Positions 1 to 58,990 of a stretch of 58,990 bases of DNA are shown piece by piece; positions within the stretch are counted from its first letter, which is position 1; every line of letters starts with the position of its first letter. Where the stretch lies: positions 1 through 58,990 of the forward strand of contig CALMTA010000148.1 in the NCBI GenBank assembly GCA_937872505.1, read 5' to 3'. Both the position numbers and the translations under genes were made by a program. This DNA is from an uncultured Neisseriaceae bacterium (lineage in GTDB: Bacteria > Pseudomonadota > Gammaproteobacteria > Burkholderiales > UBA11063). The notes beneath the pieces were generated by a model. The model saw only the letters and a list, made by a program, of their open reading frames with translations. It was not told the origin of the DNA and did not search any database.

Positions 1-1
1 T

Positions 2-250
2 TTTGATGCGGGTTATTCAGATTTAACAACAGCAGATATTACTGACAGTGTCTCTTGGATTGGATTAGGTTTTAGAAACTGCGCTATAACTTTAGACACT
101 GATGTAAATGCAATACTTGCACATTTAGTATCTATTGGATTTACAGGAAGCTTAGATATTATGGGGGGTACAAATGCTGCTCCAACAGGTCAAGGAATTT
201 TAGATGTAGCTACTTTAATAGGAAATGGTGCATCAGTAATAACAAATTAA
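2..250 (+). CDS. C-terminal end of a tail-fibre-like protein with leucine-rich-type repeats (5' end outside window)
   Basis: The frame is open from the window edge to TAA at 248-250 and gives 82 residues with no start, so this is the end of a longer gene. The tail contains a SLDIMGGTNAAPTGQG segment followed by an ILDVATLIGNGASVITN-like strand-turn-strand pattern. I associate this GGTNAAPT-type repeat with leucine-rich, beta-solenoid ends of fibre or adhesin proteins in Bacteroidota phages. An earlier ILAHLVSIGF stretch fits the same repeat period. It lies 9 bp before the next gene on the same strand, at the head of a run of surface-exposed structural genes, so a receptor-binding or fibre role is inferred. 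The reading frame is certain; the function is moderately supported. Confidence 0.6.
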   Translation, partial: FDAGYSDLTTADITDSVSWIGLGFRNCAITLDTDVNAILAHLVSIGFTGSLDIMGGTNAAPTGQGILDVATLIGNGASVITN

Positions 251-259
251 ACATAAAAT

Positions 260-727
260 ATGAAATACTTACTTTTATCTAACGGCGTTTATCAAGAGAT
301 TGAACTTCCAGAAATAGTGTCACCTGTAAGAGGTAATGCAACAACTTCACGAGAACTTTCAGTAGAAGCTTCTGATGTTATTGTTGATACAATATACAAC
401 ATTGGAATTTTACTTACAAAAGCTCTTGAAGAGGGTGGTGAAATTGTAGAGTTAGCAAAAGATGGAATTAAGGGTGTTAAAGAATGGGCACAAATTATAA
501 CGCTTATTCCAAAACTTATACCTATCTTTGTATTGTTACAAGAAGTTATTGAAAACGCACCTGAATTTTACGAACAGTTTAAGAATGTAACTCCTGAACA
601 GTTGTCAGAGTGCAAACAAGCATTTGCTCAGTCGTTTGATATTCCAAATGATAAAATTGAACACACAGTTGAACAATCTTTAGCTATAGTTTTAAGTATT
701 TTATCACTTGTACAATCTTTAAAATAA
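260..727 (+). CDS. Small helical phage protein of unknown function
   Basis: A 155-residue protein starts at ATG 260 behind an A-rich leader with no Shine-Dalgarno. It is predominantly helical. Residues about 76-97 form a hydrophobic segment with paired prolines (LIPKLIPIFVLLQEVI), followed by a polar region with NVTPEQLSECKQAFAQSFDIP and an amphipathic C-terminal helix. I recall similar small proteins next to tail-fibre genes in Bacteroidota phages but cannot attach a function. The hydrophobic segment could be a membrane helix, or could simply pack in a helical bundle. Its stop overlaps the next start as TAATG, so it is translationally coupled to the tiny gene that follows. Confidence 0.75.
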   Translation: MKYLLLSNGVYQEIELPEIVSPVRGNATTSRELSVEASDVIVDTIYNIGILLTKALEEGGEIVELAKDGIKGVKEWAQIITLIPKLIPIFVLLQEVIENAPEFYEQFKNVTPEQLSECKQAFAQSFDIPNDKIEHTVEQSLAIVLSILSLVQSLK

Positions 728-807
728 TGTGTAGCTGCTCTTTAAAACCAAAAAATAAAAAAACTACAAGAACAGTAGTTACAGTAAAACCTAAAACTAT
801 CAAGTAA
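727..807 (+). CDS. 26-residue Cys/Lys-rich peptide, translationally coupled on both sides
   Basis: ATG at 727-729 shares its A with the TAA of the upstream gene (TAATG), and its own TAA at 805-807 shares its last A with the ATG of the next gene (TAATG again). The peptide begins MCSCSLKPKNKK and continues basic and Thr/Val-rich. The double stop-start overlap fills an otherwise empty gap between two genes exactly in register, which argues for a real gene rather than chance. The N-terminal Cys-x-Cys resembles the MACxC starts of nearby tail-cluster proteins. Function is unknown; it may be a minor virion component or a coupling peptide. Confidence 0.6.
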   Translation: MCSCSLKPKNKKTTRTVVTVKPKTIK

Positions 808-1322
808 TGGCTTGTAATTGTGTAAAAGACTTTGGGTATATTATCACAGCAGATACATGTAAGAGATTATTGTATCAGGATGTAAGTGTCTGGATGGAAA
901 TGCCTGAAGAGTACACTATTACCATAACTACACCAACAAACATAGAGGCTACTATTACAGTAGCCTCTACTGGTGTTACTATTATAAATAGTATTTTGTT
1001 AGGAATTTCAACAGAAGAAGTAAATTTACCCCCAGGAGTTTATTGTATTAGATACACAAAATGTAATGGGGATGTAGTTTACAAAGACTATTTAAACCTA
1101 TGTGTTTATGAATGTGAGCTGGCTAACTTATTAGCTAATGTAGATATGACAAAATGTAATTCTGACTTGTTAGAAGAGCTTGAAAATTATAGACTGTTAA
1201 AATATCTTTTAGAGGGAGCAAAAGCAAAATTTGAGTGTGATTGGTGTAGTGTACAAGAATTAAAAACTCTTCTGCTCACCATAAAGGAAAAACTAAAAGG
1301 TTTAAACTGTAACTGCAAATGA
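807..1322 (+). CDS. Cysteine-rich small tail-cluster protein (MACNC start)
   Basis: This 171-residue protein begins MACNC and has about 16 cysteines. Residues about 35-100 look beta-rich and Ig-like (EYTITITTPTNIEATITVAS, then PPGVYCIRYTKCNGD). The C-terminal 65 residues are helical and end in a CNCK motif. The pattern of a beta domain followed by a Cys-bearing helical tail suggests a disulfide- or metal-stabilised extracellular virion part. The gene starts inside the preceding stop (TAATG), and its TGA overlaps the next ATG (ATGA), so it belongs to a tightly coupled set. I do not recognise a named family. A minor tail or fibre-associated role is inferred from context only. Confidence 0.75.
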   Translation: MACNCVKDFGYIITADTCKRLLYQDVSVWMEMPEEYTITITTPTNIEATITVASTGVTIINSILLGISTEEVNLPPGVYCIRYTKCNGDVVYKDYLNLCVYECELANLLANVDMTKCNSDLLEELENYRLLKYLLEGAKAKFECDWCSVQELKTLLLTIKEKLKGLNCNCK

Positions 1323-1897
1323 ACAAACTTTTAGCAAATGCCTATTGCAAATTAGGCAATATGGCTATAGCTGAAAATCTAAAATTATCTTACGGAATTT
1401 CTTGTAATACAGGAGGTTTAGAAGAGTATTTAGACTTGTTTATTTGGGCTTACAACAACAGTTGTGTTCAAGAAACACAAGATTGTAGTGGTGGTAATAA
1501 GTGTAATATAGAAAATATACTTGGTAAACTTACAAAATACTGTAAAGATTGTAGACCAAAATTTTACCAAGAAAATAGAATAGAGAAAAATGAAGATTAT
1601 ACTGAATGGTATGAAAGTCAAGAATACTTAGACTGTTTAAATGTAGAACTTGAACAGAATGGGTATATAGAGCCAATGATAGATTTGTGTAAGAATTTGA
1701 ATATAACTATAACAACAGAAGCTTTTTGTAAAGCCATTGTTACAGCTATAGCGGCAAGCAAAATAGATTGTTTTATGACTACATCCATAGATGTTATAAA
1801 TGCGTGTAATTTAGTTATTACACAACTTACAGCTGAAAAAAAATGTAATCCTACTGATGTAGCGACTATATCAAGAGGGTTTTCTAACTTAACATAA
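1319..1897 (+). CDS. Helical, cysteine-containing tail-cluster protein of unknown function
   Basis: A 192-residue mostly helical protein coupled to its upstream neighbour by a 4-bp ATGA overlap. It contains a cysteine cluster around residues 50-80 (CVQETQDCSGGNKCNIEN, then KYCKDC) and further cysteines towards the C-terminus. There is no signal peptide and no recognisable enzymatic motif. The short motif EYTEWYESQEYLDC-like region near residues 90-105 is aromatic and acidic. Its genomic position between two Cys-rich structural proteins makes a virion or assembly role likely, but nothing in the sequence proves it. The next gene starts 13 bp downstream after an A-rich spacer. Confidence 0.7.
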   Translation: MNKLLANAYCKLGNMAIAENLKLSYGISCNTGGLEEYLDLFIWAYNNSCVQETQDCSGGNKCNIENILGKLTKYCKDCRPKFYQENRIEKNEDYTEWYESQEYLDCLNVELEQNGYIEPMIDLCKNLNITITTEAFCKAIVTAIAASKIDCFMTTSIDVINACNLVITQLTAEKKCNPTDVATISRGFSNLT

Positions 1898-1910
1898 ATA
1901 AATCAACAAT

Positions 1911-4643
1911 ATGGCTTGTGGATGTGGAACATACTCGGTGACAACAACCCACCCATGTAATATAACAGCAGAAGTTTGTTATGACCATTATATAGATATA
2001 GTGCCTTTTGGTACAGCTACTTCTATTATACAACAACCTGTAAATGGTACTGCTACTATATTACCTAATGGTAAGATAAGGTATCAACATAATGGTGAAA
2101 ATTATAACGGTGACCCTTTTCAATATGCGTTTGATTATGGAAATGGTTCTGGTCGATGTATTATAGGAATAAAAGTACTTGCAGGGGCACCTCAAAATAC
2201 AACAGTTATTACTTTAACTGCTGATGGTACTTGTGATGTAGGAACTCCTACATTTGAATGGCTTATACCAGAATGTGCTACTTTACACCCTGACAGTGAT
2301 ATAAATGACCAAACTGTACAAGTAATAGTACCAAACTATGACCCTGAAAATCCAACTGCATGTTGTGAAATTAGGGTTAATGTTTGTTGTGATTATTGCA
2401 ACAATTGCTGTAAATGCGATAAGTACTTATGGTGTCCTCCACAATGTTCTAATGAATGTGGAGAAGAACCTGATTGTAATTGTACAGGAGATTGTCAACT
2501 TTACAATCCTGAGACAGGAAACTGTGATGGGTGTCCTACTTCACATATCTGTTGTGAAGAGGAGGGAGGTCAAGTATGTAAAGAGTGTTGTAGTACAGAA
2601 GATTGTCCAACAAATCAAGAATGTCTTGCAGGAACTTGCGGATGTCCTCCAGGCTATATAGAATTGCCTTCAGGATATTGCTGTCCTTTATTAGAAGAAA
2701 CAGCATGTATATACTGTAATTCTGTAGGAGAAGTTATAAATAATGTGCCCACTTGTCCTCCTGGGCAGGTTGCTGATGCTGAAACATGTACTTGTGTATG
2801 TGAAGTAGGTCTTTGTTTAGAGGATGATGAATGTGTAAGTTGTCCTCCTTGTGTTCCTGGTATTACTCCAACGTCTATTATGACAAACAACGGGTTTGCC
2901 CCTTATTTGGGTGAATGTCCTGTTTGTTCTACGTGTGTAATCTGTGAAGGGGAAGAGTGTGAGCATACATATATTTGTACAGAAACTGATTGTTCTTTAA
3001 TAACTTTCAGCTGTAATGGTATGGTTATTCCAGGAGTTAGAAATGCTAATCCTTATGATAACTATGACAACCTATGTACACAAACAACTACAGTTTGTAG
3101 TCCATCAAGTCCTTGTTGCTGCAAACCTGATTATATTACAGCAATAAAGTATTACTGTTCTCAAGGTGAATGTTTTACAGCTTATGGCAACTGTCCTTTT
3201 GGACAGACTTGTTATGATACAGAGATGGAGTGTAATTCCACTTGTGGAGAATTACCTTGTAATCCATCTATCTTTTTAGATTATAGATGTAATCCTGATA
3301 GAGCAGTAATAAGCTATTACAATGTTCCTATTGATGGTGAATGTGTTTTAGCATTGCGTTATAGAATAAGCTCAATGTCTCCTTGGATATTGTTAGCTTC
3401 TTATGACCTTACAACAGCTTCTGGTAGTATAACTAATACAGCAGTTGACGCTTTTATAGCTGGATGGGAACTTCAAGCTATATTATCTTGTAGAGATTGT
3501 CCTTCTGTTACCTCAACTGCAACAGTTCTTGACTGCGAACAGGTTGTATTTTCTTACAATTGTGTAAGTAATACTTGTTTAGAAGTTGAAGGAAACGGTG
3601 GTCAATATGCAGACATACTTGATTGCCAAGATGTCTGTGGAAACAGCTCTTTATGTCCTGAGTTCTTTTTAAGTATAGATTGTGTAGAAGATAGTGGAGT
3701 TGTAAGTGTAAGTTATCAAAATGCTGAAGATTGTGTCATTACACTAACAAGTCCTGAACACGAAGAGTTTCTTGTAGAGGTTACTTTGACAGCAGATTCA
3801 GGAACAGTTACTGAACCTCTTGTAGGATTTGTATCTGGTGACACTGTAATACTGACAAAAGATTGTCCTAATAATGGGTGTATAGAGATTGAAGTTATAC
3901 AACAAGTTGAATTTGAAGGTTGTGGTGAGCCTGGTGATGAGTGTTTTGAAAGTTCTCAAGAACTTGACTGTGAACTTGTTTGGACTATAACTGTAAACAG
4001 CACTCAATCAACTACAGTAAATCTATATAAAAAAGAAGAGCCCTCTCAAACAGTATGGGAGCTTATTGAAACAGTAGTTATAGCCCCTGGGGAATCTATT
4101 CTAACATTAGATGTATCTGAATTACCTTCTGGAACTCAACTCTATTACTTCATAGATGGGGGTTTAAACTGTGAAGATGTTACAGGAAGTACAGTACTTG
4201 TACCTGTTTGTACAGATGGTCCTCCTATATCTGAAGGTAATTGTACTTGGAGTTTAGACGCAGAATGTGCTTTAGTTCCAGGACTTGCTCAAGCAACATA
4301 TACTATTACAGTTGTTGGAAATGTTATGCTTCAAGCTCCTTTTACAGTTTATAGTTCTCCTTGCAGTCCTCCAACTCAAACTATAACAATATTTGACTTT
4401 GCAGGTGAACAGACATTTACTGACACAATTGATTGTACAGGAACTCCTATAACAATATACGTTACTGATAGAAACGATTGTACAAGAGTAATAACACTGT
4501 CTGAATGTACAGGAGAAATTATGAACCTTTGTGACTTTGTTGAGGGTTCAGGAAGTATAGATGGAGGAACACCAGAAGGACCTCAAGATAGACATTATTA
4601 TTTACCTAACATTCCTAACGGAAACACAACTGATTTAGAATAA
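1911..4643 (+). CDS. Very cysteine-rich multidomain tail/fibre protein with EGF-like array and Ig-like domains
   Basis: A 910-residue protein beginning MACGCG. Residues about 35-95 match the bacterial cadherin/Ig-like pattern of tandem adhesins (PVNGTATILPNGKIRYQHN followed by NGDPFQYAFDYGNG). Residues 151-314 (2361-2852) hold about 37 cysteines in 164 residues with EGF/WAP-like spacing, for example CSTEDCPTNQECLAGTCGCP followed by PGYIEL. The remainder is a series of beta-sandwich modules, each with Cys pairs. It sits between small Cys-rich proteins and a secreted-type protease, and is followed 1 bp later by the next start. No enzyme motif was seen. A role as a long disulfide-rich fibre or adhesin contacting the host surface is inferred. 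The cysteines might instead bind metal. Confidence 0.8.
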   Translation: MACGCGTYSVTTTHPCNITAEVCYDHYIDIVPFGTATSIIQQPVNGTATILPNGKIRYQHNGENYNGDPFQYAFDYGNGSGRCIIGIKVLAGAPQNTTVITLTADGTCDVGTPTFEWLIPECATLHPDSDINDQTVQVIVPNYDPENPTACCEIRVNVCCDYCNNCCKCDKYLWCPPQCSNECGEEPDCNCTGDCQLYNPETGNCDGCPTSHICCEEEGGQVCKECCSTEDCPTNQECLAGTCGCPPGYIELPSGYCCPLLEETACIYCNSVGEVINNVPTCPPGQVADAETCTCVCEVGLCLEDDECVSCPPCVPGITPTSIMTNNGFAPYLGECPVCSTCVICEGEECEHTYICTETDCSLITFSCNGMVIPGVRNANPYDNYDNLCTQTTTVCSPSSPCCCKPDYITAIKYYCSQGECFTAYGNCPFGQTCYDTEMECNSTCGELPCNPSIFLDYRCNPDRAVISYYNVPIDGECVLALRYRISSMSPWILLASYDLTTASGSITNTAVDAFIAGWELQAILSCRDCPSVTSTATVLDCEQVVFSYNCVSNTCLEVEGNGGQYADILDCQDVCGNSSLCPEFFLSIDCVEDSGVVSVSYQNAEDCVITLTSPEHEEFLVEVTLTADSGTVTEPLVGFVSGDTVILTKDCPNNGCIEIEVIQQVEFEGCGEPGDECFESSQELDCELVWTITVNSTQSTTVNLYKKEEPSQTVWELIETVVIAPGESILTLDVSELPSGTQLYYFIDGGLNCEDVTGSTVLVPVCTDGPPISEGNCTWSLDAECALVPGLAQATYTITVVGNVMLQAPFTVYSSPCSPPTQTITIFDFAGEQTFTDTIDCTGTPITIYVTDRNDCTRVITLSECTGEIMNLCDFVEGSGSIDGGTPEGPQDRHYYLPNIPNGNTTDLE

Positions 4644-4644
4644 T

Positions 4645-6333
4645 ATGGACATATTAGATTCAAGCTTATTAACAGCTTACAATGACTTAATAGGTTTACC
4701 TAACGTTGTTGGAGTAGATTTTGGAAGAAAAATTGTAGGTGGTTTATTGACTGAAACCCCTGCCATTATTGTAAGGGTATCAAAGAAAGATAAAACCTTG
4801 GCTGAAGAAGACCAAATACCTACAGAGATGTTTGGTATAGCTACAGATGTTGTAGAAGCCAAACTACAAGTGGCATCTGCATTTACTATAAATGAAGATT
4901 ATATTTTTATAGGCTCTGTTGGTACTTTAGGCTCTGGTGACCTTTGTTATGATAAAGATAACAACCCTGTTTCTTGTGGTGGTGCTTCTTTTCCTAACAT
5001 TGTTCAAAGACAGATACAGTTATATGATGATGTTGGAAGCGATAATCATAATGGTAGAATTGTGTTAGGTGGTATGTCTGCAATAGGTGTAAGTAGTATT
5101 TTACCTGGAAATCCATGTAATAATATGTGCACTTTGTCAATGGCAGTTAAAGATAATGTTGATGGTAAGCTTGTTTTACTTGGTAATCAGCACTGTGTAG
5201 AAAGTGCTCACCCTTATTCAAGAAAAGACAGGTTCCTAAATTTTCCATCTGACTATGCTTCACATATCACTAAACAAAATACAAGGTTTAATAAAGACGA
5301 AATGCCTCCTGAGATATGGAATACAGTTAAACTTGTAAATCCTACAAACAGTCTTTGCTCAACAAGTTTATGTTATGATGAGCAAATACCTTGTCAATAC
5401 AACGATTTAACAGGCTATAAAGTCATTGGTAGCTTTAAAGCCTCGGTTTTTATGCCAAGAAATGTTGAAGATAGTAATGCTTACAATGAAACTCCACATT
5501 TAGCTATCATAACAGCCCCTCCAGGAAGTCCTTTAGTTCCCTCTGGTACTTACAATTTATCTTGTTGGGGTATTACTGCTGGGTTTTTTCATTTATCAGA
5601 AGGAACCTGTTCTAATGGATTAACTTGTTTACAAAGAGAATATATAAACAACACCCCAGGCTACATAGTAAATATAAGTGGTGAAAGTTTTACAAAAGTT
5701 CCTGCATGTGGTGGTGCAGATGCAGCTATATGGACAGTACCTTCTCCTGCAACTCCAGGAACTACTCCTGTTATTCCTTTACCTGGAGTAGTTGATTTAG
5801 GTGATGGTCCTTTTGAGTGGGTAACTAAAGCTGAACTTCAAGCTTTATTGAGTGCACCAGGTGCTTTAAAAGCTTATAAAACAGGAGCAAGAAGAGGCAC
5901 ATTTACAGACTTACAGAATGTAGAGATTTTGTCAATGTCTTATGACATGTTTGCAAGTGTTGACGAATTTACAACAACACCTTCAGGAGGAGCTTATGTA
6001 CAACATGTTTATCCTATGGGCGGCGTTATTCACTGTAAAGTCTTATCTGGAACTCCAAATATAGTTGCTCAAGGCGGTGATAGTGGTTCTCCTGTGTTTG
6101 TAGATGCTGGTGGACAACTTAAACTTATTGGTTTATTAAGTTGGGGTAATAACTTTGGAGATATATTTGTATCTCCTATATGGTTAATTGCTGAAAGATT
6201 AAACATATCTCCTTGGTTGGAAGATACTGACTTAGCAGTCTTAAATGAAAGTATTACTAATGTAGAAATTGCAGGACGTGATTTTACTGTAAGTAATGCA
6301 ACATCTCATCCTATAACACATTTTAACGACTAA
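4645..6333 (+). CDS. Trypsin-fold serine protease (Nal1-like/bacterial chymotrypsin-like), tail-associated
   Basis: This 562-residue protein has an N-terminal segment LPNVVGVDFGRKIVGG followed by PAIIVRVSKK and a TDVVEA end, a lead-in I associate with bacterial Nal1-like trypsin-fold proteases. A plausible triad is visible: His183 in GNQHC, Asp359 in GGADAAIW, and Ser480 in the hallmark GGDSGSPV. A beta-strand GLLSWG follows the serine, as expected for the substrate-binding wall. The order His-Asp-Ser and the spacing fit the fold, although inserts make it longer than simple trypsins. It is embedded among fibre genes with 1-4 bp spacing. It could cleave fibre precursors or digest host surface or matrix proteins; the sequence does not distinguish these. 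No signal peptide is present, consistent with virion incorporation. Confidence 0.8.
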   Translation: MDILDSSLLTAYNDLIGLPNVVGVDFGRKIVGGLLTETPAIIVRVSKKDKTLAEEDQIPTEMFGIATDVVEAKLQVASAFTINEDYIFIGSVGTLGSGDLCYDKDNNPVSCGGASFPNIVQRQIQLYDDVGSDNHNGRIVLGGMSAIGVSSILPGNPCNNMCTLSMAVKDNVDGKLVLLGNQHCVESAHPYSRKDRFLNFPSDYASHITKQNTRFNKDEMPPEIWNTVKLVNPTNSLCSTSLCYDEQIPCQYNDLTGYKVIGSFKASVFMPRNVEDSNAYNETPHLAIITAPPGSPLVPSGTYNLSCWGITAGFFHLSEGTCSNGLTCLQREYINNTPGYIVNISGESFTKVPACGGADAAIWTVPSPATPGTTPVIPLPGVVDLGDGPFEWVTKAELQALLSAPGALKAYKTGARRGTFTDLQNVEILSMSYDMFASVDEFTTTPSGGAYVQHVYPMGGVIHCKVLSGTPNIVAQGGDSGSPVFVDAGGQLKLIGLLSWGNNFGDIFVSPIWLIAERLNISPWLEDTDLAVLNESITNVEIAGRDFTVSNATSHPITHFND

Positions 6334-6337
6334 TATA

Positions 6338-9300
6338 ATGATAACTAAAGTTTTAGAAGCGCATATAGAAGGGCAAATAGGTTATACCTATGAGTGGGTA
6401 GTAACACAAGTAGAAAACTGTGGAGATTTCATAGTTGGGCAGGTCCTTGGTTCAGGAACAATGATTGCTGATGAAGAAGATATTGAACTAACAATAGAGC
6501 ATGAAGAATTTTGTGTTTCTCTTACTGTTCAGTTAATCATAAAATCAGGGGAAGCTCAATGTGGGCTTATTTATTTTGATGTTATAGGATTGACTGTAGG
6601 TCTTAATTCACATTGGGAATGTGTTAGTAGTGTAGAATCTGGTCCACAGTGTCAACAAGTTGAAGGATTAGCTGTACTTCCATCACACTATGATAGTGAA
6701 GAGGCATGTCAAGAATGTGTTGAATGTGCTTGTAGTGGAGATGACAGTGAAACACCTTGCAGTGAATTTACTTTTGGTGGAACATATACTTGTCCATTAA
6801 ATCCTGGAGATACAGGTGCAATAACAATAATGATGACGGGTGGTCCAAGTTCATTTAACCCTGTTACTTTAGTATCTATATTTGTATCTGCACCTATAAG
6901 TCAACTACATGTTCCTCCTGGTGGTGGTTTTTCATTCACTGAAGTTGGACAAACTTATACTTTCCTTATTACTTTACCGTCAGGTACATATAATGTTACA
7001 CCACAACTTGCTTTTGGTGAAGATTGTACAATAACAAGTACTCCTATTACAAGTAACTGTGTTACTGGACCTCCCCCGCCTCCTGGTGGCGGTACTGGAC
7101 CATCAGATTTTGTCTGTTGTCAAGGTATCAATGAAGCTTCAGCAGGTACAGGAGTTGGAAATGTAGGTTTACTTAACTGCTATGTCTTAGATTTTGGGTC
7201 TAATATTGACCCATTAACCCAAGACCTTATCTTTGATTTTGGAGCAAATACAGTTGCAGATAAGCTTGAAGTTTATAAAGGGGTTGTTTCTTGTGAAGAT
7301 GTATATTCAGATACTGTTGACCCCTTACTTCTTGTTGGTGCTACTCCTTATGTTGGTAATATAGCCCACTGTTTAAATGCAGAAAGTAATTTTGTTCCAG
7401 CTGTTGGTTCTAAAACAGAGGTTAGAAATGATATTTTAAATGGAGTTTTACAACAAACAGGAGTTTATGGTGTTGGAAATCCTCCTGATTTCTACAATCA
7501 ACTTAACACTTCAAGCTTTGTAAGTCCTGAATTTGCTGATGATTTGATGGGTAATTGCGACACACACTCTGGTTCAGGAAATACCTATTACCCCACTCCT
7601 GGTTGTGGTGGTCCAAGACAAGGTAAAGCAAGGTTAATTATTCCTGCTGGAACTTATGGAAATATTGATAATAAAGTTACCATTGTAGTACATAATAACG
7701 GAACTCCAAGTCCTTACCGAAGGTGTAATACAAATAATATAACAGCGTGGAAGCTTTGGGTACATTGTCCTGAATGTCCTACTTGTGAAGTAGATTTTGA
7801 ATTGGGAGGTTCTTGTACAGATGCAGGTGAAGGAAGTATTGTTGCAAATATATTAGAGCCGTTTACTGGACCTGTAACTTTGAAGCTTACTCCAAACAGT
7901 CCTTTATCTTTACAGTACCCAACACCACTTCCTTTATATGTTTATTTAGACGCTAATACTACTTACTATCAGTTAAGTACAAGTATAACAGGGGATTATT
8001 TATATACAGAGTTACTTCCTGCATTATCTGCAAGTGACCAACTAACGTTTTTATATACTTCAGGATACAATCTTGTAGATATGAAAAATGATAGTTGGAC
8101 AGTAGAGCTTACTGACAGTGATGATTGTACTGTATCTAAAACAATAGTATTAAGTTGTGAATGTTTAGGTTACTTTGAAACAAGAACTGCAAGTATTTGT
8201 ACACCTACAGCATTAAGTACTACTGTAGAACTATTTGATAGTTCTTGTGCTTTAACTGCTGACAGTTTACAATACACTATTACACCTGATGCTCCTTGGA
8301 TAACAGTAACAGTGAATGGTTCTGATGTTGTAATAACAAGTAATGATACCCCTGTTGTTGGTACCTACGAAATACTTTTACAAAATACATGTCCTTCAGG
8401 TGAGTGTACAGTTGATAATGAAGGCAATGAAGTCATCATAAATGTATATGAATTTGATTGTGCAGTTGGTAGTGTTATAACTCCTACTACATGTGGAAAT
8501 TCAAACGGTGAAATAGTAGTTACTTTATGTCCTGGTGCAACTATATCTTGGACTGATATTATTAGCACTTCGCTAACAAGAACAGGATTAGCTGCTGGAA
8601 ATTATACTGCTTTAGTTACAGATGGTAATTGTACAGAACCTGTATCTTTTGAGGTTCCTGATAGCTCTACTTTGGATTTAGCAACTCCTGATTATACTGT
8701 AGCTTGTAAGGAAACAGATGCAATTTCTGTAGAATTAACAGTTTCAGGTGGAACTGCTCCATATACACTTACTTTGTTCAGATATGTAGGCGGTTCTTGG
8801 GGAGTTGCAAGATATACTTCTGTTGGATATGTTTCTGGCACATCTATTCCTTTCGCCTCTGTTACAGGAGGACTACCTGCTGGTAGCTATAAATTTAGAA
8901 TTGTAGATGATGCAGGGTGTATAAAAGAAGTTCAATTTGCCATTACTGCTACTGCTGTACCTCCTGTACAATTTCTTACAAATCCTTCTTATTGTGAAGA
9001 GGCTAATGGAGAGATACTATTCTTGTCTTCGGGTCTTGTGCCAGGAACTCACATTGTTAGGTTCTTTAACGCTGCTGGTGTTGATTGTGCAGACTTCTTA
9101 GATTTACCAAGCTCATTAATTCCTTGGGAAGGAAGTTCAAGTTATTCTATAACGGGACTTTTAGCAGGAACTTACAGTTTATGTGTGATGAATAATTTCA
9201 CAAACTGTTGTGATTGTAAAGATGTAACAGTAGCTAATGTAGGGGATAGTCCAGATGTACCTTCTACAACAGATATAAATGCTTGTGTTGGGAGTATTGT

Positions 9301-12300
9301 AAATGTTCCAAGTTTAGTTACTTGTTCAAGTGGTTCTATACCCAAGTTTTATACTCCAGGTAATAGTACACCAACAACAGTAACTAATATTACTGTAACA
9401 GGAACAGTTACTTATGATGTTAGGTGTCAAGCAGCTAACTGTTATAGTGATGTTGACCAACTTACAATAACAGCAGTAACAAGTTCTCCTGTAACTATAA
9501 CAGGACCATCTTCTGTATGTAAAAGCGCAACATTTCCTTTAGCTGGTGTTACTGCTTCTTGTAATGGTACAGGAACATGGTCTTTCCCAAATAATGCTGG
9601 ACAAATTTTAACTTTTGCAGGTGTTGGTTGTAATGGGACTATTTGTGGGTTACCTTCTGCTGCATGGTTAGAAATACAACTGTTAACTGCAAACTCTGTA
9701 ACTTTAACATTTACTTGTACTAATGCTAATGGCTGTATTTCTTCTGGAACCAAAACAATAAATCTTGTTTCTACTCCTTTAATACAAACACAAAATTTAT
9801 CTTTTTGTCCTAATCAAGCTATCAGTAATGGAATGTTAAGTTCAGCATTACTTACATCTCCTTTAGGATATAGCTGTGGTGTACCTACTATTTATACAAA
9901 TAGTAACTGTACAGTTGCACAATCCTACCCTTTTAATGCCCCTGCTGCTGGTGTTAGTGTGACTAAATACTTAAAAGTATCTTGTGCCCCTATTGATGGT
10001 GGGGTTTCTTGTGCAACAGGATGTATTCCTTTTACAATAACAGGAACTTCAAATCCTACACACCCTGTAACTGTTACTCCAAGTTGTGTTGGTTCTACAT
10101 TCAGTGCAGTGTTTAATGCCTCTGCTACAGGAGCAGGAACTTATGCTTGGTTAGTTAACGGTGTATTGCAAATTGGTCAAACAAGTAATACATTATCTTT
10201 GACAGGATTAACCCCTGGGGCTACTTTAACTGTTGTTTCTACATTTACACCTGTTTCTGGGTGTATAAGTTCAGGAGGTACTACTCATACAGTAGGACAA
10301 CTTCCAGGAATTGTTGCACCTAACCTTCTTCCGTCAAGTTGTGTAGGAGACCCTATAGACCTTTTTATCACTACTTTTAGTAATACTGGTTCTGTATCTA
10401 TTACAACAAGTAATCCTTTAGTTGCCACTGTTGGAAACTTATTTTCTACAAATGGCACTGTTACTTTTGCACCTACAAATACAACTGTAGGTACAGCAAC
10501 AATAACTATTACAGCTTATACAGGAGCTGGTCAAACAGGCTGTTCAACAACTATAACAAGAATTATAACAGTAGAAAACTGTAATCCTTGTAGTGTATGT
10601 TCTTATAGCTTTACAGGTTTAAATACTGATGAAAGTTCTTTTGGGTTTAGTAGTATAGAGGTTTGTGGAACAACTTTATCACGATACATTTTACTTGTTA
10701 AAAATAGCCTTGGTGTTAATGTTGCTTATATAGCAAATATAACAGCAGCTACAGCAGGAGTAACTTTACCTATTTCTGGTTTAAATTATGTAACTACAGT
10801 TAGTAATCCTGAAGTATCTTTAGCTACTCCAACTGTATCTGTTGCATGGTCTTTACCTTTACTTGTAGGTACTTATACTTTACATCTTATTTATGCAAGC
10901 AACCTTCCAGGAAGTTGTCAAAATTGTGTAAGTGCTTTAATACCTGAATGTTATGGTATAATTGATATTTCATGTGCAGGCTGTGTTATAGATAAAAGCT
11001 ACTCTGGTCTTATTGTTAATGAAGTAGATAGCACTATCTTTGAAATGTGTATTCCATGTTCTCAAAAGTGTTTTAAAATATCTTTACAAAGTTTTGGCTC
11101 AAACCCCGATGGGGTAATTTTATCTACTACACCTGACTTTTCTACAGAATTTGTAGCCATTCCTAAAAGCACATTGTTGCATGAACAAGCAACAGTTAAG
11201 CTTTTTGATTACACTACAGTACCATATTATTTAGACTTTTCAGCAGCAGGAGAAAATATTCCTTGTATAAGTGGAAGCAGGAAGTTTTACATGAAAGTTA
11301 GGTCTGGATTAACAGGAACAACTTCTGATACAGCTTCTTGGAGTTTAAAAACACAGTGTTGTGATTGTATAACTGAATGCCCTGAATTTACTGCTCCTTG
11401 TGTAAAGACAGTATTAGATAATATGGATGGTACTTATACTTATACATTAAAGGCAAACAATACTGTTGAAGCGACTAAAATGTTTAATAATAACTGTGGA
11501 GAAACGTGTAGCTGTAGATGTTCAAGTATTGACGGTAATATACAACAAACTCCTTACAATGCTCAAAAATATGCTGGTAATAATACTGCTGCTATAATTG
11601 CTGAAGCTTATCAAACAACTTTAGGACAATGCTCTTCTTCTGTATGCAGCACTACACCTTTTAATTTTCCTATTTGTTCAGGCACACTTAAAAAGTTTCT
11701 TCAAGGAACTGTAACTTACTTACACTTACCTACAAATGGGTATAGACTAACTTTCACTAACTTAGCTGACTATACTGAATTTAAAACTAAAATAGATACT
11801 GTAGTGTCAGCAGCAGTTCCTGTTGGATGTAATGTAGGTAAAGCTACTTTAACTTTAAATTTATCTGCATGGTTTGCACTCTCTACTATTCCTACTGGGT
11901 GTAATGATATAGGAGAAGTAGCTACTGTTGTCTTAACATTAAAGTGCTGTGATGGTGGTGTTTGCACAGATACTTATGATAGCATTGTTTATGACGATAT
12001 TGCAAAATCTATAACAATAAATTTAGACCATGCAATAGCTTCAGGCACAGGAGGGCCCTCTATTTGCCCAACATGTTTTAATCAATGGAGTTACCATTCT
12101 GGAATCACTAATAGGCAAACAGGAGTGATAGACGCTTCTGCTGAGTTACAGTACAAATCTGAAAGTATCTTAACAAGTGTACAACTAAATTATGGTGCTG
12201 CTATTGAAGAGTGTAACTCTTTTAATAGTTTTATACTTAGACTATTAGATGCTGGTGATGTAGATAGTTGGGTACTATATTCTCGTCCATTAGTTGCTTG

Positions 12301-12490
12301 TGATGGAACTAACCCCTCTGTAAATTCTTTACATGTAGATATTTCTGTTGGAAATAAACTTTTACAGTTTGGAGATACCTTTGCTGATGCTGCTGATGCA
12401 ATATCAGTTGCTGCTTTACAAGCATTAACTCTTGTAGAACATTCTGATGGTGCAGCTCAAGGAGCAAATAATTGCATAATCTTTAGTTAA
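6338..12490 (+). CDS. Giant 2050-residue Cys-rich fibre/adhesin with SprB-like repeats
   Basis: An array of beta-sandwich modules rich in Thr, Ser, Gly and Cys. Residues about 708-870 contain two SprB-like repeats: the first has CGNSNGEIVVTLCPGA then GLAAGNYTALVTDGNC, the second SVELTVSGGTAPYTLTLF then LPAGSYKFRIVDDAGC. A third, more divergent copy follows near 8970-9237 (CEEANGEILF then GLLAGTYSLCV). Residues about 255-480 include a jelly-roll-like segment (DFGANTVADKLEVYKGV) that may be CUB-like. Later modules resemble PKD/Big-type Ig domains (for example TPGATLTVVSTFTP and FAPTNTTVGTATITIT). A poly-Pro/Gly hinge, GPPPPPGGGTGP, lies near residue 246. SprB repeats occur in gliding adhesins of flavobacteria, so a host-contacting fibre is a reasonable inference. 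It follows the protease gene by 4 bp. Confidence 0.8.
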   Translation: MITKVLEAHIEGQIGYTYEWVVTQVENCGDFIVGQVLGSGTMIADEEDIELTIEHEEFCVSLTVQLIIKSGEAQCGLIYFDVIGLTVGLNSHWECVSSVESGPQCQQVEGLAVLPSHYDSEEACQECVECACSGDDSETPCSEFTFGGTYTCPLNPGDTGAITIMMTGGPSSFNPVTLVSIFVSAPISQLHVPPGGGFSFTEVGQTYTFLITLPSGTYNVTPQLAFGEDCTITSTPITSNCVTGPPPPPGGGTGPSDFVCCQGINEASAGTGVGNVGLLNCYVLDFGSNIDPLTQDLIFDFGANTVADKLEVYKGVVSCEDVYSDTVDPLLLVGATPYVGNIAHCLNAESNFVPAVGSKTEVRNDILNGVLQQTGVYGVGNPPDFYNQLNTSSFVSPEFADDLMGNCDTHSGSGNTYYPTPGCGGPRQGKARLIIPAGTYGNIDNKVTIVVHNNGTPSPYRRCNTNNITAWKLWVHCPECPTCEVDFELGGSCTDAGEGSIVANILEPFTGPVTLKLTPNSPLSLQYPTPLPLYVYLDANTTYYQLSTSITGDYLYTELLPALSASDQLTFLYTSGYNLVDMKNDSWTVELTDSDDCTVSKTIVLSCECLGYFETRTASICTPTALSTTVELFDSSCALTADSLQYTITPDAPWITVTVNGSDVVITSNDTPVVGTYEILLQNTCPSGECTVDNEGNEVIINVYEFDCAVGSVITPTTCGNSNGEIVVTLCPGATISWTDIISTSLTRTGLAAGNYTALVTDGNCTEPVSFEVPDSSTLDLATPDYTVACKETDAISVELTVSGGTAPYTLTLFRYVGGSWGVARYTSVGYVSGTSIPFASVTGGLPAGSYKFRIVDDAGCIKEVQFAITATAVPPVQFLTNPSYCEEANGEILFLSSGLVPGTHIVRFFNAAGVDCADFLDLPSSLIPWEGSSSYSITGLLAGTYSLCVMNNFTNCCDCKDVTVANVGDSPDVPSTTDINACVGSIVNVPSLVTCSSGSIPKFYTPGNSTPTTVTNITVTGTVTYDVRCQAANCYSDVDQLTITAVTSSPVTITGPSSVCKSATFPLAGVTASCNGTGTWSFPNNAGQILTFAGVGCNGTICGLPSAAWLEIQLLTANSVTLTFTCTNANGCISSGTKTINLVSTPLIQTQNLSFCPNQAISNGMLSSALLTSPLGYSCGVPTIYTNSNCTVAQSYPFNAPAAGVSVTKYLKVSCAPIDGGVSCATGCIPFTITGTSNPTHPVTVTPSCVGSTFSAVFNASATGAGTYAWLVNGVLQIGQTSNTLSLTGLTPGATLTVVSTFTPVSGCISSGGTTHTVGQLPGIVAPNLLPSSCVGDPIDLFITTFSNTGSVSITTSNPLVATVGNLFSTNGTVTFAPTNTTVGTATITITAYTGAGQTGCSTTITRIITVENCNPCSVCSYSFTGLNTDESSFGFSSIEVCGTTLSRYILLVKNSLGVNVAYIANITAATAGVTLPISGLNYVTTVSNPEVSLATPTVSVAWSLPLLVGTYTLHLIYASNLPGSCQNCVSALIPECYGIIDISCAGCVIDKSYSGLIVNEVDSTIFEMCIPCSQKCFKISLQSFGSNPDGVILSTTPDFSTEFVAIPKSTLLHEQATVKLFDYTTVPYYLDFSAAGENIPCISGSRKFYMKVRSGLTGTTSDTASWSLKTQCCDCITECPEFTAPCVKTVLDNMDGTYTYTLKANNTVEATKMFNNNCGETCSCRCSSIDGNIQQTPYNAQKYAGNNTAAIIAEAYQTTLGQCSSSVCSTTPFNFPICSGTLKKFLQGTVTYLHLPTNGYRLTFTNLADYTEFKTKIDTVVSAAVPVGCNVGKATLTLNLSAWFALSTIPTGCNDIGEVATVVLTLKCCDGGVCTDTYDSIVYDDIAKSITINLDHAIASGTGGPSICPTCFNQWSYHSGITNRQTGVIDASAELQYKSESILTSVQLNYGAAIEECNSFNSFILRLLDAGDVDSWVLYSRPLVACDGTNPSVNSLHVDISVGNKLLQFGDTFADAADAISVAALQALTLVEHSDGAAQGANNCIIFS

Positions 12491-12500
12491 AAATTAATTT

Positions 12501-13121
12501 ATGGCTTGCTGTGGAAATGAATGTTTAGAACTAATAAATGCTGAATGTATAGAATACACTGGGGTAACTCAGTGTATTCCAAATACTTCAGACAGTCCTA
12601 AAGTAGCGGATAAAATAAAAGACATAGAGGCTTTTTTATGTTCTTTACCTACTGTTTCAAATACTGTGAATGTTAATTTGCAGTGTCTTGGAGGAAACTG
12701 TGCAGAAAATATACCTTTTTCTTATACTTATATTAAAGCAACAGGTTCTCCTACTCTTGGAAACGCTATAATTTCTATATCTATTCCAAGTTTAGATGTA
12801 GGAACCTATCTTGCTCAAGTAAAAGTGTACAGTGGAACTACACTTATAACATCTGCTCCTACTATAACAAACCCTATACCTATACCTTTGAGTTATATAA
12901 ACTCAACAGGTGTATTAGTTGTAATAGAAATGGTATCTGCAACTAATGTTATATATAGTGGTAGTGTATTTATCACACCAACAATGACTACTACTCTTAT
13001 TCCTGTTACAGGTAATAACTTAGTTTGTCAATCTACAACAGTAGTAACAATAGCCTATGAAGCAGTAATTCAACAAATTATCTCAGAAATTTGTGCTATA
13101 AAAAATCTAATAACAGGGTAA
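12501..13121 (+). CDS. Small Cys-rich tail-cluster protein, last gene of the fibre block
   Basis: The 206-residue product begins MACCGNEC, has a Cys-rich N-terminal 35 residues, a beta-rich middle (residues about 55-170, strands such as TLGNAIISISIPSLDVGTYLAQ) and a short helical end (EAVIQQIISEICAIKNLITG). The MAC-Cys start is shared with the proteins beginning at 807 and 1911, hinting at a common N-terminal attachment element. It is separated by only 10 bp from the giant fibre gene and is followed by an intrinsic terminator, so it closes the transcription unit. No named family is recognised; a fibre-tip, chaperone or minor structural role is possible. Confidence 0.75.
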   Translation: MACCGNECLELINAECIEYTGVTQCIPNTSDSPKVADKIKDIEAFLCSLPTVSNTVNVNLQCLGGNCAENIPFSYTYIKATGSPTLGNAIISISIPSLDVGTYLAQVKVYSGTTLITSAPTITNPIPIPLSYINSTGVLVVIEMVSATNVIYSGSVFITPTMTTTLIPVTGNNLVCQSTTVVTIAYEAVIQQIISEICAIKNLITG

Positions 13122-13150
13122 TGCCTATTAAATGTGTTTTCGTTGAGTAG

Positions 13151-13190
13151 TTTTTAATGGTCAAGGTTACAACTTGACCATTTTTTTAGT
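13151..13190 (+). terminator. Strong intrinsic terminator after the fibre block
   Basis: An inverted repeat pairs 13157-13165 (ATGGTCAAG) with 13173-13181 (CTTGACCAT) across a 7-nt loop. The stem is 9 bp, extendable by an A-T pair, and runs directly into a T-tract (13181-13187). This is a textbook rho-independent terminator on the + strand, placed 35 bp after the last fibre-block gene and immediately before a promoter-like box. Confidence 0.9.
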
Positions 13191-13197
13191 ATCTTTG
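13190..13197 (+). promoter_or_regulatory. Bacteroidota-type -7 promoter box (TAnnTTTG)
   Basis: TATCTTTG at 13190-13197 matches the TAnnTTTG consensus of the primary sigma factor promoters of Bacteroidota. It lies 12 bp before the ATG at 13210, leaving a very short leader. A convincing TTG-type -33 box at the usual spacing is not visible; that region falls in the loop and right arm of the terminator hairpin. The box would start the transcript of the tail/RNA-polymerase block. Confidence 0.6.
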
Positions 13198-13209
13198 TAA
13201 AAAATTGCA

Positions 13210-14004
13210 ATGGATATTTTAAGAAAAATGAAGCAGGGACATTTGTTCTTTAAAGAAGAGGGTCATAAATACACCTACAAAGGAAAGCTTGTTCCTATAA
13301 GTACTACTGGGTTTATCTCAAAGTTTAAGGAACCTTTTGATAGAGAGTTTTGGCTTATAAAAACATCAGTAAAAGAGAATATACCTGTTGAAATATTAGA
13401 CAAGAATTGGGATTATATTGCTAAGTATGGCACTTTAAGAGGAAGTCTAACACATTTATCCATAGAGCACTATATAGAAAACAATATATTTAAGTACGAA
13501 GTTCCAAAAGAGATACATAAAAAAGATGTTCAAAAGTTTAAAGCCTCAGTTGATACTTGTATTAGTCATGGTAAAAAGTTTGTAGAAGACTATTACTTTA
13601 ATGGGGAATACACTTTATTGGCTAAAGAATATACTGTAGGTTTAATAGAAAATGATGAGTGTCTTTTAGCTGGAAAAATAGATAATATATCTCAAGATAA
13701 AGAAGGAAAAATATTTCTTTTTGATTATAAAACAGATAAAAAATTTGAAAAAAGCTCAAAATACAATAAAAAGTTTTTAGCTCCTTTTGAGTACCTTGAT
13801 GACTGTGAGTTGTCAAAACATTCTTTACAGCTGGCTATTTACAAATTATTGTTTGAGCAACAAACAGGTTTAACAGTAGAAGGTTGTAAAATAGTTTGGC
13901 TTAATGATGCAAACCCTTCTTACCAAGTTGTACCTGTACAAACAATACCACTAACTTATGACTTACTCCGAAATTGTATCAAGAGTACAGATAGCTTTAG
14001 GTAA
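13210..14004 (+). CDS. PD-(D/E)XK family nuclease (Cas4/RecB-like phage exonuclease)
   Basis: A 264-residue protein with the complete motif set of the fold. An N-terminal beta-hairpin (HLFFKEEGHKYTYKG) precedes a helix with G78-S-L-T-H82; Asp158 lies in AGKIDN, Asp172-Tyr-Lys174 in FLFDYKTDK, and Gln207 in the KHSLQLAIYKLLF helix. Asp158, Asp172 and Lys174 are the expected metal-binding and catalytic residues. Similar single-domain nucleases are common in crAss-like phages, where they may act in recombination or genome processing. It is the first gene after the promoter, and its 3' end overlaps the start of the next gene by 47 bp. The precise substrate cannot be inferred. Confidence 0.85.
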   Translation: MDILRKMKQGHLFFKEEGHKYTYKGKLVPISTTGFISKFKEPFDREFWLIKTSVKENIPVEILDKNWDYIAKYGTLRGSLTHLSIEHYIENNIFKYEVPKEIHKKDVQKFKASVDTCISHGKKFVEDYYFNGEYTLLAKEYTVGLIENDECLLAGKIDNISQDKEGKIFLFDYKTDKKFEKSSKYNKKFLAPFEYLDDCELSKHSLQLAIYKLLFEQQTGLTVEGCKIVWLNDANPSYQVVPVQTIPLTYDLLRNCIKSTDSFR

Positions 14005-14641
14005 AGGTGTTCCTTCAGCATCTAATAGATTGTCTGATAGACATATAATATCTCTTGTAAAAGCTAAAAAACCATTGGCAAAAAGACAACTTAGGTTGGA
14101 AATTGCTGAATTAAATACTCTTTTAGCTTTGAACTGTTTTCCACTTGTTAAAGCAAGTGAGGTTGACTGTCAATGTTTAAACTTAGTGACATGTGATACT
14201 GTTATGAAATCTGTATATAAGCTGCCAAGTTATATTGGAGCAATACAGGTAATGACTATAGACGGGGGAAAAAACATTTCCTTAGTCGAAAGAAGTACAA
14301 AAGAATACTCTTTAAATCACTCAAGATTTGGACAGACCTCTCCAAAAGCCTATGTTTTAAATGACTATCTTTATCTTATAAACGCAGAATATAAAGCGGT
14401 AACAGTAATAGCTGATTTTGAAGATGAGGAGGAAGTAGAAAAACTAAATATGAAATGTATCACCTCTGTTAATGAGAGGTGTCTTTCAGCTATGGAGCTA
14501 AATATGACTGGAGAAACTATTGTTATTGATAGAGCAATAACTTTAGCTGTTACTGAACTTATAAAAGCATGGCAATCAGGCTCAGAGGATAATACAAATA
14601 ATGCGAAATCTAATGACGCAAGCAGAGAACAAGAAAACTAA
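13958..14641 (+). CDS. crAss-like ring/tail structural protein
   Basis: This 227-residue protein starts within the end of the nuclease gene (47-bp overlap). The N-terminus MTYSEIVSRVQIALGKGVPS followed by NRLSDRHIISLVKAKKPL, and the later ASEVDCQCLNLVTCDTVM then YKLPSYIG, match a conserved crAss-like virion protein in which a short Cys-x-Cys motif precedes a KLP segment. In crAss-like virions this type of protein belongs to the ring/adaptor assembly between portal and tail. The C-terminal 25 residues are Asn/Ser/Asp-rich and probably disordered. Family assignment rests on remembered sequence features, so the exact ring position is not assigned. Confidence 0.65.
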   Translation: MTYSEIVSRVQIALGKGVPSASNRLSDRHIISLVKAKKPLAKRQLRLEIAELNTLLALNCFPLVKASEVDCQCLNLVTCDTVMKSVYKLPSYIGAIQVMTIDGGKNISLVERSTKEYSLNHSRFGQTSPKAYVLNDYLYLINAEYKAVTVIADFEDEEEVEKLNMKCITSVNERCLSAMELNMTGETIVIDRAITLAVTELIKAWQSGSEDNTNNAKSNDASREQEN

Positions 14642-14653
14642 AATTTTTTAAAT

Positions 14654-15514
14654 ATGGTAGCGAATATTGATGTTTTGACGTTTCACAATGTGATAGTTTC
14701 TTTGATTGACTTTTCTATGAAAAGTGGGTGTTTATTTACTTATCCTACACCTGGGGACATTTTAGATGCGTGTGAAAATCCACCAAGTATTGCAAGTATG
14801 GTTATTGGAGGAAAGAAAAGACCTGCACCACAAACAGGTCAAATGGGACTTGAGTATAAATTGTTTGAAACTGTAAGTAAAGGGATTGATTTTAGTGGAT
14901 TATTTTGTCTTACTCAATCTTATAGAGACGAAAAGGAGATTATAGAAGGGAGACATAACATCATTTTTCCAATGTTTGAAGTTGAATTACTTGGTGATGT
15001 AGAAGTAATGTTTTCTTTTATCAAGAATTTACTTTCAGCCTTTGGGTTTCCCCCTCCTGTTGAACTTGATTACGAGTATTCATGTGAGCAATTAAACGTT
15101 GATATTATAGGAGCAGAGGAAGAACAAAAGCTATATGAGATTTATGGTCCAGTAATTGCGCTTAGAAATTTTCCTGAAAGGTCTAATCCTTTTTGGAATA
15201 TGAAAAGACATGATGGAAAAGCTAAGAAAATTGACATTCTACTTTATGGTGTAGAAGTTATAGGTGCAGCAGAAAGAGAAACAGACCCTAATACTATGTT
15301 TAAAAAATTCTTTTCCATAGAAAATGGAGAATATTCAAAAACACTAATTGACTTATTTGGTGGTGTTGAAACAACAACAAGTCTAAATAAGTACCTTAGT
15401 AACAGTGGAGTATCAATAGTAAGGTCAGGATTTGGTATAGGTATTACCAGATTTATAAAAGCTCTACATAAACGCTATGACGAAAAAACTAAACAGCCAG
15501 AAAACTCTCTATAA
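14654..15514 (+). CDS. AsnRS/AspRS-like class II aminoacyl-tRNA synthetase catalytic core in the tail block
   Basis: A 286-residue protein showing all three class II signatures. A degenerate motif 1 runs through residues 16-40 (SLIDFSMKSGCLFTYPTPGD). Motif 2 is LTQSYRDEKEII with Arg91 and Glu93, followed by RHNIIFPMFEVEL, equivalent to the FRxE...RHxxEFxMxE of AsnRS. Motif 3 is GFGIGITRFIKAL with Arg266. Between them, NPFWNMKRHDG and GVEVIGAAERE match the FYM...DG and EIIGGSQRE region of asparaginyl-tRNA synthetase. No N-terminal OB-fold anticodon-binding domain is present, so it resembles AsnA or other free-standing cores. Whether it charges tRNA, makes an amino acid or aminoacylates another target is unknown. 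Its position between two tail genes is unexpected. Confidence 0.8.
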   Translation: MVANIDVLTFHNVIVSLIDFSMKSGCLFTYPTPGDILDACENPPSIASMVIGGKKRPAPQTGQMGLEYKLFETVSKGIDFSGLFCLTQSYRDEKEIIEGRHNIIFPMFEVELLGDVEVMFSFIKNLLSAFGFPPPVELDYEYSCEQLNVDIIGAEEEQKLYEIYGPVIALRNFPERSNPFWNMKRHDGKAKKIDILLYGVEVIGAAERETDPNTMFKKFFSIENGEYSKTLIDLFGGVETTTSLNKYLSNSGVSIVRSGFGIGITRFIKALHKRYDEKTKQPENSL

Positions 15515-15517
15515 TAT

Positions 15518-15952
15518 ATGCCAAAAAGAAGAAAGAGTTGGACAATAGGTCAATTTGCAGACCTTTATGAAAAGGAAAATAAGGTTGACAGAGCAACAAG
15601 AAACCTTTATGTAAAGGTCTGCAAACTCTTTCTTAAAAAAGTGTGTAGAGATTTATTGAATGGAAGGCTTTTAAAAATTCCTTTTATGATAGGAATGTTA
15701 GGTATTGTTAAGAGAAAACCTTCAAAGAATAAACCTGTTGATTGGTATAATACTAATAAACTAAAAAGAATAGCAAGACATTTTAACCTTCACACAGATG
15801 GATTTTGCTATAGATTAGTGTGGTACAAAACAAAAGGCTACGGTAATTTGAATAATTCGGAGTTCTATTCTTTCACTCCTACTGCTACATTAAAAGAAAG
15901 GATAGCTAAAAAACTTAGAGATAACCCTAATTCTTTTTTCAATGAACGTTAG
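15518..15952 (+). CDS. IHF-like DNA-binding virion protein of crAss-like phages
   Basis: This 144-residue, very basic protein carries a helical N-terminus (SWTIGQFADLYEKENKVDR) and a central LLNGRLLKIPFMIGMLGIVKRK, the IHF/HU-like body pattern of a helix followed by the beta-arm region. The next part, VDWYNTNKLKRIARHFNLHT followed by DGFCYRLVWYK, matches the DW...K...HxxGYRYxWxW block I know from the paired IHF-like genes of crAss-like phages. Those genes sit beside tail genes exactly as here. It overlaps the following gene by 11 bp and ends in TAG, showing TAG is a stop in this genome. Only one copy is present here, whereas p-crAssphage has two. Confidence 0.65.
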   Translation: MPKRRKSWTIGQFADLYEKENKVDRATRNLYVKVCKLFLKKVCRDLLNGRLLKIPFMIGMLGIVKRKPSKNKPVDWYNTNKLKRIARHFNLHTDGFCYRLVWYKTKGYGNLNNSEFYSFTPTATLKERIAKKLRDNPNSFFNER

Positions 15953-16826
15953 TTATATTAGTACTAAAGCAATAATTTATCAATGGCTTTCTGAGACAGG
16001 GAGGTCTTCTGATTTTAATGAGGAAGTTCTTGCAACTCAAATTCTTGATGCCCTGAATATCATGGAATATAAAGCCGCTTTAGTACATGCTGTTGCTCTT
16101 ATTGAAGTAAAAAACCACAGGGCAAAATTACCAAAAGGCTTAAAGACAATAGATATTACAATGTATAATGCAGGACAGCAAAAAGTTAATTCTGCATTTA
16201 TACAAGAAGCAATAATACCAACATTTGATGGTGAGTGTGAGTATAAAATTACAAGAGATTGTGCTGATGATTGTGGTGTAATAATTTCACACAAGCCCCT
16301 TATAGAAAGTCTTATGTACCCATTTAGTCAAAAGTTCAGAGCTTGGAATGGTGTGTATAAAGATGTCTTTAAGCCTATGCACTACTCAAGAAATTCTTTA
16401 GGAATGAAGAATTACCATCTTAAAGAGTGTGATACTGATGTAGATACTAAAGCGTTTTATGAAGTATCTAAAGGATATATAACCACTAATTTCCCTGAAG
16501 GTCAGATACTAATAGCTTATTTTTCTTTGAATTTGGATGACGATGGATTTATCTTTGTACCTGATGACTCAAGAGTAATAACTGCTCTTATTGCATATCT
16601 TGAAGAAAGACAAGCATATAAAGAATATTCGAGAACAAAAAGCAGAGATGCAAGAATGTTTTATACAGATGCCAAAACTATATGGCAATCAAAACTTGGT
16701 TCAGCAAGAAGTGCACTTTTATTAAACCAAATAGATATACACGAACTCACTAAAATTCTTGTAAATCTATATAAATTTGAACACCCAGAACATTTCTGGA
16801 AAGATTATACTCAAAACTATGTCTAA
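15942..16826 (+). CDS. crAss-like tail tubular/ring protein
   Basis: A 294-residue protein with a helical N-terminus (STKAIIYQWLSETGRSSDFN followed by AALVHAVALIEVKNHRAKLPKG), a beta-rich middle, and the segment GQILIAYFSLNLDDDGFIFVPDDSRVIT-like (split here as FPEGQILIAYF and DDDGFIFVPDD), which corresponds to the conserved 'yxxxPxDexGxPlIPDnxxY' region of crAss-like tail tubular proteins. The C-terminal helix bears many aromatic residues. It starts inside the IHF-like gene, and its end overlaps the tail stabilisation gene by 8 bp (ATGTCTAA). The position directly before the stabilisation protein is the canonical crAss order. Confidence 0.65.
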   Translation: MNVSYISTKAIIYQWLSETGRSSDFNEEVLATQILDALNIMEYKAALVHAVALIEVKNHRAKLPKGLKTIDITMYNAGQQKVNSAFIQEAIIPTFDGECEYKITRDCADDCGVIISHKPLIESLMYPFSQKFRAWNGVYKDVFKPMHYSRNSLGMKNYHLKECDTDVDTKAFYEVSKGYITTNFPEGQILIAYFSLNLDDDGFIFVPDDSRVITALIAYLEERQAYKEYSRTKSRDARMFYTDAKTIWQSKLGSARSALLLNQIDIHELTKILVNLYKFEHPEHFWKDYTQNYV

Positions 16827-19800
16827 TCAAGTAGATGTTATAGGTATGCTTAAAGGGCTTAACTTAGATGTTACGCCTGAACAACTTGGTGAAGGTGAGT
16901 ACACCTTTGCTTCAAATGCAGTTATTGCCCCTGGGGATTTGTTATCTATATCAACAGAAGGAGGTACTAAAACTTGTATAAATAATTTAGGCTACATACT
17001 TGGCTATGAGTTTATAGCCAATAAAAATCTTGTTGTTGCTTTTGTTGTTGATGAAAACAGTACAAACTCAAGAATTGTAAAGATAGATTTACAAACCTGT
17101 ACATCAGAAATTTTATTTCAAGACCCGTGTTTAAACTTCAGTATTCATAATCAAATAAGAACTACGTATAAACAGCTTGATAGTTGTGGTGAGATAGTTA
17201 TTGTTTTTGTACAAAGAGGTAACCCTATACGATATTATAATATAGATAAACCTGTTACAACATGTGAAGACCTTGCATTGTTTACTTGCTCTGATGATAT
17301 TGGGTTAAAAGTGAAATCAGTTTTAGATAGTGGAGGAAGTATTTTATCAGGAAAGTATTGGTTCCTCGCAGGCTACTCTGATGAATTTGGAAATGTAGAA
17401 GCAGTTACAGCACTTTCTCAAGAAGTAAGTATAATAGATGACATCTCAACGATTTCTTGGAAGTACATAGATGGGTGCCCAGCTAACACTCCTACTACAA
17501 AATCTGTAGAACTTGAGTTCACTAATCTTCTTAGTACTAAACAGTTCTTAACTTTATTTATAGTTTCATCAATTGATTTTCAATACCTTATCTATAAAGT
17601 TGTACTTAGGTATAATGGTACAGGAACTTTTAATTTTACCTACTCAGGTGGGGGAACACCTACAAGTATAGAAGAAATAACAATTCCTACAAGTAAATAT
17701 ATATCAGCAGAGCTTGTAACTCAACATGAAGACAGGCTAATACTTGGAAGATTAAAAAATGCTGCAGCTCTTGATTACCAAAAACAAGCCAACGAAATTC
17801 AAGTTAAATGGTTCACTTCAAAAATATCTGCTACAGCTGGAAAGAAATGTGCCCCAAAATTAACAAATGGTATTCTTTACCCCTCTGCTCCTGGGTTCAC
17901 AATTAGAAGACTACTTACGGGGTTTGAAGTTTCATACTTGAATGATGTTGTAACAGCTGGTAACATATACAATATGATAAACTTTGCTATTTCTCAGCAA
18001 ATTTTAGGTATGCGTTTTCTTGATGTTACAGGGTTTGAATATTTTTCAATAGATAGAGTTTCAAATGTTACAATTACATCTACGCCTGGTGGTCTTGGTG
18101 GTAATGATATGGTTAGGTTTGATTATGATTTTGCTACTCCTCCTGACGAATATCCAGACTGTGCTCAACCTTGGGTAACAAACACTTCCTTTCCTCCTTT
18201 TACAACAAGAAGTTTAATGACAGGAGGAAGTACTCCTCTATTTTATCTTATAGAAGAAGAGTTGACAGAAGCTAAAGGTTTTAGTCCTTATAAAGACCCG
18301 TTAACTTCTCTTTATAAAACATTCATGGGCAATGAAAATTATGCTTTGAGTGTGTGGTGGGAATTTTGTGACGGTTCTTTTTCTCCTGCATATCATATTC
18401 CTGGGACTACATTAGAACAAGTTAATTCTTGTTTTCAAGGAGTTAAGTCCTATCTTGTAGTCGGAGAAGACTTAGAAGAAATTTTTTATCCTCATGCAGA
18501 CAGTATAGTTGAAGCTAATGATATAAACAATCCTTTTAAGTGTGAAAAGTTTGTTTGGGAAATCTTTGATACTTCTTGTATTGAAGAAGAGCCATTTGAA
18601 TTATCAGAGGTGGAAGTAGATGATTGCGGTAATTTATTAGGTAACAAAATAGGAGTATGGCAAAGGGGCTCTTTAGGTTATTATGAGGAGACTTGTTTAC
18701 AGTATCCAACAGCAACTGATTGTGAAAATGACTTCATTTATCCACACACTATTGATGAAGATGAGGTTACTATGGATAATGTAAGGCATCATAAAATACC
18801 TTCAAGAAGAACTACTACACATTTTAAAAGTAACAATGAACTATCTGTAGAAAACGGAGGTAATATTGCAGATAAATATCCTTATGAAGAGATAGAAATA
18901 TACCCTATAGGGCTTGAGTTCTTTAATATTACTCCGCCTATAAATCCTCCTCAACCTGTTGTTGGTTATCATATAGGCTTTGTAAAAAGAACATCTTCTA
19001 ACAGTTCAGTTATTGGAAAGGGTATAGTTATAAGCAGTCTTTATTATAGTGATGAAGACACAGGTAACGGCTATTTTTTCAGAGAGTCTGTAAATAGTGA
19101 CATTGATAATGCAGCAATAAAGATTGGAGAATATGGTGCATCTGTTCAAGGAAGTACAAATTACCCAAACAACTATGTTCCTTATAAATTCTTTTCTCCT
19201 GACACACACTTTGATAAGCCGCAGTTAAACTCTTCTTACATTCAAGTTGAGCAAGAATGGTTTGGTAAAGGATTGAAGTATGCCCCAGGAGATGTAAACA
19301 CACTTGTTAGTAGAGGTCTCAACATTAATTTAGAAGGTCAAACAGTTCTTCCTAAACTTAGTGATACAGCGTCAACTTCAGTAAATAGAAGTGTTGTATC
19401 TCAAACATACATAGGAGCCAATGAAAATATTTCAGGGTTGTCTGGTCTTTCAGGTGTTGTTATTAATTTCTTTGGAGTTAGTGGAGTAGTTGTAAACATA
19501 GACACAAAAACACAAGACCCCGAAGAGGGTTTATTAAAGTACAACAATTTATGCACCTCTGATATTGCAGATGGCAGCTCCCCAATATCGTTTTCTGAGT
19601 TTCAAGAAGATATTGATTGTGCCAAAGCGCATTATGTTTCTCTTAAAAGAAACTACTGTAATCAATATGGAGACATTTATAATCTTGTATATATTCCAAC
19701 AGGCTATTCTTCTTCGGACATTCAACAGTCATCTATAAAAGTCTTTGGTGATAGCTTTATAAATTACTATTCTTTCTTTAGAACTTTTATACATTCACTT

Positions 19801-21561
19801 TCAATTGCCCCAGCTTTAACTTTATTCATGCCTTCAACAACTTTAATTCATGGAGTTTATGAAAGCAATATAAATGTAGATTTAAGGCATGAAGGTGCCA
19901 CAGAGTTAGGAGAGGTTTATTACCCTAAACTTAGCAATGATTTTTGGGGTCTGCACTCTTCTATAAGTACAAACCCTCCTGAAAGGTGTTTACTTGAACA
20001 GTTCAGACTGAACACTGAAAATTCTGAAAATGATTTAGATGCTTATGGAATTGACAATGTAGCAAATTATAATAAGGACTATTCAAGACAACCTGACTTT
20101 TTACCCCAGTTTGCTCCAAGTAGCACATTCAAACCTTGTGATTGTGATAGTACACTTATAAATGATATTGCTGTTTCTCTTGTACATAATGAAGTATCTG
20201 ATGGTTGGAGAATATTTAGACCTGCAAACATATTCACTATTCCCCGTAATACGGGAGAGATAATGAATTTATTCTCCTACAAGAATACAATGTTTGCTCA
20301 CACTACAGACAATCTTTGGAGAATATTTACTACTCAAGATAGACTGTTAACAGATACAAGTACTGTATTTATTGGCTCTGGTAGTATATTTACACAAACA
20401 CCACAATACCTGTACTCAACTCGTGAAGGTTATGCAGGAATTCAGCAGATGAATGGTTGGTACCTAAATAGCAACGGTTATTTCTGGATTGACTTAAAAT
20501 CTAAAAAAGTTTTTGTATTATCAGAAGGACTTGAAGAGTTAAGCCTTAAAAAGATGTTCAAGTGGTTTAGGAAAAATTTAAAGCTTCACATGGACTTCCC
20601 AGGATTTCTTGGGAAAGACAATTACGCTAACCCTTTTTCAGGTACAGGTTGGCATATTGCTTTTGACTATTCATTGAATAGACTTCTTGTTACAAATAGA
20701 GATTTTGCCTTTAAGGAACCAAGTAGATTTGGTGGCATTTATTCTGAAGTAGATTGTGAGCAGGACAAGATATATTACGAACAAGTTACTAAAAAATTTG
20801 TTCTTGTAGTAGATGCTTCTGACTGTGCTTATACAATTATAGACTTTACTGATGAAGAGTACTTCTGTAATAAGTCATGGACACTAAGTCTTAGTTTTCT
20901 AACTGGTTATTGGGTTTCATGGCATAGTTATGTTCCAACTGCTTATTTAACAACATTAGAGGAATTGTACTCTTTGTCAGATAAACAGTTTGTTACACAC
21001 AATGCCGATGATTTGTTTACAACATACTATGGAAACTACTACCCATATATAATTGAGATGGTTACTAAAAAACAGATAACCGCTTCAAGTATCTGGGAAA
21101 GTTTGTCCTACTTAACAGAGTCTAAGAAGTTGGTTAATGGAAGGTATAAAGACACAGGAGATACATACACGCATATTATAGCCTGGCATGAAAACGATAT
21201 TCAGCAAAATACAGGTAAGTTGGAGATAATGCCCAGAATAGATGATGCTCAAAACTTTATGGTTGATAGCATTACAGATTTTACTGGTATAGTAAAAGCT
21301 CATAAAAGACATGGGAATTGGTTTATCAATGGACTGTACAATTATATAGATGACCAAGAACTCTCTGTGTGGTCTGAAGAGTGTGTTCCATTAGGTTTAG
21401 ATAAAGAAATAATTCAGGGAAATATTAATTTTCTAAAAGACTATCAATATTTAGATAGATTACGGAATAATTTCTTAACTTTACGTTTTATTTTCGACAA
21501 TCCATCTAAATCTGACATTAAACTTCTGACGAAATTTTTAATTTCAATTACAGCATCGTGA
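16819..21561 (+). CDS. crAss-like tail stabilisation (hub/muzzle-type) protein
   Basis: I chose ATG 16819 (MSNQVDVIGMLKG) rather than the in-frame ATG at 16777, because it gives an ATGTCTAA overlap and avoids 50 bp of overlap with the upstream gene; the product is 1580 residues. Diagnostic features are an N-terminal 'ALN'-like entry (TPEQLGEGEYTFASNAV), a beta-propeller-like middle, and a late conserved block: GYAGIQQMNGWYLNSNGYFW near residue 1205, then KSKKVFVLSEGLEELSLKKM, then SWTLSLSFLTGYWVSWHSYV near 1353-1372. These match the tail stabilisation family of Bacteroidota podoviruses, distantly related to P22 gp10. A Gly/Val-rich segment (GLSGLSGVVINFFGVSGVVV) lies near residue 870. It ends at TGA, overlapping the next GTG start. 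Confidence 0.75.
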   Translation: MSNQVDVIGMLKGLNLDVTPEQLGEGEYTFASNAVIAPGDLLSISTEGGTKTCINNLGYILGYEFIANKNLVVAFVVDENSTNSRIVKIDLQTCTSEILFQDPCLNFSIHNQIRTTYKQLDSCGEIVIVFVQRGNPIRYYNIDKPVTTCEDLALFTCSDDIGLKVKSVLDSGGSILSGKYWFLAGYSDEFGNVEAVTALSQEVSIIDDISTISWKYIDGCPANTPTTKSVELEFTNLLSTKQFLTLFIVSSIDFQYLIYKVVLRYNGTGTFNFTYSGGGTPTSIEEITIPTSKYISAELVTQHEDRLILGRLKNAAALDYQKQANEIQVKWFTSKISATAGKKCAPKLTNGILYPSAPGFTIRRLLTGFEVSYLNDVVTAGNIYNMINFAISQQILGMRFLDVTGFEYFSIDRVSNVTITSTPGGLGGNDMVRFDYDFATPPDEYPDCAQPWVTNTSFPPFTTRSLMTGGSTPLFYLIEEELTEAKGFSPYKDPLTSLYKTFMGNENYALSVWWEFCDGSFSPAYHIPGTTLEQVNSCFQGVKSYLVVGEDLEEIFYPHADSIVEANDINNPFKCEKFVWEIFDTSCIEEEPFELSEVEVDDCGNLLGNKIGVWQRGSLGYYEETCLQYPTATDCENDFIYPHTIDEDEVTMDNVRHHKIPSRRTTTHFKSNNELSVENGGNIADKYPYEEIEIYPIGLEFFNITPPINPPQPVVGYHIGFVKRTSSNSSVIGKGIVISSLYYSDEDTGNGYFFRESVNSDIDNAAIKIGEYGASVQGSTNYPNNYVPYKFFSPDTHFDKPQLNSSYIQVEQEWFGKGLKYAPGDVNTLVSRGLNINLEGQTVLPKLSDTASTSVNRSVVSQTYIGANENISGLSGLSGVVINFFGVSGVVVNIDTKTQDPEEGLLKYNNLCTSDIADGSSPISFSEFQEDIDCAKAHYVSLKRNYCNQYGDIYNLVYIPTGYSSSDIQQSSIKVFGDSFINYYSFFRTFIHSLSIAPALTLFMPSTTLIHGVYESNINVDLRHEGATELGEVYYPKLSNDFWGLHSSISTNPPERCLLEQFRLNTENSENDLDAYGIDNVANYNKDYSRQPDFLPQFAPSSTFKPCDCDSTLINDIAVSLVHNEVSDGWRIFRPANIFTIPRNTGEIMNLFSYKNTMFAHTTDNLWRIFTTQDRLLTDTSTVFIGSGSIFTQTPQYLYSTREGYAGIQQMNGWYLNSNGYFWIDLKSKKVFVLSEGLEELSLKKMFKWFRKNLKLHMDFPGFLGKDNYANPFSGTGWHIAFDYSLNRLLVTNRDFAFKEPSRFGGIYSEVDCEQDKIYYEQVTKKFVLVVDASDCAYTIIDFTDEEYFCNKSWTLSLSFLTGYWVSWHSYVPTAYLTTLEELYSLSDKQFVTHNADDLFTTYYGNYYPYIIEMVTKKQITASSIWESLSYLTESKKLVNGRYKDTGDTYTHIIAWHENDIQQNTGKLEIMPRIDDAQNFMVDSITDFTGIVKAHKRHGNWFINGLYNYIDDQELSVWSEECVPLGLDKEIIQGNINFLKDYQYLDRLRNNFLTLRFIFDNPSKSDIKLLTKFLISITAS

Positions 21562-24500
21562 AAAAAAGAAAAAATTATTATAATCCTCTTGTTTATGCTA
21601 ATGGTGGAGGCTTAAAAGGGGTTGACTTTTTACCCGCTATTGGAGGTGTTACCTCTTTACTTGCTGATTATTCAGATGATGGTAAAGTTGCAGGCTCAAG
21701 TTTGGGTCAAGGTATAGGTTCTACTCTTGGAGGACTTACTGCCTTTATTCCTGGTGTTGGTCCAATGATTGCCCCTATCGCCTCTTCCTTGTTAGGAAGT
21801 TTAGGAAATATGATTGGTGGAAAGTTTGATAAACCAAAGGTACCAAGAAAGACAGACTTTTTTGGTCAAGTTACTTCTGGTGGTAGAACAGGTGAGTTTG
21901 TTCCAAGACTTGCTTCAGGAGGTGTTATGCCTGGTGTTATGCCTGTACAAACTGAAGAAGATGAAACTGTGTATAATACACAAACAGGTACTGTTAGAGA
22001 TGTGAATGTTGATAAGAAACATACACAAATGGGTAACGAAGTAAATACTATCTTGTCCCAGGATGATTATGTATTCCCTTCACACGCCTCTGCTCCTGAA
22101 AAGAAAAGAACTAAAAAAGATTGGGAAAAAGTATTAAATAACATTGGCGCAGGAAATATTTTAGACGGTATTCCATTAAGCCCAAGTAAAAAATACTCTA
22201 CAGCAGATTTATCTGAAATGATAAACAAGAAATTCTCTTTGCCTAAAGAGAGGAGAGATAGTGGTTTTGGAAGTAGGACAGAAGAGCTTATGGAACAAAA
22301 TAAACAGTCCCAACTACAAGCTCTTATGATGGTTAATGAGCTTGATAAATCTCAAGATACTCAAGACCCTATGGGTATATTTGCTAAAGGCGGCTCCCCT
22401 CTTTTAAACTTAGGGGAAACTAAAAATATAATAGGGACTGATAAATATGGAAAAGATAAAGAAAAATACATACGTAAAGATGCTTTTGCAAGATATGTTT
22501 CACTTAAATTAGCTGAACTTCCACAAGGAGCAAGTATGCCTTCAGAAACGTTTTTGGAAGAAGGTTTTAAGAAGGAGTACACAAAAGCTAAACAAAATTT
22601 CAAAGGTAAACCAGACAGTGAAGTTTATTTAAGTCTAAAAGAAAATTATCAAAAAGAACTTGTAAATAAATATCCTGGAGAAGGCTATGAAAATTATCCA
22701 GAAGCTCAATATCCTTTCAACACTAACCAAAATGGTGAAGCAGCTTGGAACAGGGAAAAAACATACCCCTACTCTCATAGAGACGATATAAAAATGGATT
22801 ACACTCAAGCAGGGCTTTCAAGTAAAGCTATAGATGTTACCTTTTTACGCCAAGGTTCTTTTGACCCTGAAAATTTAAGTCAAAGAATGTCAAAAGCTAC
22901 AGGAAAAAATATAGATTCAGAAAATAGAACTAATAAATATTCTAAGGAATATATTCAAAAAACTTCTAAAATAGCTATAAATAAATTAAACAAACACGAG
23001 TCTCCTACTACTGATGAAATGGATGCTTTATTAGCAAATGATAAGTATGATTCAAAAGATATGGAGGACTTTCAACAAAGAGACCGTGAAATTTGGCTTA
23101 AAGAGCTTTCAGAAAAAAGTGAGTTGGAGTATACTAAAACAGATTTAGAACGTATAGGTTATGGACATAAAGAACAGACAGAGAAGGCTTATTATTTTCA
23201 AAAACCAAACAAAAATTTAAACACACCTTCTCCTTTAGATGAGGCTTATGGAATATCTGAAGAAGATAAGAAAAGAAGGAGGGAGGAAGTTGTTTATGAT
23301 AAAGTTCAAAATAAAGAACCATTGTCCCCAAATGAAGAAGATTATTTAAATACATTGAAAGATAAAAATCTTAAACAAGATTATGACGAGCAGCAAAGGG
23401 GGAGAATAAAACAAACTATAAACACAAAAACAAGGTTGACGGAAAGGGAAAAAGAATATATTAGAAAGAATATGAAAAATGAAGACTTTAATGAAGACCA
23501 AGCAGAGTTTCTTAATAAAGAACTGAAAACTAATATCTTTAAACCTAAAAAAGCAAATCCTAATGCTCGTAACTATGTAGAAAAACAACAAGCAGAAAAA
23601 GCTGCAAATAATCAACAGCCTGTAAACACACCTATAACAGATAATCAAATATCACCAATTGTTAAAGATAATATTGAAACTGTACAACAACCTGCTCAAG
23701 TTTCTATTGAACAGCCTAAAGTAGAAGCACCTATTATTCAAAACAATAATACACAAACACCTGTGGGACAATCTAAAAGAAGTTTAGAGTTAGAAGCTAA
23801 ATTGGATAAAGGAGAAGTGTTGACAAATGAAGAGTATTATGAGTACGTTGATGATGACACAGTTGATGGTGGTAAATTCATAGACTATTCCAACAAATAT
23901 TATACACTTAAAGATAAACACGTAAAAGACAAAATTGTAAGTAATGGTACTCTTAATGACGATGATAAAGATTATGTTGAGTATTATGCCAATAAAGGAG
24001 TTTTTACGCCTGAAGAAATTAAAAAAGTTTCAGGTAACCCTGTAGTTAATAACACTCAGACTACTGACCCTGTTGTAAATAGTAATCAAACTGCACCTCC
24101 TGTCAATAATCAACAACAAGTACCTCAACCTGTAGAAACACAAACTACTGGACTTGAGCTAAAACCTCCTGTTACAGAACAACCTTTACCTCCAGCATTA
24201 GATAATGGACAACCTAAAAATACTGTTGTTAATCCCAAAATATCTGATGGTACAAGAACTGAGTATGTTACTGCTATTCCTCCTGATGGAAAAGGTAATA
24301 GAACTTTTCCAAATGGACTTCCTTATGACCCTGATTATGTTCCATATAAAGAGGTAGAGCCAGGGTTAAGATTAGACGGTGGATTAAATGTATTAAGTTT
24401 AAATCCTTCAACTGGAAAACAGGATAGAGTTATTGCTGATTTACCTCCTACTACTGAAAGTGAAACACAAAGAATATCACAAAATATACAGGACAATGCT

Positions 24501-25175
24501 GTAAGTGATAACACTACTGCAACATTAAATGGTGATATTACTAATGATGGCACAACACCAAAAAGTGGATTTTCATTAGGTGACCCTACTCTGTGGGCAC
24601 AATTTGCAGGAGATACAATGGCTTTATTTGCAAACATGAGGCAGAAAGCTCCTAAACTTAAAAGATATAGTGATGCCAGTTATAGGGCAATGCAAGAACA
24701 ACTTACACCAAGATATAACTTTCTTGATAACATGGTAGGTAAACAGACAAATCAGGCTTATCAAGCATTACGTGGTTCTGTAAATAATCCTGGACTATTA
24801 ACAGCAGGACTTAATCAAGTTGCAGGAACAGGAATGAACTCTTTAAATCAAGCTGCTGTACAAGAAAGACAAAGAATTGATACAACAAGAAATGCACAGC
24901 TGCAAGGATACCAACAAGTATCAGCTGCAAACACAGGTATTGACAATGAAAATATGGTTAATCAGACTGCATTAGATAACGCTAAAAAAGGAGCACTTGC
25001 TGCTTATGGTCAATCTCTTGCAGGTAATTATGCTGCATCAAGACAAAAACAAAATGAAATGGAGTTGTATGAAAGAGTTTATGGTACCATGAACCCTTAT
25101 GCAACTGATATTTCAGGTTTAACAGAAGGATTTTTTCCAAGGATTGGTAAAAGAAAAGCTAAAATAGGAGGTTAA
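21558..25175 (+). CDS. Virion cargo protein with Gly-rich hydrophobic N-terminus and helical repeats
   Basis: A 1205-residue protein with a GTG start overlapping the previous TGA (GTGA). Residues about 25-90 are a glycine-patterned hydrophobic region (SSLGQGIGSTLGGLTAFIPG then PIASSLLGSLGNMIGG) that could insert into membranes during ejection. Residues about 475-825 carry scattered copies of a helical unit with the pattern K-[IVL]-x-x-x-x-x-L-[ST]-x-x-E-x-x-Y-[LIV] (for example NKEPLSPNEEDYL, NTKTRLTEREKEYI, DKGEVLTNEEYYEYV). Residues about 830-900 are Pro/Gln/Thr-rich and probably disordered. The C-terminal 180 residues are Ala/Gln/Asn-rich helices. It precedes another cargo protein and the polymerase giants, the usual crAss arrangement for proteins packed in the head and ejected. 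Confidence 0.65.
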   Translation: MKKRKNYYNPLVYANGGGLKGVDFLPAIGGVTSLLADYSDDGKVAGSSLGQGIGSTLGGLTAFIPGVGPMIAPIASSLLGSLGNMIGGKFDKPKVPRKTDFFGQVTSGGRTGEFVPRLASGGVMPGVMPVQTEEDETVYNTQTGTVRDVNVDKKHTQMGNEVNTILSQDDYVFPSHASAPEKKRTKKDWEKVLNNIGAGNILDGIPLSPSKKYSTADLSEMINKKFSLPKERRDSGFGSRTEELMEQNKQSQLQALMMVNELDKSQDTQDPMGIFAKGGSPLLNLGETKNIIGTDKYGKDKEKYIRKDAFARYVSLKLAELPQGASMPSETFLEEGFKKEYTKAKQNFKGKPDSEVYLSLKENYQKELVNKYPGEGYENYPEAQYPFNTNQNGEAAWNREKTYPYSHRDDIKMDYTQAGLSSKAIDVTFLRQGSFDPENLSQRMSKATGKNIDSENRTNKYSKEYIQKTSKIAINKLNKHESPTTDEMDALLANDKYDSKDMEDFQQRDREIWLKELSEKSELEYTKTDLERIGYGHKEQTEKAYYFQKPNKNLNTPSPLDEAYGISEEDKKRRREEVVYDKVQNKEPLSPNEEDYLNTLKDKNLKQDYDEQQRGRIKQTINTKTRLTEREKEYIRKNMKNEDFNEDQAEFLNKELKTNIFKPKKANPNARNYVEKQQAEKAANNQQPVNTPITDNQISPIVKDNIETVQQPAQVSIEQPKVEAPIIQNNNTQTPVGQSKRSLELEAKLDKGEVLTNEEYYEYVDDDTVDGGKFIDYSNKYYTLKDKHVKDKIVSNGTLNDDDKDYVEYYANKGVFTPEEIKKVSGNPVVNNTQTTDPVVNSNQTAPPVNNQQQVPQPVETQTTGLELKPPVTEQPLPPALDNGQPKNTVVNPKISDGTRTEYVTAIPPDGKGNRTFPNGLPYDPDYVPYKEVEPGLRLDGGLNVLSLNPSTGKQDRVIADLPPTTESETQRISQNIQDNAVSDNTTATLNGDITNDGTTPKSGFSLGDPTLWAQFAGDTMALFANMRQKAPKLKRYSDASYRAMQEQLTPRYNFLDNMVGKQTNQAYQALRGSVNNPGLLTAGLNQVAGTGMNSLNQAAVQERQRIDTTRNAQLQGYQQVSAANTGIDNENMVNQTALDNAKKGALAAYGQSLAGNYAASRQKQNEMELYERVYGTMNPYATDISGLTEGFFPRIGKRKAKIGG

Positions 25176-25179
25176 TACT

Positions 25180-27357
25180 ATGGCAACAGGACAGTTTTTT
25201 AATATGACCCCATACTCTAAATGGGTTTTACCTGAAGTTAATTGGGAACTACTTTTTAAATCAGGGGCAACAGAACAGGCAAGAGGAGAAAAAGCAGAAC
25301 AGAAATATTCTGACTTTATGGCTTTGTCTGATAATCTTGATTTACATGAGAAGTATTATGACAGTTATAATAACTGGAAACAAACTACCGATAAAGAGAT
25401 TGATGACTTAATAAATAAACATGGTGGAAAGTTAGGGACTACTGGTTTTAACAGAGATATGGATAGACTTATATCACAAAAGAAAACAGACCCTTGGCTT
25501 AAAAATGCAGTTGCTGCAAGTAAACAAGCAAAGTTGTATGAAGAGAAAGTTATGCAAAATCCTGATATACAGCCATATAATGACCCTAATGCAGAAGAAT
25601 ATACTAAATGGCTCTCTGATGAAAGTCCAACTTTTAAATACAAAGGTTTTTACAAAGATGCCCCACCAGAAGTATGGATGAGACAAACTTTAAGTGCTAT
25701 GCCAGTAACAGAACTAACAACTTTTGCAGAAATTGGAAAGTATGGTTTAGAAACTATAAATACTAAAGCTAAGTTTAGTGCAGACATGATAGCTAAAGCA
25801 AGAAAGTTAAAGGGGGAGTTTATTAACACTGATAACGGAAGAGAGCTTCAGAGAAGAATAGATAGTGGATTTTATGGAGAAGATGCTACTTTTGATGACG
25901 TGTATGATGCTTATATAACAACTATTGCAGAGTCTATGGCATTTGAGAATAACACTAAAACAAGAAGTGCAGATGTTGATAAGGTTACAAAAGAAAATGT
26001 AAAACAAAAAATAGAAGATAGAAAATTACAAGAAAGAAATATGATACTGGATTACGAAATACAAAAGAGAAATGCAGAAACAAATGCAAAAGAGTTACAA
26101 GCCAGAATAGATGCTAATGCCTTTAGTAAAACAGCTTCTTCGTATACACAACCACATGCACTTGATGACTCTGTAGGTCTTGCTTACAACCAAGCCAGAA
26201 CTACTAATCCTACCATTGTTTCAGAGGCGTTTAATAAAGGTGAACTAAGGCTAAAAATCGCAAAAGCAGGAGAAGTTAAAAACTTATATAGTAACTCTAA
26301 AGATAATGTCATAGTTCAAGAAGGTGGTAAAGGCATTAAAATTATAGGTCAAAAAGGAAAACAGATAGACTACCCTATGGATAATGCGGCAATTAAAAAA
26401 CATTTAATGGAGAGTGAATTTGGCTATACTCCTACAGATGTTGTGGTATTCAAACCAAATGAGTCAGGAGTTGCTCAGGCTTATATTGAAGTTAAGGGTC
26501 CAAGAATGTCTGAAAGTCAGTTCACTAAATACTATAAAGCGTATAAATTAGACGGGGCTAAAATGGACGATTTTAAAGTACAAGACGATGTTTATCAAAT
26601 GACTTTCCTTGTTCCTAATTCTGAAATAACTGAATATACTAATGCAAGACAGTTTTTTGGTGCCCCTGTAAGCAGTTCAACAACTCCACCACCTATAACA
26701 ACTACAATAGATACTTCTATGAATGACTCACCTAAAATAGTTGAAGACCCTTTAGCTGATTTTTCTGTTATAGGTCCAAACGGAATAAATTTAGATTTTA
26801 TGACAAAAAATCCAAGTAAAGAAAAAACTATTGGTCCTTTTCCTTTGTATGATGAACAGTCTGGTAGATATAAGGTTGTAAAATATAAGAGGGAAGGTGA
26901 TAGAGTAAAGAAGTATGAACTTACTGGTAGTGAAGGTTCAGAAAATATGGTTGCTATATTTTCTTTAAATAATCCTGAAGAAGTGAAAGAATTGAAAGAT
27001 AATTTTACTACTTCTATGGAAAAAGTTAACGCTTTACATGAAAAAGGCTCTATTGCAAATAAAAATGCAGCTAAAAATATGGATGAAAACACGTTTTTAA
27101 ACGCCAACTATAAACCAACTCCAGATAATAAAGGCTTTGAACAGTTTAGTATAGGAGATAAGCCATTAACAACTGCACCAAGAACTTTTGAGTTTAAAAA
27201 TGGCACCTCACTTTCTCTGGTTCTTGATAGTACCAATAATTTAAGATACCAAAATAAAGATGGAAGTTGGACATCAGTGCCGCCAAAGGGTATAGATGCG
27301 TTTTTACAAGAGTTTTCATCAAAGGTAGTACGAGAAGTAACTGAAAATAAAAATTAA
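25180..27357 (+). CDS. Helical virion cargo protein
   Basis: The 725-residue product is highly charged and helical over residues about 1-330, with long alpha segments around KAEQKYSDFMALSDNLDLHE and KENVKQKIEDRKLQERNMIL, the latter likely coiled coil. A more beta-rich region follows at about 370-500, then a Thr/Pro linker (SSSTTPPPITTTID) and a basic C-terminal domain. No catalytic motif was found. It lies 4 bp after the preceding cargo gene and 3 bp before the polymerase giant. In crAss-like phages this slot holds cargo proteins that are packaged with the polymerase; that role is inferred from position and composition. Confidence 0.6.
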   Translation: MATGQFFNMTPYSKWVLPEVNWELLFKSGATEQARGEKAEQKYSDFMALSDNLDLHEKYYDSYNNWKQTTDKEIDDLINKHGGKLGTTGFNRDMDRLISQKKTDPWLKNAVAASKQAKLYEEKVMQNPDIQPYNDPNAEEYTKWLSDESPTFKYKGFYKDAPPEVWMRQTLSAMPVTELTTFAEIGKYGLETINTKAKFSADMIAKARKLKGEFINTDNGRELQRRIDSGFYGEDATFDDVYDAYITTIAESMAFENNTKTRSADVDKVTKENVKQKIEDRKLQERNMILDYEIQKRNAETNAKELQARIDANAFSKTASSYTQPHALDDSVGLAYNQARTTNPTIVSEAFNKGELRLKIAKAGEVKNLYSNSKDNVIVQEGGKGIKIIGQKGKQIDYPMDNAAIKKHLMESEFGYTPTDVVVFKPNESGVAQAYIEVKGPRMSESQFTKYYKAYKLDGAKMDDFKVQDDVYQMTFLVPNSEITEYTNARQFFGAPVSSSTTPPPITTTIDTSMNDSPKIVEDPLADFSVIGPNGINLDFMTKNPSKEKTIGPFPLYDEQSGRYKVVKYKREGDRVKKYELTGSEGSENMVAIFSLNNPEEVKELKDNFTTSMEKVNALHEKGSIANKNAAKNMDENTFLNANYKPTPDNKGFEQFSIGDKPLTTAPRTFEFKNGTSLSLVLDSTNNLRYQNKDGSWTSVPPKGIDAFLQEFSSKVVREVTENKN

Positions 27358-27360
27358 ATT

Positions 27361-30300
27361 ATGGACGAAGATTTTTTGTTAAGCATATCTGGTGATACTA
27401 TTCCTGATTATCCAGCAGCAGGACCCATGCAAATTAATTCTGTGCCTATAGTTGAACCTACTACAGATAGTGCCCCTGTTACTTCTAAATCAGGAAATCA
27501 AGAAGGACTTGTTGGAGAAAGTAAACCATTTACTTTTTCAGATAGAATGTCTGAAATAGGTTCAAATATTTTCCCCGCTTTAGGGAGAGAGTTAATAGGA
27601 GGAATTGTAGATTTTGGTGGGGCTTTAAATCCAGGGGCTCAAATAGAGAGCTACATGAAAACAGGAGAATTTATTCCTGCTGTTACTCAATCAGGTAAAG
27701 CACAAATGAATGTTGTTGGGGCTTTTGGTGAAGGTGTAGTTACTACTATTGGTAATATTATGGGTATTACTCAAGATGGTCTTGAATACCTAAATGTTAT
27801 TGATGGAACAGAAGAAGAAAAAAATAATTTGGATAAGGTTTTTTCAAACTTTATTATAAACGAGGGTCAAGATTTTAGGGAAAATATGTCTGAAAGTGCA
27901 AGTGCACTTGTTGGAGGAACTACTCCTGAACTTCAAGAAGAAAGAAAAAATGAAAGTGTAGCTGTTATGCTTACACGACCTGAATTTTGGACAGAACAAG
28001 GAGCCCAAGGTGCAGGTTCTATGGCTTCTTTCTTTGCCCCAAGTATGTTTTTAGGTAAGGCAGTTAGTGCTCTTGCCAGAGTTTCTATGGGATTGTCAAA
28101 ATTTGGTAGAGTTGCATCTTATGCTGGAGGAGCGATAACATCAGCAACAGCAATGTCTACTATTGAAGCTGGTATGGAAAGCTCTGGAATGTATAAAAAG
28201 CAGTATGAAGATGTTTTTGTTAAAGAGTTTGATAAAATTACAAAAGCTTCCCCTGGGATAGACCCCGCTGAAGCTGAAAAACAAGCTCATGCTAAAGCTT
28301 TAGTAAGTGCTTCTAATGCTGCTTCTTATGTAGCCAGTGCAAATGTAGCTTTACTTGTACCTACAAATCTTTTAGAAACTTTACTTTTGTTTTCTCCTTT
28401 TAAAGGAACAACTAAAGCTGTAGGTACAGTTTTATGGAACACTGCTTCTGAAAGTTTTCAGGAAGGTATGCAAGGGGGTATAGAAAAAAATGCTGAAGAT
28501 AAATTTGAATACGGTAATGAAAAAGAATTAGGAGGAGCATGGAATAGAAATATTTCAGAGCCTTTCTTTACAATGACAGACGCATTAAAAGAAGGAGATA
28601 AAGACGCATGGTCTTCAGTGATTATTGGAGGAGTGATGGGAGGAGGTTCAAGTTCAATTTCTGAATTTCAAGAACATTCTAAATATAGAGCTTTAAAAGA
28701 AAGATTAGGAAATGCTTTATCCTCTGAATTGGATTATAAAGGTTTAATAAGAACTTTTGAAGACTTGTTTGAATATGAAACTACAACTGAAAATGGTGTT
28801 GAAAGTAGAAAGATAAAGGTTGATGGAAAAGGAGAGCCTATGCTAAATGTAGCAAAGGTAAAAGAGCATTTTCAAACTTTAGATGAGTTATCTAAACTTA
28901 TAAGTGAAGCAGATGTAACTGAAGACAGTGTATTGAAGTCCTTACTTCAACAAGAAATATTGTCTAAAGCTTTGTTTGCAGAATTACAATCAGGAACAGA
29001 CCCCTCTTCTATATTAGAATTGTTTGATGAAACAGCTTCTAAAGTAGGAAACAAGGGTAATGTAGAATATGGAGGGGAAATTATTTCCAAAAAAGATTTC
29101 AATGAAAAAAGAAGGCAGCAGTTAGAAGATTCAATGGAAGATTGGAGAAAGGCTAAATTTACTGGAAAGACATATAACATGACAGGAAGAGAAGTCTTTT
29201 CTTTGTTTGATAACATGGCTAAAACTACTGTGTTAAATAGGGAATTAGAAAGATTAGAGAAACTGAAAAAGGACATTAATCCAGGTGATGATAATTTGTA
29301 TACAAGAGCATTAAACGATAACATAGCAAAAGTAAACGTTGCCTTAGAAAAACTTAAACAATCACATGTTAAAATAACTTCTCCTGAAGGTATTGCTTTC
29401 AGAAAAACAGAAACAGAGATTGCTAAAGACTTTAACATAGTTTTAGATATAATAGACCGTCTTTACAAAAAAGGTAATGTAACAACAAACGACACAAAAA
29501 ATTTATCAAAACTTATAGAAGACCTAAATACTAAGGTAAGTGACCTTATTTCTAAAGAAGAAAATGAAGAAAGAAAAGTTATCCTTCAAGATTTAAAAAA
29601 TACTATTGAAAAATCTTTAAATGATACAGCTCAAGAGTTAAAAGAAAATACTTTTGCGTCTAAAATAAAAGAAGATACTGATACAAGAAAGGAAATATTA
29701 GACACTGCTAACAGTTTGTTAGGTCAAGACCTTACTTATGAGGAAGTAGAAACACAGTTTAAAGAGAAGTACAAAGATAAACCAGAATATTCTCCTCTTG
29801 TAGATGAGTATTTAAAACAGCTAAAAGAAAAGAAAGAAGCTCAAAGACTTAGAAAAGAAGCTGATGAAGCTGAAGAAATAGCTAACCCAGGGAAAAAAGC
29901 TAAAGAGGAAGCAAGGCGTTCTGTAGGACAAGTTATATCAGAAACAGCTACAAGTATTAGAAGAACACATATTGGAAACAATGCTATAGAAAAAGCCGCT
30001 TTAAAAGTTTTAAAAGACTGGGGGTATGATGAAAAGTTTGTAGCCGCTAATGATTTCATAGAATTTGAAGAGGTGTTTACTGCTCCTAACGGCACTGAAA
30101 AAACTTCTCCTGCCAGACTTCAGATACACAATGAAAATGCTTTTTCTATAACCACTTCTCAAGGAGTATTTTTCTATAATGGGAATGGTAAGTTAGAAGC
30201 TGTTTCTACTAATTCAAATGTAGCAGAACTTAAAGCTGAATTTGGAGATGACATATTGAATAAGATTAGTGAGTTATCAGGTATTACTTTAGAGAACTTA

Positions 30301-33300
30301 GAAAATCCTAAAATACTAAAAAAATCTGTAGTTGAAAATCAATCTATATTTTATCTTGTAACAGACAACAAACATTTAAGTATATACAAAACAGGATTTC
30401 GTTTACATGATTATGCAGATAATTCTGTAAAGGTAATTGACTTTGAAACTAAAGAAGTTTCTACATCAACAGAGGAAGAAAAAGGAAATGAAGAAAGTAA
30501 TGTAGGGGAAGATATAGAAAAATTTGCTAACAGGATTAAGAACGGTGAAACAATGACTTCACCAGAAGACTTACAGTTTTATGCGAATAATACAACTGAA
30601 ATTGAAGCTTTACTAAAAAAACAATCTACAGAAAATAAAGTAGAAAGTACAAAAGAAGATATAGAAAAAAGAAGACAAGAGGAGTTAAACAATAGAAGTA
30701 TAACTGAAAGGAATACTGATGGTAAGTGGGATGTTGCTGCTGAATACTTATTAAATAGTGGAACTAATTCCGTATTAAGTACTGATTATTATTTATTGGG
30801 AGTAGCTGGGGCATTTAGCAAATTAACAGGTATTATAGACGATATAAGAAATAAATACGCAAGAGAATTAGCGGATAATAATCTTGTGGACTTATCTAAC
30901 GCTATAAATTCTAACTTATTTAATACTATAAATAGCGAAATAAGAAATGAGATAGAAAAAATATATGGGAAAGAGGGGGCTTTATTATTTGACATCATAT
31001 CTAAATCGCCTAAAGGATTAACAGGCAGGGTAGGGAATGAAGTATCTTCTAAAATAGATAATTTAGAAGATAAAATTAATAGAGAAATCAATGCTAAATA
31101 TGATGCAGAACTAAAAGAAGCAGAAGCTTTATTAAAGGAACAATCTACAGAAAACAAATCTGAACAAACAGCTATTGAAAAAGAAGAGAAATCTACAGAG
31201 ATAAATGATTTAAGTATAGAAGTCACCTCTGAAAAATACAGTTCTAAACTGCTCAAAGATAACCCAGATAAACTATTTGTTTTTGGTGATAATGTTAAAA
31301 GAACAGGTAAAGGTGGACAAGCTGTAATTAGAGATGAACCTAATAGCATAGGAATAGCTACAAAATTGGAACCTAATAACGGCAAAAATGCTTTTATGTC
31401 TGATGATAATTTAGAGCAGAATAAAGCTGTTATAGATGAAGATATAAAAAAAATTAAAGAGAAGGCATCATTAGAAGGAAAAACAATTGTATTTCCTAAA
31501 GGAGGTCTTGGTACTGGGCTTGCCTCTCTTAAATGGAAGGCTCCTCAAACTTTTGAGTACTTAAATCAAAGGTTAAAAGAGGAGTTTAGATTTAACAACA
31601 CCTCTGGAGGAATAATAACAGTTGCAAGAGAGGCTAAGGAAGGCCTTAAAAAAGCAGACGAGGTACAACAAATTGTAGCAGAGATGGCTGAAGAGAAAGC
31701 TACAGAAAAAGAAGAAGCTGTTTCTAATAGTGAAATAACTGTGAAAGAAGATACAGATATTACACTAACCTCTGCTGCTGAGAATTTATATATGGATGAT
31801 AAGAGCTTCTGGTCTGAGTTTCAAGCATTTTTACCTGAAGAAAATATAGCCTATCTATCTGTAGAAGGTGACCGTACTTCTACAGGATTTGCAGAAGTAG
31901 TAACAGAAGTACCAAAATATCCTTTAAATATACAGCCTGATAAGTTACTCCCAGGAACAGTTATAACACTTAAAATTCCTGATAACTATAATGATGTACC
32001 TGTAAAAGAAGGTGCTGAAACATCTACTTTTGGAGACTTGTCAAAACGTAGAGGTCCTGAATGGACAAAAGAGAACATGCCTATAGGCATTTATTATGGA
32101 GATACTTTAATAGGCTATTTACATGTTCCTACATGGGTCTCTGATAGAGCAAGTGAAGATAATCGAGTTGAGGCTTTAAAGAAATTAAATAGTCTAAGAG
32201 GAAAATTTCTTGCTAAAGGCGGTGTTCCAATACCAGGAATGAAATTAGCTACAACTATTACTAAGAAAAATGATGGTATTGCTAATACGTTAGGTAAAAG
32301 TCAAGAGCTACTTACTGTCCATGAAGCTATGCACAAGACAAGTAAAGTTACTGCTTTTATGGTAGCCCCAAACAGAGATGGTTTTAGATTTTATGGTAAA
32401 AATCAAGAGGAGGTTTTAGGAAAAAATGCTTCTATTTTAATCCCTTACAGCTTACAAACACAGGATAAGAACAAGAATATGCCTGTTGTTTTAATACGTA
32501 TTACTGATGGAGTTGTTGATGGAGTGACTTTTCCAAGGTGGCGTGTACTTCCTATAACTAAATTAAAACAGGGACCACTTGTAAATTCTCCTTTGCATAC
32601 TTTAATGATTGAAACTTTAAAAAGGTTTTTCAGAAACTATATTGAAAGTTCTGAATTGTCTGAAATAAAAAATGTTGAAGATTTTGGAGAGTTTTTAAAA
32701 TTCTTTTTACCTGAGCATTCTATTGCTGGGGATAGGTCATTACGTGAGGAAATAAAAAGAATAGAAAATGAAGAGGGCTTATCAGCAGCAGATAGATTAG
32801 AAATGATAAGGCAAGTATTAGCACCATACTCACATCCTAATAACTTAACGTTTTCTATAGTAAATAACGATATATATTTCACTAAAGGAAATAATAGTAA
32901 ATTAGGAAGCAGTGACTCTACTATCATTAAGATAAGCCCTTCTTTCTTTGAAAACATGGGTAATAGTGCTGAGTTGAATTCAATGTACACCAAGTTAATG
33001 GGTATATTAGAAGAAGAGTTCAATTCTATACAGGAATTTAATGTAAATAAATCTGCTTTTGAGAAAGGTAAAAAAATGCCTTTATTAGAAAGTATAGATG
33101 CTGAAAAAAGTACACAAAGGGATTATTCAGAGATAGTTGACCAACTACACCAAACAATCTTCAAATCAACAGCTTTTGTTAATGAAGAAAATGAAACTAT
33201 ACACTCTGTAATAATTCAGCCTATTATACAGTTTGACATGAATGCTGTATTAACACCCTCTGTTGAAGTAACTGTTACTGAAGATAATACTACTTTAAGC

Positions 33301-36300
33301 TTTGAACAACTAAAAGAAAAGTATATAGAGGGGTTACTACCAAAAGTAGTAGAACTTTCTGAGGATGAAAAGACTTATGTAGAGGCTAATCCTAAAGAAG
33401 GTCAAATACCTGAAGTATTTATGAGAGTAAGTACTTTTAAATCTAAAAGAGATGCTTTTAATTTAGAAGCTCTTCCTGATAGAGGCTTAACAAGGCAACA
33501 AGCGAGAGGTACTGCTATAGACACTTTATTTAGAGATTTATTTGAGGGTAAAGTTGATGTAGATAATAGAACCGAGGTAGAAACAGCTTTTCACTCCTAT
33601 ATAGCATTAGAGTTTCGGGGTCTTTCGATTCCTACAATTAAAGATAGCTTAATAGATGACCTAATAGGTATTTTTAAAAGTATAAAAAAATCATTAGACG
33701 AAAAAGGGTTAGTGTATTCAGCAAATACTAATTCATTATACGGAAGAATAGATGGTGAGTTAATTGCAGGTACAGCAGACATAATAGCCTATGACCCAAA
33801 GACTGGAACTTATTACATCTTAGACTTTAAAACTTCAAGTAGAAGTAGACCCAAAGACTACACTAATACAAGAGGTATTTATAAACAATCAGACCTTATA
33901 CAATTAAATATATACAGGTCATTACTTGCTGAAATTCTTAACATACCCCAAGAGAAGATATTATTGGGTGTATTTCCTGTTTATATAGGTGAAGATGAGA
34001 GGTATATAAATAGTGCAACTCTTGTTGAGACAACCAATGATTTAATGCCTGGGGTTTTAACTGTTTCTACAGAAAATACAATAGAACAAATTTTAGGCTT
34101 AGACACAACTGTTGAAGATACGCCTGAAATAGACACTGCTACTTTAATGGAAGATGTTGTTCCATCTGATGTAAATATAGACCCACAAGATACTGCTGAA
34201 AATGTTGAAGTTCCTACTGAAAGTGAGACTTTAGAAACTATTCCATCTCTGGAACCAGAGGTTTCTGATATTGAGTGGAATGAGTTAAATACGGATATAT
34301 ACAATATTTTCCAAGGGTTAGATGTATCAGGTATAGTAGAGAATATTGCTGAACTTACTTATGAGCAGTTAGCCAGTATTCCAGGAGAATTTTCTGAGAA
34401 GGTTGATTATATATACAAGATAGCCTCTTCAGAAGGACCTCCAACACAAGATATTTCATTACCTTCATTACAACATTTGAGTACTCCAAAAACAGATGCT
34501 TTAAGAAAGAAATTTGAAAAGGATAATAACTATATTTCAGACCTTGACGTAAATGATTTCCAAGAAGTAATTTATGACGTACATCATTTTGTTTTAAGTA
34601 AAATGCTTGTTGAAGGGGAAGAAAAAATGGAGTTTCTGCCTGCTTTTAAATTGTATATGAAACAATTAAAAGCAGGTGCAGAGATAACAGATAAAGAAAA
34701 GAAGGAGAAGATAAAAAAAATACTAAAAAGTATACAAGAAACAGGAACTCGTATTTACAGTGCTAAAGGGGTTTATAAAAGTAAAGTTCAAAGGCTATCC
34801 AATCTAACAAGGTCTTTGATGACTTTGTTAGGTGTAAATGAACAGAAGTTAGCAGAGGTATTAAAAAGTTCCGATTTTAGTAGTTATAATGTAGTACAAA
34901 GAAATCAGTTAGAACACTATAAAGTTCTTCAATCAGAAATAGCTTTGGTAAAAACTGATATAGAAACCCATGAAAAAACAATAGCCACATATATAGAAAG
35001 GCTAAAAGATTTAGGATATGAATATAGTTTAAGAGTTACTCACGTTTTGAAAAACCTTAACACTATACAGTTTATTGTAAAAAGAATGATTTCTGATGTA
35101 GATAAGCAATTAAAAGCAGAAGAGGAAGAAAATGATGTTTATGATGTAGAAGGTGAACAAATTGATGGTATAGATGAAAACAGTGCTGCAACTGAAGGTG
35201 GAATGGATGAAACAGATGATTCAGGACATACTTGGGACCAAGGAGTTGGGGAAAAGAGTTTAAGAATTTCTATGCCAAAATATTTGAGAATGAATTTGTC
35301 TGGCATTAAAAGAATGGAAGAAAAAGAAACTGAAGATGGTACTACTATTGTTAACGCTAAAAACTTTTTGAATAAGGACTCTATAGTGAGTCCTGAAGAA
35401 GTTTACTATACTTTAAAAACTCTTTTATCAGGTACTTCAAACTCTTTAGAGGAAATTTTAAGTATTTTAGGGAAATACTCCACAACTTATTTGTGGTTGC
35501 CACAAGTAATCACTATGTTAGAAACTAACAAAAAGTTTGCTACTCAATTTGCAAGCTCAATGCCTTCTCATGCCCTAAATATGACTGGCGTTAGTGTACA
35601 AAAGAATAAAACAAAGAGTGGAACAACTTACTCAATAAAAGTATACAACTCAAACTCTAATGACGCAGTAAAATCCACAAAAGAAAAATGGATGTATGAA
35701 GCTGCAAGGTCTAAAGTTTTTTATGTTAAAGATGGGCAACTTGTTGTTGATAAAAATAGACTTTTTGAAACCATTCAAGGGTTAAAGAATATTGCTAATA
35801 CTATTCAAGGTGGTGGTGTATCTTCTTCTATTCCAAGTTTAAGTGCTTCTGGAACTGATTTTACTAAGATAATAAAAAAGACATCTGTTGGAACTAAGAG
35901 TATAAAATCTTTAACCACTGATGGTATTAACAATAATATTGAAGTTACTGTAAATGATTTAGAAACTTATTTTGGGCTTACTAAAAATTCTTCTCTTAGG
36001 TTAGCTACAAAAGATACCATACCATTTGAGAGTATTACAGAACAAGGTGTACAGTTTTCTATTAGTTATAATGTACTTGTTAATAATACTAACGTAGAAA
36101 AGAAACAAGTAATAACTCTGAAAAAATCTGGAGATAAGTTCTTATTTAGTTCTAAACCTGTTAGTGAAAAAACCTCTGTACAAATATCTGAATTATCAGA
36201 GCTACTAAGTAATGTAGGAATATCAATGAGTTATAGGGCACTTGAAAAAATAGTGAACAAAGGCATCTCATCAGGAAGGTATACTAATAATATATTAAAA

Positions 36301-39300
36301 CTGTTTACTGACAACAACGGTGTATTTAATATTCTAATACAAGAGCTTGACAAAATATACAAAGGCTTACCTTCAAATACTTCTTCTACAACTGCTCCAA
36401 TAGAATTAAGTGTTGTAGACAGCTTTATAGAACAGACTTTTGCAACAACTTTAGCCAAAGAACATATAGAACATAGCCCTTCCTTAGAAGTTATTACAAG
36501 TAATTTCCGTGAGAGCAGAAAAGCAATACATACTCACGTTCTACGTAAAATGATTACTGATAGGATAATGTATTTAAAAGAAGAATTGGAAAAAGATGTA
36601 GATAAAAGGCAATTGATAAATCAGATTAAGCACTCTATTTTTAGCTCTGATAGTTTATACATGGATTTGCTTTTAGAGGAAACTGAGGAAACTGTACTTT
36701 TAGATTTTAAAGATAAGTTTGGTATAGACCACTTATCCTTAAATGTTTTGAAGCAGACTTTAAAGGATTACTACAACACTAAAAAACTTAAAGATTTAAC
36801 ACCTATTGAACAAGAGATTGTAGAGTTGGCTTATTATACAAGTAATAATGTGGATTCTAAAAAAATCTCTTCAGGCTCTTTGAAAGGTAAAACAGTAAGA
36901 ATAGCTTCCTATTTAGTTCCTAAAATGAGTGATAAGGATACTGAGCTTGCTACTCAAGGTATAGCTTATGTTTTTAAATCTGGTAATAGTGATTTTTCTA
37001 CGAAAGAAGAAGATGTAAATCAGGCTTATACTCTGTATGTAGAAAGGGTTATTGTACCTGAAATAAAAAGGATACTACATACTAACAGGTCAAAACTTAA
37101 TTTTAACTCTAAGTATCTTTTGGGTGGAAAAGTATTTAACAATACACCTATACTGAACGCTTTAAGCATTAAAGGAATTTCTTTTTTAAATATACTAAAA
37201 AGAGCCTCTGAAGATAGAACAAAAACAATTGATGAGCTTACAAAAGAGATTGTGGAACTTTATTCTTCAGAGTTAAGAGCAGCCGCTAAAAAAATTATAA
37301 CTACTGAAACAGTTAGAAGGCTTCAACTATGGGAAAAAGGTAAACTTTTAGATATAGACGAAAGTGGTAAAATAACAGGTATTAGGTTTTTAGATGAGTC
37401 ATATCTTTATCGTGTAAAAGACCAAAGAGGTCATAGAGAAACAGCAGAAAGAATAGCTTTTGAATATACTGTTAATTCTCTTATAAATAGTTCTGAACAA
37501 CAGATGCTTTTTATAGGCGACTTAGCAGACAAATTTGATTTGAAAAATTCTGGTCTGAAAGCTAAACTTGTGTCTGCAATAAATGGGGAAAGCATTTTAA
37601 CTGATGCTGAAGCCTCATTAATCTCTAAATCTATATACAGTGTTTCAGCGGGTAAAAGGTTAGCAGACCTAATTGCTCCTGGGACTAAAGCTGCTGAAAG
37701 TGAGAAGAACTATTTTTATTACATGCCTATCAAAGATATTATAGGTATGTCCTCTTCAATAGAAGTGATAACTCAGTACTTAGATGGTAAAAAATATAAT
37801 GAAGAAGAACATAAACAACAAGGTTCAGACTACTTGAAAAACTTCCCAAATTCTGCTGCCTTCTTTAATATGGAAACCACTGATGGTTTTGAGTTTGGTA
37901 CTTGGAGAGAGGGTATTTATATACGTATGCAAGAAGGGCTTCTTTCTAATGAAGAGGCAAACGTATTAACAGAGGCTATTGCTAATAAAGTTAGTTGGAA
38001 AGACTTTAATGAAGAAGAGAAAAAACTTGCTGGAATACTCCTTAATAAAGTTCATCAACCTGATAAGCCTGTATACACAGGATTAGTTTATGAAAATGTT
38101 GAAGGAGAAGACTATGGAGTATTTAGAGAGGTCTATGTAAAAAGTTCTATAGCTTATCTTATTCCTCAACTTACTTCAGGAATGACTCTTGACCCTTTAA
38201 GAATTTTCATGGAAAAACTTGAAGATAACCTATTAGATAAAACTACTACTTCAGAGTTTTTTGGCTCTGGGGGTGTGAGGGTTCCTTTTAGTTCTGCTGT
38301 GAAATTAGGGCAAAAAAATGAAACATTAGAGGTGTTTGATGAAAATGCTAATGTTAGACAAGACCTTTTAAGTCTTATAGATAGCCCAGAAAAGTTAGAG
38401 GCGTTTAAAGAAAAATATCTTATACAAGTTCCAAGAACTCACCTAAGAAGGCAGCAAGAAGTTCCTTATAAATCTAAAAAGAAAGACTCAAGTAAAAATT
38501 TAAGGGGTTCACAAGAAGCTAAATTTATTTTTGCTGACTTGCTTTCTATTAACAGGATTACAAATAAATATGATGTAGAGATACCCTTTGAATTTAGAGG
38601 TGCACAGTATAACCCAAAGCAACTGTATGATATTTATTTAGATACCTATAAGAAAATTTACGAAGAACAGTTTCAAGCATTATTGAATGAGGAGTTAAAA
38701 ATAGACACATATCCTACTTTAGAAGAAGCGTTAAGTCTTCTTGATGAAGCTAAGATAGATACTAAAGATATTGTTACACTGTATGATGCTGTAAAAGCAT
38801 TAAAATCTAACAACATTTCTTTCTATAAGCATGTTGATTTAGCTGATTCTGTAAGTAAAGATATTAGTCCTTTAATGAACTTGTTGAGGGCTGAAGCAGA
38901 GTCAAGACAAGGGTATAGTTTAACTGCAAGGAACATACTTAAATTTAATGGAAAATCTATAATGGACTTAAATTACCCTCTGTGGGCAAGTTCACACTCT
39001 GATAAATTTGAGGCTCTTTTGAATGCAGTAGTAAGTAATAGGGTGTATAAAATAATTTTCCCAGGATATTCTTATGTTTTAACTCCAGATATTTTAGGAA
39101 AAAAACTTACTAATGTAGAAGCTACAAAAGAAGTACTTGACAAATATGCTGATAAAATTATTTGGACAAAACCTGAATATGCTAAACAGCAAAATATTAA
39201 AGGGCACGATATTGTAAATGGAAAAGTACAACTTGACCAAGTAATTGTACCATCTAAATTTGTAGGAAATGATGGTATGATTATTGATTTGTTTGAAGGT

Positions 39301-42300
39301 ATAGAAGAAGGTGTAGGAAACAACTGGGTAAAATTTGAAGGTGGAAAAATGATTTTAAGAACGGAAAATCTACCTAAAGAGTTGTTAAACCTTTTTGGGT
39401 TTAGGATACCTACTTCTGGACTTATGTCAATGGCAGGAATTGAAATTGTAGGTTTTTTGCATTATTCAGTAGGAGATATAGTTATAGCTCCAAGGGAATT
39501 TATTGCAAGGATGGGGTCTGACTTTGACATTGATAAGTTGTATAGCTACATGAAAAATCATTATTATGATGCTGCTACTAAATCTTTAAAGACTTTTAGT
39601 AGTGCAGATGAATATGTAAACTATCATTTAGAGATATTTAAGTCTAATCTTTTAGAAAAACAAAAAGCTAAAATAGAAAAGACAATTAGGTATCAAAATC
39701 AACAAACAAAGGGTGGACTATCAGAAGAGGACATAGAAGAAGAGACAGAAGATAACTTTAAAATATATACTGAAACAGAATTAGACGTAGTTTTAGAAAA
39801 AGCAAAACTAAAGTTTTACAACGAGTACTATAAAGGGACATTAAAAGATAAGATATTTGATATTCACTTATCTGTTATGAAAAACCCTGACCCTATCGTC
39901 TTTAAAAATATAATGTTTCCGTTGACCACAAAAATTGCAGAAGATAGTGCAACTTTAATCTATGATGAGTCTAACAAGAATATACCTACAGTAATAGCTG
40001 TAGGAAATAAAGAGTATCAAGTATATGATGCTTTTACTCCTTTATCAAGCCTTTTTCAGATAAGTGAACGTACAGCGGCAAATGCCTTCAAAACAGGTGT
40101 GGGTATAAAAGCACTAAATAGTACTTTCCATGTTAGTATTCAGCAAGCAATAGCTAAATCTAACAGACAAATAAACCTTCTTGTAGAAGAGAAAGATGAT
40201 GTTGTTAGTCTTGTTACAAGTATGTTTGGGATAGTTTCTAATGGGGAATTAGGAAGGTCAAGGACATTAGGAGTAAGTCCTGATGGAGTAACTGTTGCTG
40301 ATGGAGAACACTTTATTAGCTTTGTCAATTCAGAGGAAGTACAAACTATGGTGGATGGTAAGAAACTTGACATTTCTGGTAGGGTTAATGATACACACTT
40401 AACTTTTGCTTATAGAAGGGCTTTAACTTTACTTGGTTTTTACACTGTCAAATTAGACAACGGTAAAGTTGTAAGGATAGGGGACTTAGTTTCTATGCAA
40501 CCTGTGATAAGAGAGTTTATTAATAGAGTATCAGGATTAAGAGGTCAGCTTACAGATTTTGTATCTAATGATGTAAAAGTAGTTATTCAAGAATTGATGG
40601 ATGAACTTACTTTAGCTCCTTCTGAAGCTTTAAAAGAACAGGGCTCTCAAGACCGTATGTTTGAGGCTTTACCGAAAAGCTTTTCAGATATACTTAAAAA
40701 TGGTTTAGATGCAGAAAAGGCTTTTCAAGCAGAAATTCTAAAACATTTTGAAACTTTAAATGCGATAGGTAATAAACTTGGAAAAGTGCAGTTAGTAGCA
40801 AATTCTGACAGTAAAGTGTTAGACAAGTCTATTTTTACCAATATAGAAAAAGCTGATGAAGTTGCAGACCTACTAAATCCAGTTATATATGGGGGTAAAA
40901 AGATGTATGTAGATAATATCTCCTCTATAATAGGAGAGTTTCATGTAGATAGAAAACCTGAACTAATGACTGTAGAGCAAAAACTAAACAGTTTAAACTC
41001 GCAAGGTAAACAGTATTACTTCTTTAAAACAATCAGAGGAGTAGAAAAAGGTAAAGAAATCACTGCTAATATTTATATAAACCCATACACCTTAAATGGT
41101 CTTGCAACAGTATTTTCACTTGGAACAGGTGTAAATATTTTTTCTTCTTTGTTTCCTTATCAAGGTGAGCAATTTGAAAGGACACTTCAACAGTTTAAAA
41201 GTCTAAGAACTTCTGATGAAAGTGTAAATGCTAAAGCCCTATTCAGGAGATTTTTGTGGAGAGAGATGACTAAACATTTAATTTTGAACTCTAAAGTTCA
41301 GAAAATATTCCCTAATAACTCTGAATTAAGCGAGATTTCAAGTACTTTTTCCTATAAAGAAAGTCCTGACCCAAATATTATTAGGCAAAACGCATACGGA
41401 TATGATATTTCTGATAGTTCAAAAGAGTTAAACTCTGTATTTTCTATATTTAAAGCCTATCTAAACACCACTAATCAGGGTGCTATTAATATGGCTACTT
41501 TATTTCAATTCTATTTAAAAGGCTATTCAAGTATAACTTCATACAGTGAAGCTGATGCAAGCTATATTGATACACCTTCTAAGATAATGAACCAATCTTT
41601 TGGTATATCAGAAAATACAGCAGAAAACTTATTGAACCCTAACTCTGGTGTAACTGCTATTTTAGTAAACAAAGGACAAGAGATAACTTCTGAATATGTC
41701 TATGTAGTTGGTACCAATAAAGAGTTAATCAGAGCAAAGGTTGTTAAGAAAGAAGAAGTTTCTAATGATGAAGCTGAAATGGCTTCCCAGGCAAAAAAAT
41801 TAGGTTTAAAAAGTGTAGTTCCTGTAAAAGACAAATATGATGTTCTTGTAGTTTCAGACCCTAAAGTTATTCCTTCTGGAATGTTAGATAGAACAAGGTT
41901 TTTATCCGTTGATGATGTTACTAATAATACAACGTTTCAAAATGGTAATACTATTATTAAGTATAATGATGCTGCTATTGGAATACAAAGACTTTTGTAT
42001 AATCTTGTTGTAAATGAAGATGACTTAAAGACTTTTCGTATAAATTCAGGTCAAGCAACAGCTAATGGAACAGAAGAAACAGACGTTTTACTGCAAAAAA
42101 TGTATGATATAGTTAACAGGGGAGCAGACAAATCACTTGCTGATAGGTTATCATTTAAAATAGATGGTGTGTTTGTTTCTCCAAGCACAGCTGGTAGAAA
42201 TGACTTACACAAAGCTTTAATTAGGCTGTATGGTATACAAAAATTCTTAAACCCTGAGTACACACCTGATAATACATTTGTTAGACTGTTTGGTCTTGAA

Positions 42301-45300
42301 AACAGTGAAGAAAATGTAAAGAAGGTTAAAGCAGAAATAAGGAGAATAACAGGTCTAAATATAGATTTTAGAACTACTCCTCAAACACCTATACCAAATT
42401 TTACATTTCAAGGAAACTTATGGAGGGCGGGGTTAAATAAAAAAGCTATTAGTGGTGGAGGTAATATCACCAGTCTAAGCATTAAGAAAGCAATAACTAA
42501 TGGTTTGAGAGTCCTTCCTTATAGTTCTTTAAAGGCAAATTTATCTGGAAACACACAATATGAAGTTTTAGGATTTACAACTATAAACGTTGATGGCGTT
42601 TTATATAAAGTAGAGCCTTTATCTAATAGTATGTACACATTAGATGAAATAGAGCAAGCTACAAATCTAACAAAAAGAGCAATTTTAGGTAATAATTATA
42701 CACCAGAAAGTACCCCTGATAAGACTTTAGCTGACCTATTAAAGTCTTGGAAAGATAGAGAACAGGTGTTTAAAATTACTCCTTTTAATTTAGAAGAAGA
42801 ATATTTTAACTTATGGGATAAGTGGGTAAAATCAAATGAGGATAATCTAACAAAATTAGAGGCTCTGAAAAATGAATTAAAGTTAGAGACAGGAGGTTAC
42901 AGGTATATATCTGATAGACTTCACAGCAAAAAGGATGTAAACACTGGAAGAATTATTACTAAACTACTGAACACATATTTCCCACAAGGAGATGAGAAAC
43001 TTGGTATTTTAAGTGCTGACTATACCACAGAAGAGGAGATAGCTAATGCTGCATTTGGCGTAATAGAGTTTCAACAAAGAAAAGAAAATTTAGCTTCTGG
43101 AACAGTTAGAGACAATAAGTATATCTTCCTTAGAAGTCAATTACCTGACAATATTTCAGAGGAAGTTATGAAAAGAGATGAGTCTAAAGTTAAAGGCGGT
43201 TATTATTTTGACTTAGAAATAGTAGGGGACTATTATTCCTATGATAAAATTTTAGCTGAGGATGGTAAAGGTGTAGATATAATTATTGTAGATACAGTAG
43301 AACAAGCTCATCAGCAACATAATGCTTATGTCAGAGTATCTCCTCATGGTACAAGACAGTTTTCAGTAAACAACAAAATTTCCAACTATGAATTTGTAGA
43401 CTCGGCTATAGATGAGCATAGAAAAATAATGTTTATTGACGATTATGGAAATGACACATATAACACATACACTTCTGAAAATCAAGAACAGTATGATACA
43501 AAAGTTATTTTGTCAGGTAGTACAGAGCATAAAAAACTTATAAACGACTACGCTATATTTAAAACAGGTATAGTTGAGGTATCTATTGGAGGAGTTACAG
43601 AGCTTATTTATATACTTCCTGTTACAGGGAAAATGCAAGAAGATGTTGAAGCTCTTTCTACATTGTATTCTACAGTAGAGTCCTTTGGAGACAAAACATT
43701 CTTGTTTAAGTTTGACTCTATTACACCAAGCACTGTTAAAGGTGTAAACTCAGACTATGTTTTTAATCTTTTGAGTTCTTTACCATTTAAATCTAACATG
43801 TTGTATCCTTATGATGAAAGTTCACGTATGAGGAATACAACTATTGAAGATGTAAATGGTGCTGAAGTAACTTTTACTGAAGTGCTTACTCCTTTAAATG
43901 TAGAAGAAGGTGAAGTTAAAAATGTCAAACTTACTGAAAAGTATATAACTCCTAATGTAGATGTAGTTGTTGAACCTTTTGTTGCTGGACATCTTATTAA
44001 AAATACAACATCTAAAAATGTTCGTGTAAACCCAATATTTCCTATTAATTTTGTACAAACAATAACGGAAGAAGTGAATGGCAAAAAGATTTATAGGAAA
44101 ATATTTAGACCTATTGAAGGGACTTTAAAGGAGCATTTAGTAAAAGTTGCTGAAGAGACTGCCGTCAAGATAGTTAATTCAAATAAAGGGTCTAAAAACA
44201 TTACTTTAGGAATAGTAAGCAAAGGTATTTCAGAGATGTTGGAAGAAATAGTTACTCACGAAGGGTCTAAACTAAATACTTTTGAATTTGATGGTAAAAC
44301 TCTTCAGTCTCACATGGATGACATTATGGATGTCTTTATTGAAGCAATGGTTAATCATTTGAAAACCAGTGGTGTAAGCGTATCTTCTGCAATAGTTTTA
44401 GCCCAAACAGGCTTTTCTGAAAGTTCAGTTAAAGCGTTAACTAAACATTTTAAGACTTCAATACCTGTAACGGTAATAGGTTCTGCATTTTATGAACACC
44501 TTGTAGAAAGTAAATCAAGGGATAAAAACAGGAACAAACAATTCTTCAAAAAGAGATTTGGTATAAACCCTGTATATAAGTCTAAATCTTTTACTTCTTA
44601 CTTTAAAGAACTCTTAGACAGTAATTCTCCTATTGTTAGAAAATATCCATTACTTCAAGAACGTGGAAGATGGTCTTTTGACATGCACACAAATGGTAAG
44701 GAAAGCTTGATATTGTGGAACAACACTATAAAATCAGAGAAAGAAGATTTCTTTGCTCTTAGCTTTATGAATATGATTGTAGACACTAATGTAGTTACAA
44801 CAATTAACGATTTAGGTGAAGAGGTTCCGTTATTGTTTAATGACGAAGTTCTTACTGTCCAAAGATTGGCGATGTACTTAGTGCTTTCTTCAATGTTAAA
44901 ATCTGGTGCCACCCAAGGGGCTAAAGAATACTCTTCTTATATACCACCTGCATACTTGAAAGAGATGGGTATTTCTGATGAACTTCTTAAAATAGATTTC
45001 TCTGACCCTAAAATTTTAGGTAAGGTTACAAATGGTGTAACAGAGTTTGTGAGAAAGTTTATTCAGACCTATCCAAAATATGCAAAACGTATTCCTGTTG
45101 AGTCTGATGGAAGTTTTCCTGCACTCACACAAGCTAATACTAAAACTTTAACAGGGTTAAAAACTTTTGGAGTTACTGCTGAACAGTTAGAAACAACGTT
45201 TAATGTAAAAAGCTTTTCTGGACCTCCAAAGTTTATGTCTGTATATAATCCAGAGAAATCAGAATGGCTGTTATTTGAACAAGTAGAGGGTTCATCTGAC

Positions 45301-46878
45301 CAACAAATTGTTACTTATGAAAAGATAGAAAACTTTGCAAAGAAAAAAATTGCTATGTACAATAGTGATTTAAATACACGTAAAAAAGGAATGTTTGTAC
45401 AAGCAAAAAAAGCAAAGAACTTACATTCCTACGGTATTGATTTAGTCAATAATCAGGTTAACTATAAAATTTTAATAGACCAGTTACATTTTGGTTCTAC
45501 TAATGCTTATTTTAAAACACAAGCAGAGTATCTAAGGGCTAAAAATTTAGTTGTAGAATTTGAAGTTCTTAACGACATTAAAACTGAAGATGGAAGAACT
45601 ATAGAAGCCCAGGCAGTTAGGAAAGGAGGTATATATACAATACAATTAAACAAGGTTGTGTTTGATAATTTAAACAGGTCAGGTCAATTTGAAGAGATTG
45701 AACGTATATTATTACATGAGTTAGGGCACATTGATGATTTACTATCATTACAGTCATATATTAACTTGAACACTGATGGTACAACATCTATAAAAACAAC
45801 TGGTTCAGGTTCAAGAAAAAAAGGACAGGAAGCTCTAAAAGAGTTAGAAGCTATAATGCTTGAATTGAAAATAGAAGCCAAAAGAAATCCAAACCTTATG
45901 GCAGTTTTAAAAAGAAAGCATTTAGATAATATCTATGAGTTTATGACTGAGCTAAGAACAGATAAGGAGTTTCAAGCAGTTCTTGCTGGCATAAAAAGAA
46001 CTAAGGCTATTAGTTATTTAGATGCTATAGTAAACGCTTTAGTAAAAGCATTAGCAGCAATAAAATCTGTACTTAATGGTTATCCTATTGAGCAAAACTC
46101 TATGCTTTATCAGTCTATGTACTATCTTGAAGTATTAAGAACAGTGAGTGCACCTTCTAAGAAAAATGAGAATGTTGTGTTTAAAAGAGTAGACGCTGCT
46201 GGAACTGTTTACTATGTAACTTATATAAATCAAGATAATTCAGCTGTACCAATTAAAATTACTACAGAAAATGGTCAAGAGGTAACTTTATTGCCTAATG
46301 AAAAGTTGTCTGACTTTATAGTTAGAAACAATCTTGTAGAGCATATCGAAAAAGCACCAGTACAAAGAACCCTTTCACAGCCAGCGTTCAGTAATTCTTC
46401 TACTATTATAGATACTTTTGGAATTAATGCAAGTAATCCTAAAGACGTTGTTACAGAAAGGGTAGTAATATTGATAGGATACACTCCAGAAGAGATTTCT
46501 GCTATTAAAGCCAAAAGAGTTACACACTTTAATACATACAAGGATGACCTCTTTTTTGAAAGTTTTAGTATGTCTAAAGAAGAGTTTTTAGAAAAATCGC
46601 TTATACTTATAGACTATGCTGGTGGATATAATCATAAGTTCAGTGAAAATTTTGAAACAGAGGTTGCGTATATTGGCGTAAAGGCTAATCATAAAGTTAA
46701 TGACCTTGAATTAGGGGCTATTGAAGGAGTATTCTCACCCTCTGATTCAATTTTAACATCTTTAGCATCAGGGGTTATGCAAGTATCAGATTATTTGCGA
46801 ACTTTGAGTAAAATTAATGTGGAGCTATTTAGAAATCTTGTAGCTTCAGGAGTAATTAACAAAACAGAATGTAAATAA
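27361..46878 (+). CDS. 6505-residue virion RNA polymerase polyprotein (DFDID, crAss-like/YonO-type) with nuclease, GDN-type, SLOG-like and zincin domains
   Basis: One uninterrupted frame of 19.5 kb. Modules from the N-terminus: (1) Gly/Ala-rich membrane-active helices, about 217-440 (SMASFFAPSMFLGKAVSALA, ANVALLVPTNLLETLLLF); (2) coiled-coil linkers to about 850; (3) a KLFVFGDN...GKGGQAVIRDEPNSIGIATK domain, about 1290-1425; (4) a PD-(D/E)XK nuclease, about 2050-2215, with Asp2140, Asp2155-Phe-Lys2157 and Gln2181; (5) acidic linkers, about 2255-2310 and 2580-2625; (6) the polymerase core, about 3690-4260, with GSQEAK at 3716-3721, GFRIPTSGLMSMAGIE, and catalytic MGSDFDIDKLY (Asp4054, 4056, 4058), then FKTGVGIKAL; (7) a possible SLOG-like domain, about 5608-5725 (IVLAQTGFSESSVKAL); (8) HELGH at 6119-6123. 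In crAss-like phages this polymerase is ejected with the DNA and transcribes early genes. The size far exceeds the roughly 2200-residue phi14:2 enzyme, so processing is plausible. Confidence 0.88.
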   Translation: MDEDFLLSISGDTIPDYPAAGPMQINSVPIVEPTTDSAPVTSKSGNQEGLVGESKPFTFSDRMSEIGSNIFPALGRELIGGIVDFGGALNPGAQIESYMKTGEFIPAVTQSGKAQMNVVGAFGEGVVTTIGNIMGITQDGLEYLNVIDGTEEEKNNLDKVFSNFIINEGQDFRENMSESASALVGGTTPELQEERKNESVAVMLTRPEFWTEQGAQGAGSMASFFAPSMFLGKAVSALARVSMGLSKFGRVASYAGGAITSATAMSTIEAGMESSGMYKKQYEDVFVKEFDKITKASPGIDPAEAEKQAHAKALVSASNAASYVASANVALLVPTNLLETLLLFSPFKGTTKAVGTVLWNTASESFQEGMQGGIEKNAEDKFEYGNEKELGGAWNRNISEPFFTMTDALKEGDKDAWSSVIIGGVMGGGSSSISEFQEHSKYRALKERLGNALSSELDYKGLIRTFEDLFEYETTTENGVESRKIKVDGKGEPMLNVAKVKEHFQTLDELSKLISEADVTEDSVLKSLLQQEILSKALFAELQSGTDPSSILELFDETASKVGNKGNVEYGGEIISKKDFNEKRRQQLEDSMEDWRKAKFTGKTYNMTGREVFSLFDNMAKTTVLNRELERLEKLKKDINPGDDNLYTRALNDNIAKVNVALEKLKQSHVKITSPEGIAFRKTETEIAKDFNIVLDIIDRLYKKGNVTTNDTKNLSKLIEDLNTKVSDLISKEENEERKVILQDLKNTIEKSLNDTAQELKENTFASKIKEDTDTRKEILDTANSLLGQDLTYEEVETQFKEKYKDKPEYSPLVDEYLKQLKEKKEAQRLRKEADEAEEIANPGKKAKEEARRSVGQVISETATSIRRTHIGNNAIEKAALKVLKDWGYDEKFVAANDFIEFEEVFTAPNGTEKTSPARLQIHNENAFSITTSQGVFFYNGNGKLEAVSTNSNVAELKAEFGDDILNKISELSGITLENLENPKILKKSVVENQSIFYLVTDNKHLSIYKTGFRLHDYADNSVKVIDFETKEVSTSTEEEKGNEESNVGEDIEKFANRIKNGETMTSPEDLQFYANNTTEIEALLKKQSTENKVESTKEDIEKRRQEELNNRSITERNTDGKWDVAAEYLLNSGTNSVLSTDYYLLGVAGAFSKLTGIIDDIRNKYARELADNNLVDLSNAINSNLFNTINSEIRNEIEKIYGKEGALLFDIISKSPKGLTGRVGNEVSSKIDNLEDKINREINAKYDAELKEAEALLKEQSTENKSEQTAIEKEEKSTEINDLSIEVTSEKYSSKLLKDNPDKLFVFGDNVKRTGKGGQAVIRDEPNSIGIATKLEPNNGKNAFMSDDNLEQNKAVIDEDIKKIKEKASLEGKTIVFPKGGLGTGLASLKWKAPQTFEYLNQRLKEEFRFNNTSGGIITVAREAKEGLKKADEVQQIVAEMAEEKATEKEEAVSNSEITVKEDTDITLTSAAENLYMDDKSFWSEFQAFLPEENIAYLSVEGDRTSTGFAEVVTEVPKYPLNIQPDKLLPGTVITLKIPDNYNDVPVKEGAETSTFGDLSKRRGPEWTKENMPIGIYYGDTLIGYLHVPTWVSDRASEDNRVEALKKLNSLRGKFLAKGGVPIPGMKLATTITKKNDGIANTLGKSQELLTVHEAMHKTSKVTAFMVAPNRDGFRFYGKNQEEVLGKNASILIPYSLQTQDKNKNMPVVLIRITDGVVDGVTFPRWRVLPITKLKQGPLVNSPLHTLMIETLKRFFRNYIESSELSEIKNVEDFGEFLKFFLPEHSIAGDRSLREEIKRIENEEGLSAADRLEMIRQVLAPYSHPNNLTFSIVNNDIYFTKGNNSKLGSSDSTIIKISPSFFENMGNSAELNSMYTKLMGILEEEFNSIQEFNVNKSAFEKGKKMPLLESIDAEKSTQRDYSEIVDQLHQTIFKSTAFVNEENETIHSVIIQPIIQFDMNAVLTPSVEVTVTEDNTTLSFEQLKEKYIEGLLPKVVELSEDEKTYVEANPKEGQIPEVFMRVSTFKSKRDAFNLEALPDRGLTRQQARGTAIDTLFRDLFEGKVDVDNRTEVETAFHSYIALEFRGLSIPTIKDSLIDDLIGIFKSIKKSLDEKGLVYSANTNSLYGRIDGELIAGTADIIAYDPKTGTYYILDFKTSSRSRPKDYTNTRGIYKQSDLIQLNIYRSLLAEILNIPQEKILLGVFPVYIGEDERYINSATLVETTNDLMPGVLTVSTENTIEQILGLDTTVEDTPEIDTATLMEDVVPSDVNIDPQDTAENVEVPTESETLETIPSLEPEVSDIEWNELNTDIYNIFQGLDVSGIVENIAELTYEQLASIPGEFSEKVDYIYKIASSEGPPTQDISLPSLQHLSTPKTDALRKKFEKDNNYISDLDVNDFQEVIYDVHHFVLSKMLVEGEEKMEFLPAFKLYMKQLKAGAEITDKEKKEKIKKILKSIQETGTRIYSAKGVYKSKVQRLSNLTRSLMTLLGVNEQKLAEVLKSSDFSSYNVVQRNQLEHYKVLQSEIALVKTDIETHEKTIATYIERLKDLGYEYSLRVTHVLKNLNTIQFIVKRMISDVDKQLKAEEEENDVYDVEGEQIDGIDENSAATEGGMDETDDSGHTWDQGVGEKSLRISMPKYLRMNLSGIKRMEEKETEDGTTIVNAKNFLNKDSIVSPEEVYYTLKTLLSGTSNSLEEILSILGKYSTTYLWLPQVITMLETNKKFATQFASSMPSHALNMTGVSVQKNKTKSGTTYSIKVYNSNSNDAVKSTKEKWMYEAARSKVFYVKDGQLVVDKNRLFETIQGLKNIANTIQGGGVSSSIPSLSASGTDFTKIIKKTSVGTKSIKSLTTDGINNNIEVTVNDLETYFGLTKNSSLRLATKDTIPFESITEQGVQFSISYNVLVNNTNVEKKQVITLKKSGDKFLFSSKPVSEKTSVQISELSELLSNVGISMSYRALEKIVNKGISSGRYTNNILKLFTDNNGVFNILIQELDKIYKGLPSNTSSTTAPIELSVVDSFIEQTFATTLAKEHIEHSPSLEVITSNFRESRKAIHTHVLRKMITDRIMYLKEELEKDVDKRQLINQIKHSIFSSDSLYMDLLLEETEETVLLDFKDKFGIDHLSLNVLKQTLKDYYNTKKLKDLTPIEQEIVELAYYTSNNVDSKKISSGSLKGKTVRIASYLVPKMSDKDTELATQGIAYVFKSGNSDFSTKEEDVNQAYTLYVERVIVPEIKRILHTNRSKLNFNSKYLLGGKVFNNTPILNALSIKGISFLNILKRASEDRTKTIDELTKEIVELYSSELRAAAKKIITTETVRRLQLWEKGKLLDIDESGKITGIRFLDESYLYRVKDQRGHRETAERIAFEYTVNSLINSSEQQMLFIGDLADKFDLKNSGLKAKLVSAINGESILTDAEASLISKSIYSVSAGKRLADLIAPGTKAAESEKNYFYYMPIKDIIGMSSSIEVITQYLDGKKYNEEEHKQQGSDYLKNFPNSAAFFNMETTDGFEFGTWREGIYIRMQEGLLSNEEANVLTEAIANKVSWKDFNEEEKKLAGILLNKVHQPDKPVYTGLVYENVEGEDYGVFREVYVKSSIAYLIPQLTSGMTLDPLRIFMEKLEDNLLDKTTTSEFFGSGGVRVPFSSAVKLGQKNETLEVFDENANVRQDLLSLIDSPEKLEAFKEKYLIQVPRTHLRRQQEVPYKSKKKDSSKNLRGSQEAKFIFADLLSINRITNKYDVEIPFEFRGAQYNPKQLYDIYLDTYKKIYEEQFQALLNEELKIDTYPTLEEALSLLDEAKIDTKDIVTLYDAVKALKSNNISFYKHVDLADSVSKDISPLMNLLRAEAESRQGYSLTARNILKFNGKSIMDLNYPLWASSHSDKFEALLNAVVSNRVYKIIFPGYSYVLTPDILGKKLTNVEATKEVLDKYADKIIWTKPEYAKQQNIKGHDIVNGKVQLDQVIVPSKFVGNDGMIIDLFEGIEEGVGNNWVKFEGGKMILRTENLPKELLNLFGFRIPTSGLMSMAGIEIVGFLHYSVGDIVIAPREFIARMGSDFDIDKLYSYMKNHYYDAATKSLKTFSSADEYVNYHLEIFKSNLLEKQKAKIEKTIRYQNQQTKGGLSEEDIEEETEDNFKIYTETELDVVLEKAKLKFYNEYYKGTLKDKIFDIHLSVMKNPDPIVFKNIMFPLTTKIAEDSATLIYDESNKNIPTVIAVGNKEYQVYDAFTPLSSLFQISERTAANAFKTGVGIKALNSTFHVSIQQAIAKSNRQINLLVEEKDDVVSLVTSMFGIVSNGELGRSRTLGVSPDGVTVADGEHFISFVNSEEVQTMVDGKKLDISGRVNDTHLTFAYRRALTLLGFYTVKLDNGKVVRIGDLVSMQPVIREFINRVSGLRGQLTDFVSNDVKVVIQELMDELTLAPSEALKEQGSQDRMFEALPKSFSDILKNGLDAEKAFQAEILKHFETLNAIGNKLGKVQLVANSDSKVLDKSIFTNIEKADEVADLLNPVIYGGKKMYVDNISSIIGEFHVDRKPELMTVEQKLNSLNSQGKQYYFFKTIRGVEKGKEITANIYINPYTLNGLATVFSLGTGVNIFSSLFPYQGEQFERTLQQFKSLRTSDESVNAKALFRRFLWREMTKHLILNSKVQKIFPNNSELSEISSTFSYKESPDPNIIRQNAYGYDISDSSKELNSVFSIFKAYLNTTNQGAINMATLFQFYLKGYSSITSYSEADASYIDTPSKIMNQSFGISENTAENLLNPNSGVTAILVNKGQEITSEYVYVVGTNKELIRAKVVKKEEVSNDEAEMASQAKKLGLKSVVPVKDKYDVLVVSDPKVIPSGMLDRTRFLSVDDVTNNTTFQNGNTIIKYNDAAIGIQRLLYNLVVNEDDLKTFRINSGQATANGTEETDVLLQKMYDIVNRGADKSLADRLSFKIDGVFVSPSTAGRNDLHKALIRLYGIQKFLNPEYTPDNTFVRLFGLENSEENVKKVKAEIRRITGLNIDFRTTPQTPIPNFTFQGNLWRAGLNKKAISGGGNITSLSIKKAITNGLRVLPYSSLKANLSGNTQYEVLGFTTINVDGVLYKVEPLSNSMYTLDEIEQATNLTKRAILGNNYTPESTPDKTLADLLKSWKDREQVFKITPFNLEEEYFNLWDKWVKSNEDNLTKLEALKNELKLETGGYRYISDRLHSKKDVNTGRIITKLLNTYFPQGDEKLGILSADYTTEEEIANAAFGVIEFQQRKENLASGTVRDNKYIFLRSQLPDNISEEVMKRDESKVKGGYYFDLEIVGDYYSYDKILAEDGKGVDIIIVDTVEQAHQQHNAYVRVSPHGTRQFSVNNKISNYEFVDSAIDEHRKIMFIDDYGNDTYNTYTSENQEQYDTKVILSGSTEHKKLINDYAIFKTGIVEVSIGGVTELIYILPVTGKMQEDVEALSTLYSTVESFGDKTFLFKFDSITPSTVKGVNSDYVFNLLSSLPFKSNMLYPYDESSRMRNTTIEDVNGAEVTFTEVLTPLNVEEGEVKNVKLTEKYITPNVDVVVEPFVAGHLIKNTTSKNVRVNPIFPINFVQTITEEVNGKKIYRKIFRPIEGTLKEHLVKVAEETAVKIVNSNKGSKNITLGIVSKGISEMLEEIVTHEGSKLNTFEFDGKTLQSHMDDIMDVFIEAMVNHLKTSGVSVSSAIVLAQTGFSESSVKALTKHFKTSIPVTVIGSAFYEHLVESKSRDKNRNKQFFKKRFGINPVYKSKSFTSYFKELLDSNSPIVRKYPLLQERGRWSFDMHTNGKESLILWNNTIKSEKEDFFALSFMNMIVDTNVVTTINDLGEEVPLLFNDEVLTVQRLAMYLVLSSMLKSGATQGAKEYSSYIPPAYLKEMGISDELLKIDFSDPKILGKVTNGVTEFVRKFIQTYPKYAKRIPVESDGSFPALTQANTKTLTGLKTFGVTAEQLETTFNVKSFSGPPKFMSVYNPEKSEWLLFEQVEGSSDQQIVTYEKIENFAKKKIAMYNSDLNTRKKGMFVQAKKAKNLHSYGIDLVNNQVNYKILIDQLHFGSTNAYFKTQAEYLRAKNLVVEFEVLNDIKTEDGRTIEAQAVRKGGIYTIQLNKVVFDNLNRSGQFEEIERILLHELGHIDDLLSLQSYINLNTDGTTSIKTTGSGSRKKGQEALKELEAIMLELKIEAKRNPNLMAVLKRKHLDNIYEFMTELRTDKEFQAVLAGIKRTKAISYLDAIVNALVKALAAIKSVLNGYPIEQNSMLYQSMYYLEVLRTVSAPSKKNENVVFKRVDAAGTVYYVTYINQDNSAVPIKITTENGQEVTLLPNEKLSDFIVRNNLVEHIEKAPVQRTLSQPAFSNSSTIIDTFGINASNPKDVVTERVVILIGYTPEEISAIKAKRVTHFNTYKDDLFFESFSMSKEEFLEKSLILIDYAGGYNHKFSENFETEVAYIGVKANHKVNDLELGAIEGVFSPSDSILTSLASGVMQVSDYLRTLSKINVELFRNLVASGVINKTECK
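30604..31158 (+). repeat. Near-identical 36-bp direct repeats flanking a roughly 480-bp insert inside the polymerase giant
   Basis: Positions 30604-30639 encode EALLKKQSTENK and 31123-31158 encode EALLKEQSTENK, with 32 of 36 bases identical. Between them lies a helical module beginning DIEKRRQEEL and ending INAKYDAELKEA. The repeats bracket the module in frame, which suggests a domain inserted or exchanged through a duplicated linker. Confidence 0.6.
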
Positions 46879-46880
46879 TT

Positions 46881-49800
46881 ATGGCGTGTACTTTAACTGT
46901 TGATGACCCTTCCTTTCCTGAAATCTTAGAAAGGAATGGAGGGGTCTTTGAAAATGCTTTGAAAGAGTTTTTAACTTTGTATGATAGTTTAAAAGCACCT
47001 GAAAATACTGATGTAGATAGTAGATATAGGGGTTCTGTTGTTTTTTCAAGGTCTTTTGTTCCTAAAAAGCTGCCTACAGGGTTGGTTAATGGCAATGAAT
47101 TATCCATAGAAAGAATAAAAGAGCTTGCTAATAGAGGGTTTACTATTGTAGGCACCTCACCTCAAATAGAAGGGTTAAGAAAACACACTGTAAATAGTAT
47201 AAACAATGTACTTTTAACTGAAAAAACTATAGTTCCTGTCTTTTCAAAGCCTATAGACACCATACAAGAAGTAGAGAGAGATTTTTTAAGTACTTTAGAA
47301 CAAAGTATTTCTAAAATGTATGATGAAGCATCATCTGATGTCAATAAGATATTTGGTATTGGTAAGAGAGAACAGTCAGAAAATGAGTTTACTAATATAA
47401 AATTAGATACCCCATATACTTTTGATGAGGTAGCAGATAGGTTACAAGGATTACAAACACATCAAACAGTAGATACTTTTTTAGCATTTATAAAGACAGA
47501 GGGATTTAAAGTAGTATTTACAAATTCTATAAAATCTGTTGGGAAATACAAGAATGGAATTATCTACATAAACCCTAAAATACTGGCTCGAAATTCTTCT
47601 AATATTATAGAAAAAGAGTTGTACTCTCAAAGTGAGTTGTTTAATGGTAGCACAAATGACCCTCTTGGAGCAGCTACTAAGATGATACTCGCACATGAGC
47701 TTGCGCATGGTATAACTGTAAATAAAATTAGAATTTTCTTAGGTCTTGAAGAAGGTAAAATATCAAAAGAAGAGAGGGAAATTCTAAAGAAATTAACTAA
47801 ATTTTACGAAAAAAATAAAAAGTTTTTTCCAGAAGAGGTTAGTGATATATACGAGTTTGTTAGTCGTGCAATGACCTCACCTTCTTTTGCTCATTTTTTA
47901 GATACCTTCAATCATACAAATGAACAAACATTATGGGATAGGCTTGTAGAATTTATCTCTTCTCTGTTTAGTTCAAATCAAGACATAAATTTTCTTGTTA
48001 AAGAGTTTCTGAATTTAAATAAGAACACTAATGCAGAAACTTTGCATGAAACAGAGGCGGAATATGATTATAAGGATACTACCTTTAATGCTCTTCAGCT
48101 AATAAGAGAAAGACAAAACAATGTAGGAAGGCTTTCTCACAGGATTAAGGATTTGAAGTCTAAGAAGTTGGCTATAACACAAAATCCTGACATGAAAAGT
48201 AATGAAAAGATTATAGAACATGTTAAGATAGATTCTCAACTTTATAGATTAAGTTCCTTATTAGAGCTTGAAAAAAATAAATTAAGAGCTTTAAATGCCT
48301 TAACAGATTTCCATGAATACGAGCAAAACTTAGTTGGTGATTTCTATTTTTCAGATGTAACATCTGTAAAAAGTGCTCTTACAAGAGCAGAAAACTTATT
48401 GAGAAATTTAACAGGAACTATAACACAAGAAAATATAGAAGAGTTACAAAATTCTTTGCAAGATTTAACAGATGCCAGTTATATTATTGAACAATGGAGA
48501 GCTTATGCTGATGTGGACTCTACTAAGAGTAGAGAAAGCCATATTTTTGTTCCTACTGTTTATTTGAATGGTCTAAGTGAAGGTAGAAGATTAGACCTTT
48601 ACTCTAAATTTTTTCAGTCTTATGCTGATATAAGCACATCCAGAGTATTTGTAGGAAAAGAGGACAATATGTCAAGCTTAAAAGAAAAGCATTCTGAACT
48701 ACTGAAGAAGACTGTTCAAACTATGGTAAATTCAGACGCTTATCTTAAAGCCCTTAAATTTCCTACTCAAGGTGGACAAATAATAAATGATAACACTTTT
48801 CTTGATACAGTTTTAGACATAGACCAGATGAGTTCTCTTATAGGTATGAAGGGAAGCTCAATGTTCTCTGAGGAAAGTGTCTTGGCAAAAGTTCTTGTTG
48901 CTAAGATGGGGGAAGTTGATGCTGTTGCAATGGAAGACTTTAAAAATGTAACTTCAAAGTTAGATGAGCTTTATGATGAAGCTACAAAAGAAGCTTCTAA
49001 GAACGGCTTAAACATAAATGAACTATTCTTTCAGTCTTTATATCTACTTTCAGAACCAAATAAGAAAAGGTATACCTCAAACTTAACTACTCAATTTACA
49101 GAATTTTGGTCTATTCAAAAGGATAGTGTAGATGCAGATTATGAAAGCACTAAAAGAGATATTTCAAAGAGACAGGCTGATGGCATTATTACAGCAAAAG
49201 CTGCAAGAGACCAGTACTCTGCTAATTATAGAAGACACAATATAGACTTTCAGAAAATAGCAGAGGTTTTAAATTTAAATGTGCTGCCTGAAATTGTTGA
49301 TTATGTTACTCAAAAGAGTTTAGAGAGTAGGTTTAGTACAGTTAATGCACTAACATTACGCAATTTTATTTCTTCCAAAATAGGTGTCCCAGACCAGAAA
49401 TACAGGCAAAGTTTAATAGACGAATATGGTCAAGAACTGTATGATAAAGCTATAAAAGAACAAAAAGAAAATATTGACAGATTTTTTTACAGTACATTAA
49501 CAGCAATTTCTGAGATTGTTTCAAATCAAACAGAGTTTAAAGCTAAACACTATATAGACGATAAAATAACTTCAGAAGATGAGATTATTCAAATTTATGT
49601 CTTATCATCTTCCCCTTTTCACAACTACGATAATTTCAAGGGTAAAAAGCCTGTATTTAATGGTGATAGTCTTTCAAAAGTTAAATCACGCAACTATGAA
49701 GAAGGTAAAGCTCTTATAACTTATTTACCAAGAAAAACATACGCTGATGTTTTTGAGGTCACAAATCCACATACAGGTGCACCTGAAATTGTAGTGAATA

Positions 49801-52382
49801 AAGGAACAAAAAACACAGGGTTTTATGATGCTAATTACCTTACTATAGAAAAGCACCCAAATATAAAAAAATATTACGACAAAGTTATGGAAGTCTTGGA
49901 GCTTGCTAACTCAAGGTCTCCAGGAAGGGCTCCTTTACCAGGTAATAGCCTTCCTCTGAATGATAGAACTTTCATGGAGTATATTTTGAAAGGTGACGGA
50001 AGTGATAATACGGGTTTAAAGTATCTCTTTTCTGCAAGAGTTCGCCCTGCTATGTTAAAATTATGGAGGGATATTTTTAATTCATTCTCCTCTTCAGAGT
50101 TTACTGAAAGTGGTTTAAAGACTGCAAAAGAAATAAAATCAGGGGATATAAGACGTGTATCTTTATCAAGTGTAAAAGATAAACAAAAAGAAATTCAAAG
50201 AGTATTTAACCTTTTACAAGAAGAAGCTAAAGCTAACAAAGTAAACTTAATACCTTCTAAAGTAATAGACCTTTATTATCAAGCAACTGATATTGTAACA
50301 AGAGAGCATAGTATGGATTTACATAAAATGGTTCAATATTATGCTAAATTTATGGTTCTTATAACACACAAACAAAATTCTTTACCCCTTTTAGACAGTA
50401 TTTTTGAAATCTTTAAAACTATAAAATCACCTGCTACAAGGAAAGGTGTGCGTGGATTTTTTACTCCTATTAGAGATGAGTCAAACACATCAGCTACTGA
50501 AGACAGGATAAAGTCTATATCTAAGGTTGAACGAATGTTCAATATATGGAAATTACACCCAAAACAAGCTATGGAGGGTGTTATGGGAAAAGGGTTTGTA
50601 GAGTCAGGGAAAAAAGATATATTAAATAGAATAGAAGCAGCTATTCCTAATGTTAAGTCTCCTGAGATAAAAGAGCTTTTAGAAGATTGGGCTAACTCTT
50701 TAAGAAGAAAGTATGTCTTTTCTAAACTTATAGACTCTATACTTATAAACGCTTTAAGGTTAAAAGGTTTAGCTGTAGCACCAGTGAGTGCAATAAGAAA
50801 TAGGAACCAAGGGTTTACTGCAAATGCAGAGGAAGCAGCTAAAGGAGTTAATTTTGACATGAGGAGTTTTAGAAGGGCTTCTTCAGCATTGTTAAATACT
50901 GTATTTGGCAGAAGAAAGTATGGAGTTTTTGGAGAGAAAAAAAATCCTACAGCAATAAAAATATCAAATTTAGTTCGGAGATTTGACTTTTTACAAGATA
51001 TGACAGATGAAATAGAAAAAGCAGCTACTCGTGGTGGGTGGTATTCTATGTCTGCAACTTCACTTCTTCTTATACTACAAAAGAAGATTGAGTTTTTAAA
51101 TCAAGCTGAAGTCATGCTCTCTATGCTTATGTTTGAAAAGATAAAACATAATGATGGAAGCACATGGGCATTGTATGATGCTCTGGATAGTAAGGGAAAT
51201 CTTAAAGATGAATTTAAAAATTCAGGGTTTTCTTGGACAAGTCCTGAAGGAAAGGCTTTAATAGTTAAGATAAAATCTGTTAGGGATATAACTCAAGGAG
51301 ATTATACACCTGAAGGTTCAGGTATGGCTAAAACTACTTGGATAGGAAGGTTAGCTACTTTGTTCCAAACTTGGATGGGGGCTTTTGTGTTTAAGAGGTT
51401 TGCTGATGAACAGTTTGTTCCTGGACTTGGTCCAATAAAAGGTGTTGATAGAAGTACTTCACTTGGGCATAAGTTAGCTGTTGAAAGTCATAGTGCATTT
51501 AAAGCGTTAGCAAATCCATACAGTGCTGGGGTTGCATTATATAGTTCTTTGTTTGGTATAGATAACGCATTAGACTCAATAGTTTCTTACTCAGCTATAT
51601 TATTACCTATGATTTATTCTGTTGCACATTTAATGCAAACTTTTATACTTCATGGCATGACTAAGGAACAAGGCGAAGACTTTTTAAGCTTAAAAGATGC
51701 TAAAGATTTTTACAGAATGCAGAAAGCTATAGGACAAAGAGTACTTAGACATCTTTATTTATATAGTACAGACACTGTACAAAATCAATTTTCTGCTGAA
51801 AATCTGCCTGATGTAGACAAACAAAATTTGAGGGCAGCAGCAGAAAGAGCTGCTCTTGTCTCTTTATTAAGTTTAGCTTCTACTATAACAATTTTATTAG
51901 CCCTTGATGATGATGAAAAGGAAAGGGATAACCCTATTTTTAATCTAATTACTAACCTTTTAGATTCTGCTGCCGCTGATATAAATTGGGCAAGCACTTT
52001 TTGGTCATACGGGTATTCAGGAAATCTTTTAGAATCTGCTTCTAACCAAGGAGGTTTTGTTGTTAGTAATGCAGCTAATTTTGCATTGCTTATACAAGGA
52101 CTAATAGAAGGGGGTTCATCAGGGGAATGGAAAAATGCTAAAAAAGGTTTCGGTAAAATAGTAACACCTTCAGGGTATAACCAAATTTATGGTGCTTATG
52201 AAGCTTACCAGTTTGGTGTTGGTGCAAGATACCCTTACGAAAAGCCTACAAGTCAAAATATACTTGATAAAACTCTTGTAAAACAAAAGAGAGACCTTAT
52301 GAAAGAGTTTGGTTTAGACAATGTAAATGAAGATGGAAATGAACAGTATAAAAAAGTAAAAGGAACAGATAAAGAGGAATAA
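46881..52382 (+). CDS. 1833-residue virion cargo protein with HELAH zincin motif and hydrophobic C-terminus
   Basis: This giant starts 2 bp after the polymerase polyprotein stop. The first 150 residues contain a compact domain (RYRGSVVFSRSFVPKKL, then ANRGFTIVGTSPQIEGLRKH). A zinc-metalloprotease helix AATKMILAHELAHGITV places HELAH at residues 272-276; a candidate downstream acid or His ligand lies in SDIYEFVSRAM or the following FAHFLD. The middle (about 400-1300) is long helical, probably coiled coil. Hydrophobic segments occur near 1550-1590 (SAILLPMIYSVAHLMQTFIL), 1655-1675 (AALVSLLSLASTITILLAL) and 1730-1748. It could form part of the ejection apparatus that crosses the host envelope, with the zincin trimming packaged giants or cutting peptidoglycan or host proteins. 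No second polymerase motif was recognised. Confidence 0.7.
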   Translation: MACTLTVDDPSFPEILERNGGVFENALKEFLTLYDSLKAPENTDVDSRYRGSVVFSRSFVPKKLPTGLVNGNELSIERIKELANRGFTIVGTSPQIEGLRKHTVNSINNVLLTEKTIVPVFSKPIDTIQEVERDFLSTLEQSISKMYDEASSDVNKIFGIGKREQSENEFTNIKLDTPYTFDEVADRLQGLQTHQTVDTFLAFIKTEGFKVVFTNSIKSVGKYKNGIIYINPKILARNSSNIIEKELYSQSELFNGSTNDPLGAATKMILAHELAHGITVNKIRIFLGLEEGKISKEEREILKKLTKFYEKNKKFFPEEVSDIYEFVSRAMTSPSFAHFLDTFNHTNEQTLWDRLVEFISSLFSSNQDINFLVKEFLNLNKNTNAETLHETEAEYDYKDTTFNALQLIRERQNNVGRLSHRIKDLKSKKLAITQNPDMKSNEKIIEHVKIDSQLYRLSSLLELEKNKLRALNALTDFHEYEQNLVGDFYFSDVTSVKSALTRAENLLRNLTGTITQENIEELQNSLQDLTDASYIIEQWRAYADVDSTKSRESHIFVPTVYLNGLSEGRRLDLYSKFFQSYADISTSRVFVGKEDNMSSLKEKHSELLKKTVQTMVNSDAYLKALKFPTQGGQIINDNTFLDTVLDIDQMSSLIGMKGSSMFSEESVLAKVLVAKMGEVDAVAMEDFKNVTSKLDELYDEATKEASKNGLNINELFFQSLYLLSEPNKKRYTSNLTTQFTEFWSIQKDSVDADYESTKRDISKRQADGIITAKAARDQYSANYRRHNIDFQKIAEVLNLNVLPEIVDYVTQKSLESRFSTVNALTLRNFISSKIGVPDQKYRQSLIDEYGQELYDKAIKEQKENIDRFFYSTLTAISEIVSNQTEFKAKHYIDDKITSEDEIIQIYVLSSSPFHNYDNFKGKKPVFNGDSLSKVKSRNYEEGKALITYLPRKTYADVFEVTNPHTGAPEIVVNKGTKNTGFYDANYLTIEKHPNIKKYYDKVMEVLELANSRSPGRAPLPGNSLPLNDRTFMEYILKGDGSDNTGLKYLFSARVRPAMLKLWRDIFNSFSSSEFTESGLKTAKEIKSGDIRRVSLSSVKDKQKEIQRVFNLLQEEAKANKVNLIPSKVIDLYYQATDIVTREHSMDLHKMVQYYAKFMVLITHKQNSLPLLDSIFEIFKTIKSPATRKGVRGFFTPIRDESNTSATEDRIKSISKVERMFNIWKLHPKQAMEGVMGKGFVESGKKDILNRIEAAIPNVKSPEIKELLEDWANSLRRKYVFSKLIDSILINALRLKGLAVAPVSAIRNRNQGFTANAEEAAKGVNFDMRSFRRASSALLNTVFGRRKYGVFGEKKNPTAIKISNLVRRFDFLQDMTDEIEKAATRGGWYSMSATSLLLILQKKIEFLNQAEVMLSMLMFEKIKHNDGSTWALYDALDSKGNLKDEFKNSGFSWTSPEGKALIVKIKSVRDITQGDYTPEGSGMAKTTWIGRLATLFQTWMGAFVFKRFADEQFVPGLGPIKGVDRSTSLGHKLAVESHSAFKALANPYSAGVALYSSLFGIDNALDSIVSYSAILLPMIYSVAHLMQTFILHGMTKEQGEDFLSLKDAKDFYRMQKAIGQRVLRHLYLYSTDTVQNQFSAENLPDVDKQNLRAAAERAALVSLLSLASTITILLALDDDEKERDNPIFNLITNLLDSAAADINWASTFWSYGYSGNLLESASNQGGFVVSNAANFALLIQGLIEGGSSGEWKNAKKGFGKIVTPSGYNQIYGAYEAYQFGVGARYPYEKPTSQNILDKTLVKQKRDLMKEFGLDNVNEDGNEQYKKVKGTDKEE

Positions 52383-52387
52383 CATTC

Positions 52388-52434
52388 AAAGACGAAATTT
52401 TTTTAAAGCTAACAGAGAAAGACGAAATTTTTTT
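52388..52434. repeat. 17-bp perfect direct repeat with 30-bp period
   Basis: AAAGACGAAATTTTTTT occurs at 52388-52404 and again at 52418-52434, just after the last + strand gene. The second copy forms most of the left arm of the terminator hairpin. The first copy could pair with part of the same right arm, giving an alternative weaker structure. Confidence 0.8.
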
Positions 52435-52475
52435 CGTGTAATTCAAAGATTGTTTAAACTACACGAAAAAAATTT
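52425..52475. terminator. Bidirectional terminator hairpin between convergent operons
   Basis: Positions 52425-52440 (AAATTTTTTTCGTGTA) and 52460-52475 (its exact reverse complement) form a 16-bp perfect stem with a 19-nt loop. The arms contain A7 and T7 tracts on opposite strands, so each strand has a GC-containing inner stem (CGTGTA/TACACG) followed by a T-run. The location between the ends of the + strand giants and the - strand operon fits a shared terminator for both. Confidence 0.8.
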
Positions 52476-52485
52476 TCCTTCTTTG

Positions 52486-52956
52486 TTACTTTATACTTGT
52501 TCCATCAGGGTAAGTGTCCCAAGGCTTTAATCCTTGTAAAAAGTTATCGCACCCGATTTCAAAAATTAGTATCTTATTTGTTAAATCATTTACAGGACTG
52601 TTATTTCCTGGGTCAAATACAAGATACTCTGAAAGTATTTGGTTATCCCTTTTCAAGTATATTTTTCCACTGCCACTAAAATAATGTACAGAAGTTATAT
52701 CTCCACAATCTCTATGCAAGTTAATACCTGCAACAGTCAAAGCATAAAACTCAACACATAAACAACTTCCTTGTTTTCCTGACCACTCTACAACAGATTT
52801 TCTTTTTACACCAATAGGCTTATCACTAAGCACTGTTCTAAGACTGTCAAACTCCTGCTTGTTGTAAGTTTTACCATCAATAATTGCCCAATTCTCTTGT
52901 GCAAAAATACTTTGAATTGCTAAAAGCAACACTCCAATAAAAAATAATCTTTTCAT
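52486..52956 (-). CDS. Secreted/periplasmic protein of unknown function
   Basis: A 156-residue protein with a clear signal peptide: MKRLFFIGVLLLAIQSIFAQ, with probable cleavage after Ala-Gln, which is typical for Bacteroidota exported proteins. There is no lipobox cysteine. The mature part is beta-rich, contains a CLCVEFYAL segment and a later HRDCGD, and has no recognised catalytic motif. It is the last gene of the - strand operon, coupled to its upstream neighbour by a 4-bp ATGA overlap, and its stop lies 10 bp from the bidirectional terminator. An exported phage protein in an early-type operon could act in superinfection exclusion or envelope modification, but this is a guess. Confidence 0.75.
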   Translation of the reverse strand: MKRLFFIGVLLLAIQSIFAQENWAIIDGKTYNKQEFDSLRTVLSDKPIGVKRKSVVEWSGKQGSCLCVEFYALTVAGINLHRDCGDITSVHYFSGSGKIYLKRDNQILSEYLVFDPGNNSPVNDLTNKILIFEIGCDNFLQGLKPWDTYPDGTSIK

Positions 52957-53798
52957 TTGTCTTTGACCCCCCAGTTTGTTTTTGTGATTGTTTTTAAAGT
53001 TTCTATTTCCTCTTCTGTAATTGACTGTACATTATAAACAACGGAAGCCAAGTTTAATCCTGGGTAGAGCATAGTTATATACTCATTAGCAGCATCATTT
53101 GAAGCAAATATTTTGTAGTTTTCTGAGTTTTCAACAGTTAGTTCTATGGTACTTATTTTTAAACTGGTTTTTTTAAAGGTTTTTAAGTTTACCAAAAATG
53201 CAGTGTCTCCTACAGAAATTGGATTTCCATAAAAGTCAATTCTCCAAACACTTGGGACATGTTTTTTTATAGTTAAAAATTGAAACTTACTTGAAGACCT
53301 GTCTTCAGAAGTTCTTGTATCAAGTATAATACCTGTACGAATTTCTATAGTTAGTCTTCCATCTTTTTCTAATCTAAACCCCCTTATTGTAGTGTATTTA
53401 GGTTCAATTATTTCATCTACTGACTTTGTGCCTGTAATTTTATCCCCCACTCTAAAAATTTCCCCATCAGAAGTTCTTCTAACACCAAAAATATTTAAGT
53501 AGTCTTTTAAAACAACTGTGCCCTCTTTAGTTATCCTTCCTGCTTTATACTCCCAACAACCCTTTTCTTCGATTAAAGTATAAGTATAGCCACGATATTT
53601 GTATTCATATATTTCCCAACCTGTGTCTATAATCTCTTTCCATAGATGAGGGTAGTTTTCTACACTGGAGGCTATATAACTACGAGGAATTTTTGAAAGT
53701 GGTCCCCAGTATACCCCGTTTTCCATTGCTTGAGAAACCACATCCCCAACATCTAAAGAGCCAGGGAAAGTCTGTATAAGTTTAAATTTTCTTAGCAT
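52953..53798 (-). CDS. Conserved-type phage protein of unknown function with repeated 'GD' beta modules
   Basis: I chose the ATG at 53798 (MLRKFKLIQTFPGSLDVGD), 10 bp after the upstream stop, over an upstream in-frame ATG at 53900 that would overlap the neighbour by about 90 bp; the product is 281 residues. The opening KLIQTFPGSLDVGDVVSQ resembles an N-terminal module found in many Bacteroidota phage hypotheticals. Further modules have the pattern 'ttxDGxxxxxGD', for example RRTSDGEIFRVGDKI and DFYGNPISVGDTAFLV, each about 40-60 residues and beta-rich. No enzyme motif is seen. The tandem short beta modules suggest a binding protein. It is coupled to the following signal-peptide protein by ATGA. 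Confidence 0.7.
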   Translation of the reverse strand: MLRKFKLIQTFPGSLDVGDVVSQAMENGVYWGPLSKIPRSYIASSVENYPHLWKEIIDTGWEIYEYKYRGYTYTLIEEKGCWEYKAGRITKEGTVVLKDYLNIFGVRRTSDGEIFRVGDKITGTKSVDEIIEPKYTTIRGFRLEKDGRLTIEIRTGIILDTRTSEDRSSSKFQFLTIKKHVPSVWRIDFYGNPISVGDTAFLVNLKTFKKTSLKISTIELTVENSENYKIFASNDAANEYITMLYPGLNLASVVYNVQSITEEEIETLKTITKTNWGVKDK

Positions 53799-53808
53799 AC
53801 TGTTTGTT

Positions 53809-54345
53809 TTAAATGTTAGTTTTATCTCGTAACCTTGAAAGTTCAAAACCCAGCCAAAACCTTGCTTCACAAAGATAAGAATAGGCTTTAGTTCTTGCAA
53901 TAGAAAATTCTCTTGAAGGAGTCTGATTGGTGTGGCTAAAAATAGAATAATTAAAATCAGATTCTACATAAGAAGATAGTTTTTCAATTTCTTGACGTAA
54001 CCAATCCACCTTTTCAACATGATTTTTTTCATACCAATTAAAACCATTTATAGTGTTTGTTATCTCTGGAAACTTATTGATTTCTTCAATCACAGTAGAT
54101 TTATCAGCAGCAGGTTCAATATCTTCTACTGTTTTTCTTTTGCCGTCATTAGCATAAGGAGTAGGATTTCCAAGTTCACCTAACACTTTTCCTAACCATG
54201 CCTTAGCTAAAATAAGGCTATCTACAGCTTCTCTTGTTTCATAAGAATGACAAAAATCATCCCCACAAGGCATAGGTTTTAATTCTTTAGTCAATTGAGC
54301 TAAACCATCTATTTGAACTCTAAGACTTTTAATTTGCTCTACCAT
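53809..54345 (-). CDS. Tandem helical-hairpin protein resembling Acb2/Tad1 cyclic-nucleotide sponges
   Basis: The 178-residue product contains two related helix-turn-helix units. Copy A (about 3-59) runs IKSLRVQIDGLAQLTKEL to TREAVDSLILAKAWLGKVLG; copy B (about 110-173) runs EKVDWLRQEIEKLSSYVES to SREFSIARTKAYSYLCEARF followed by WLGFEL. The second helix of copy B closely follows the SRExSLAxTKLxEAxMW pattern of the Acb2/Tad1 hairpin family, with one extra helical turn. The linker is Pro/Asp/Lys-rich. Acb2 and Tad1 proteins sequester CBASS and Thoeris signal nucleotides. Key residues kept are Arg145, Glu146, Ala161 and Trp164. The family link is by eye, and the two-unit architecture is unusual, so a sponge role is a hypothesis. 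Confidence 0.6.
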   Translation of the reverse strand: MVEQIKSLRVQIDGLAQLTKELKPMPCGDDFCHSYETREAVDSLILAKAWLGKVLGELGNPTPYANDGKRKTVEDIEPAADKSTVIEEINKFPEITNTINGFNWYEKNHVEKVDWLRQEIEKLSSYVESDFNYSIFSHTNQTPSREFSIARTKAYSYLCEARFWLGFELSRLRDKTNI

Positions 54346-54346
54346 T

Positions 54347-55162
54347 TTAAATTATTTTTTCTTGTTTTAAAATCTGTTTTACTTTTTCAATTAGTTCAGG
54401 TATTCCTGCATTGTTTTCTATTGTGTAATCAAATGTAGCATCATCTAAAACTGTTTCTGAAACATGCTGTTTAAAAGCCTCTTTACATCTTGGACAAGTT
54501 AGAATTTTATCAGAAACTTCTATCAAATCTATTTTACATTCTTTACACTGTTGTGGTCTATTTATTCTGATAGTAATACCTCCCCTGTCTTTAACAGCTT
54601 CTAATTCATTTGAAAATCTCATGTCACTAATAATCCAGTTAGGATATTTCCAAGAACCTTTAATTTCTTTATTTTCACAACCTTCATAATCAAATCCTGT
54701 AGTATTATAATCAGCAAACAAAGCATTTACCCAAATATTTGGATGAAGTACATTACGCATAGCTTCTGTTCCGACTTCTTGAAGAAGTTGTCTTACAGTA
54801 AATTTTTTTAAAAAAGTAGTGTATTCTGGTTTATCTTTATATTCAAGATAAGGATACATTTTTTTACCTCCTACTTCAGTATAAAAATACCACCATTCTT
54901 CACCTAATACTCTATCTTTAACTTCTTGTTTTTCTAAATCTTCAACAGATATTCCTGTAAGTATAGATACTATCTCTTTAAGCTTTTTTTCAAACTTTTT
55001 TATTTCCCAGTTAGCATTTAAATAATTTATTAACCAATGATTTCCTTCAATAAACTCTTCAATTGAAATTTTATAAGGTTGTTTACCTGTTAAATACTGT
55101 ATTATTTTACCGACAGTATCTCTTTCAGAACTAATTTTTCCTGATATTGCAATTATTGCCAT
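54347..55162 (-). CDS. Deoxynucleoside monophosphate kinase-like protein with degenerate P-loop and zinc-ribbon insert
   Basis: A 271-residue protein. The N-terminus AIIAISGKISSERDTVGKII aligns with the SGKIGSGKDTVG P-loop of phage dNMP kinases, but the second and third glycines are Ser12 and Glu13 and the Walker A lysine is Arg14. Other family signatures are intact: RQLLQEVGTEAMRNVLHPNI, then WIISDMRFSNELEAVKDRGG, ITIRINRP, and the C-terminal SETVLDDATFDYTIENN. A zinc-ribbon-like insert has Cys206-x2-Cys209 and Cys223-x2-Cys226. The enzyme would phosphorylate dNMPs for phage DNA synthesis; the altered P-loop puts its activity in doubt. It overlaps the upstream gene by 10 bp. Confidence 0.75.
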   Translation of the reverse strand: MAIIAISGKISSERDTVGKIIQYLTGKQPYKISIEEFIEGNHWLINYLNANWEIKKFEKKLKEIVSILTGISVEDLEKQEVKDRVLGEEWWYFYTEVGGKKMYPYLEYKDKPEYTTFLKKFTVRQLLQEVGTEAMRNVLHPNIWVNALFADYNTTGFDYEGCENKEIKGSWKYPNWIISDMRFSNELEAVKDRGGITIRINRPQQCKECKIDLIEVSDKILTCPRCKEAFKQHVSETVLDDATFDYTIENNAGIPELIEKVKQILKQEKII

Positions 55163-55521
55163 AATTTTTTTAGTTTTTTGTAAATTTGTTTAGACACATA
55201 TTCGATTAAATAAGCAAAAGCTTCATCAGAATCATCAGAAAATTTTATTCCCACTTTTTCCATAATAAAACAAACACAATGGAATATTTCATGGTTTAAA
55301 ATAGCTAATGTTTCTGGATTGTTGGGTTCTTCTTTTAACCACAATAATGTTTGACCTGATGTAAACATGATAGATTTTCCTCTGTGAAACTCAATAGTTT
55401 TTAAGTATTCTATATCTTCTTTGAATAAATACTTTTTTAATTTCTTACTCAATAAGCTTTTATCATTGCCATAAAATACTATTATTGAAAAAGGGTAAAT
55501 GACACAATCTATTATTTGCAT
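55153..55521 (-). CDS. Small HExxH metallopeptidase-like protein
   Basis: This 122-residue protein carries a zincin motif, LAILNHEIFHCVCFIMEKVG, with His77, Glu78 and His81. Glu100 in DSDEAFAYLIEYV, 19 residues later, is the likely third zinc ligand. The N-terminal half is beta-rich (CVIYPFSIIVFYGN, then GKSIMFTSGQTLLWL), a layout seen in small phage proteins with an HExxH helix and a downstream EAFAYL-type helix. It could be a peptidase acting in the host cytoplasm or a non-catalytic metal-binding protein. It precedes the dNMP-kinase-like gene with a 10-bp overlap. Confidence 0.7.
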   Translation of the reverse strand: MQIIDCVIYPFSIIVFYGNDKSLLSKKLKKYLFKEDIEYLKTIEFHRGKSIMFTSGQTLLWLKEEPNNPETLAILNHEIFHCVCFIMEKVGIKFSDDSDEAFAYLIEYVSKQIYKKLKKLWQ

Positions 55522-55531
55522 ACAGTATAAG

Positions 55532-55882
55532 TTAAGGGTAATCTAAACATACTAATTTATTTTTATAAAAACCAAAGTTTTCTTTTTTATCATCTCCATC
55601 ATGTAAATGCTTATAATATTCTTTTTCTGTATCTGTTAACTTTCTTTCTAAAGGTTTACATCTTGCATATATAGCAAATAATCCAAATAATGAACAGTAA
55701 TAACAAGGAGCTACTTTATCAATATAAGAGTGTTTTTTAAACACTTTACAATAATTACGTTCACTCCAATTATTATAACATCCTGACAAAAAGTAAAGAT
55801 GACAGAAAGTAAAATTTGGAAACTTTATAGCATAATTACCTATTAACAATACTATTCTTGTAACTCCTTTTTTTATTTGCAT
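55532..55882 (-). CDS. Small phage protein with kinase-N-lobe-like hairpin
   Basis: A 116-residue protein. The N-terminal QIKKGVTRIVLLIGNYAIKF followed by PNF is a beta-hairpin with an 'aIKfPN' strand reminiscent of the ATP-lysine strand of protein-kinase-like folds. The remaining sequence is Cys- and Tyr-rich (CYNNWSERNYCKVF, then APCYYCSLFGLFAIYARCKP) and is too short for a C-lobe. I recall similar short 'RIVxxxxxxAIKIPN' proteins in Bacteroidota phages, annotated as hypothetical. It shares one base with the upstream stop (TAATG), so it is translationally coupled. Any kinase function is unlikely given the length. Confidence 0.65.
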   Translation of the reverse strand: MQIKKGVTRIVLLIGNYAIKFPNFTFCHLYFLSGCYNNWSERNYCKVFKKHSYIDKVAPCYYCSLFGLFAIYARCKPLERKLTDTEKEYYKHLHDGDDKKENFGFYKNKLVCLDYP

Positions 55883-56322
55883 TATGTTTTGATTTTTAAA
55901 GTCATTTCAAAATATTCTAATAAATATTTAGCATAAGAAACTAATAACTCTTGTCCTGCGTAAATAAAACTTATTTCCCCTTTTTCTAAGGCTTTATGAT
56001 AAGCTTTTTTGATGTTATTGTAAGTTTCTTTATCCATCTTCATATCTTCAGTAACTATTTCAACTTTAAAAAGAATTAAACCCTCTGAGTTTAAACTTTC
56101 TAACCACGCCCTTTCTGCTTGAGAAGTATTATAGTCAGAAAGTTTAGCTTTGTTTTCAGGTGTATTAGGGTCTATTTTAGTAAACTTGAATACTTTAGCA
56201 AGTTCTTCTATTGGCATTTCTTCAATCAGCTTTCTTGCTATTAGTCTAAACATGTACTGGTCAGTAAGTATTTTGTCAGCAAATTTTTCAGCTGTTACTT
56301 TTATTTCTACTTTATTTAACAT
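55882..56322 (-). CDS. Helical protein of unknown function
   Basis: A 146-residue acidic, mainly helical product. The N-terminal part (KFADKILTDQYMFRLIARKL, then IEELAKVFKF) is followed by a polar segment with LSDYNTSQAERAWLESL, a short beta region and a helix ending KYLLEYFEMTLKIKT. No motif, signal peptide or membrane segment is evident. It is packed between two other small genes, 10 bp after the upstream stop and with a TAATG overlap to the next gene. No function can be given. Confidence 0.65.
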   Translation of the reverse strand: MLNKVEIKVTAEKFADKILTDQYMFRLIARKLIEEMPIEELAKVFKFTKIDPNTPENKAKLSDYNTSQAERAWLESLNSEGLILFKVEIVTEDMKMDKETYNNIKKAYHKALEKGEISFIYAGQELLVSYAKYLLEYFEMTLKIKT

Positions 56323-56332
56323 TTGTTTTAGT

Positions 56333-56896
56333 TTAATAAATTATTTCTTTGATTATTCCTTCTTGCTTACCTTCTGAATTAATGATTAACTTTGGGATAA
56401 AAGATGCTCTTTCTAAACCATTTTTACCATTTAAATTTAATTCGCTCTCCATAACAATGTACTTAGGTATTTTTTGAAGAGATTGTTTAACTTCTTTAAA
56501 TGAAGGCTTACCATTAGCATTATTTGCAGCACCTAATCCAAATGCTATTTCTAAATCTTCTTCTGTATACTTAGCTTTGTTGTGGTTGTAACCTGTAATA
56601 AACCCCAATGTTAAATCTTTTGGGTTTCCTTTTTCTTTTATTGCAAATTCTGTAGCTAATCTAAATACTTCTTGATTATTAAACTCTCTCCAATTCGGAA
56701 GAATAGGTACACTATCAAGATTAAGTTCTTTTTCAGCAAAGACGATTTTACACTTGTCTGGACTGTTTAAGTTGGGATTGATATTTTCAAAAATCTGCTT
56801 ACTTAAAATGGCATAGCACAAATCGCCTTGTTTAGTCTCAGCACTTTCATCTACAAGCACACCAAATCCGTTTATGTCAATGTATCTCAAGGTCAT
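56333..56896 (-). CDS. Phage protein of unknown function, alpha/beta
   Basis: The start is set at ATG 56896 (MTLRYIDINGFGVLVDESAE), which overlaps the upstream gene by 20 bp and matches a widespread N-terminal pattern in Bacteroidota phage hypotheticals (GFGVLVDxxAExKxGD). An in-frame ATG at 56953 would add 19 Lys-rich residues and overlap more. The 187-residue protein next contains KCKIVFAEKELNLDSVPILP, then a region with FITGYNHNKAKYTEEDLEIA, a helical segment rich in Asn (LGAANNANGKPSFKE) and IPKYIVMESELN. The spacing of a GYNxxKxKYTEEDL motif before an IP(K)xI strand is a pattern I recall from phage genes, but no activity is known. Confidence 0.65.
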   Translation of the reverse strand: MTLRYIDINGFGVLVDESAETKQGDLCYAILSKQIFENINPNLNSPDKCKIVFAEKELNLDSVPILPNWREFNNQEVFRLATEFAIKEKGNPKDLTLGFITGYNHNKAKYTEEDLEIAFGLGAANNANGKPSFKEVKQSLQKIPKYIVMESELNLNGKNGLERASFIPKLIINSEGKQEGIIKEIIY

Positions 56897-57305
56897 GCTG
56901 TTGTGTTTTTTGATTAGAAATAATTTTTTTAAACTCTTCAAAACATTTTTCAATGCACTGTTTGTCAGGGCTATACTCTATTTTTAGTTCTTTTGCAATA
57001 ACATATAACACCTGATAAATAGAGTAACCAATTCTTTTTAAACGAGGGGTATAATCTTCTATTGAAAGTTCATTAGGAGCCCATGAATAAGAAGCAAGTT
57101 CCATATCTCCTGGTGCATACGTAGTAAATCCAAACTGAAGTTCTTGACTCTTTATAGGCAAATGCAATGTATATTCATCATACGCATACAATCCAAATCC
57201 ACCATCAAAATTATCAAATAATTCTTTGCACATTGTTTGCACATTCAAAGCATCAGCATAACTGATATAAGTCTTTGAGTCGGGGTAAATTAGTTTAGTT
57301 TTCAT
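56877..57305 (-). CDS. Hypothetical protein
   Basis: A 142-residue protein with a beta-rich first half (KTKLIYPDSKTYISYADALN, then DEYTLHLPIKSQELQFGFT) and a helical second half (RIGYSIYQVLYVIAKELKIE followed by QCIEKCFEEFKKII). It has two neighbouring cysteines near the end and aromatic-rich patches. The 3' end overlaps the next gene by 20 bp. The layout (beta sheet plus C-terminal helices) does not match a family I recognise; no function is proposed. Confidence 0.65.
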   Translation of the reverse strand: MKTKLIYPDSKTYISYADALNVQTMCKELFDNFDGGFGLYAYDEYTLHLPIKSQELQFGFTTYAPGDMELASYSWAPNELSIEDYTPRLKRIGYSIYQVLYVIAKELKIEYSPDKQCIEKCFEEFKKIISNQKTQQHDLEIH

Positions 57306-57323
57306 AATGTTTCTTTGATGTGA

Positions 57324-57719
57324 CTATTCTTTAGTTACCTGTAAAATGTTTTTATAGTCTGTTACTAATGTCTTACCTATTCCTGCAACTTTAAAGGTAT
57401 AAATTTCCCCTTCTTTTAAGTTAAAAAACAACTCACTGTTGTTGTATTTATTGTGATACAGACTATTTTCACAAACAAAAGTTCCCTTGTCTGTTATTAC
57501 TAAATACCTGTACTCTGTAGATATTTTATCGCTTGAGCCATTTATTTTCTGCTGCTGTTGCAATGTAATAACTTTACAATCTGTAATTACAGATACTTTA
57601 CTCTGGCTCCAAATACTTATGCTTACTGAAATTAAAATCACTCCAATAATAAACCCAAAAATAGCAATTATTAATGAAGGTAAAGAACTAAATTCCCTGT
57701 TTAAACTGTGTTTTCTCAT
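57324..57719 (-). CDS. Single-pass membrane protein of a phage early-gene type
   Basis: This 131-residue protein has one transmembrane helix at about residues 14-38 (LPSLIIAIFGFIIGVILISV). The Lys/Arg-rich N-terminus before it suggests that the larger domain faces the periplasm. That domain is small and beta-rich, with YRYLVITDKGTFVCENSLYH followed by ELFFNLKEGEIYTFKVAGIG and NILQVTKE. The 'YxVxTdkgxFxcxnSLxxxkxnsxdxFxxlkxGxxYxfkxxGxGk' pattern occurs in small membrane-anchored proteins of many phages; their function is unsettled, with exclusion of other phages one possibility. It sits 18 bp before the next gene of the operon. Confidence 0.7.
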   Translation of the reverse strand: MRKHSLNREFSSLPSLIIAIFGFIIGVILISVSISIWSQSKVSVITDCKVITLQQQQKINGSSDKISTEYRYLVITDKGTFVCENSLYHNKYNNSELFFNLKEGEIYTFKVAGIGKTLVTDYKNILQVTKE

Positions 57720-57725
57720 GTCTGG

Positions 57726-58163
57726 TTATTTGTTTTGTTTATACCATTTTAAAAATAAATATAAAGCCCTTACTACCGCATTTCTTTTTGCTTCCATAGT
57801 ATTAGTTTTTCCTTCATGTACACCATGTTCTTGAGCAATAATATAGGATTTAAACTTATTATCACTGTTACGAATTGTTTGGATACAGCAATAGTTTGAT
57901 TGAATAATAACTAAGTATTTTAATTTCTCTACTTCTGTTATAACTTCATGTATATAGTTCCAATCATAGTCAAATTTTAAAAAATCATAGACTGTACATT
58001 CTGGATTATCTTCTTTCTCCATATAATATAAAGCATTAGCATATACACACAAAGAAATTGACCCTTCTCTTGTTGAGTGCAGTTCATCTGGAAAATATCC
58101 AGGAACTATTTCTAAAAGTTCCATACACATTTTATTATATTCCAGTATTTCTTCTTTTGTCAT
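57726..58163 (-). CDS. Conserved-type phage hypothetical protein
   Basis: A 145-residue protein. The core DYDWNYIHEVITEVEKLKYL, then NYCCIQTI, and the ending AKRNAVVRALYLFLKWYKQN match a pattern common in Bacteroidota phages: a Trp-containing helix followed by a Cys strand and a C-terminal 'kiEAvyxavvxFikWYN' helix. These genes are small, often duplicated within a genome, and of unknown function. Here the spacing to the upstream gene is 2 bp, so the two are likely co-translated. The region before the core (VPGYFPDELHSTREGSISLC) has no recognisable motif. Confidence 0.65.
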   Translation of the reverse strand: MTKEEILEYNKMCMELLEIVPGYFPDELHSTREGSISLCVYANALYYMEKEDNPECTVYDFLKFDYDWNYIHEVITEVEKLKYLVIIQSNYCCIQTIRNSDNKFKSYIIAQEHGVHEGKTNTMEAKRNAVVRALYLFLKWYKQNK

Positions 58164-58165
58164 AG

Positions 58166-58546
58166 CTATTTAATTTTAGGTAAATAAAAGTGTGTAATTA
58201 CTTTATGATTATAAGCCCATCCAGTACCATTATAGGTTTCAAAATGAACTTTACCATCTTTTCTAACTACAAGATACTTTCCATAATCAAGTTTTTGTCC
58301 TGTATATTCTGTAGGAATAAAAGCTGGAGGTGTAGTATTATTAGTTAAAGTCTTTTTACTTCGCATAACCAAATCAATAGTTAACATTACTACATCTTTA
58401 ATAGTTTCTAAACCATATTCAGTTTCTTTTTCTATTTCATCAGCTATCATTTTTCCTGACCAAGATTTATTACTATGTACAATTAATTTATCACCATAAA
58501 ATTTAAAGCCTTCAACTATTATGTTTTTTAAGTGTTCTGCTGTCAT
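58166..58546 (-). CDS. Hypothetical protein
   Basis: A 126-residue protein with a helical N-terminal part (EHLKNIIVEGFKFYGDKLIV, then WSGKMIADEIEKETEYGLET) and a beta-rich C-terminus (GKYLVVRKDGKVHFETYNGT, then GWAYNHKVITHFYLPKI). The C-terminal strand pattern 'YxxxRKDGKxHxExxNGxGWAYNxxxIxxxylP' resembles a short conserved tail in Bacteroidota phage hypotheticals. The start overlaps the upstream stop by 4 bp (ATGA). No function can be proposed. Confidence 0.65.
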   Translation of the reverse strand: MTAEHLKNIIVEGFKFYGDKLIVHSNKSWSGKMIADEIEKETEYGLETIKDVVMLTIDLVMRSKKTLTNNTTPPAFIPTEYTGQKLDYGKYLVVRKDGKVHFETYNGTGWAYNHKVITHFYLPKIK

Positions 58547-58956
58547 TTTATTAAATTTAAAAGTGTGTATGAAATCGCTGCTTGATACGCTTCTTGTGAT
58601 GAATTAAAATCATAATTAGACCAATATAAATTTTTTTCTTTTCCACTTGTTCCAAATTTAGAACAATCAAAATACCATTGATTTTTATTTGCAAAATTCA
58701 CACTAATCCAAATTCCATAGTTTTCAAAAATCCATTTAATAGCAAGTGTAAGAGTAATTTTTTGAACATAATCTTCGTTAATATAGTTTTTATGCAGTTC
58801 TCTATCCCACCAATCTCTGCTAACAGCTACAATAGTTTTGTTATCTTTTCTAATAAAAGTAGGAGATTCGCCTTCTTTTAAAATTAAACATCCTTTTTCT
58901 TTAAGAAGTTTATTATTTTCATAAGAACAATAATCTTCAATAATGTTATTTATCAT
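58543..58956 (-). CDS. Conserved-type phage hypothetical protein
   Basis: A 137-residue protein. The segment YVQKITLTLAIKWIFENYGIWISVNFANKN followed by SSQEAYQAAISYTLLNLIK (here abbreviated) is a layout I recall in Bacteroidota phages: a helix, an Ile-Ser/Val strand, then 'sxxEAyxaAixyxLxxL' at the C-terminus. It couples to the downstream gene by a 4-bp overlap and starts 11 bp inside the end of an upstream gene that runs off the window. Function is unknown. Confidence 0.65.
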   Translation of the reverse strand: MINNIIEDYCSYENNKLLKEKGCLILKEGESPTFIRKDNKTIVAVSRDWWDRELHKNYINEDYVQKITLTLAIKWIFENYGIWISVNFANKNQWYFDCSKFGTSGKEKNLYWSNYDFNSSQEAYQAAISYTLLNLIK

Positions 58957-58990
58957 TTTCTGTAGTTTTAATTAAAAGTAATGCTTCATA
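58946..58990 (-). CDS. 3' end of a further operon gene (5' end outside window)
   Basis: On the - strand, the frame from the window edge reads YEALLLIKTTENDK and stops at TAA (58948-58946), overlapping the next start by 11 bp. Only 14 codons are visible. The dense packing of the operon and the similarity of YEALLLIK to the C-terminus of the next protein (AISYTLLNLIK) make a real gene end plausible, possibly a paralogue. Confidence 0.5.
   Translation of the reverse strand, partial: YEALLLIKTTENDK

Follow-up and report, generated by a model that had tools for sequence, protein, structure and literature searches.

A NAL1-like serine protease with a predicted chymotrypsin fold in the putative tail-appendage block of a crAss-like phage

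We found that a crAss-like phage encodes, among putative tail-appendage genes, a protein that by profile and alignment belongs to the NAL1-like serine proteases, the same family as rice NAL1. The gene lies in the window, as we call the whole stretch of 58,990 nucleotides analysed here, and its three catalytic residues are apparently intact (Table 1). The product is quite possibly an active, disulphide-stabilised protease that is displayed on the tail appendage and cuts host surface proteins. Most of the enzymes so far proposed for the tails of crAss-like phages are directed at polysaccharide. If true, a trypsin-fold protease borne on the virion would give these phages a route through protein layers or adhesins, and a protease family known from plant development would be connected with the entry of phages into cells. 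Such a protease-type tail enzyme would represent a class that we did not find described for Crassvirales, and our search of the open-access literature returned no papers about phage-tail proteases of the NAL1-like or chymotrypsin-like kind.

Table 1 Features of the window that bear on the protease and its surroundings
Feature	Position	Strand	Basis or remark
910-aa putative appendage protein, 9.9% cysteine	1911..4643	+	ends 1 nt before protease gene; presumed function
NAL1-type chymotrypsin-fold serine protease (predicted), 562 aa	4645..6333	+	complete ATG frame, 562 codons
N-terminal NAL1-type domain, residues about 11-78	4675..4878	+	PHROG 20754, Pfam NAL1_N, own profile
Predicted disulphide, Cys162 to Cys184, at chymotrypsin Cys42-Cys58 positions	5128..5196	+	alignment and presumed equivalence
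Catalytic His183 (GNQHC)	5191..5193	+	column invariant, 64/64 relatives
Long lineage-specific stretch inserted between His183 and Asp359 motifs, residues about 187-355	5203..5709	+	mostly unmodelled; most sampled positions gapped in relatives
Catalytic Asp359 (GGADAAI)	5719..5721	+	column invariant, 64/64; aligns with family VDxA
Catalytic Ser480 (GGDSGSPV)	6082..6084	+	column invariant, 64/64 relatives
2050-aa putative adhesin/fibre, 4.8% cysteine	6338..12490	+	4 nt past protease gene; weak SprB-repeat match
206-aa cysteine-rich protein	12501..13121	+	homologue adjoins Ring 2 in second crAss-like fragment (C223), 33% identity, E 3e-26
crAss tail ring protein 2	13958..14641	+	Pfam PF25702, E 1.2e-13
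crAss tail ring protein 1	15942..16826	+	Pfam PF24228, E 3.7e-23
crAss muzzle protein	16777..21561	+	Pfam PF25731, E 2e-30
Cargo/RNA-polymerase region, ORFs of 1205, 725, 6505 and 1833 aa	21558..52382	+	gene order as PhicrAss001 gp45-gp47

Family assignment and catalytic residues

In single-sequence library searches, residues 11-78 of the protease matched the PHROG 20754 'protease' family (E 1.3e-12), and the matches to Pfam NAL1_N (E 0.0028; 17.8 bits against a cut-off of 27 bits) and Pfam Trypsin (E 0.041) fell below their cut-offs. A PDB sequence search gave nothing significant, and an NCBIfam search gave zero matches. We built a family profile from 149 NAL1-like proteases of bacterial, archaeal and viral contigs, leaving out the window protein. 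The filter used to collect these relatives relied on the H and S motifs and did not use the D motif; the D of the triad was invariant in 149 of the 149. Against this profile, the phage protease scored 53.4 bits (E 5e-17, search of the window ORFs), compared with a maximum of 3.6 bits for shuffles of the full protein (n = 2000), and none of the remaining window ORFs matched with E < 0.3. The match is made up of three collinear stretches: residues 12-72 (36.4 bits), residues 163-183, which contain His183 and are weak by themselves, and residues 474-537, which contain Ser480. Without its N-terminal domain, the protein scored 19.3 bits (shuffles, maximum 4.7).

An earlier note on this DNA had proposed a His183, Asp359 and Ser480 triad in that order after a NAL1-like lead-in. 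All three residues were found exactly as proposed, in motifs that start at residues 180 (GNQHC), 356 (GGADAAI) and 477 (GGDSGSPV), and the lead-in LPNVVGVDFG starts at residue 18, in the N-terminal domain that matches PHROG 20754 and our own profile. In an alignment of 65 sequences, the protease and 64 relatives, H183, D359 and S480 fall on invariant columns. The G-R-T motif of the second barrel is invariant in 64/64 relatives, and the phage protease retains the G alone; this motif is conserved in our collected set and is not a published defining feature of NAL1-like proteases.

Predicted fold

The AlphaFold2 model of the protease (pTM 0.66, mean pLDDT 62) is confident for the N-terminal domain and for a large part of the protease core, and residues 276-352 have a pLDDT under 50. 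Its input was the 65-sequence alignment with NAL1-like relatives, so that the model supports, but not independently, the family assignment. With this model as the query, the best 33 Foldseek matches in the PDB were all rice NAL1 (E 3e-10), and two viral matches were found in BFVD (E about 1e-11). VIA-align superposed the model on rice NAL1 with a Z of 27.3 over 307 residues, and on Streptomyces griseus protease B (3sgb) with a Z of 17.9 over 181/185 residues at 2.2 A. The trypsin fold suspected in the earlier note is therefore present, as a chymotrypsin double barrel, in the predicted structure.

Active-site surroundings and cysteines

The phage protease differs from its relatives next to the catalytic residues. 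It has Gln-His-Cys around the catalytic His, where relatives have Asn-His-Val, the residue at Cys184 being Val in 64/64 of them, and Ser-Trp-Gly (499-501) in place of their Phe-Ala-Gly. Cys162 immediately precedes the invariant Thr163. In secreted proteases of the chymotrypsin type, His57 is followed by Cys58, which forms a disulphide with Cys42, and a Ser-Trp-Gly motif occupies residues 214-216. We take Cys162 and Cys184 to be equivalent to Cys42 and Cys58, on the basis of textbook positions and our own reasoning, and we infer a C162-C184 disulphide from the alignment. The cysteine content of the protease is 2.3%, compared with a NAL1-like family median of 0.9%. Because C162/C184 and Ser-Trp-Gly occupy the positions seen in secreted S1 enzymes, the protease would presumably work in an oxidising place.

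A crAss-like genomic context

Genes for ring 1, ring 2 and the muzzle, in crAss order, identify the window as that of a crAss-like phage. The order of ring genes, muzzle gene and large cargo ORFs matches that of PhicrAss001 (PMC10172136). Portal, terminase and MCP genes were not identified on the 59-kb contig, and the fragments that carry terminases are found elsewhere in the bin. The terminase-like frames on bin contigs C212 and C52 (L210, L212) are unusually long, at 1096 and 1500 aa, and possibly contain inteins or insertions. A class II tRNA-synthetase-like protein (14654-15514; Pfam E 1.6e-8) is encoded between the two ring genes; similar proteins occur in Prochlorococcus phages and huge phages, where they are annotated 'tRNA ligase'.

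Upstream of the ring genes, ORFs 807-13121 appear to form a tail-appendage block. The protease gene is separated from its same-strand neighbours by 1 nt upstream and 4 nt downstream. The ORFs of this block, bar the protease, contain 4.8-9.9% cysteine, against 0-0.05% in the cargo ORFs (21558-52382), and other crAss-like fragments of the same bin also carry cysteine-rich ORFs directly upstream of Ring 2. The placement in a fibre cluster described in the earlier note is thus probably right for the immediate neighbours. Its 'enormous neighbouring fibres' shrink to the adjacent 2050-aa ORF at most. The 6505-aa ORF (27361-46878) was ruled out as a fibre: it follows the crAss muzzle gene, contains almost no cysteine and, by synteny with PhicrAss001, would be part of the cargo/RNA-polymerase region.

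A simple pattern search of the cargo ORFs found no virion RNA-polymerase DxDGD motif. The 6505-aa ORF contains two zincin-like HExxH motifs (residues 1654 and 6119) and a DUF7831 match (E 1.8e-37), and the 1833-aa ORF (46881-52382) contains a third such motif at residue 272.

Relatives of the window phage infect Bacteroidota. The RpoC of the bin is closest to gamma/betaproteobacterial enzymes, with the species of the matches read from their entry codes. The GC content of the window is 0.33, compared with 0.27-0.34 in sampled bin contigs, some of which are themselves crAss-like. Four further muzzle-gene fragments in the bin (C200, C171, C25 and C223) are about 31-37% identical to the muzzle of the window (C148). 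Because the bin holds several crAss-like fragments, some of them among the GC-sampled contigs, it is likely that several crAss-like phages were co-binned with a gamma/betaproteobacterial-type genome, through misbinning or as phages of an unexpected host, and the host cannot be named from the bin.

NAL1-like proteases in other phages

The earlier note had considered a chymotrypsin-type protease inside a tail-fibre block unusual for phages. The family itself is common in phage contigs (PHROG 20754): NAL1-like proteases were confirmed in 85 viral contigs in one scan. What is unusual is the placement in an adhesin block, found solely in the window and in one unrelated phage contig, IMGVR_UViG_3300020159_001893 (L018/L019). 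Among 78 neighbouring proteins scanned, the neighbours of the other phage NAL1-like proteases matched mainly helicases, terminases and methyltransferases, which rules out a general link between these proteases and fibres.

In the unrelated contig, a NAL1-type protease of 404 aa (5716-6930; E 7.7e-58 with a profile of the 65-sequence alignment, which includes this sequence) lies among repeat-rich ORFs, and two ORFs past it is a 1372-aa protein (8664-12782) with SprB repeats (E 3e-42). This protein also has a cadherin domain. The 2050-aa ORF of the window gave a weak Pfam SprB match below the cut-off (E 0.018) and shows local similarity to the SprB-repeat protein (E 0.005). These two cases hint at a linkage between protease and adhesin block and do not establish it.

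Close homologues of the 562-aa protease were not found in the phage records or viral contigs searched, nor were close relatives found with the muzzle and exonuclease queries. The 'peptidase' gp21 of phage Fpv1, which has a comparable position, was ruled out as a homologue, as it matches an unrelated PHROG family.

Proposed role of the protease

We propose that the phage makes an active NAL1-type serine protease late, together with its crAss-like tail-appendage proteins, and that this protease would be carried on the virion exterior, as part of the tail fibres or bound to them. Upon contact, it would hydrolyse proteins on the host surface or in the matrix, such as cell-surface adhesins or other protein layers, and thereby open the way to the membrane or uncover a receptor. 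It would be the protein counterpart to the depolymerases that have been proposed to attack polysaccharide from crAss-like tail spikes. For this protease, we infer catalysis, virion association, an extracellular site of action and the substrate alike.

Several lines of evidence point to a displayed protease: the family, fold and invariant triad; the tight same-strand packing with fibre-like ORFs in a crAss-like window; the raised cysteine content, with C162/C184 and Ser-Trp-Gly as in secreted S1 proteases; the second adhesin-block case, together with the cysteine-rich ORFs upstream of Ring 2 in other crAss-like fragments; and the enzymes attributed to crAss tail spikes (PMC10136315). Against it, two contigs are all that speak for a conserved linkage, as no close homologue was found, and the neighbours of other phage members indicate that these proteases are not intrinsically fibre enzymes. 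In addition, the GRT motif is lost, the long insertion is unmodelled and the fold model depends in part on the family assignment. More broadly, it is possible that some crAss-type phages carry a proteinaceous 'depolymerase', a tail-displayed NAL1-type serine protease that digests host surface proteins.

Dedicated proteases are commonly used by phages for virion maturation, and the direct same-strand packing of the 910-aa and 2050-aa ORFs beside the protease gene would also fit an enzyme that cleaves one or more large neighbouring appendage proteins of its own phage during assembly, whether or not it stays on the virion. We consider such a maturation protease unlikely. In a profile search, four Bacteroidota phages, crAss001, phi14:2, Fpv1 and phi38:1, were found to lack a NAL1-like protease despite having the same tail genes, which argues that fibre assembly does not generally depend on one, and a disulphide of the predicted Cys42-Cys58 type is not normally formed in the cytoplasm. 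We favour degradation of the host surface over fibre trimming, a choice that sequence alone cannot decide.

The long lineage-specific insertion, the loss of the otherwise invariant GRT motif and the changes beside the active site could instead mark a dead or barely active trypsin-fold domain that works within the tail appendage as a structural part or in receptor binding; this is improbable, as the triad and the GDSGS loop are kept amid wide divergence, which suggests selection for catalysis. An intracellular enzyme that acts on a host or phage protein, in counter-defence or takeover, and sits in the tail block by chance would agree with the majority of phage NAL1-like proteases, which lie outside fibre blocks, and with the intracellular co-repressors targeted by plant NAL1 (PMC12915138), but is equally doubtful given the position of the gene between cysteine-rich appendage ORFs, its own raised cysteine content and the similar placement in the unrelated contig.

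Comparison with known systems

Rice NAL1 (NARROW LEAF 1; PDB 7y77, 8pmi and 8has) has the same layout as the predicted protease, a NAL1 N-terminal domain followed by a chymotrypsin-type domain, and the same triad order, at about 12-17% identity. Unlike rice NAL1, the protease described here is phage-encoded, lies in a putative tail block and carries a long stretch inserted between its H and D motifs; the plant enzyme acts on intracellular co-repressors (PMC12915138). The 149 NAL1-like proteases collected from bacteria, archaea and phages (PHROG 20754) share the profile match and the invariant triad columns with it; they are mostly 290-450 aa long and low in cysteine, compared with 562 aa and 2.3% for the window protease. 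The secreted S1 enzymes streptogrisin B and alpha-lytic protease share the double barrel and the HC and SWG motifs with the phage protease, at about 19-20% identity, but are secreted bacterial enzymes without a NAL1 N-terminal domain.

The tail spikes of Crassvirales are described as bearing glycosyl hydrolase, phosphatase and CHAP domains in a review that mentions no protease or peptidase (PMC10136315). Like the window protease, these enzymes are encoded in the tail-appendage block and their presumed job is to clear the host surface. They act on polysaccharide or peptidoglycan, whereas the window protease would act on protein.

Follow-up and report, generated by a model that had tools for sequence, protein, structure and literature searches.

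The window analysed here, a stretch of 58,990 nucleotides, carries a gene for an AsnRS-like catalytic core amid the tail genes of a crAss-like phage, and this raises the question of what a synthetase-like enzyme does at such a site and in the viruses and cells that carry its relatives. The product of the gene scored 34.4 bits against the Pfam model PF00152 (tRNA-synt_2, class II D, K and N; cut-off 25), was matched by phrog_29758 over the whole core (6.8e-49) and by the family alignment with 339 bits and, judged by these matches, is a divergent member of the large phrog_29758 family. An AlphaFold2 model of the protein (input alignment of 29 sequences; mean pLDDT 90.3, pTM 0.89) had as its top matches among solved structures the catalytic domains of AsnRS (2xti, 8h53, and 1x54; Z 26.2–26.3), with ~249 residues aligned at 2.1–2.5 Å, followed by AspRS, EpmA, and archaeal AsnA (3reu, Z about 23.6). 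Structural modeling thus supports the class II fold proposed in a first-pass annotation of this DNA. Because the structural alignment fills residues 3–276, the protein of 286 residues leaves no room for an anticodon-binding domain, and the N-terminal OB-fold domain that serves this purpose in AsnRS is absent, as the same annotation had claimed.

Table 1 Features of the window and type II tRNA-Asn(GUU) genes of other loci (window positions unless a locus is named)
Feature	Position	Strand	Evidence or remark
crAss-like tail Ring protein 2 (CrAss_Ring_2), upstream neighbour	13958..14641	+	PF25702 1.2e-13
AsnRS-like class II catalytic core, 286 aa, phrog_29758 family (AsnRSL)	14654..15514	+	ATG start
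ILDACENP (residues 36-43), family signature segment with invariant Cys40	14759..14782	+	alignments
QTGQMGLE (residues 60-67), aligned to QSSQLYLE of AsnRS	14831..14854	+	profile alignment
Motif 2 core R91-D-E93	14924..14932	+	R91 and E93 invariant in 104 relatives
EVIGAAERET (residues 201-210)	15254..15283	+	Arg208 aligns with Arg of AsnRS GGSxR segment
Motif 3 Arg266	15449..15451	+	conservation alignment
144-aa protein	15518..15952	+	phrog_12177 (1.4e-10)
crAss-like tail Ring protein 1 (CrAss_Ring_1), downstream	15942..16826	+	PF24228 3.7e-23
Muzzle, downstream	16777-21561		2e-30
Deoxynucleoside monophosphate kinase	54347..55162	-	PF21448 1e-9; phrog_139 4.9e-36
Type II tRNA-Asn(GUU), 3' of family gene	L005:12697-12783		
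Type II tRNA-Asn(GUU), 3' of family gene	L006:12705-12792		
Type II tRNA-Asn(GUU), 3' of family gene	L203:1915-2003		
Type II tRNA-Asn(GUU), elsewhere in a phage carrying the family gene	L122:2766-2852		

The likeness to AsnRS (class IIb) comprises the core fold (Z 26), the motif 2 and motif 3 arginines, and the Gln-x-x-Gln-x-x-Leu-Glu and GxxxR segments. Arg91 and Glu93 of motif 2, Arg266 of motif 3, and the GVEVIGAAERE segment had been named in the first-pass annotation, alongside a claim of all three class II motifs, and these residues and the segment are present; conservation among 104 relatives reaches at least 95% for R91, E93, R208, and R266. The full-length AsnRS models TIGR00457 and NF003037, in contrast, gave 21.9 and 22.7 bits (cut-offs 342.6 and 414), and in the alignments ILDACENP stands in place of the region that bears the EGG/EGA segment in AsnRS and AspRS. 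On a scale of 81 columns that are at least 95% conserved among 104 typical family members, the window protein retains 62 and departs at 19, most of which are non-polar positions or belong to the N-terminal segment. Family-invariant residues that are kept are C40, Q60, T61, Q63, E67, R91, E93, R100, H101, E109, E111, N182, K192, D194, E201, R208, and R266; Glu28 is the sole family-invariant charged residue lost; the N-terminal segment that holds it has also changed at the invariant Gln32 and at Arg18. Because its branch in the family tree is very long (2.42), the placement of the window protein is unsure. A second member, as divergent as the window protein, is encoded on another contig of the same assembly (G000:C4:21225-21977; L003), where it adjoins dut-like and methyltransferase-like genes.

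The family comprises at least 576 viral contig stretches and 134 in cells, with a typical member length of ~265–300 residues. Among the viral carriers are Prochlorococcus phages as well as phages of 735 kb and 484 kb; the 735-kb genome (L136; LR756501.1:690000-691500) also has two tRNA genes called Pyl, with a CUA anticodon. The PHROG 29758 "tRNA ligase" of Prochlorococcus phages P-SSM2, P-SSM5, and P-SSM7 belongs to the same family (~40% identity over the core), and in the sources searched the family is annotated as tRNA ligase or unknown, with no role in nucleotide synthesis assigned.

In the window, the upstream neighbour is a ring protein, as previously annotated; the IHF-like protein reported on the other side did not hold up, since only phrog_12177 matches that 144-residue product. 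ARAGORN found no tRNA gene in the window, in agreement with the claim that the gene is sited away from tRNA genes. A gene for a PD-(D/E)XK exonuclease (13210-14004) overlaps the 5' end of the Ring 2 gene, positions 27361-46878 form one ORF of 6505 residues that is probably the giant protein characteristic of crAss-like phages, and a search with Ring 1 as query found no close relatives of this phage. The position between the Ring 2 and Ring 1 genes might suggest that the enzyme is delivered with the virion or attaches an amino acid to some non-tRNA target, such as a protein, and the fold match to EpmA (3a5y, Z 23.6) lends itself to the latter idea; EpmA/GenX, the EF-P lysine ligase, likewise has a stand-alone class IIb core and a non-tRNA target. 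However, EpmA/GenX is a LysRS-type enzyme, its models reach 11–24 bits in relatives of the window protein (264–287 needed), and no EpmA model is among the matches of the window protein itself. Virion delivery had only the position of the gene in its favour, and the tail-operon location was seen in this phage only; most relatives lie in other contexts, including pyr operons of cells. We consider both ideas very unlikely.

In contrast to AsnRS, the family is linked to pyr genes in cells and mostly unlinked to tRNA genes. In 30 of 80 cellular loci, pyrD, pyrE, or pyrF lies within 7 kb of the family gene, and in 27 of these 30 within 1.5 kb; the annotation of the pyr neighbours was confirmed by NCBIfam and Pfam in sampled loci, and the count takes into account that the "PyrD" neighbour in four CPR loci (L188, L192, L199, and L207) proved to be Dus. 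The other 50 loci have no pyr neighbour inside 7 kb, and this counts against a role in pyrimidine synthesis. The linkage turns up in many parts of the family tree, where well-supported branches force at least nine changes, and the linked branches belong to Bacteroidota, Gammaproteobacteria, Pasteurella/Midichloriaceae, Chlamydiota, Myxococcota, Parcubacteria, and Dependentiae. Gene orders differ between them: the family gene is followed by pyrE-pyrF-pckA in Gammaproteobacteria and by pyrD-pyrE-pyrF in a chlamydia, it comes last in a parcubacterium after pyrD-pyrE-pyrF and an argH-like gene, and in Aureispira it adjoins pyrD while a fused pyrEF is divergent. Neither chance nor common descent readily accounts for such recurrence on separate branches.

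Other neighbours also recur. An argininosuccinate-lyase-like gene lies immediately 5' of the family gene in four loci on three separate branches (L153, L154, L180, and L192), and an amidohydrolase gene adjoins in L154 and L192 (of the PRK06886 type in L192); the products of these neighbours are possible partners of the enzyme, but the four lyase-like genes are unaccounted for by a role in pyrimidine synthesis and count against it. The gene for PEP carboxykinase, pckA, adjoins the family gene or lies close by in seven loci of Flavobacteriia and Gammaproteobacteria (L150, L159, L163, L164, L165, L166, and L215).

To our knowledge, pyrimidine synthesis is regarded as starting with the same three steps wherever the pathway exists. 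We surveyed the enzymes in 50 carrier genomes and 14 control genomes using model cut-offs, and CarB, PyrB, and PyrC are absent from most carriers. Aspartate carbamoyltransferase (PyrB) was above the cut-off in five of 50 carriers (G049, G070, G074, G079, and G089) and in 14/14 controls; carbamoyl-phosphate synthase (CarB) in three carriers, with a split match slightly below the cut-off in G063, and in 14/14 controls; and dihydroorotase in 5/50 carriers and 11/14 controls for the PyrC_multi model and in no carrier for PyrC_dimer. PyrD, in contrast, was above the cut-off in 34/50 carriers, and 21 of the 28 carriers with a strong PyrD lack CarB, PyrB, and PyrC together. Within the order of Aureispira (249 genomes, eight of them true carriers), PyrB is absent in 8/8 carriers and present in 225/241 others (Fisher p=2e-9), and PyrC is above the cut-off in 0/8 and 197/241, respectively (p=2e-6), although kinship among the genomes violates independence and these p-values therefore overstate the evidence; the occurrence in many phyla carries more weight. 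Typing of six PyrC-like proteins, drawn from five Bacteroidota carriers, gave allantoinase (four proteins, 494–533 bits; cut-off 358) or dihydropyrimidinase (two proteins, 579–609 bits), which rules out a retained PyrC for the proteins typed. The initial idea from the pyr operons, that the enzyme substitutes for PyrC alone, was dropped because PyrB and CarB are missing as well.

Based on the pyr operons and the genomes without the three usual first enzymes, the family probably acts in an unrecognized pyrimidine route. Specifically, we suggest, with a probability of roughly 0.55, that the enzyme functions in pyrimidine nucleotide synthesis, replacing CarAB-PyrB-PyrC, and not in translation; for the divergent copy in the window, this function is extrapolated from the family. 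Three observations temper this reading. No PyrD was seen in some eleven carriers with small genomes (DPANN, some CPR, and Dependentiae), which counts against it. PyrB and the family gene coexist in four genomes on long separate branches (two Coatesbacteria, Kapabacteria, and Ignavibacteria), so some subclades may be paralogs with another role. Many carrier genomes are incomplete MAGs, and absent genes could reflect this or auxotrophy; in relatives of Haemophilus, pyrD/E/F can survive in auxotrophs, and H. influenzae presumably lacks carAB, pyrB, and pyrC yet retains pyrD/E/F.

In phages, the surroundings of the gene fit a role in nucleotide supply. One phage contig (L053) has a tight cluster of purB, the family gene, pyrF, and glnA (pyrF identified by homology, purB and glnA by reading the sequences); by the same kind of reading, a ribonucleotide-reductase-like (nrdJ-like) gene is directly upstream of the family gene in L216, and the dut-like gene adjoins it in L003. 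P-SSM2 also encodes orotate phosphoribosyltransferase (pyrE), and the window has its deoxynucleoside monophosphate kinase. Chaperone neighbours in phages (dnaK and groEL) were taken as genome context and not as a functional clue.

A minimal AsnRS acting on its own tRNA-Asn, in phage translation or in resistance to anticodon nucleases, would suit another set of observations. AsnRS is the nearest match in fold and pocket, and a type II tRNA-Asn(GUU) gene of 87–89 nt with a long variable arm, and in cyanophages with a Leu-like body, lies directly 3' of the family gene in P-SSM7 and P-SSM2 (~20 bp or less downstream) and in L203 (~170 bp); its presence in these three cyanophage-type loci counts against the pyrimidine role. 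On the other hand, ARAGORN found no adjacent tRNA-Asn gene in the remaining loci that it scanned, whether of phages or of cells; the distant tRNA-Asn genes of other carriers are mostly of ordinary type I, and several carriers have none in the regions read. A role in aminoacylating tRNA would also leave the pyr operons unaccounted for, and we regard it as improbable.

The substrate pocket bears on what a pyrimidine enzyme of this fold might use. In the profile alignment, Leu66 of the window protein corresponds to a leucine in AsnRS and to the Asp-binding lysine in AspRS (for the roles of these active-site residues see PMC7387524). Since Leu66 and Arg208 are matched and the glutamate in the RHLAE segment of AsnRS is not preserved, the pocket is AsnRS-like yet not identical to that of AsnRS. 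It does not look suited to aspartate, and with these two residues it would fit the use of asparagine better than an aspartate pocket would. AsnA, by comparison, retains a lysine in the flipping-loop segment of its aspartate-type pocket. These differences weigh on the proposal that the enzyme is an asparagine synthetase of the AsnA type (Asp + NH3 + ATP to Asn), with its pyr linkage reflecting the supply of aspartate and asparagine. The stand-alone class II core of ~290 residues is indeed shared with archaeal asparagine synthetase A (AS-AR; 3reu, 3rex, and 3p8t; Z about 23.5) in length and domain layout, the pckA neighbours would suit such a role, and AS-A is known to be an AspRS paralog that was repurposed (PMC9437257). 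However, leucine stands in place of the lysine that binds the carboxylate of aspartate, the NCBIfam models NF005055 and NF005053 gave 21.1 and 19.2 bits (cut-offs 389 and 322), and such an enzyme would not account for carriers having lost PyrB, PyrC, and CarB. The earlier suggestion of an AsnA-type enzyme or one with a non-tRNA target thus pointed in the right direction, while its strict AsnA form is weakened by Leu66 and by AsnA scores of ~20 bits against the 322–389 needed; we consider that form distinctly unlikely.

How could one enzyme stand in for three? Returning to a role in pyrimidine synthesis, we infer that the product would be dihydroorotate and, with less certainty, that the substrate would be L-asparagine. 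In the tentative scheme that we put forward as a possible one, a single class II synthetase-like enzyme, present in many bacteria and widely carried by phages (crAss-like and Prochlorococcus), would make L-dihydroorotate from L-asparagine, bicarbonate, and ATP. Bicarbonate would carboxylate the alpha-amino group of asparagine, the AMP-forming enzyme with its AsnRS catalytic core would use ATP to adenylate the resulting carbamate, and ring closure through the amide nitrogen of the side chain would then yield L-dihydroorotate together with AMP and PPi, all in one step; under this chemistry the atoms of asparagine and bicarbonate would land in dihydroorotate positions. The synthesis of threonylcarbamoyl-AMP offers a precedent for forming an N-carboxy amino acid that is adenylated. 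In cells, the enzyme would substitute for CarAB, PyrB, and PyrC and feed PyrD, PyrE, and PyrF, sharing the end product with the usual route while being unrelated to its enzymes and bypassing carbamoyl phosphate. A search of open-licence papers yielded no match for an alternative route to dihydroorotate.

Alternatively, the enzyme might replace only part of the early pathway, with other enzymes supplying the remaining steps: either N-carboxy-aspartate would be adenylated and would then react with ammonia to form the amide, N-carbamoyl-aspartate, or N-carbamoyl-aspartate would be activated at its beta-carboxylate for ring closure. The evidence from gene context and missing enzymes is identical for partial and full replacement, the AsnA-like amidation of an adenylate is a precedent in the same fold, and the amidohydrolase and argininosuccinate-lyase-like genes of L154 and L192 could encode the partners. 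Yet PyrC is missing too, with the typed PyrC-like proteins being allantoinase or dihydropyrimidinase, and Leu66 in place of the Asp-binding lysine speaks against an aspartate-type substrate; partial replacement therefore appears rather unlikely.

If the family does replace the first three enzymes, this would account for their apparent lack in Aureispira, several Flavobacteriia, and other bacteria that live freely, and the label of tRNA ligase or unknown that this large family now bears would need correction. Phages would carry the gene as a metabolic gene, a non-orthologous bypass offering them a route around the feedback-controlled first steps and raising pyrimidine supply; in the window, the tail-operon site would be incidental, and the copy has diverged.

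Follow-up and report, generated by a model that had tools for sequence, protein, structure and literature searches.

What is encoded by the very long open frame at 27361..46878 of this contig, and can its product be a virion RNA polymerase (vRNAP) that enters the host as one chain? The window, i.e., the whole stretch of 58,990 nucleotides that we analysed, is an entire contig from a 2.16-Mb, 316-contig assembly. The initial annotation had read the frame as a crAss-like polymerase inside a much larger multidomain protein. Below we consider in turn the integrity of the frame, the polymerase itself, the parts joined to it and the way in which the product might be delivered.

Integrity of the open frame

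The frame (27361..46878, +) starts with ATG, contains no internal stop and specifies a giant vRNAP fusion protein of 6505 aa, in agreement with the initial annotation. At the base composition of the window, the probability of a chance open frame of 6505 codons is ~1e-252, and across the same interval each of the five other frames is interrupted by 216-874 stops. Codon usage, compared per 500 codons, resembles that of the flanking late genes along the whole frame (r 0.81-0.91, as against ~0.2 off-frame); because it is so uniform, there is no sign of a joining of unrelated DNA.

These data bear on the possibility that separate genes were joined into one frame during assembly, which the initial annotation had itself named as a point to check. 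The sequence does come from a single metagenome contig, and a near-identical second copy was not found. However, not only is codon usage uniform, but dozens of independent contigs and the isolate FpV4 share the arrangement, and an independent relative reaches 6557 aa, so that we consider such an artefact extremely unlikely.

A two-barrel polymerase core

The sequence motifs lie where they had been placed: GFRIPTSGLMSMAGIE is found at residue 4013 of the 6505-aa protein, MGSDFDIDKLY begins at residue 4051, and FKTGVGIKAL (40087..40116, +), which sequence comparison pairs with AGGKSGVGITAN of phi14:2 gp66, begins at 4243. By position and by the alignment described below, the catalytic motif is D4054-F-D4056-I-D4058 (39520..39534, +). 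A single-sequence BLASTP of the window against phi14:2 gp66 yielded 57.8 bits; since 50 shuffles gave at most 29.3 bits, the motif match is not due to chance.

PHROG 16227 and tblastn matched the middle of the chain to giant virion proteins of the Flavobacterium phages FpV4/Fpv3 (26% identity), and BLASTP showed a polymerase block (residues 2612-4667; 35194..41361, +) collinear with FpV4 gp32 and with the relatives L020 and L032 (E 1e-91 to 1e-117). A seven-row alignment of the core was used to find IMG/VR loci, after which an alignment of 55 sequences was built. Besides other residues, this alignment shows as invariant the DxDID motif, R4015-x-P4017 (39403..39411, +) and three lysines upstream of the DxDxD barrel, K3569, K3594 and K3648 (38065..38304, +). 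We take the RxP element to resemble the RxP motif of beta', and the lysines may have a role in the beta-like barrel.

A profile independent of both proteins under comparison, made from 54 viral relatives with the window and phi14:2 left out, matches phi14:2 gp66 (E 2.6e-208) as well as residues 3076-4507 of the window protein (36586..40881, +; E 6.7e-170). A second profile (A2; 55 rows, the window being one of them and phi14:2 not included) had 6VR4 as its sole significant match among PDB chains (E 1e-207). Profiles alone were effective in this respect, as a PDB search with the window segment as a single sequence returned no match. Window peptides by themselves retrieved no relatives in scans of viral sequences and genome contigs. 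When 398 genomes of the phylum were searched with a profile, no match lay outside the window's own assembly.

An AlphaFold model of residues 3257-4456 (pLDDT 80, pTM 0.84) also had the phi14:2 vRNAP (6VR4) as its sole significant match in the PDB (Foldseek 1.2e-28; Z 26.3 over 844 residues). Next in rank came further polymerases with two barrels, namely QDE-1, RDR2 and the P23-45 type. This structural comparison had been set beforehand, lack of resemblance to double-psi-barrel polymerases counting against the initial annotation; because the model matches the polymerase fold of 6VR4, the reading came through it. Judging from profile and predicted fold, residues ~3076-4507 are thus a two-barrel RNA polymerase of the phi14:2 gp66 type, with the DxDxD motif in its conserved context, a core collinear with that type and the polymerase fold in one chain. 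To this extent the initial annotation of a crAss-like polymerase within a much larger multidomain chain is borne out.

It was nevertheless incomplete, as it comprised neither a gp67-type fusion nor the zincin-like C-terminal domain, the nuclease-like domain, the DUF7831 domain and the shuffling of modules among relatives, which are dealt with in the following sections.

Gene fusion and neighbouring genes

In phi14:2, the gene for the virion protein gp67 immediately precedes that for the catalytic RNAP, and the annotation of gp65-67 rests on virion MS/MS. In the window protein, a gp67-like region with a hydrophobic stretch at 329-347, detected by hydropathy, occupies residues 192-447 (27934..28701, +; BLASTP E 5e-6), with similarity extending to about residue 458. 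By hhalign, the N-terminus matches a gp67-type profile at 96.8% and the separate upstream genes of unfused relatives at 91.7%. The likeness to gp67 is weak. A plain profile search gave no match between the two, and iteration from gp67 alone did not recruit the fused proteins.

The relatives connect the two states. Where the polymerase is unfused, a separate gene lies directly upstream of it (mostly ~1550-2200 aa where complete), and a profile of these genes recognises the N-terminal ends of the fused proteins in other relatives (hhalign 99.7%). Of the 87 distinct complete relatives among the matches listed, 70 have an N-terminal half that is long and of the fused type. On the core tree, where the window groups with FpV4 and L020-like phages (SH-aLRT 99), the protein changed between the fused and the separate state at least eight times, and in some relatives the gp65-like part is also found within the giant chain. 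In the window it is the next gene (46881..52382, +), which encodes a homologue of phi14:2 gp65 (RNA polymerase-associated protein; 1833 aa; BLASTP E 2.6e-5, iterated profile E 2.4e-135); 124 of 128 loci, again among the matches listed, have such a homologue after the giant gene. Sequence comparison therefore identifies the 6505-aa protein as a gene fusion, gp67-like at its N-terminus and gp66-like in its middle, with a gp65-like gene next to it.

Just upstream, a 725-aa gene (25180..27357, +) has the position of FpV4 gp31 (732 aa); since the copy in the window escaped a profile of its own family, the correspondence is one of position. The block also encodes a crAss-type tail ring protein 2 (13958..14641, +; Pfam PF25702, E 1.2e-13) and a 1594-aa virion structural protein homologous to FpV4 gp29 (16777..21561, +; phrog_15100, E 1.2e-41; BLASTP). 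The tail ring protein and the gp67-gp66-gp65 order are features of Crassvirales; no crAss-type major capsid protein, TerL or portal was seen among the scanned proteins of the window, a 59-kb fragment as compared with the 88 kb of FpV4.

Two further genes were observed in the window. One, in the structural block (14654-15514), matches the core domain of class II aminoacyl-tRNA synthetases (PF00152, E 1.6e-8) and phrog_29758 but has no sequence match in the PDB, and the other encodes a deoxynucleotide monophosphate kinase (54347-55162, -; PF21448, E 1e-9).

This setting is relevant to two alternatives. The polymerase might be produced in the course of infection and never enter the virion, much as P23-45 also has a separate non-virion two-barrel polymerase (PMC10770324). 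Yet the window gene stands in a late structural block together with its gp65/gp67 partners, and its nearest characterised homologues are virion proteins, which makes this improbable. The protein might instead be the tape measure of the tail, to which a polymerase has become joined, given that P23-45 gp96 likewise combines similar size, a metallopeptidase and a polymerase in one chain. But the window polymerase is mid-chain rather than N-terminal, its fold resembles phi14:2 (Z 26.3) more than gp96 (Z 8.3), and a crAss short-tail ring protein is encoded nearby; we give this alternative very little credence.

Size among relatives

The polymerase of phi14:2, gp66, has 2180 aa and is indeed about a third of the length of the window protein, as initially noted. 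The accompanying claim of exceptional size did not hold. Among the IMG/VR matches listed, from which all counts of relatives were taken, the 87 distinct complete relatives have a median length of 4301 aa; 63 of them reach 4000 aa and six reach 5000 aa. At least one is longer than the window protein, namely L155 (IMG/VR 3300034062_002410), which with L179 amounts to 6557 aa after addition of the 5' end (134 + 6423 aa). Given this relative, and a review that already describes crAss-like RNAPs of "up to ~6000 aa" (PMC10136315), there is nothing new in the size by itself: the window protein is at the top of the known range in a phage group with giant polymerases already on record.

Besides the window, its assembly contains at least three more distinct contigs with a crAss-like polymerase, G000:C137, C53 and C97 (L010-L013, L016, L017), C53 and C97 being only 43% identical where they overlap. 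Their presence may reflect either many phages of one host or the binning of phage contigs. In the polymerase from C53 (L017), DFDID is at residue 4706, deeper than in the window protein, and the contig ends ~34 residues later; the full-length product would be very large.

Additional modules and the C-terminal domain

A DUF7831 domain of unknown function occupies residues 1292-1403 (31234..31569, +; Pfam PF25176, E 2.6e-37); it is N-terminal here and near the C-terminus in L076 and L166. Residues 2036-2230 (33466..34050, +) contain a PD-(D/E)XK nuclease-like domain (GTAD...DFKT...QLNIY), for which Pfam PDDEXK_1 gives E 0.0026 with the window segment, below the cut-off, and 4.5e-5, above it, with the homologue from G003:C136. 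An earlier paper reports that large transcription proteins encoded by crAss-like phages can contain PDDEXK domains (PMC7886860). Between the polymerase and the C-terminal domain lies an insert of ~1070 aa (residues 4668-5740; 41362..44580, +) with no match in Pfam, NCBIfam or among the relatives.

The C-terminal domain (residues 5741-6253; 44581..46119, +), defined by a profile common to many relatives, bears the zincin signature H6119-E6120-x-x-H6123 + E6193. In 45 divergent sequences, E6120, H6123 and E6193 are its sole invariant residues, although several relatives have no HExxH in this domain. In the relatives the domain gives only weak Pfam matches, to metallopeptidases of the SprT/M76/M78 type. 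The domain model is moderate (pTM 0.45) and has no significant fold match (Foldseek E 0.05 at best); its top rows are the C-terminal region of the N4 vRNAP (Z 6.3), then zinc metalloproteases (Z 5-6), possibly because of a common arrangement. In L063 the domain is split by ~1200 residues (2080-2379, 3590-3874), as if a cassette had been inserted inside it.

Other relatives carry other cassettes, before or after the polymerase and at differing places: among the matches listed, NADAR (8 proteins), ART-PolyVal (7), an SF1-type helicase (14) and an AlkB-like domain (3). In the window, several unrelated enzyme domains thus share one chain beside virion genes (RNAP, DUF7831, PDDEXK-like and zincin-like, the last two mostly motif-based). 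As far as domain matches can tell, this module set and its shuffled positions are features of polyvalent proteins, and the internal zincin is a candidate processing enzyme. In the part of the literature covered, mostly titles and abstracts, we found no prior description of crAss together with NADAR, polyvalent or metallopeptidase; with such partial coverage the case for novelty is weak, and the add-on enzyme modules, differing from phage to phage, look little described so far.

Delivery and processing

We consider it very probable that the gene encodes a crAss-like vRNAP fused in a giant chain with extra domains, packed in the virion and injected to start early transcription. The observed or computed basis for this consists of the open frame, the core with its sequence and predicted fold, the gp67-like N-terminus, the gp65-like gene that follows, the late structural genes nearby and the zincin signature; we infer packaging from context and relatives. 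By analogy with phi14:2 and with crAss001, for which MS detected gp47, gp49 and gp50 in virions (PMC10172136), the protein most likely travels as cargo in the head and is ejected along with the DNA.

According to this scheme, the protein would be synthesised late, packaged in the head and passed down the tail into the host along with the DNA, for which it would have to unfold at least in part. There the polymerase would refold and transcribe the first phage genes without the host polymerase. The DUF7831, nuclease-like and zincin domains would be delivered as passengers, the zincin either trimming the chain before or after delivery or targeting host proteins.

The internal zincin makes processing plausible. 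On this view, the protein would be a self-processing polyprotein from which the C-terminal zincin releases an ejection protein, the polymerase and accessory enzymes, either ahead of packaging or once the chain has been delivered. The invariance of E6120, H6123 and E6193 would fit this, as would the presence of a zincin-like domain adjoining the polymerase in many relatives. Iyer et al. (PMC5512222) proposed that zincins process polyvalent proteins and found N4-like vRNAP modules nearly always fused to a metallopeptidase, and the C-terminal part of the N4 vRNAP is the best structural neighbour of the zincin model, albeit with a Z of 6.3 only. On the other hand, P23-45 gp96 (5002 aa) stays full-sized in virions despite its metallopeptidase domain (PMC10770324), HExxH is missing from several relatives and no cleavage site is known. 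We regard self-processing as possible but doubtful, with roughly one chance in three; the term polyprotein in the initial annotation was too strong.

A wider reading of the giant vRNAP is somewhat less doubtful, albeit still tentative. In environmental crAss-like phages, a gp67-type ejection part, the two-barrel RNAP and the zincin would form a chassis for lineage-specific, swappable cassettes (NADAR, ADP-ribosyltransferase, SF1 helicase, AlkB-like, PD-(D/E)XK, DUF7831). These cassettes would enter together with the genome and be set free by the zincin, so as to disable the host or gain control of it. If so, polymerase and zincin were combined independently of the N4 vRNAPs.

The locus shows how far the fusion of crAss-like transcription proteins extends, up to a ~730-kDa chain with a narrow tail to pass, and that crAss-like virion polymerases carry lineage-specific enzyme cassettes. 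It makes testable whether giant cargo arrives whole and refolds or is cleaved by a protease of its own, as well as any action of the cassettes against host defences.

Comparison with known systems

The closest characterised system is that of phi14:2 gp65, gp66 (PDB 6VR4) and gp67, with the same polymerase family, by profile and fold, and the same gp67-gp66-gp65 order; there, however, gp67 is a separate gene, whereas the window has both in one chain with extra modules. The nearest isolate homologue, FpV4/Fpv3 gp32 (L040; 4287 aa, "virion structural protein"), has a collinear polymerase block, a C-terminal zincin-like domain (HEVIH) and the same neighbouring genes, but is ~2200 aa shorter; the window adds the DUF7831 and nuclease-like domains and the 1070-aa insert. 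L155 is equally giant, with a collinear polymerase and similar lengths on either side of the DFDID motif, but carries NADAR, an AAA_30/UvrD-type helicase and weak ART matches instead of DUF7831.

P23-45 gp96, a tape-measure-fused RNAP, is likewise giant, with a two-barrel polymerase and membrane and metallopeptidase parts, but belongs to a long-tailed phage and has a distant, N-terminal polymerase; an RNAP of this type was rejected for the window, where the polymerase is at residues 3076-4507. In the polyvalent proteins, such as N4 gp50 vRNAP, a polymerase, a zincin and other enzymes are similarly combined in a virion-delivered chain; these features were described for N4 vRNAPs with crAss-like phages unmentioned (Iyer et al. 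2017, PMC5512222). The N4 polymerase is T7-like and its fold is unrelated to that of the window RNAP, so that an N4-type identity was rejected in favour of the two-barrel fold.
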